Shown: one piece after another, positions 1-23,062 of the stretch
Position numbering within the stretch: position 1 is the stretch's first letter
Layout: every line of letters starts with the position of its first letter
Source of the DNA: a virus
Virus record (IMG/VR): IMGVR_UViG_3300010160_000234
Location: 1-23,062 of that record
Length of the DNA stretch: 23,062 bases
Reading direction: 5' to 3' (one strand)
The notes under the pieces: generated by a model
Databases searched by the model: none
Told to the model about the DNA's origin: nothing
What the model saw: the letters and a program-made list of their open reading frames with translations, nothing else
Program-made: the position numbers and the translations under genes

Positions 1-534
1 CAAATACGGTGATCCAGGATAAACACCATAGCCGCCAGCGCCAATGCCGCCAACTTCATCAGTTCCACCACCACCACCTGATCCACCATTTTGACCATTG
101 CTTGCAACATCACCGCCAGCTCCACCGCCAATAGATGTGACCGAAATTGCACCGCCTATTAAGCTGGAATTGTCACCATTACTAGCTTGTGGGCCACCAG
201 CACCAACTGTGACCGCATAGTTAGTTGACGATACCGCTGTAACTCCTGCCGCAGTTAAATAACCGCCAGCGCCACCGCCAGATTCGCCATTGCCACAGCC
301 GCCACCCCCAGCCACAACCACATATTCTATTGTGCGTCCCGACGGCCAACTGGCAGTTGTGGCAAATGTATCACTAGAATTGAATATGTGAACTTTGTAT
401 CCAGTGATGTCGACTACAGTACCGCCTGTAGCAAGAGCACCACCTCCGCCACCTCCAGATGATGCTACTGGTAACGCACCAACTATTATTAGTCTGTTTA
501 TTGTTACATTACCACCATGAATAATTATAGGCAT
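1..534 (-). CDS. Glycine-rich tail-fibre tip / adhesin-like protein, C-terminus cut off by window edge
   Basis: An open frame of 178 codons starts with ATG at 534-532, two bases after the TAG stop of the 970-aa fibre gene, and stays open to base 1, so the 3' end is missing. The protein begins MPIIIHGGNVTINRLIIVG. It then has a glycine run (GGGGGG, about residues 27-32), a beta-rich stretch around YKVHIFNSSDTF, and the motif EYVVVAGGG followed by repeated GGGAGGY and VGAGGP segments. This VVAGGG...GGGAGG pattern is seen in glycine-rich domains of many phage tail-fibre and receptor-binding proteins. Its place directly after two long fibre genes fits a fibre tip or adhesin. Base composition is higher in GC than the neighbours (about 53% over the first 120 bases, counted by eye), with many GGC and GCC codons. 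A specific receptor cannot be inferred. It is too short for the ORF-length filters because it is cut by the edge. Confidence 0.75.
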   Translation of the reverse strand, partial: MPIIIHGGNVTINRLIIVGALPVASSGGGGGGALATGGTVVDITGYKVHIFNSSDTFATTASWPSGRTIEYVVVAGGGGCGNGESGGGAGGYLTAAGVTAVSSTNYAVTVGAGGPQASNGDNSSLIGGAISVTSIGGGAGGDVASNGQNGGSGGGGGTDEVGGIGAGGYGVYPGSPYL

Positions 535-536
535 AA

Positions 537-3449
537 CTAATCTTCCACTATAAGTTTACCTGTGTCAGCTCTTTCGGCATAAACAGTATAATAACAATTA
601 ATATCTTTACTAAAAATACCATCATTGGAAATGTACACACAATTATCCTTTACTTCTTTTACATATAATTTTTGATAATTTCCAAAGGGTGTTAGTGTAA
701 CTGTAATAGAATTTGGGTCAACCAACTTAGTCCAATAATTAGGTAATTCAATGACATTTGATTTCTCCAATATACCACGAACATATACACCAAATTCTGG
801 ACCTTCTAATGAACCATATCGAAGGCTCTTACCTTCTTTGGTTGGGTGGGGAATATTAAATGACTTGGTTGTAGCGTTTAGAGCACCAGAGATGCCAACA
901 CCACCAGAAACAACCAATGTACCAGTAGTTGTGTTGCTACTAGCAACACCACCATAGATGAATAACGAATTATTTGATGAGAAGAATAATAAGTTTGCTG
1001 TGTTACTTAAATAACCAGTAGAGTTGGCTATGATGACAGAGTTAGCTAAGTATCCGGAAGCAGATACACCACCGCCACCACCAGTTGATGTAATAGTAAT
1101 TGAGTTGGCTACACCATTTGTTGATAATGTTATACCAGAACCAGCAACAAGCGTTAATGGTGAATTGGCAATATTAGCAATAGCATCTGGTTGACCAGAA
1201 ATAATAACTCTGGAGAATGCTGTAGTTGGTCCACCAACGCCAGAAGCAGCAATCGCTGTATTAGTAACAGAAGTTATACGACCATTGGCTGATAGTGTAA
1301 TTACTGGAACAAATGTTGAGTTACCGTACACACCTGCTGTTGTAGATAATGTAGTAAAATCCGTATTGGCCAAAGCCTGTACTGCAACTATGTTGGCGTT
1401 CTGACTATTATCAACACCTTGAATGATTGTTATAGCCGTATTACTATAATCTAACCTTACGTTTTGGCTGGCATTTGTACCTTCAATAATAGTCATTCTA
1501 GCATTTTGGCCAACGTCTACACCTTGAACTATGGTGATAGCAGTATTGCTATAATCCAATCTTACGTTTTGGCTTACATCAGTACCTTCTATGATAGCCA
1601 TCCTAGCGTTTTGGCTAATATCTGTACCTTCAATTATGGTCATCCTAGAATTCTGACTAATATCGGTACCCTGAATTATGGCAATATTAGCATTGGCTGA
1701 ATTTAATCCAGATTGTAACAAAGCAATATTAGCATTTTGACTAACATCAACACCTTGTATAATTGTGATGGCTGTATTACTATAATCTATTCTTACATTT
1801 TGGTTAGAGTTTACGCCTTCAATAATTGTCATTCTAGAATTTTGACCAGAGTCCACACCTTCTATAATGGTCATCCTAGAATTTTGACCAATATCTGTAC
1901 CTTGAATAATTGTTATAAGACTATTACTATAATCTAACCTAACATTTTGACTAACATCCGTACCTTCAATTACAGTAAGCCTAGTATTTTGGCTAGTGTC
2001 TACTCCAATGGTTACGTTAGCTTGAGCATATGCTGCATTTGCATAAACACCTAAATCTATACCATTAACTACTGCTGTCGTAGCAACTAAATTGCCTTTT
2101 ACATAGTTAGCATTTAAATTTGCTGTTCTAAATGATGGATCTGTAAGGATAACATTATTATTGGAATCTAATTCAGGAGTATATCCTTGGAATATATAAA
2201 ATTCTTTTGTTCCAGAATCTCTGAACAGTCCAGCATGAGCATTGGTACCGTCATTATAATGTCCAGCAAAACCAATATCTTTGGTGTCACTAACATAGTT
2301 ACCAATACCTAAAATGATTAATGGATCAGCAACGGCAAGTTGTTGTACGTTCTGTGTGTTAATGTTACCTGTAAGAATTAAATTACCAGCAACAATTAAA
2401 TCTTGACTGATGGTAACATTACCCGATACAGTTTGATTTAATGAACCAGTTAAATTTAATTTATTAGAAATGTTAGTGTTTTGTGTAGCATCAACGCCTT
2501 CAATGATGGTCATCCTAGCATTTTGACCAGAATCTACACCTTGAATAATGGTAATAGCAGTATTACTATAATCTAATCTAACGTTCTGACTTACATCGGT
2601 GTTCTCAATGATGGTCATTCTAGCATTTTGGCTAGTATCAGTACCCTCGATTATAGTCATTCTAGAATTTTGACCAACATCTACACCTTGTATGATAGTG
2701 ATGGCGGTGTTACTGTAGTCTAACCTTACGTTTTGGCTTACATCAGTAGCTTCGATTACTGTAAGTCTGGTGTTTTGTGCTGTATCAGTACCTTCTATGA
2801 TGGTCATCCGAGCATTTTGGCTTACATCAGTACCTTCTATGACTGTCAACCTAGTATTTTGTGTGGCGTCAACACCTTGGGTATAGATTGTGTTTGCTGC
2901 TATAGTTGAGATACCAATTTGACCGATGTAACGGTAACCAGTAATGTAAACTGTATTTGCTGAAGTTAATGGTGTAGGTATTGTTGTACCAATAAAATTT
3001 AATACGCCAGCTTGATAATCAAAGAACCATTCGCCAGTTCCACCTGAACCCGAATCAAAAATCTTTGTTGCACCAACACCTGTTGTTGGATCGGATAATC
3101 CTGTTGTTCCTGCATAAGCAGAAATAAAATAAGTTGCACCAAATTCTGAAGGAATCCAATCGGTTAAATTTGTTTTCCAAGTAGGATATACTCCGCCTAC
3201 GGGAGTGGTTGTATTATCAGCACTGGTTTGAATTGCTGATGTTGTTTGATATGCTTGTACTATACCAGCAGTAGCAGATGCCGTAGCAGGAATACTATTG
3301 GCCTGAACCCAAACTTTATCACCACGATTAATAAAAGGACTGGCAGTAGCTTCGTTACTAGGACTTTTATTTGTCGAGGTGTCAGATTTAGCAACTCCGA
3401 AAAGTTTCTTATATAGTAGGTCGACTTTTTGTGAATCTGAAATTGCCAT
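537..3449 (-). CDS. Long tail fibre with two heptad-repeat shafts and a cyanophage-type C-terminal domain (970 aa)
   Basis: The N-terminus (MAISDSQKVDLLYKKLFG, then FINRGDKVWVQANSIP and EWFFDYQAGVLNFIGT) matches from memory a conserved opening of T4-like cyanophage fibre proteins, probably the virion attachment part. Residues about 192-326 are a first block of 14/21-residue repeats of the type DVSQNARMTIIEGT and NVRLDYSNTAITIIQG. A globular insert follows (LAVADPLIILG, KDIGFAGHYNDGTNAHAGLF), then a second repeat block at about 482-687. The C-terminal part has GGVGISGALNATTKSFNIPH, KSLRYGSLEGPEFGVYVRG and an ending of beta strands, also a recurrent cyanophage fibre terminus. Repeat lengths are multiples of seven, which suggests a trimeric coiled-coil shaft (inference). 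The ATG directly follows the TAG of the upstream fibre gene and has no strong Shine-Dalgarno, so coupled translation is likely. Role: host-recognition or long-fibre structural protein on the virion. Confidence 0.82.
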   Translation of the reverse strand: MAISDSQKVDLLYKKLFGVAKSDTSTNKSPSNEATASPFINRGDKVWVQANSIPATASATAGIVQAYQTTSAIQTSADNTTTPVGGVYPTWKTNLTDWIPSEFGATYFISAYAGTTGLSDPTTGVGATKIFDSGSGGTGEWFFDYQAGVLNFIGTTIPTPLTSANTVYITGYRYIGQIGISTIAANTIYTQGVDATQNTRLTVIEGTDVSQNARMTIIEGTDTAQNTRLTVIEATDVSQNVRLDYSNTAITIIQGVDVGQNSRMTIIEGTDTSQNARMTIIENTDVSQNVRLDYSNTAITIIQGVDSGQNARMTIIEGVDATQNTNISNKLNLTGSLNQTVSGNVTISQDLIVAGNLILTGNINTQNVQQLAVADPLIILGIGNYVSDTKDIGFAGHYNDGTNAHAGLFRDSGTKEFYIFQGYTPELDSNNNVILTDPSFRTANLNANYVKGNLVATTAVVNGIDLGVYANAAYAQANVTIGVDTSQNTRLTVIEGTDVSQNVRLDYSNSLITIIQGTDIGQNSRMTIIEGVDSGQNSRMTIIEGVNSNQNVRIDYSNTAITIIQGVDVSQNANIALLQSGLNSANANIAIIQGTDISQNSRMTIIEGTDISQNARMAIIEGTDVSQNVRLDYSNTAITIVQGVDVGQNARMTIIEGTNASQNVRLDYSNTAITIIQGVDNSQNANIVAVQALANTDFTTLSTTAGVYGNSTFVPVITLSANGRITSVTNTAIAASGVGGPTTAFSRVIISGQPDAIANIANSPLTLVAGSGITLSTNGVANSITITSTGGGGGVSASGYLANSVIIANSTGYLSNTANLLFFSSNNSLFIYGGVASSNTTTGTLVVSGGVGISGALNATTKSFNIPHPTKEGKSLRYGSLEGPEFGVYVRGILEKSNVIELPNYWTKLVDPNSITVTLTPFGNYQKLYVKEVKDNCVYISNDGIFSKDINCYYTVYAERADTGKLIVED
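1389..2006 (-). repeat. Second heptad-type repeat block of the 970-aa fibre
   Basis: Twelve QN-type units encode residues about 482-687. They mix 14-residue (DISQNSRMTIIEGT) and 21-residue (VSQNVRLDYSNTAITIIQG) forms, with one degenerate unit (SANANIAIIQG). The entry segment AQANVTIGVDTSQNTRLTVI nearly equals the entry of the 835-aa fibre. Confidence 0.85.
2472..2876 (-). repeat. First heptad-type repeat block of the 970-aa fibre
   Basis: Nine QN-type units encode residues about 192-326 and end in ATQNTNISNKLNLTGSLNQT. The same exit cassette is found in the 422-aa fibre. Confidence 0.85.
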
Positions 3450-5957
3450 CTAGTGACTCGCTGTTTGTAAAGTCAAAGCTGAAACAGTTTGACCCGATGT
3501 TAATTTTATTCTTACATAAATTTCATTAGTTGCCGTAGAGGAACTAGATACATCACCAAATGTACAAGTGTAACTTCCGTTAGTGACCAAACTATTTAGT
3601 ACAGCGGTACCACCCAAAGCACATCCGTTACTTCCGTTACCACCAGAGTTTGTACCTGGATGTCCTGATCCGGCATAAGCAGTACTCATATCCATCCAAC
3701 CATTAATTCCTGATGTTGTATCAATAGAACTTCCTGGTAAAGCAACCCAAAGACCAGCAATTGTTCCTGTAAATTTAATATCAAATTTAGAAACAGATGT
3801 TCTGACAAATACAAATGTAAAATATTGTGCACCTGTTCTACCTGTACTTAAATTGGGACCAGCTGGTAAATAACCAGTTGAATAGTTTGTTTGGTCGTGT
3901 TTTAATGTAGACGCAACTATTGTGGCATCATTTGCCGTTAATGTACTCGATTGACTATTAAATAAAGACGCACCTGCAGTATATGTTGGTGTATCGGTAG
4001 TTCCTGGATTTATAATTCTTGCAGCAAGTCCTGAACCTGTGCCTACAGTTGTACCAAAGGTGATGGAAGTTTCTTCCATTGCACTAGCAGTACCAGTTTT
4101 ATACAATACAGTATTGGCCAAGGCAGTTGTGAATACTTGTGAACCTGTTGAATAACTATTATCAACTGTAACGGAAGGTCCAGTTGAACTTGAACCAAAA
4201 CCAGAAATGATTGTTGATGTAGTGTTAACAGTTACAGAACCACTCGACACATATAAATTTCTTATTAATGGAGTAGTAATACCAACAGTAGCATAAGTGT
4301 TACTTGATGGTGCACCAAAAGCACCGCCTGCTGTACCCGTGAAGAATGTGTCTGAAGCTGGATACATATCACCACTCAACTTACTAACATCAACACCCAA
4401 TTTAAATGTCGTTGAACTATTGTAGTGTGGTACTGTACTTGAGTATGTCAATGATGTTGAAAGTGGAACAATGGATGCTGAAGCGAATGTTGGAGTTCCT
4501 GGTGCTGAGTTATCATAATACCAGAAAGCAACGTTAGTTCTATCACCTGTACCAGAATGTCCGATGTAAACTTCATTCCAACCATTGGCTACTACACCAG
4601 AAGCTCTAACGTTCATACTTGACCAGAAACCTAAAGCGGAACCAGTAATTGTTCCGTAGTCTACGTTGTTTAGTATTACTAAGTCATTATATGTTCCAGC
4701 ATTACCGTTACCTGCAACTAAAGTTCTTGTACCAGACGAAACGTTGTTTTTATAAGCAGTCAATACACCAGAATCACCAGGACCAACGTTGATGATTGTT
4801 GATGTTGTGTAACTAGATGTTCTCAATACAGTAGTTGATGTACCACCAGCCACACTTCTACTGTTTGCTGAGTTGTCTTGCTGTGTGAAGTTGGTCATTC
4901 TATATGGACCAACTAAAGTATTAATTGTTATAGCACGATAGGCACCAGGGAAATTTGATGGAGAAGCAGGTACTAATTTACCTAAGACTTGATTGATTTG
5001 AGCAAGACCGTTTGTAATATATGTTCCTGTTGTTAATGTTACTGCATTACTTACAAGTAGACCGGTTGTATTAGAACCCAAAACGATTGAGTTACCACTT
5101 AACGAACTTGAAATATTATTGGCGAAGTTGTATGCCGAGTTTGCTTTGTCATACGCCGTATTCATCTTAGCATCAGTTGCTGCGATGGCCGTATTACTGA
5201 AATCTAATCTTACGTTTTGGCTAGAATTGGTACCCTCAATAATGGTCATTCTAGCATTTTGACTTACATCCACACCTTGAATGATTGTTATAGCAGTATT
5301 ACTATAATCTAATCTAACGTTCTGACTTACATCGGTATTCTCGATGATAGTCATACGAGCATTTTGGCTAGTATCTACACCTTGGATGATTGTTATTGCT
5401 GAATTACTATAATCTAACCTGACGTTTTGACTAGCGTCCACGCTTTCTATGATGGCCATTCTAGCGTTCTGGCTTACATCTGTACCTTCTATGATGGTCA
5501 TCCTAGCATTTTGGCTTACATCGGTACCTTGAATAATAGTAATTGCTGTGTTACTATAATCCAACCTTACGTTCTGGCTAGAGTTTACACCATCACTTAC
5601 AGTCATTCTAGAATTCTGACCAGAATCTACACCTTGAATTATGGCGATAGCTGTATTACTATAATCTAACCTAGAATTCTGGCTAGAATTAGTACCTTCA
5701 ATTACAGTAAGTCTTGTATTTTGTGTTGCATCTACGCCTATTGTTACGTTTGCTTGGTCATAGGCGGCTTGAGCTTTTACCGAATCCGTCGATGTAGGCC
5801 CACCAATAATTCGAACACCAGTATTAGAACCAATGTAAAGTGTATTGGATACAAAAGAATATGCTAATTGACCATCATCTAAAGTTGTTGGTGTGGTATT
5901 TGAATATGATCTAAGAATCTGTATTGTAGATATATTTGAGGTATTTGCTACTGGCAT
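3450..5957 (-). CDS. Tail fibre with heptad-repeat shaft and large C-terminal receptor-binding-like region (835 aa)
   Basis: The first ~60 residues (LRSYSNTTPTTLDDGQLAYS, then FVSNTLYIGSNTGVRIIGG) resemble the short attachment segment found at the start of many phage fibre proteins. A linker AQAAYDQANVTIGVDATQN leads into about eleven QN-type repeats (residues about 74-259), built from the same 14- and 21-residue units as in the next gene. After KMNTAYDKANSAYNFANN comes a long Ser/Thr/Asn-rich beta region of more than 500 residues. It ends with FTFVFVRTSVSKFDIKFTG, GLWVALPGS, GWMDMSTAYAGSG and GNGSNGCALGG. That terminal pattern is familiar to me from marine phage fibres and is the probable distal receptor-facing part (inference). 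The start codon overlaps the upstream stop as TAATG, and the TAG stop abuts the next ATG. Confidence 0.8.
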   Translation of the reverse strand: MPVANTSNISTIQILRSYSNTTPTTLDDGQLAYSFVSNTLYIGSNTGVRIIGGPTSTDSVKAQAAYDQANVTIGVDATQNTRLTVIEGTNSSQNSRLDYSNTAIAIIQGVDSGQNSRMTVSDGVNSSQNVRLDYSNTAITIIQGTDVSQNARMTIIEGTDVSQNARMAIIESVDASQNVRLDYSNSAITIIQGVDTSQNARMTIIENTDVSQNVRLDYSNTAITIIQGVDVSQNARMTIIEGTNSSQNVRLDFSNTAIAATDAKMNTAYDKANSAYNFANNISSSLSGNSIVLGSNTTGLLVSNAVTLTTGTYITNGLAQINQVLGKLVPASPSNFPGAYRAITINTLVGPYRMTNFTQQDNSANSRSVAGGTSTTVLRTSSYTTSTIINVGPGDSGVLTAYKNNVSSGTRTLVAGNGNAGTYNDLVILNNVDYGTITGSALGFWSSMNVRASGVVANGWNEVYIGHSGTGDRTNVAFWYYDNSAPGTPTFASASIVPLSTSLTYSSTVPHYNSSTTFKLGVDVSKLSGDMYPASDTFFTGTAGGAFGAPSSNTYATVGITTPLIRNLYVSSGSVTVNTTSTIISGFGSSSTGPSVTVDNSYSTGSQVFTTALANTVLYKTGTASAMEETSITFGTTVGTGSGLAARIINPGTTDTPTYTAGASLFNSQSSTLTANDATIVASTLKHDQTNYSTGYLPAGPNLSTGRTGAQYFTFVFVRTSVSKFDIKFTGTIAGLWVALPGSSIDTTSGINGWMDMSTAYAGSGHPGTNSGGNGSNGCALGGTAVLNSLVTNGSYTCTFGDVSSSSTATNEIYVRIKLTSGQTVSALTLQTASH
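5180..5738 (-). repeat. Heptad-type repeat block of the 835-aa fibre
   Basis: Eleven QN-type units encode residues about 74-259. DNA of individual units is nearly identical to units in the neighbouring 970-aa gene. The block leads into an alanine/asparagine-rich helix-like stretch (KMNTAYDKANSAYNFANN). Confidence 0.85.
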
Positions 5958-6202
5958 TAAAAGAATCCGTTATCTATGATTAGTCTAGAATTTTCAGCAG
6001 GAGCAATAACGAATGAGTTGGTTGCAGCAACATATGTAACAACATCACGGTCTTGAGCGCCAGTTATATCTAAATCAGTGGCACTTTTTAAAGCAAATCG
6101 TCCACCTCCACCTCCACCATAACTTATGGCAGTTACTTTAGGTTGTGAAGCACTTACCTGAACCTTGATGGTGGAAGGTGGTAGTACTGTGACGTTTGGC
6201 AT
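5957..6202 (-). CDS. Small conserved-type virion/fibre-associated protein (81 aa)
   Basis: This protein starts MPNVTVLPPSTIKVQVSASQ, has a glycine run (YGGGGGG, residues about 28-34), then a segment with DLDITGAQDRDVVTYVAATN and a C-terminus ending IIDNGFF. The latter part resembles a short motif found in T4-like cyanophage fibre-cluster proteins, of the form 'variable DGD-V-YN...F-A'. I know of no defined function. It sits four bases downstream of the 111-aa gene and its TAA overlaps the start of the 835-aa fibre (TAATG). Size and position would suit a fibre attachment or assembly protein, but this is a guess from context. There are no membrane segments and no signal peptide. Confidence 0.72.
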   Translation of the reverse strand: MPNVTVLPPSTIKVQVSASQPKVTAISYGGGGGGRFALKSATDLDITGAQDRDVVTYVAATNSFVIAPAENSRLIIDNGFF

Positions 6203-6206
6203 ATTA

Positions 6207-6542
6207 TTACCTTGTCACAGAAGGAGAAACATCAATAACACCTTCTAAGATTCTAGTTACAGTACCAACTCCATCAGTAAGAGTGGTATCATAAACATAT
6301 CTTCCAGGTGAAATGTTTGCTGTTGTAGCAGCACTTAATGTTAGTGTGATGATTGCGTTTGTTGTATCGATACTAGTAACAAACGTTGCCGTGGCATTGG
6401 ATGAGTAGTATGATTTACGAACTTGACTGTTGGCTGTGTAACCAATTAGATTATAATTGTTACCGTATACATCATCCAAAGTAATTGTCGTATTAAATGT
6501 AGCACCTTTCTCAAGGTATAGATTTGTATAAGCAGCTGGCAT
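6207..6542 (-). CDS. Small beta-rich virion-type protein of unknown function (111 aa)
   Basis: The protein opens MPAAYTNLYLEKGATFNTTI and continues with a Tyr-rich central part (QVRKSYYSSNATATFVTSID) and then LSAATTANISPGRYVYDTTL. The alternating hydrophobic pattern predicts a compact beta sandwich. Similar small proteins with the 'YLEKGATF...GYTA-SQ-RKSYYSS...ISPGRYVYD' layout occur in fibre clusters of T4-like cyanophages; this is recalled, not searched. The start is supported by an AGGA Shine-Dalgarno (6550-6553) seven bases upstream. It is the first gene after the only intergenic gap and therefore the likely first cistron of the distal fibre operon. Its exact role is unknown. Confidence 0.75.
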   Translation of the reverse strand: MPAAYTNLYLEKGATFNTTITLDDVYGNNYNLIGYTANSQVRKSYYSSNATATFVTSIDTTNAIITLTLSAATTANISPGRYVYDTTLTDGVGTVTRILEGVIDVSPSVTR

Positions 6543-6549
6543 TTTAAAT

Positions 6550-6553
6550 TCCT
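6550..6553 (-). promoter_or_regulatory. Ribosome binding site of the 111-aa gene
   Basis: AGGA on the minus strand lies seven bases before the ATG at 6542. It supports this start in a region that is otherwise non-coding. Confidence 0.6.
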
Positions 6554-6573
6554 GAATTCATTATTCTATTGGT

Positions 6574-6581
6574 TATTTAGT
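6574..6581 (-). promoter_or_regulatory. Possible T4-type late promoter
   Basis: The minus strand reads ACTAAATA, which matches six of eight positions of the T4 late promoter box TATAAATA. It lies about 32 bases upstream of the ATG of the 111-aa gene, in the only substantial intergenic gap of the window. That is where a new late transcript for the distal fibre genes would be expected. In AT-rich DNA such a match can arise by chance, so the call rests mainly on position. Confidence 0.35.
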
Positions 6582-6674
6582 TAATACCCATCTTAGCTCA
6601 AAAGTAAAATCGCTTTTTGGAACCCTGGATTTCGTCCGGAGAAATTTTAGGCCGGAACGCAAAAAATCGAAATT

Positions 6675-7925
6675 TTAGGATTTCTTAATTTGCTCTACTT
6701 CCGCTTTAAGTTCTTTGATGGCTTCAATAATCAAAGGAATAAGACGTTCATATCGTACAGTCAAATATTTGTCATCCACAGGTGCTGGAGCAACTGCTTC
6801 CGGTTGTATTTTTTGTACTTCCTGTGCGGAGACACCAACTTCTCTGTGAGTTGATTCTAATCCCAATCCTTTTGCTGTATCATTCAGTTCATAATAAAAA
6901 CCGGTAAGTGTTAGTAATTTATCTAAAGCACCATCAATAGTACCTAACTTGTTTTTCAGTCTATCGTCAGAAACATATGCCGTAATGTTACCAACTGCTT
7001 TAATTTCGTTGGTTGTAAATGATGGTGAACCAGTACCTACATATAAACCGTTAAATTGTACATTATTTGCTGTATTTACTGGTTGGTTCATCGAGAAAGT
7101 ATTAGCATTCGTTAATGATGCGTACATAGTGAATGTATTACCAGAATTTAATACATCCTTAACCCATTTCGTTGTAGCAATCTGTGTATTTGAAGTATTT
7201 ACAGTAGCACTATCAGCCAAAGATAAACCAGACAATACCGTAATCCAAGTATTAGAAATTAATGTCGGTGTTCTAAAATTACGAGTAAGATATAAATCTT
7301 GTGTTGTTATATTTGACGTTGCAACAAGATTTGCTGTTGATATCGTGTCGGAAGCCGTAACATTCTTTGTTGTGACCGTATTAGAAAGAGTAATATTTTG
7401 TGCACCAATTGTGGTATTTGAAGTAATTGCTTGGAAAATACCTAATGTTGTTCCATTAATATTTGGTGAAGTAATTACAGTATTTGCTTGTAACGAATCA
7501 GTATATGTGGGACCAGTTGAATTAATTACAGCACTTTTTAGTATATTGTTTGCCGTGATGGCATTTGCTAGAGAATAATCAGTTCTCACTATGGTATTTG
7601 CAATAACTTGATTTGTAACCAATGTTTTTGCAATAATTGCATCATTTGTGACTTGGAAGGCATAATTTTGACCAGTAACAAATACATTAGCTGACGCTGT
7701 TACATCACCAACTGCAGAAGTTGTTCCGGAAACAACAGCTGTTCCGAGAATGGCGGTATTTGGTACAGATAAACCTGTTCCGAGACCTGCTAAGTACAGA
7801 GTACCTGTATTTTTTGTATAGTTATTAGCACCTAAGTTGTTTAATTCACTAGCCACTAAGTTTTGCTGAGCGACCAAATCACCAAAGGTGTTATTATAAC
7901 TAAGAATATTTACCGTATTTGCCAT
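6675..7925 (-). CDS. Tail fibre with C-terminal peptidase S74 intramolecular chaperone (416 aa)
   Basis: The N-terminus (LSYNNTFGDLVAQQNLVASE, LGANNYTKNTGTLYLAG) is of the type seen at the start of cyanophage/pelagiphage fibre proteins. The middle is a Thr/Asn/Val-rich beta stretch and includes ADSATVNTSNTQIATTKWV, a segment of a common fibre motif. The last ~98 residues form an S74 domain: SDDRLKNKLGTIDGALDKL, then GFYYEL, REVGVSAQEVQKIQPEAV, LTVRYERLIPLIIEAIKEL and a final Lys/Glu helix. In this family the domain trimerises the fibre and cuts itself off at the serine of the SD-RLK motif, here Ser319 (bases 6969-6971). Cleavage would leave a 318-residue mature fibre. The gene starts two bases after the 72-aa gene, with GGAAC as a weak ribosome site. 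It is followed by the 132-bp gap. Confidence 0.87.
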   Translation of the reverse strand: MANTVNILSYNNTFGDLVAQQNLVASELNNLGANNYTKNTGTLYLAGLGTGLSVPNTAILGTAVVSGTTSAVGDVTASANVFVTGQNYAFQVTNDAIIAKTLVTNQVIANTIVRTDYSLANAITANNILKSAVINSTGPTYTDSLQANTVITSPNINGTTLGIFQAITSNTTIGAQNITLSNTVTTKNVTASDTISTANLVATSNITTQDLYLTRNFRTPTLISNTWITVLSGLSLADSATVNTSNTQIATTKWVKDVLNSGNTFTMYASLTNANTFSMNQPVNTANNVQFNGLYVGTGSPSFTTNEIKAVGNITAYVSDDRLKNKLGTIDGALDKLLTLTGFYYELNDTAKGLGLESTHREVGVSAQEVQKIQPEAVAPAPVDDKYLTVRYERLIPLIIEAIKELKAEVEQIKKS

Positions 7926-7927
7926 TG

Positions 7928-8146
7928 TTAGTTCCTAGTTGATAAAAGACGTAAAAGTTCTTTAATTTCTTTTACGTCATTTTTTACATCGTTAATTTCT
8001 GATTTAATAATATTTATTTCTATTTTTTGATTATTAAGTAATTTTGATTTTACTTTATAATCCTCTAAACCTGGTTGGTCTGTATTAATTAGAGCCATTG
8101 TTGCCGTGTCTCGTAGAAATGTTGTTCCTGGTACTTTAACTAACAT
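7928..8146 (-). CDS. Small protein with C-terminal coiled coil (72 aa), function unknown
   Basis: The first ~25 residues (MLVKVPGTTFLRDTATMALI) form a conserved-looking head that I associate with small proteins in T4-like cyanophage/pelagiphage structural clusters. From about residue 30 the sequence is strongly helical, with isoleucine and leucine in heptad spacing (IEINIIKSEINDVKNDVKEI, then KELLRLL), so a short coiled-coil oligomer is likely. It begins one base after the TAA of the 2099-aa gene and ends two bases before the S74 fibre, pointing to coupled late expression. It might act as a fibre or baseplate connector or chaperone; the sequence alone does not decide this. Confidence 0.8.
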   Translation of the reverse strand: MLVKVPGTTFLRDTATMALINTDQPGLEDYKVKSKLLNNQKIEINIIKSEINDVKNDVKEIKELLRLLSTRN

Positions 8147-8147
8147 A

Positions 8148-11100
8148 TTATGTTACCGCCGGTAATGCTATAGCACGAATATCATCCAACACAGGAACAG
8201 CAGTTTTATCTGATGTTGCCAAAACCACTTTAATAGCAAACTGGCTGAAGTTGTTGTATGTTTGTCCGTTTACTGTACTTGTATAAGAAACATAATTTTG
8301 TGCTGTTCCACCACTTCCTGGTGCAGCTACATATTCATATATGTTGTTTCTTGTTTCTGAATACTTAGAACTACCACTATTAATGGTAGTCATTAATTGC
8401 CAATTACCATCTTCAAATAATTGTGTGTCGGTTCTGGATAGAATTTTGTAATACACATAAATGTCGGTATTGACTGGTCTATAAGCAGTAAGATACACTC
8501 TCAAATCACCAGAATCAAATCCTTGATCCAAAACAACTTTCTTAGTGTAGTATTTTGCGAGACCGTTACCACCAGATTTAGATGTTTCACCAGCAATCGT
8601 AATAACAGCATTTGCATTTCCTGTCAACCTTGTGTTTCCTGTCGATTCGGAAAGTGTAATTATTGGAGTTGTTGCATATCCATATCCACCAGAAGTGATG
8701 TAGATATTGTTAATATTACCTTGTGATGAAACATTTGCTACTGCTACTGCACCTGAACCATAACCGTTAGCAGATGTAACCGTAACTAATATGGTGTTTG
8801 CGTTATAGCCACCGCCTGTATTGGCAACTGAAATCATTGAATTGGTTAATTCAAGATTGTTAATATTCCAACGAATGGTGTATACACTCAATCCATCATC
8901 AGAGATGATTGGAGACACGGCATCGTCTGTTGTACTCATATTGGCATACAATGTGAATGATGTATTTGAGTCAGCGACGAGTACACGTTGTCCGTAACCA
9001 TCATTCAGGTAAATATCATCATATGTTGGTGTACCATATTTTCCTGGATTCACTCCTGCTGTTGCTGCTGTCGTGAATGTGGAATTAATTGTTGCTGCAT
9101 ATGAGTAATTTAATGATGTACTTCCAGGTAAGAAATCTGTTGTTGTTATGTTCAATGCATGAATTGGAACATTAGTATTGGCAGAAGTTACAATCTTACT
9201 TGACGTTGTATTTGGATTCAGATAGTAACTGATATCATTTTCAACAACTTTTCTGTATGGAAGTCTATTTGGTACAACAAATTGCAGAGTTGGATTTACA
9301 GCTGTTGAGAACACACAACGATTTATGACAAACATCATAGATTCGTTTTGGTCTGCTGTCCATGTTTGTAAATTTTGTGAAACAAACAATGCACCAACAT
9401 ACGGAGCAGAATTGATTTTTGTTATTGTTGATGGTGTTGTATCAGTGGGTAAATTCTTCGTTGAAGAAGCGATAGCACTATCACCCAACTGCGCTGTATA
9501 AATTGTATATTCATTAGATGTTGGACATCTTACAATCATCGAATATAACTTGTTAGATTCCAAATAAACAGGAGCAGGAAATTTAAATATTGTTGCAGTA
9601 GTGTCATCCAAATAATGTGGATTATCACTTGTTTTAATATATTCCAATGTTAATGTTACTTGTGAATTATCCAATGTGTCACCATTTGGATAACCATTAG
9701 TTGTACCAACAATCGATACTGTTACTGGTGCGTAACCGGTTGATGGTTTTGTTTTAAAAAATAATTTGACAGAATCAATAAAAACACCATTGGGATAATT
9801 TTCTTTATCGACAATAAATGTTTGAGCAACTGGATCCCAAACAACTGTATAAGTGTAGGAGCTAGTATTTACTCTTGTTGCGGTACTAATAAATGTATTT
9901 TTTGCTGAATCAATTGAAGCAGCATAATTTAAACCTTGTTTTGTTGCCTGTAAACCAGAAGCATAAAATGTTGCTTGAGAGAATGTAGTTGCAGAATCTA
10001 AATTGTTTGCAATTCGATTGTCAACTCTAAAACTTCTTTCACCTGTATGGAATGTTGCACCTGGAATAGCAAACACTCCAGATAACATACCAACTTCATT
10101 TGTCTTTAATGAACCAATGGAGTAAATGTCATTATTGGCTGCTGTAATAGCACTACCCAAGGTTGCAAGTTTAGTTGTACCGTTATATGAACTGATAGAT
10201 GCACTTTGACCTGCACCTGTTCCATTAATTACATATAATGTGTTACCGGCATAAAAATTAGTTGTATTTGATGCAAGAGGTGATAATGTAATTGTAGTTG
10301 TTGTATTTGCATTTGTAATCAAACCACCCAAATGTGTATAAGAATCAATTACTCCACTTGCTGTCGTTGTTTGATATTGACCTGAAGTATTGAATTGTGC
10401 ATTCTGAATTGTTGCACCACCATTAAAATTCGTATTGACAATATCACCAATTACATATAAACGAGCAGTCGTATTTGCTGAAGGATTAACATAGTAAGAA
10501 AGAACTTTTGCAATTGGTGTAAAATTTCCACTAGAATAGTAACCAATAATGTCACCATCTTTAAAACTACCTGTTACACCAGTTAATTCCAATATGTTTG
10601 GTTTACGAATATACTTATTAACATTTGTTCCATCAAAATAAGTATTCACAGCCGTATTGACAAGCATACCATAAGAGTTAAAGAATACAAATTGACTGCG
10701 TATATATGGAAGCACAGAAACGTCTTGGATGTATCCACCAGTTTCAATATAACTAGAATTTAACTTATCGTAGTTACCTAAGATTGTAGTTTGTTGTTGT
10801 TGTGTATAGTTCGTTACCTGATTAGTGAGCCAGTTTCCACCTCTAGCAATCGTAGCTACAGAAGTTGTTGCAATAGTAGTTTTCCAATCACCCACCGACA
10901 ATACATTAATTGAATCACTGGCACGATATACTTGTAAGTTTGGATCGACTATTAATAAATCTGGTGATTTAGTTGTGTCAACCCAATTGTCCATTGGAGG
11001 ACTTAAAGATACGACACCTTCATTCAATACAACACCGAAAGGATTTAAATTCACAGTACGTGAAGCAATTGGTTGAGTTACAACATTTGATGTTGCATAT

Positions 11101-14100
11101 GGTAGTGTGTAGAAGTTTGAAGAACCAGATTTAGAAATCTTATAGTTTAAGTTATTAGCTGAAGTAGAATCAATTTGACCCATATTATACACTAATGATA
11201 GTGATTGTAATGGGAAATTAGATACGTTTTGTGATGCCGTCATCTGTTTGGTTCTACGATTAATAGTAACCAAATAATCGATGTTCGAGGTGTCGGATGT
11301 AGAATAACCAGAGAAATCATCAACTAAAATACCATTTTTAAAACGATTTAGACCGTTAGTATCTGGAATTTGTAATGCCGCAGCATCTTTCTCCAATATA
11401 TTCAATGCTGTGTAGTATTCCAGGTTATTGACACGACTTTCCAAATTAGAAATATCACTCATCATCCAGCGCTTGTGTTTCACTTTTTCAAGTGAAAGAT
11501 TTGGTAAACTACCTGTTGTTACTTCACTAGGAATATAAGCGGTATATGGATCATGATACAGATTGGCAATAAGCAATGCACCATCTGGTTCAGTTGGTAA
11601 TAAAGGATTATCTGAAGGAGTTCCCTGTATAATACTAAACGCTCTATCTTTACTCAACACCAACTTATCATAACGACCAAAATAATATGAATAATCAGAA
11701 GTGAAGGAGGATAAATCAACAGGCATATAAGCACCAGCAGCATTAGAACCTGAACCACTAGTTCTGATAGTAAAGTTTGCTTGAGCATTTGTCAATGCAG
11801 GTCTAAAATCTATAACATCTCTTAACTGATAAACTGTTCCTGATGTAGCAGTATAACTTGGTATAGAAGCATAACTTTCTGGAGAAGAAGAAACCGGAGT
11901 CAAATATGATAGTACACTATAATAACCATCACCACCAGTTGTCTCATAGTAATCCAACAATACCAACATATTACCCTGTATTGGTGTTTGACCAATTTTC
12001 AAAGTGAGTGTTGCAAAATCGTAGTAAGAATCTCTTTGACCATTATCAAATGTGAATCTACTTGTCACATCATAAGAAGAATCTGTCAACATTGAATTGG
12101 TAGCAGCCGTTGCAGCTGATTTAGTATCGATAATTTTTACAATACGTTTAACGTCTGTGATGTATAATTTTTGTGGTTGACCTGCTGTAACTAAACCGGC
12201 ATTCTGCACATATACTTGTGCATTTGTTAAATCAACTTTTGTGTAAGTTGCAACTGAGGTGCCTGTCAAATTAACACCTGTTGTATTTGCTGTTTTTAAG
12301 TTTTTAGCTTTTAGTACATAACTGGTGTCATTACCATTTCTGATAGAAGCTTTAGCAATAACAGTCGCTGTGAATGCTCCTAAATCGGAAGTTGGTGTTA
12401 TGAATTTGGCCGTTGAACCTGAACCGGACATTTCTACCCGTCTGCTTCCTGTTGTCCATACCAAGTTTTGTCCTGCGGTTAATCCACTTGATAATGGGTC
12501 GGTCACAATAATCCGGAAGTTTTGTAAAATATTATCAGCTGAGATGGTTGAACCAATAGTTGTATCGGTTGTAATTGGAAAAGAAATTGTTGCAACCGGC
12601 GCACTACCAAAAGTTAATGTTCCAACAATGTTACCACCAGAAACACCAAACGATACGTTTCTGAATACTTGAACTGTACTATAAGAAGTGTCGGTAACAG
12701 AACTCACGTAACGATTACCTAAGTTAAATAGTAACTCTGGATTGCTTACGTTTTGTAGAACTGTATCACCTAATGCATTATTAGATACTTTGCTACTGTC
12801 GGCAATTGCAGCGTTTGCCGTAATTGAATATGGTGTACCGGATGTAGACTTGATTATCGTTTCATAATCAGTAACATCAAAACGTAAGGTAAATACTGAT
12901 GTGGTATCTGGTGCAACTGTAAATGGTTTATCAACAAAAGCTATTTTAGCAGCCGAACTTGGTGAATAAGATGAAATTACTCTAAAGTCTCCGGCAGATG
13001 TTCCTTTGTCAATACTGACTGTTACATGATAGTAAGCATTAGCATTTGCAGAAAACTGTGCTGTGTGTGGTAATGTAATATAATTGTTGTTGGCAGAAGC
13101 TGCAGCAACGTTTGCTGACAATGTTTGATTTTGTAAACCAAATACATAGGCTTTATATGTGTATGTATTTGCAGCTGCAGTATTTGAAGCGCTAGAGTAT
13201 ATCATATTTCTGATATAACCAGTCGCAGCCAATGTTGAACTATACGTGGTTGTATTTGTTGTTGATACGTTTGATGCTATGACGGTGTGGAAATCTACCT
13301 GTGGTAGTGTACTCACATCAAAAACACCGTTAGCAGTATTAACATAGAAATAATTTCCATAATCAATATAAGTTGGATTATTATTTGCTGTATATGTTGT
13401 TCTTGCACGGTCATTAGTTAAAGTAACATCACTCTGTGTTTCTAATCTATATCCACGAACATAAGAAATACCTTTAGAAATACCCAAGTCATATTTTGCT
13501 GAATTTATTGTATTTGCTTTTGGTGTTAGTGTATAGTCTTTGACGATAAAATCGCCGTTTGTATCGTTTGTGCGTTTGGCCAAGTAATCATCAATAATAG
13601 AATATACTGTACCATCAACTTGTTTTAGAATATTACCATTTTCCAAACGAACTAACTCAATAAATGAACTATCATTTCCTAAATCAAGTGTTCTAGTTTC
13701 CAATGTTAAAGAAATTGCATATCTATCAGCGCCAGGAGCTTGATAGTTGGAAGCAGATATTGCTGGATCCAATAAAGAAGTGTCGTCTGTATAACTAACC
13801 AAAGTTTCACTTGCATTCAAACCAACTCTAACTGATGGTGTTGAACTATATTTTTCTAAAACAATTGTATCTTCGGTGACAGCAACAAAGTTGCCTTTAA
13901 CATAAAATACTCCACTAGAGATGGAAGCAATAGAACTTAAACCTGTTGCTATGTTTGTTGCTGTTGAAGTAATAATTGTTGCACTATAATTTGAATTCTC
14001 CAGAGAAACCGTATCACCAGAAGCAAATTTTGAACCTGTAATATAACTAATAATCAATGTTGGTGAATCTCCAGCAGCACCAGAAGCTGTCGTTGTTGCT

Positions 14101-14447
14101 TCAACTGTTTTTAAAACTTTTGCAATAACACTATAATCTGAATTATGTACAACACCATTACTAAAAGTGGAAGCGTAAATTGGTGAACCACCAATACTGG
14201 TGTTCAGTTTTAAATAATATACATTTTGATTTACTGTTACTTTGCCGCCAGATACCGGTGTGTTTTGTGTAAAGATTGCATCAGCAAAACTAGTAATTTG
14301 ATTCTGTAGGATTGTTTGAGATTGCGTTAATTCTCTGGCCTGAACAGCATATCCAGGTTTAAACAGAATTCTATGATAATTTTTTGTTGAATCAAAATCA
14401 TCATAGTACGGATCTACATTAAAATCGCCAGTGAAATTGGTTGTCAT
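8148..14447 (-). CDS. Giant virion structural / baseplate protein, cyanophage DUF4815-like type (2099 aa)
   Basis: This is the largest gene of the window. The N-terminus has PYYDDFDSTKNYHRILFKPG and AVQARELTQSQTILQNQI, a signature I recognise from large structural proteins of T4-like cyanophages carrying DUF4815-like sequence. Near residue 1000 lies a second recurrent segment: NLESRVNNLEYYTALNILE, then LQIPDTNGLNRFKNGILVDD. Residues about 1871-1957 hold a GYGY-type beta repeat (GGGYNANTILV, SGGYGYATTPIITL). The C-terminus (VVLDQGFDSGDLRVYLTAYR, DIYVYYKILS, VPVLDDIRAIAL) again matches that family. The rest is beta-rich with high Ser/Thr/Asn. It follows gp8 in order, as peripheral baseplate components do in T4, so a baseplate-rim or fibre-attachment role is inferred. 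The start is supported by GGAAAG a few bases upstream. Confidence 0.8.
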   Translation of the reverse strand: MTTNFTGDFNVDPYYDDFDSTKNYHRILFKPGYAVQARELTQSQTILQNQITSFADAIFTQNTPVSGGKVTVNQNVYYLKLNTSIGGSPIYASTFSNGVVHNSDYSVIAKVLKTVEATTTASGAAGDSPTLIISYITGSKFASGDTVSLENSNYSATIITSTATNIATGLSSIASISSGVFYVKGNFVAVTEDTIVLEKYSSTPSVRVGLNASETLVSYTDDTSLLDPAISASNYQAPGADRYAISLTLETRTLDLGNDSSFIELVRLENGNILKQVDGTVYSIIDDYLAKRTNDTNGDFIVKDYTLTPKANTINSAKYDLGISKGISYVRGYRLETQSDVTLTNDRARTTYTANNNPTYIDYGNYFYVNTANGVFDVSTLPQVDFHTVIASNVSTTNTTTYSSTLAATGYIRNMIYSSASNTAAANTYTYKAYVFGLQNQTLSANVAAASANNNYITLPHTAQFSANANAYYHVTVSIDKGTSAGDFRVISSYSPSSAAKIAFVDKPFTVAPDTTSVFTLRFDVTDYETIIKSTSGTPYSITANAAIADSSKVSNNALGDTVLQNVSNPELLFNLGNRYVSSVTDTSYSTVQVFRNVSFGVSGGNIVGTLTFGSAPVATISFPITTDTTIGSTISADNILQNFRIIVTDPLSSGLTAGQNLVWTTGSRRVEMSGSGSTAKFITPTSDLGAFTATVIAKASIRNGNDTSYVLKAKNLKTANTTGVNLTGTSVATYTKVDLTNAQVYVQNAGLVTAGQPQKLYITDVKRIVKIIDTKSAATAATNSMLTDSSYDVTSRFTFDNGQRDSYYDFATLTLKIGQTPIQGNMLVLLDYYETTGGDGYYSVLSYLTPVSSSPESYASIPSYTATSGTVYQLRDVIDFRPALTNAQANFTIRTSGSGSNAAGAYMPVDLSSFTSDYSYYFGRYDKLVLSKDRAFSIIQGTPSDNPLLPTEPDGALLIANLYHDPYTAYIPSEVTTGSLPNLSLEKVKHKRWMMSDISNLESRVNNLEYYTALNILEKDAAALQIPDTNGLNRFKNGILVDDFSGYSTSDTSNIDYLVTINRRTKQMTASQNVSNFPLQSLSLVYNMGQIDSTSANNLNYKISKSGSSNFYTLPYATSNVVTQPIASRTVNLNPFGVVLNEGVVSLSPPMDNWVDTTKSPDLLIVDPNLQVYRASDSINVLSVGDWKTTIATTSVATIARGGNWLTNQVTNYTQQQQTTILGNYDKLNSSYIETGGYIQDVSVLPYIRSQFVFFNSYGMLVNTAVNTYFDGTNVNKYIRKPNILELTGVTGSFKDGDIIGYYSSGNFTPIAKVLSYYVNPSANTTARLYVIGDIVNTNFNGGATIQNAQFNTSGQYQTTTASGVIDSYTHLGGLITNANTTTTITLSPLASNTTNFYAGNTLYVINGTGAGQSASISSYNGTTKLATLGSAITAANNDIYSIGSLKTNEVGMLSGVFAIPGATFHTGERSFRVDNRIANNLDSATTFSQATFYASGLQATKQGLNYAASIDSAKNTFISTATRVNTSSYTYTVVWDPVAQTFIVDKENYPNGVFIDSVKLFFKTKPSTGYAPVTVSIVGTTNGYPNGDTLDNSQVTLTLEYIKTSDNPHYLDDTTATIFKFPAPVYLESNKLYSMIVRCPTSNEYTIYTAQLGDSAIASSTKNLPTDTTPSTITKINSAPYVGALFVSQNLQTWTADQNESMMFVINRCVFSTAVNPTLQFVVPNRLPYRKVVENDISYYLNPNTTSSKIVTSANTNVPIHALNITTTDFLPGSTSLNYSYAATINSTFTTAATAGVNPGKYGTPTYDDIYLNDGYGQRVLVADSNTSFTLYANMSTTDDAVSPIISDDGLSVYTIRWNINNLELTNSMISVANTGGGYNANTILVTVTSANGYGSGAVAVANVSSQGNINNIYITSGGYGYATTPIITLSESTGNTRLTGNANAVITIAGETSKSGGNGLAKYYTKKVVLDQGFDSGDLRVYLTAYRPVNTDIYVYYKILSRTDTQLFEDGNWQLMTTINSGSSKYSETRNNIYEYVAAPGSGGTAQNYVSYTSTVNGQTYNNFSQFAIKVVLATSDKTAVPVLDDIRAIALPAVT

Positions 14448-14461
14448 TTTTTCTTTCCAAA

Positions 14462-15865
14462 TTAAAATCTAAGTACAACACGAAATTGTTCCGTGCCATC
14501 AGGACTTCTCGATATTGCTGTTCTATTTTCTATGTAGGTCATGTATCCAGACATTACAATAAAATCGGGTTCATTGTGACTTAAAACAGTTCGAACTGCA
14601 GAGTTTATTGCTCCAGTTGCATCTTGAAATAGTGGTTGATTATTAATAATTGTACCTTCAGTATTTATGACCTTCAATATATTGGTTGAGGCATTAAAAC
14701 TAGCAACGGTTGCAAAAAATGTTGCTGTTGATAAACTAGAACCCTGATATACTGTTTGACCCACCACAAAAGAACCACTGCCAGGAGAAACAAATAATTG
14801 TGATGTTACATCGTATCTATCATCGGTTGCTAAATTTGGCAGTTCACTAGTTGATTGTGGATTTAATATCAGACCTAATTGATAATAAATTAAATCTGTT
14901 GGAATAGTACCACCCTCATCACCTGTGAAATCTAAAGATAACATTACATTATTACAACCTAGTTCTGAAATTGGATCAATTGAATGACCACCAGGAGGTG
15001 AGACAGGTGCAATTGCAACCGCTGCAACATTTGGTGTATTAAATCCAGCAATAGTATCAATTGTAATATCGGCATAGGTATAGTTTGTACCAGTATTAAT
15101 CATTGTCACATCAGTTAGATATCCTGCTGCATTAACTACAGCCGATGCGGATGCTCCGGTTCCATCTCCAACAATATTAATTGTTACTCCAGTAGGTTCA
15201 TAACCTTTGCCTATGGTTGTTACATTTATCACATCGATTGATCCTGCACCTGCGGCCGAAACAGCAGGACTCGGTAATGACGAACCAAGGGGACAAGGTA
15301 TCCAGTTTTCATCCAAAAATTTCTGTTTAACACCGCCATTGATAGCATACATGAATTTCCATTTGTATCCATCATTTGTTTGAATTAAGAACGTTGAGTC
15401 GAATGTTCCAGGCAAAAACTGTGGCTGGTCCGTAGAAGGCGCACCATTGTTATTCCATAGGCATTTAAAAATTTGGTCAAATTTATTTCTAACATAGAAA
15501 TTTTTAGATATAAGATTTTGTGAATCTACGGCAAACATATCCGCATGGTCATCATAATAATCATACACAACACCTGAAGTCCAATCTCTCCTCGGAATAA
15601 CAGGTGATACATCAGACGTTATTATTTTTTTTACTGCAATAATATTTTTAAAAACTTTTTTAAGTGAATATTGGTCTTGTGTTGGTACTGGAGGATTTTG
15701 ATAATCGTCCCAAGGAGTAGTTTTTCCAATAAAGGCATACAAATTATTATTGACTAAACTTACATTTTGATATGCTGTGGCTGAAGGAGCAAAGTAATAC
15801 TGAAAAACTTCGTATATCTTACTACCAGATAATAGTAGAGATGAATTAGCGGTTTGAATCGACAT
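14462..15865 (-). CDS. gp8: Baseplate wedge subunit gp8-like (467 aa)
   Basis: The protein resembles cyanophage gp8 baseplate wedge proteins. Recognisable parts are LYAFIGKTTPWDD (residues 42-54), SPVIPRRDWTSGVVYDYYDD (87-106), a FYVRNKFDQIFKCLWNNNGA segment (123-142) and DGYKWKFMYAIN (165-176). In T4, gp8 dimerises and joins the gp10-gp7-gp8-gp6-gp53-gp25 wedge. At about residues 210-290 it carries GYGY-like strands (TTIGKGYEPTGVTINIVGDG, NTGTNYTYADI) that look like an inserted beta module. T4 gp8 is about 330 residues, so this version is longer, partly because of that module. The Shine-Dalgarno AGGA (15873-15876) is seven bases before the ATG. It is preceded by a short fibre gene rather than directly by the gp7-like gene. 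Confidence 0.8.
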   Translation of the reverse strand: MSIQTANSSLLLSGSKIYEVFQYYFAPSATAYQNVSLVNNNLYAFIGKTTPWDDYQNPPVPTQDQYSLKKVFKNIIAVKKIITSDVSPVIPRRDWTSGVVYDYYDDHADMFAVDSQNLISKNFYVRNKFDQIFKCLWNNNGAPSTDQPQFLPGTFDSTFLIQTNDGYKWKFMYAINGGVKQKFLDENWIPCPLGSSLPSPAVSAAGAGSIDVINVTTIGKGYEPTGVTINIVGDGTGASASAVVNAAGYLTDVTMINTGTNYTYADITIDTIAGFNTPNVAAVAIAPVSPPGGHSIDPISELGCNNVMLSLDFTGDEGGTIPTDLIYYQLGLILNPQSTSELPNLATDDRYDVTSQLFVSPGSGSFVVGQTVYQGSSLSTATFFATVASFNASTNILKVINTEGTIINNQPLFQDATGAINSAVRTVLSHNEPDFIVMSGYMTYIENRTAISRSPDGTEQFRVVLRF

Positions 15866-15872
15866 TATATAG

Positions 15873-15876
15873 TCCT
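15873..15876 (-). promoter_or_regulatory. Ribosome binding site of gp8-like gene
   Basis: AGGA on the minus strand, seven bases before the ATG at 15865, lies in a 27-base gap. It fixes the gp8-like start. Confidence 0.55.
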
Positions 15877-15892
15877 ATTAATGTTTTTATTG

Positions 15893-17161
15893 TTATTTCG
15901 TAATAGCTACAAAAGTATTGGCAACATCTGTGCCAAAGGAAACATAACTAGCACGAATACTAGATGTTAATGGTATTGAAACTGTTGTTGCACCGTTTGT
16001 TGAATTAAGTGCTGAACAACCGTGCGTAAATGTTACCGATCCACCCGAGGTGTTTGTAATCCATAAATCTACAGTTTTACCAACATTAAAGTTTGAAAAG
16101 CTTACCGTTACACCACTAGATGTGTTGGCTCTAACTAATGAATTATTAGCAAAGTCGATTGTAACAGCTGTTTGTGCACCAGGATATACTAAAGGTAAAT
16201 AGACTAATCCTTTTCCTGGACTAATCACACCACCAGTATATACGTTGCCAGTAATACCGGCACCACCATATACTAATAAACCACCATTTGTATTGGCAGT
16301 AGAACTATCCATTGGGAGACTTTGTAAACCTAATGTAAGAGCATTAGAATCCAAATAAGACCTTGTAAAACCGCCCACATAATTTCTATAACTTGATGCA
16401 CCTAACTGCATTGGATAAAGTCCAGTCTCACCGGCATTTATAGTGTTTGCCACAACAGTATTTGCAGAAACAATACTACTAATCGTTAAATTACCAGAAA
16501 CTGTTTGATTTAGTGAACCGGTTAAATTAACTTTATTGGAAATGTTGGTGTTTTGTGTTGCATCCACACCTTGAATGATGGTGATAGCAGTATTGCTATA
16601 ATCTAACCTGACGTTTTGGCTAGTATCGGTACCTTGAATGATGGTGATAGCAGTATTGCTATAATCTAACCTGACGTTTTGGCTAGTATCGGTACCTTGA
16701 ATGATGGTGATAGCAGTATTGCTATAATCTAACCTGACGTTTTGACTTGTGTTAACACCTTCAATAATGGTGATAGCAGTATTTTGACCAACATTAGTAC
16801 CTTCAATTATGGTCATTCTAGCGTTCTGGCTAGAATCGGTACCTTCAATTACAGTAAGTCTAGTATTCTGTGTAGCGTCTACACCCTGAATTATTGTTAT
16901 AGTATTCGATACTATGGTATTTGATGTTATAGTATTCGATACTATGATATTTGATGTTATAGTATTCGATACTATGGTATTAGATGTTATACTTTGACTG
17001 ACAACCAAACTATTATTTGAATATAAGTTTGCAGCCAAATTCTTCACAGTCATTTTATTGGTCAGACCAGTCACTAGGTCGACTGTTATAACTAAATTTT
17101 TTGCTGTATTTGAATTTAACTGAGTTACTTCAGTAAGTTCTGTTATTTTTATTGATGACAT
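15893..17161 (-). CDS. Short tail fibre with pentad and heptad repeats (422 aa)
   Basis: The N-terminus MSSIKITELTEVTQLNSNTA and KNLVITVDLVTGLTNKMTVK resembles the attachment segments of phage fibre proteins. Residues about 58-87 consist of the ten-residue unit ITSNTIVSNT repeated three times. Residues about 93-206 hold seven QN-type repeats like those of the two distal fibres. The exit cassette NKVNLTGSLNQTVSGNLTIS is nearly the same as in the 970-aa fibre. The C-terminal ~90 residues (VDLWITNTSGGSVTFTHGCS, then GTDVANTFVAITK) match a small beta domain common at fibre ends in marine T4-like phages. It starts eight bases after the upstream stop, with AAGG upstream of the ATG. It sits between the gp7-like and gp8-like genes, where T4 has no fibre gene. 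Confidence 0.78.
   Translation of the reverse strand: MSSIKITELTEVTQLNSNTAKNLVITVDLVTGLTNKMTVKNLAANLYSNNSLVVSQSITSNTIVSNTITSNIIVSNTITSNTIVSNTITIIQGVDATQNTRLTVIEGTDSSQNARMTIIEGTNVGQNTAITIIEGVNTSQNVRLDYSNTAITIIQGTDTSQNVRLDYSNTAITIIQGTDTSQNVRLDYSNTAITIIQGVDATQNTNISNKVNLTGSLNQTVSGNLTISSIVSANTVVANTINAGETGLYPMQLGASSYRNYVGGFTRSYLDSNALTLGLQSLPMDSSTANTNGGLLVYGGAGITGNVYTGGVISPGKGLVYLPLVYPGAQTAVTIDFANNSLVRANTSSGVTVSFSNFNVGKTVDLWITNTSGGSVTFTHGCSALNSTNGATTVSIPLTSSIRASYVSFGTDVANTFVAITK
16544..16885 (-). repeat. Heptad-type protein repeat block in the 422-aa fibre
   Basis: Seven QN repeat units encode residues about 93-206. They are 14-residue (GTDSSQNARMTIIE) and 21-residue (TSQNVRLDYSNTAITIIQG) forms. 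The unit length is a multiple of seven, with aliphatic residues at a fixed spacing. Confidence 0.85.
16569..16744. repeat. Perfect 63-bp tandem repeat, nearly three copies
   Basis: Units begin at 16569, 16632 and 16695 (plus-strand CCTTGAATGATGGTGATAG). They are identical until about 16744, where the third copy diverges. Each unit encodes one 21-residue DTSQNVRLDYSNTAITIIQG repeat. Identity at synonymous positions indicates a recent duplication. Confidence 0.92.
16901..16990. repeat. 30-bp tandem repeat, three copies
   Basis: Three adjacent 30-bp units begin AGTATTCGATACTATG at 16901, 16931 and 16961 and differ by only a few bases. They encode the ten-residue SNTIT/SNTIV repeat. Each unit contains ATAGTAT-TCG-ATACTAT, a short inverted repeat. 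Confidence 0.92.
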
Positions 17162-17169
17162 TTTCTACC

Positions 17170-20109
17170 TTATAAGTCTATATGTAAGTAATCGCCGTTT
17201 TCACTTATGACAAAATAACCATTTTCTGTTGTTAATCCTGGAGTATAATATGATACATCTCCATAAATCATTACTGATTGTGTGTTGGCATTTTTGTTTA
17301 CTGTAATTCTTGTATTTGAAATTGGTCCCAAAGAACTGTTGTTGATTGAGAAATTACCGTTAGCAAATACTTTAGTGACCGCATAATATGTTCCACCATT
17401 ATTTAATGAAACACTATCTCCGACAAAAATGATATTATTTGAACGAGTCATATCGGTAAATGTACCAAAATTACCATCAAACTGACCAGTCATTGTAGTT
17501 ATATTTATGATATTTGATGATGCGTTTACTGAAGCATAAGCAACATTCGCAAAAGTTAGGAACACATTATCAGCCATATAGATTGTATTGCTTTGCCAAT
17601 CAACACTAGTGATAACAGAATATGCGTTTGTGTTATTTGTTGATATAAACTTTATCCAGTCATTGGCAAAGATTGTATTTCCAATATTACCCGAGATAAT
17701 CCCAGTAAGTTTAATCATATTGTTACTGATTGTGGTCGAACTGGTTGATACATTCAATGTAGCGTAAGCGCCCGCACCGGCCACGTGAGCAAGTGTGTTT
17801 CCTTTTTGGAAGTTGTCTGTAACGGATAAGTTGAATTTTTCACCGGTTTTAAGTAGTACCCTTCCCCTCAATCTCATACCAGCTGGATGTAATAGATTGA
17901 GAACCAATTCTCTATATGTTTTTATGGCTTGGTCTGTAGATAATACATATGTGTAGTTGTTATAATCTTTACTTTCCAGAACAAGTCCATATGTGGAGAT
18001 TAGGCCATCGTCATTCAGATACTTACCTGAACCAATAATAACACCACCAACAAAACTTGCTTCAGCTCTTGCCAATCCATCACCATATACTTTAATACTT
18101 GTTGGAACACCAACAGAGTTAGTATAGTATTTTTGTGGAATCATAGACAAAGTTGTTGTTGTTTTGTCAATTTTCAGATTTGCCGTTTCACTATATGTTC
18201 CAGTATAGTCATATATTCTAATTTGATAAACATCGTTTGCTGGATTAAAAGGTGAAGCTGTAGACAACTTAGTTATTGAATCGACATATGAACTAAAGGT
18301 TTTAACATTTGAAGAATTTTTCTGATAAATTACATCATTTGCAGAAGGCAAAGATAAAATTGAAACATTACTCAAAGCAATATCGGCAACCCTCAATGAT
18401 ACATTTGCTGTAGAAATGTAATCTGAACCACCATCTGTGAGAGTAATTGAAGAAACCGAACCAATACTATCAGTTGTTGGTGAGAACGTAGCTCCATAAC
18501 CCATAATTCCTGTAATAACCAATGAGGCATTTGATCCTGTATTTGAACTTATTACAACAGACGGTATCCAGTCTGGACTATAACCTGTACCGCCCAATGG
18601 ATACGTATTTGAACCTGTCTGTACTGTATTTCCACTAGAGTAAACATAATTTGCTGAAATGATTGAACCAGCAGCATTAACTAAAAGATTAGCATATGCA
18701 CCTCGACCTGTGCCACCAATAACTACTATCGTATTTGAATTTGAGTAATTTATACCAGCATTTAAAATTTGAATTGGTTGTAAAATACCCAAAAGTGCTA
18801 AATCATCAGTACCTACTGTTGCACCATTGGATGTAGCATAATTTGATATGGCTACAATTGAGGGTAACGAGTCATAATCTAAACCTTTATTAGTCATTTC
18901 AATTGAAGCAATTGGTGCAACATTAATTGAACTGAATGTCAAAGAATTTGTGAGTTTAGAATTTGTGTTTGCAAGTCCGGGGTATACACCTGCAAAAGAT
19001 GTGTATACGACCGGATAAGTTGAATTACCAAGTTGAACAGTAGCTACAGAACCCAACGTATTACCCGTTATCATAGGTAGTGTGATTTGCTTACTATAGT
19101 CAAGTAAATTAATTTGAGCAGCAACACCCGAACCGCCACCACCAGTTATCGATAATGTTGTGTTTGGTGGTAATCTATAACCATGTGATGGATTAACAAC
19201 AACAATACTTCCAACAGCACCTTTTGTTGTAGTACCAACTTCAGCTGATGCTTTGTCTGGATCTGAAATATCAGGATTTAAACCTCCGTATATAACAACA
19301 GGATCTCCAGGATTGTAGAAAAGTCCTCTATAACTTGGATTAACAGTTATGGAAGGAACATAACCTAATAGTTTTTCTCTTATTAACGTGGCTGTATTTG
19401 GAATTGAGTAACCTTGGTCTTGGAAATATAACTCACCATTTAAATAATAAACATCTAAGTTATTATTATCAACAACTCGAATATATTCACCAGATTCAAA
19501 TATCCTTTGTAAACTAGAAATAAAAATTTCAGTTTTTGTTCCAACTTGTTTAGAGTTATTTACAATAGCATAAGCTTTACTAGTTTCACCAAATATTCTT
19601 AGGTTATCAATTACCAACCATTCATCAGCCAATGAATTGATTTTAATCGACCTTGGAATAATCCACTTACCATCAGATGCTTTTAAGATTTGATCCGAAG
19701 TATTATATGTTTCGGCATCAGAATTGTAAAGTGCTCTAAACAGAAACTTGTAAGATTTTTCAATACCTTTTGTTTTATATAACTGTTTGGAAATCTTTAA
19801 TAATTTCCTTTTGTCTGCCAGTGCATCTTCAGGAATATAAGGTAAAAAATCATTAATGAAATATGCCACAAAATCGTCAAGTGTATTATCTACATCAATA
19901 TAATTTAGAATATTTTTTGAACCGTAACTTGCTCCTTGGCCAGCCGCATTTGTTATGGTACTTATAGAGTTAGCTGAGTTTGTAGTTTCTAACCATGCAT
20001 AATAAGCTTCTACAAAGGAAACAAATGTCTGATAATTAACATCGTCCCGAATAAATTCGGGAAGTTGCGCTGATACCTGTAGAGAGGTCTTGTTATTGAA
20101 TTGAATCAT
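17170..20109 (-). CDS. Baseplate wedge protein with tail-protein-I / gp7-like N-terminus (979 aa)
   Basis: Residues about 10-135 are helical: LPEFIRDDVNYQTFVSFVEA, DDFVAYFINDFLPYIPEDAL, then KRKLLKISKQLYKTKGIEKS and YKFLFRALYN. This recalls the P2 tail protein I / T4 gp7 core, where a similar helical bundle clamps gp6. Residues about 300-585 contain several GYGY-like beta segments (VVVNPSHGYRLPPNTTLSIT, NAGINYSNSNTIVVIGG). A later conserved piece is NLLHPAGMRLRGRVLLKTG. The length is close to that of T4 gp7 (about 1030). It follows gp6 with a TAATG overlap, so the order gp25-gp6-this gene equals W-J-I in P2-like tails. The gp7 assignment is inferred from order and the N-terminal pattern, not from direct similarity to coliphage gp7. 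It would act in the inner baseplate wedge. Confidence 0.7.
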   Translation of the reverse strand: MIQFNNKTSLQVSAQLPEFIRDDVNYQTFVSFVEAYYAWLETTNSANSISTITNAAGQGASYGSKNILNYIDVDNTLDDFVAYFINDFLPYIPEDALADKRKLLKISKQLYKTKGIEKSYKFLFRALYNSDAETYNTSDQILKASDGKWIIPRSIKINSLADEWLVIDNLRIFGETSKAYAIVNNSKQVGTKTEIFISSLQRIFESGEYIRVVDNNNLDVYYLNGELYFQDQGYSIPNTATLIREKLLGYVPSITVNPSYRGLFYNPGDPVVIYGGLNPDISDPDKASAEVGTTTKGAVGSIVVVNPSHGYRLPPNTTLSITGGGGSGVAAQINLLDYSKQITLPMITGNTLGSVATVQLGNSTYPVVYTSFAGVYPGLANTNSKLTNSLTFSSINVAPIASIEMTNKGLDYDSLPSIVAISNYATSNGATVGTDDLALLGILQPIQILNAGINYSNSNTIVVIGGTGRGAYANLLVNAAGSIISANYVYSSGNTVQTGSNTYPLGGTGYSPDWIPSVVISSNTGSNASLVITGIMGYGATFSPTTDSIGSVSSITLTDGGSDYISTANVSLRVADIALSNVSILSLPSANDVIYQKNSSNVKTFSSYVDSITKLSTASPFNPANDVYQIRIYDYTGTYSETANLKIDKTTTTLSMIPQKYYTNSVGVPTSIKVYGDGLARAEASFVGGVIIGSGKYLNDDGLISTYGLVLESKDYNNYTYVLSTDQAIKTYRELVLNLLHPAGMRLRGRVLLKTGEKFNLSVTDNFQKGNTLAHVAGAGAYATLNVSTSSTTISNNMIKLTGIISGNIGNTIFANDWIKFISTNNTNAYSVITSVDWQSNTIYMADNVFLTFANVAYASVNASSNIINITTMTGQFDGNFGTFTDMTRSNNIIFVGDSVSLNNGGTYYAVTKVFANGNFSINNSSLGPISNTRITVNKNANTQSVMIYGDVSYYTPGLTTENGYFVISENGDYLHIDL

Positions 20110-22175
20110 TATGATTTGGCTGTAATGCTAACATTAATTGCATTAGGGTCTGTATTATCTAATGTAATAATCTTATCTCTACTTGAAGAAATGATTGTGG
20201 AGTTTGGAACTGCTTGTACACTTAACACACCGAGTGGATTATTTACATCCGATGGAAGGAATGCAGTTAAAGTTACAATACCATTTTCATAATCAACAGT
20301 ACCAGCAGTAGGATCCAAAATAGTTTTTACTCCGTTATCATAATAATAAGTTCTAATAATACCAGAATTTCCAGCCAACACCACAGCCGCAGCACCCAAT
20401 TGGCCACCACCGCCAATAATTTCAACTAATGCTTCAGTGTATCCATAACCAACATTTGTAATTTCAATAGAACTTAAACGACCATTAGATATTGTTGCTA
20501 TTGCTGTAGCATCAAATCCATCACCCAAAACATTAACTGTTGGTGTGCTTGTATAACCGTAACCAGGATTAACAACATTGATTGCTTCAAGTGATGTTGT
20601 AGGTGTGGGTGTTTCTTCTAAGTAAACGTTTTCTCTAACTACATTGTTGTTCTTCGTATCAATTACTTGGAATGTTGGAGTTACACTAATGCTTTTCGAA
20701 TAGATGTCCTTTTTCAATGATGTACCAAATTTAAATGTGTAACTTGTAGAATTGAGTGTATCTGGTGTAAATCTTTTCTGTAATACTATATTTGCATCAT
20801 TTGTTATGAATGATGGGCTTACTGCTTGTACTGCTGAGATTAATCCATATAATTGAAATGTTGAATTAAAAGTATTCAACGTAGACGCTGCAAAAGTTTG
20901 AATGGCGGAATAAACTTGACTTTGTAATTGTGAGGTTGTATATTGTGTTAATTTTGGTGAATATAAAACATTTGAATTCACAACAATGTATGTATAATCC
21001 ACATCAATAATTTTGGGTTTTACTGTAACTACCGAAATTGGTTTGATAATTTCATTTTCAATGATGGTTTTTTGACTATTTGTTAATGTATATCCACCTG
21101 TTGGTTTAATTGCCACAAAAATTATACCATAAACTGGCGGATCATTATCTTCACCACCCCATACATTTACAGCATCAATTGGAAATATACCAGAATTATT
21201 CTGTATCAGATAGATGTAATCTTCTTTGGTAACAGCTCGTCCTTGTGCGGAATACGCCTTAGGAGCAGTATATTTGATGGAGGCGATAGATTCTCTGTCT
21301 GACCCCTGAACCGCTGAGGAAACGCCTGTAACAACGGTATTGGAGTAACCGGAAATAGAGTCCATTAATACAAAAGTATTAGATCCTGTGGCAGAAATAC
21401 CACTAGATTTAATATACGATAATAGTACTACATTTCCATCAGTCAACGCTTTACCCAAAATACCATCACCAAAATAGATTTGGTAATTACCATTTGGTCC
21501 TTCTTGTAAGAAATAAGAAGCGATAGATGATGTTAAATCTAAAAATTCCTGAGCCTGTGTAAAAACTTGTGAATAAGAGTTTGATGTGCTTTGTTGTACA
21601 ATAATTGTTATTGAAGATGTATCAACATCTGCATCAGGTATTTCAAATATTGCCGATGGATTGGTTACAGCATCATATGTGAATGTCAAATTAACTGGTT
21701 CACCTTGTTTTATTGTTAAATTTGAAAATGTAACTGTATTATTATATAAATTTGCGTTAACAGTATAATCATCCAATGTTACAAATTTATAGTTTACACC
21801 GTCAATTCCTTCAGACAAGAAATTTGTAAATTTAGGCAAGGTCAGAGAAGCATCAGTAACTTGATTTATTTTTAAATCAATAATTGCAGCTGGTGCCGAA
21901 ACCGATTTTGGTGTATAGTTTAATAGTTTTGCGTGAGAAACAACAGAAGAACGCTGAATGGCAGAGTCCAAGAACATTTCATTGGCCACCATGTTCAGAT
22001 AATAAGCATTGTACTGTGTGTTATATGCCAACAAGTCTAAAAGATTAGAAAGTGCAGAACCCTCATAATTGTAGTCTTTTAGTGTGTCTTGCGACTGTAG
22101 ATATTTTTTCAGATTGGTTTTAATTGTATTAAAATCCAAGTCTGTTATCTGAATTTGGCTATTAGCTCCTGCCAT
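20109..22175 (-). CDS. gp6: Baseplate wedge subunit gp6 (688 aa)
   Basis: The N-terminus is typical of gp6/J-family proteins of T4-like phages: [40 protein letters not shown] and [20 protein letters not shown]. Further family marks are [20 protein letters not shown] and [20 protein letters not shown]. In T4, gp6 dimers link the wedges into the baseplate ring. The length is close to T4 gp6 (about 660). Residues about 526-604 (bases 20364-20600) carry two GYGY units ([18 protein letters not shown] and [18 protein letters not shown]), an inserted-looking beta module before the usual C-terminal strands. The ATG lies inside the 3' end of the upstream homing endonuclease gene (14-base overlap) and has its own GGAG. 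The stop overlaps the next start as TAATG. Confidence 0.92.
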
Positions 22176-22710
22176 TTAATTTACTCCATTGTTTTTTTGT
22201 TGCATTAGAGAGTTTATTTCTGTATTCCGTTGTATTGAATATAGACAACGGTTCTTTCCATGCATTTTTTACAGAATTGGAAATATTTTCTAATGTTTCT
22301 TTGTTATAAATTCCGGTTTTTCCTTTATTCCACGGAATATTTCCTTTTTTTACTCCTCCAATACCAGGTCTTTTAATTCCTTTATTATAAGGAACAATTC
22401 CTTGCATGGCCACACTTTTTTTCTTTCTTTGTTCTTCGGTATGTTTATAACCTGAAACACCATCACCACCCTCGGTTTTATTTAAAAGTATACCTGTACC
22501 CAAATCTTTACGGCCATACCAACGAATATACCGCTTTTCTAAAGCTAATGCGCCAATTTCTGTTAAATTTGATTCCATAACAATAATTTTCATTTTATCT
22601 TTAGGTATAGAAATACCTTGGTGTTTGTTCCATGCTCGAAAATCTTTACCTTTACCAATATAGTATGGTGAACCATCACTTTTTCTAATATATGCATAAA
22701 CATAATACAT
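22162..22710 (-). CDS. GIY-YIG homing endonuclease with NUMOD3-like DNA-binding tail (182 aa), free-standing
   Basis: Residues 1-90 are a GIY-YIG nuclease domain. The two signature strands are YVYAYI (3-8) and YYIGKG (16-21), followed by the catalytic arginine in KDFRAWNKH (Arg25) and the metal-binding glutamate in [12 protein letters not shown] (Glu58). The [13 protein letters not shown] segment (75-87) closes the domain. The C-terminal part has NUMOD3-like elements: [32 protein letters not shown] and repeated helices with Lys/Asn ([30 protein letters not shown]), which bind DNA in this family. Such enzymes are mobile genes that cut allelic sites lacking them. It starts in a TAATG overlap with the gp25 stop and ends 14 bases inside gp6. 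All key catalytic residues are present, so it may be active. It has no role in tail structure. Confidence 0.92.
22184..22187 (-). promoter_or_regulatory. Ribosome binding site of gp6 inside the endonuclease gene
   Basis: GGAG on the minus strand lies eight bases before the gp6 ATG, within the last codons of the GIY-YIG gene. gp6 therefore has its own initiation signal despite the intruding gene. Confidence 0.7.
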
Positions 22711-23062
22711 TATCTATTTCTCTCTAAAAGGAGTGTTACTGTTGTTGGTAATGTAGCATTTTCTATGTAGAATGACAAAGAAATGTTGTAAGCGTTTCGG
22801 TCTGTTAATGGAGTGGCTATAACATTATCGATTGTTGCTCTTGGTTCATAATTTTCAACCATTGTTTGTATTTCTCTCTCTATTACTGTTGCGGTGAGTG
22901 GAGAAATCAATTCAAATAATAAAGCATCTAAACTAGAACCCAAATCAGGATTAAATGGCCTTTCATAGTTCCTAGTTAACAACAGATTACGTATGGAACG
23001 AATGACTGCCTGAGTATCATAACTGAGAGCAACATCACCCGTCACAGGTTTTTTAGTGAATG
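22710..23062 (-). CDS. gp25: Baseplate wedge subunit gp25 (lysozyme-fold family), N-terminus outside the window
   Basis: The frame stays open to the window edge. The GTG at 23045 is very unlikely to be the start, because the upstream codons read [20 protein letters not shown]. The F-T-K/H-PVT-DV pattern is a conserved part of gp25/W proteins, so the true start lies beyond 23062. The body has the family core [38 protein letters not shown], a [12 protein letters not shown] segment (PRA-I element) and a final beta strand. gp25 sits at the sheath-baseplate junction and starts sheath assembly; its homologues occur in all contractile injection systems (family knowledge). Its TAA overlaps the endonuclease ATG. 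About 112 C-terminal residues beyond the GTG are visible, plus five complete upstream codons. Confidence 0.92.

Follow-up and report, generated by a model that had tools for sequence, protein, structure and literature searches.

The fibritin of phage T4 (wac) is a phage protein with a parallel three-stranded α-helical shaft, and its relatives swap terminal domains (PMC3797505). It is a collar fiber in which the coil segments are broken by loops and which possesses N- and C-terminal domains of its own. The PCoil of EPclA, from the collagen-like tail fibers of EHEC prophages, is a heptad shaft of low hydrophobicity with the pattern Ala-x-x-Ala/Ser-x-x-Ser; it is helical by experiment, and electron microscopy is consistent with a trimeric coil of ∼16 nm (PMC3368898). 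The stalks of trimeric autotransporter adhesins are likewise long modular trimeric coils, with polar layers in the core and a tolerance for stutters (PMC4786415). A 4-residue insertion is the classic tolerated stutter, 18 residues making 5 turns, and 2-residue insertions form β-layers in α/β coiled coils (PMC4786415). Parallel trimers are specified by the motif Arg(g)-h(a)xxh(d)-Glu(e), here RhxxhE (PMC3653964). Here, we compare with these systems a family of repeat units, termed QN units, from three fiber genes of one uncultured phage. With a probability of roughly 85%, judged from sequence, their shafts form a parallel, three-stranded, left-handed α-helical coiled coil.

The window, a virus record of 23,062 bases, is the baseplate region of a T4-like phage, with all real genes on the minus strand. 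Its gene content comprises a gp25-like gene, a GIY-YIG-type endonuclease, gp6 (phrog_219), a 979-aa wedge protein, a 422-aa fiber (F422), and a further wedge protein (phrog_438), followed by a 2099-aa DUF4815 protein, a 72-aa open reading frame (ORF), an S74-chaperone fiber (F416), and 111- and 81-aa proteins and, in the last part, fibers of 835 aa (F835) and 970 aa (F970) and a Gly-rich ORF. The gp25-like gene was assigned from its sequence rather than through a database match, and the endonuclease likewise from sequence. The endonuclease ORF (22162 to 22710) lies between gp25 and gp6; the DNA matches of four relatives (L105, L108, L111, and L113) cover gp25 and gp6 and skip the GIY-YIG stretch, which therefore looks like a recent homing insertion.

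F970 (537 to 3449, minus strand), defined by its ORF and PHROG matches, consists in order of an N-terminal domain (phrog_9417), shaft 1, a middle domain, shaft 2, and a C-terminal domain (phrog_17490). Shaft 1 (2406 to 2873) has nine units with lengths of 14, 14, 14, 21, 14, 14, 21, and 14 residues plus a cap unit, and shaft 2 (1326 to 2003) has 12, of 14, 21, 14, 14, 21, 28, 14, 14, 21, 14, and 21 residues plus a cap unit. Between the two shafts, at about residues 345 to 475, is a domain with the consensus GFAGHYNDGTNAHxGxxRDSxxKEFYxFxGYTPE, which also stands between two shafts in a related locus (L132) and seems to be a recurring mid-fiber module. F835 (3450 to 5957, minus strand) has an N-terminal domain, a shaft of 11 units (5142 to 5735; 14, 21, 14, 21, 14, 14, 21, 14, 21, and 14 residues plus a cap unit), and, at the C terminus, a conserved head about 540 aa long (phrog_8578). 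F422 (15893 to 17161, minus strand) is flanked by two baseplate wedge genes, and its shaft (16478 to 16882) has seven units (14, 14, 14, 21, 21, and 21 residues plus a cap unit). The minus-strand segment at 16895 to 16991, directly before the F422 shaft, is a 10-residue SNTI(V/T) repeat with a 30-bp period and 95% matches; it is not heptad and is younger than the QN units.

Counted by the anchor [VT][DN]xxQN, the units number 7 in F422, 11 in F835, and 9 + 12 in F970. The sequence-only reading had likewise reported about 39 units, and its coordinates agree with the positions obtained here (about 1370 to 2873 in F970, 5142 to 5735 in F835, and about 16525 to 16882 in F422). Regular units make up 34/39, 21 of them with 14 residues and 13 with 21; the others are one 28-residue double and four terminal caps that fit the motif in its first half only. 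In the regular units, Q5 and N6 are invariant (34/34), only D or N occurs at position 2, and 33/34 have R8. The repeats are far beyond chance, with Tandem Repeats Finder scores of up to 380. A scan of six large window proteins found no QN units outside F422, F835, and F970. When Pfam, PHROGs, and the PDB were searched by sequence, the QN repeat had no relative with a name or a solved structure, and literature searches found no description of it.

Both unit lengths share one heptad register. In the 14-residue unit, D2 is at a, Q5 at d, N6 at e, R8 at g, M/L9 at a, I12 at d, E13 at e, and G14 at f; the 21-residue unit has an extra heptad, with L9 at a, S12 at d, I16 at a, and I19 at d. This bears out the register proposed earlier (a = D, L/M, and I; d = Q, S, and I). 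The units would thus be of two and three heptads, respectively, and the core would alternate a polar pair of layers (Asp at a, Gln at d) with an apolar pair (Leu/Met at a, Ile at d), to which the longer unit would add one Leu/Ser heptad. Polar layers are half of the a/d layers within units. The suggestion that the QN pair itself forms the polar layer, as asparagine does in trimeric adhesins, does not stand in that form, because in this register the Asn is at e and the polar core consists of Asp at a and Gln at d. These conserved Asp/Gln layers may set the chain register or bind ions or water.

The spacing of the anchors was analyzed in 101 ORFs from uncultured phages, in which the inter-anchor segments, clustered at 60% identity, gave 79 types. 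The lengths of 53/79 types are multiples of 7, and 17/79 leave a remainder of 4 (a stutter), so that 70/79 fit a coiled coil and 9/79 fall into other classes; the nominal P value of 1e-28 should not be taken at face value, because the clusters share ancestry and are not fully independent. A control repeat, GN[AI][NT], from other shaft types in relatives bearing the same C-terminal head, was nearly uniform over the seven classes (11, 17, 12, 12, 7, 8, and 9). Thus, the rule does not apply to these proteins in general. Segments with a remainder of 2 in six loci (L246, L252, L264 to L266, and L354) have a common element resembling SVDTLARTTAN or SIDEYARTTAN and could be natural phage examples of β-layers.

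Relatives also possess Ala-rich inserts between QN units, which allowed the register to be tested independently of the units. In 31 non-redundant segments, with the frame set by the QN anchor and scoring begun past the first 14 residues, the a/d positions exceeded the remaining ones in hydropathy by 2.05 units, against a standard deviation of 0.28 and a maximum of 1.08 in 5000 random frames; by this measure, the inserts keep the a/d register of the units. The RhxxhE motif was counted in a slightly wider form than published, admitting Met at d and Asp for Glu. The window fibers contain 19 such motifs (12, 5, and 2), all starting from unit position 8, which is g, compared to 0.14, 0.06, and 0.01 (∼0.2 in all) in shuffled proteins. 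In relatives, the motif is present in 116/169 distinct 14-residue units and, at position 15 (also g), in 18/91 distinct 21-residue units. Against a coil speak the Gly found at f in the majority of units and the stretches of T-I-I, both of which lower local helix propensity, and the polar character of half of the core layers. On these tests, together with the occurrence of the unit in a canonical coiled coil of a cultured Pectobacterium phage (see below), the trimeric coiled-coil shaft put forward by the sequence-only reading is by far the best interpretation, and we infer the trimer itself.

Structure prediction, which covered single chains, gave no confident fold for the shaft and is weak evidence both for and against the coil. 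For an 84-aa block with 13 natural rows, the best AlphaFold2 model had a mean pLDDT of 64 and the other four 35 to 40; this low-confidence model had no DSSP elements and no Foldseek match. In the model of full-length F835, the shaft (residues 84 to 265) scored below 50 with scattered strands, a moderate-confidence helix (263 to 285) directly followed the last unit, and a β-rich head began at about residue 335, with a pLDDT of ∼90 over much of its length. Foldseek gave nothing usable for the shaft; its significant matches in a viral library were phage proteins whose function is unknown, including several homologs of the C-terminal head.

The DNA of the units had been described as very similar, which is not the case for the arrays as a whole: mean identity is only 70% among the 14-residue units and 79% among the 21-residue units. 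Identical residues share a codon in 55% and 58% of cases, respectively, close to the 51% and 46% expected from codon usage, and silent sites between units are close to random, near saturation. Most units are therefore old and held together by selection on the protein. Near-identical DNA is limited to a few unit pairs; F422 units 5 and 6 are identical (63/63), and residues 811 to 950 of F970 match residues 583 to 722 of F835 with 89% DNA identity and the same unit order, including a rare IIEN ending. Both cases point to recent copying.

Other structures for the units were weighed against these results. The head of YadA has a period of 14 residues. The shorter unit has the same length, and the units might form a β-roll of this kind or a trimeric β-prism with 7-residue faces, as the T-I-I and V-I-E stretches, the conserved Gly, the low-confidence strands in the monomer model, and the SVAIG-type repeats adjoining QN units in one relative would also allow; a head made of left-handed β-roll repeats is described in PMC9543794. 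A step of 7 would be unusual within a 14-residue β turn, however, and β structure leaves unexplained the remainder-4 class, the RhxxhE motifs, and the a/d register common to the units and the Ala-rich heptads, so we consider it improbable. Leucine-rich repeats deserve still less credence, close to none. A profile of block A1 matched Internalin-J (3bz5) in the PDB with an E value of 8e-8 through xDVSQNxxL, and a leucine-rich-repeat protein of Flavobacterium was likewise retrieved, but the best single stretch reached only an E value of 0.035; we rejected the Internalin-J match because its total sums many weak repeat matches. Moreover, the L175 to L177 arrays consist, except for one 32-residue segment, of 14-residue units only, which fall short of the 20 or more residues (20 to 30) that each leucine-rich repeat takes.

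A dimeric coiled coil, or a heterotrimer composed of the three fiber proteins, seems very unlikely. One unit serves in all three shafts, and the tracts of F970 and F835 with 89% DNA identity share their unit order, as mixed assembly might suggest, but DNA exchange between arrays explains this sharing, and the three proteins differ in their N- and C-terminal domains and in shaft length. Phage fiber shafts are, moreover, generally homotrimers.

The sequence-only reading had further proposed that unit number changes by recombination, which holds in relatives. In this phage itself, no change of number was seen among three assemblies: two near-identical copies (L009 and L102; 99.9 to 100% identity) have the same unit counts as the window. 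Compared to L160, whose flanks are 87% identical, the window has 7 units versus 6. L101 and L104 (∼96%) differ by exactly 105 bp, equal to 14 + 21 residues, and L246 and L252 (98.5%) differ by one 42-bp unit. L241 and L253, with flanks of 99.4 to 99.6% identity over 7 kb, have 8 and 4 units, respectively, a step of 168 bp; an internal unit variant of L241 is entirely gone from L253, which makes a simple assembler collapse unlikely. In L176 and L177 (98.4%), counts are equal and a two-unit block is replaced, with 33 mismatches in 120 bp compared to ∼1 per 60 over most of the rest. Judged by these pairs, recombination among units is established for the family and quick change for one or two of the pairs.

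Whole shafts vary as well. More than 120 loci encode the C-terminal head of F835 (phrog_8578). Most of those that were read combine it with another type of shaft (ANGAF/ANTA heptads, TSNTAITSN repeats, or GNANIGN repeats). Orthologs of F422 located before the same wedge gene have QN units, ANGAF heptads, or unrelated middles. By this comparison, the shaft is a portable module, and relatives exchange whole shafts. An N-terminal Mtd_N domain is not claimed, as it was matched in 2/8 relatives and not in F835. One relative (L107, 4411 to 7005) encodes a fiber in which QN units come after several SVAIGxxAG repeats in a row, an arrangement reminiscent of trimeric adhesins; the SVAIGxxAG repeats look like a YadA head by eye, with no Pfam hit at an E value of 0.05. 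The genome collection gave only two matches. One, a leucine-rich-repeat protein (L238), was rejected as unrelated; the other (L237), a phage-like 3.5-kb contig in a Neisseriaceae metagenome bin, has QN units and the 111-aa gene of the phage group and is probably a binned phage fragment, possibly a hint to the host.

Most likely, the shaft acts as a passive trimeric spacer and determines how far the fiber tip reaches, with N- and C-terminal domains that would attach the rod to the baseplate and bear the tip. Baseplate attachment and receptor binding at the tip are what we infer from gene position and established knowledge of phage fibers; fiber length would matter for host contact. At the coiled-coil rise of 0.148 nm per residue, the predicted rods would measure ∼21 nm (F970 shaft 1), ∼31 nm (F970 shaft 2), ∼28 to 31 nm (F835), and ∼18 nm (F422). 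Crossovers between units would add or remove whole units, so that length changes would preserve both the reading frame and the heptad register. Relatives differ in unit number, have units exchanged between positions, or have another shaft type in place of the whole shaft. We suggest, tentatively, that the fiber genes of one phage might form a common recombination pool through the shared unit, with blocks of units moving inside one gene or from gene to gene; this would tune the shafts of several fibers in whole heptads, quickly enough for strains to differ, and so adjust the reach of receptor-binding tips across a population. Shaft length does vary between strains in nature, and natural length variants could be used to test what fiber length does for the phage. 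The sequence rule (steps of 7 with 4-residue stutters) offers a way to recognize coiled-coil fiber shafts that have no Pfam family and that single-chain prediction missed here.

Compared to fibritin, the shafts in the window are near-perfect 14/21 tandem repeats and occur in three other fiber genes; F970, F835, and F422 matched no Pfam family above its cutoff, hence neither a fibritin N-terminal domain nor a foldon, and none of their PHROG matches was named for fibritin. Trimeric autotransporter adhesins have Asn at d layers, whereas N6 is at e here and Asp and Gln make up the polar core; Pfam matched no YadA-type membrane anchor on the window fibers. The PCoil resembles the Ala-rich segments between QN units in relatives and differs from the window shafts in being joined to collagen and, within the accessible part of its description, in having neither a QN unit nor a 14/21 tandem repeat (PMC3368898). 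The closest cultured match is ORF22 (WOL25703.1) of Pectobacterium phage PcaP2EGY, a cultured phage with a 51-kb record, whose unit reads DTRMTAIEN KDATQDARMTTIEG VNTEQNTRLTTLET. There, the 14-residue QN-type unit sits in a long canonical Ile/Val/Leu heptad stretch with 13 RhxxhE motifs, and QN/QD units form only part of the shaft. The shaft family described here, well supported as a coiled coil and with clear natural variation of length in whole units, thus represents one variant within a known kind of phage fiber shaft.
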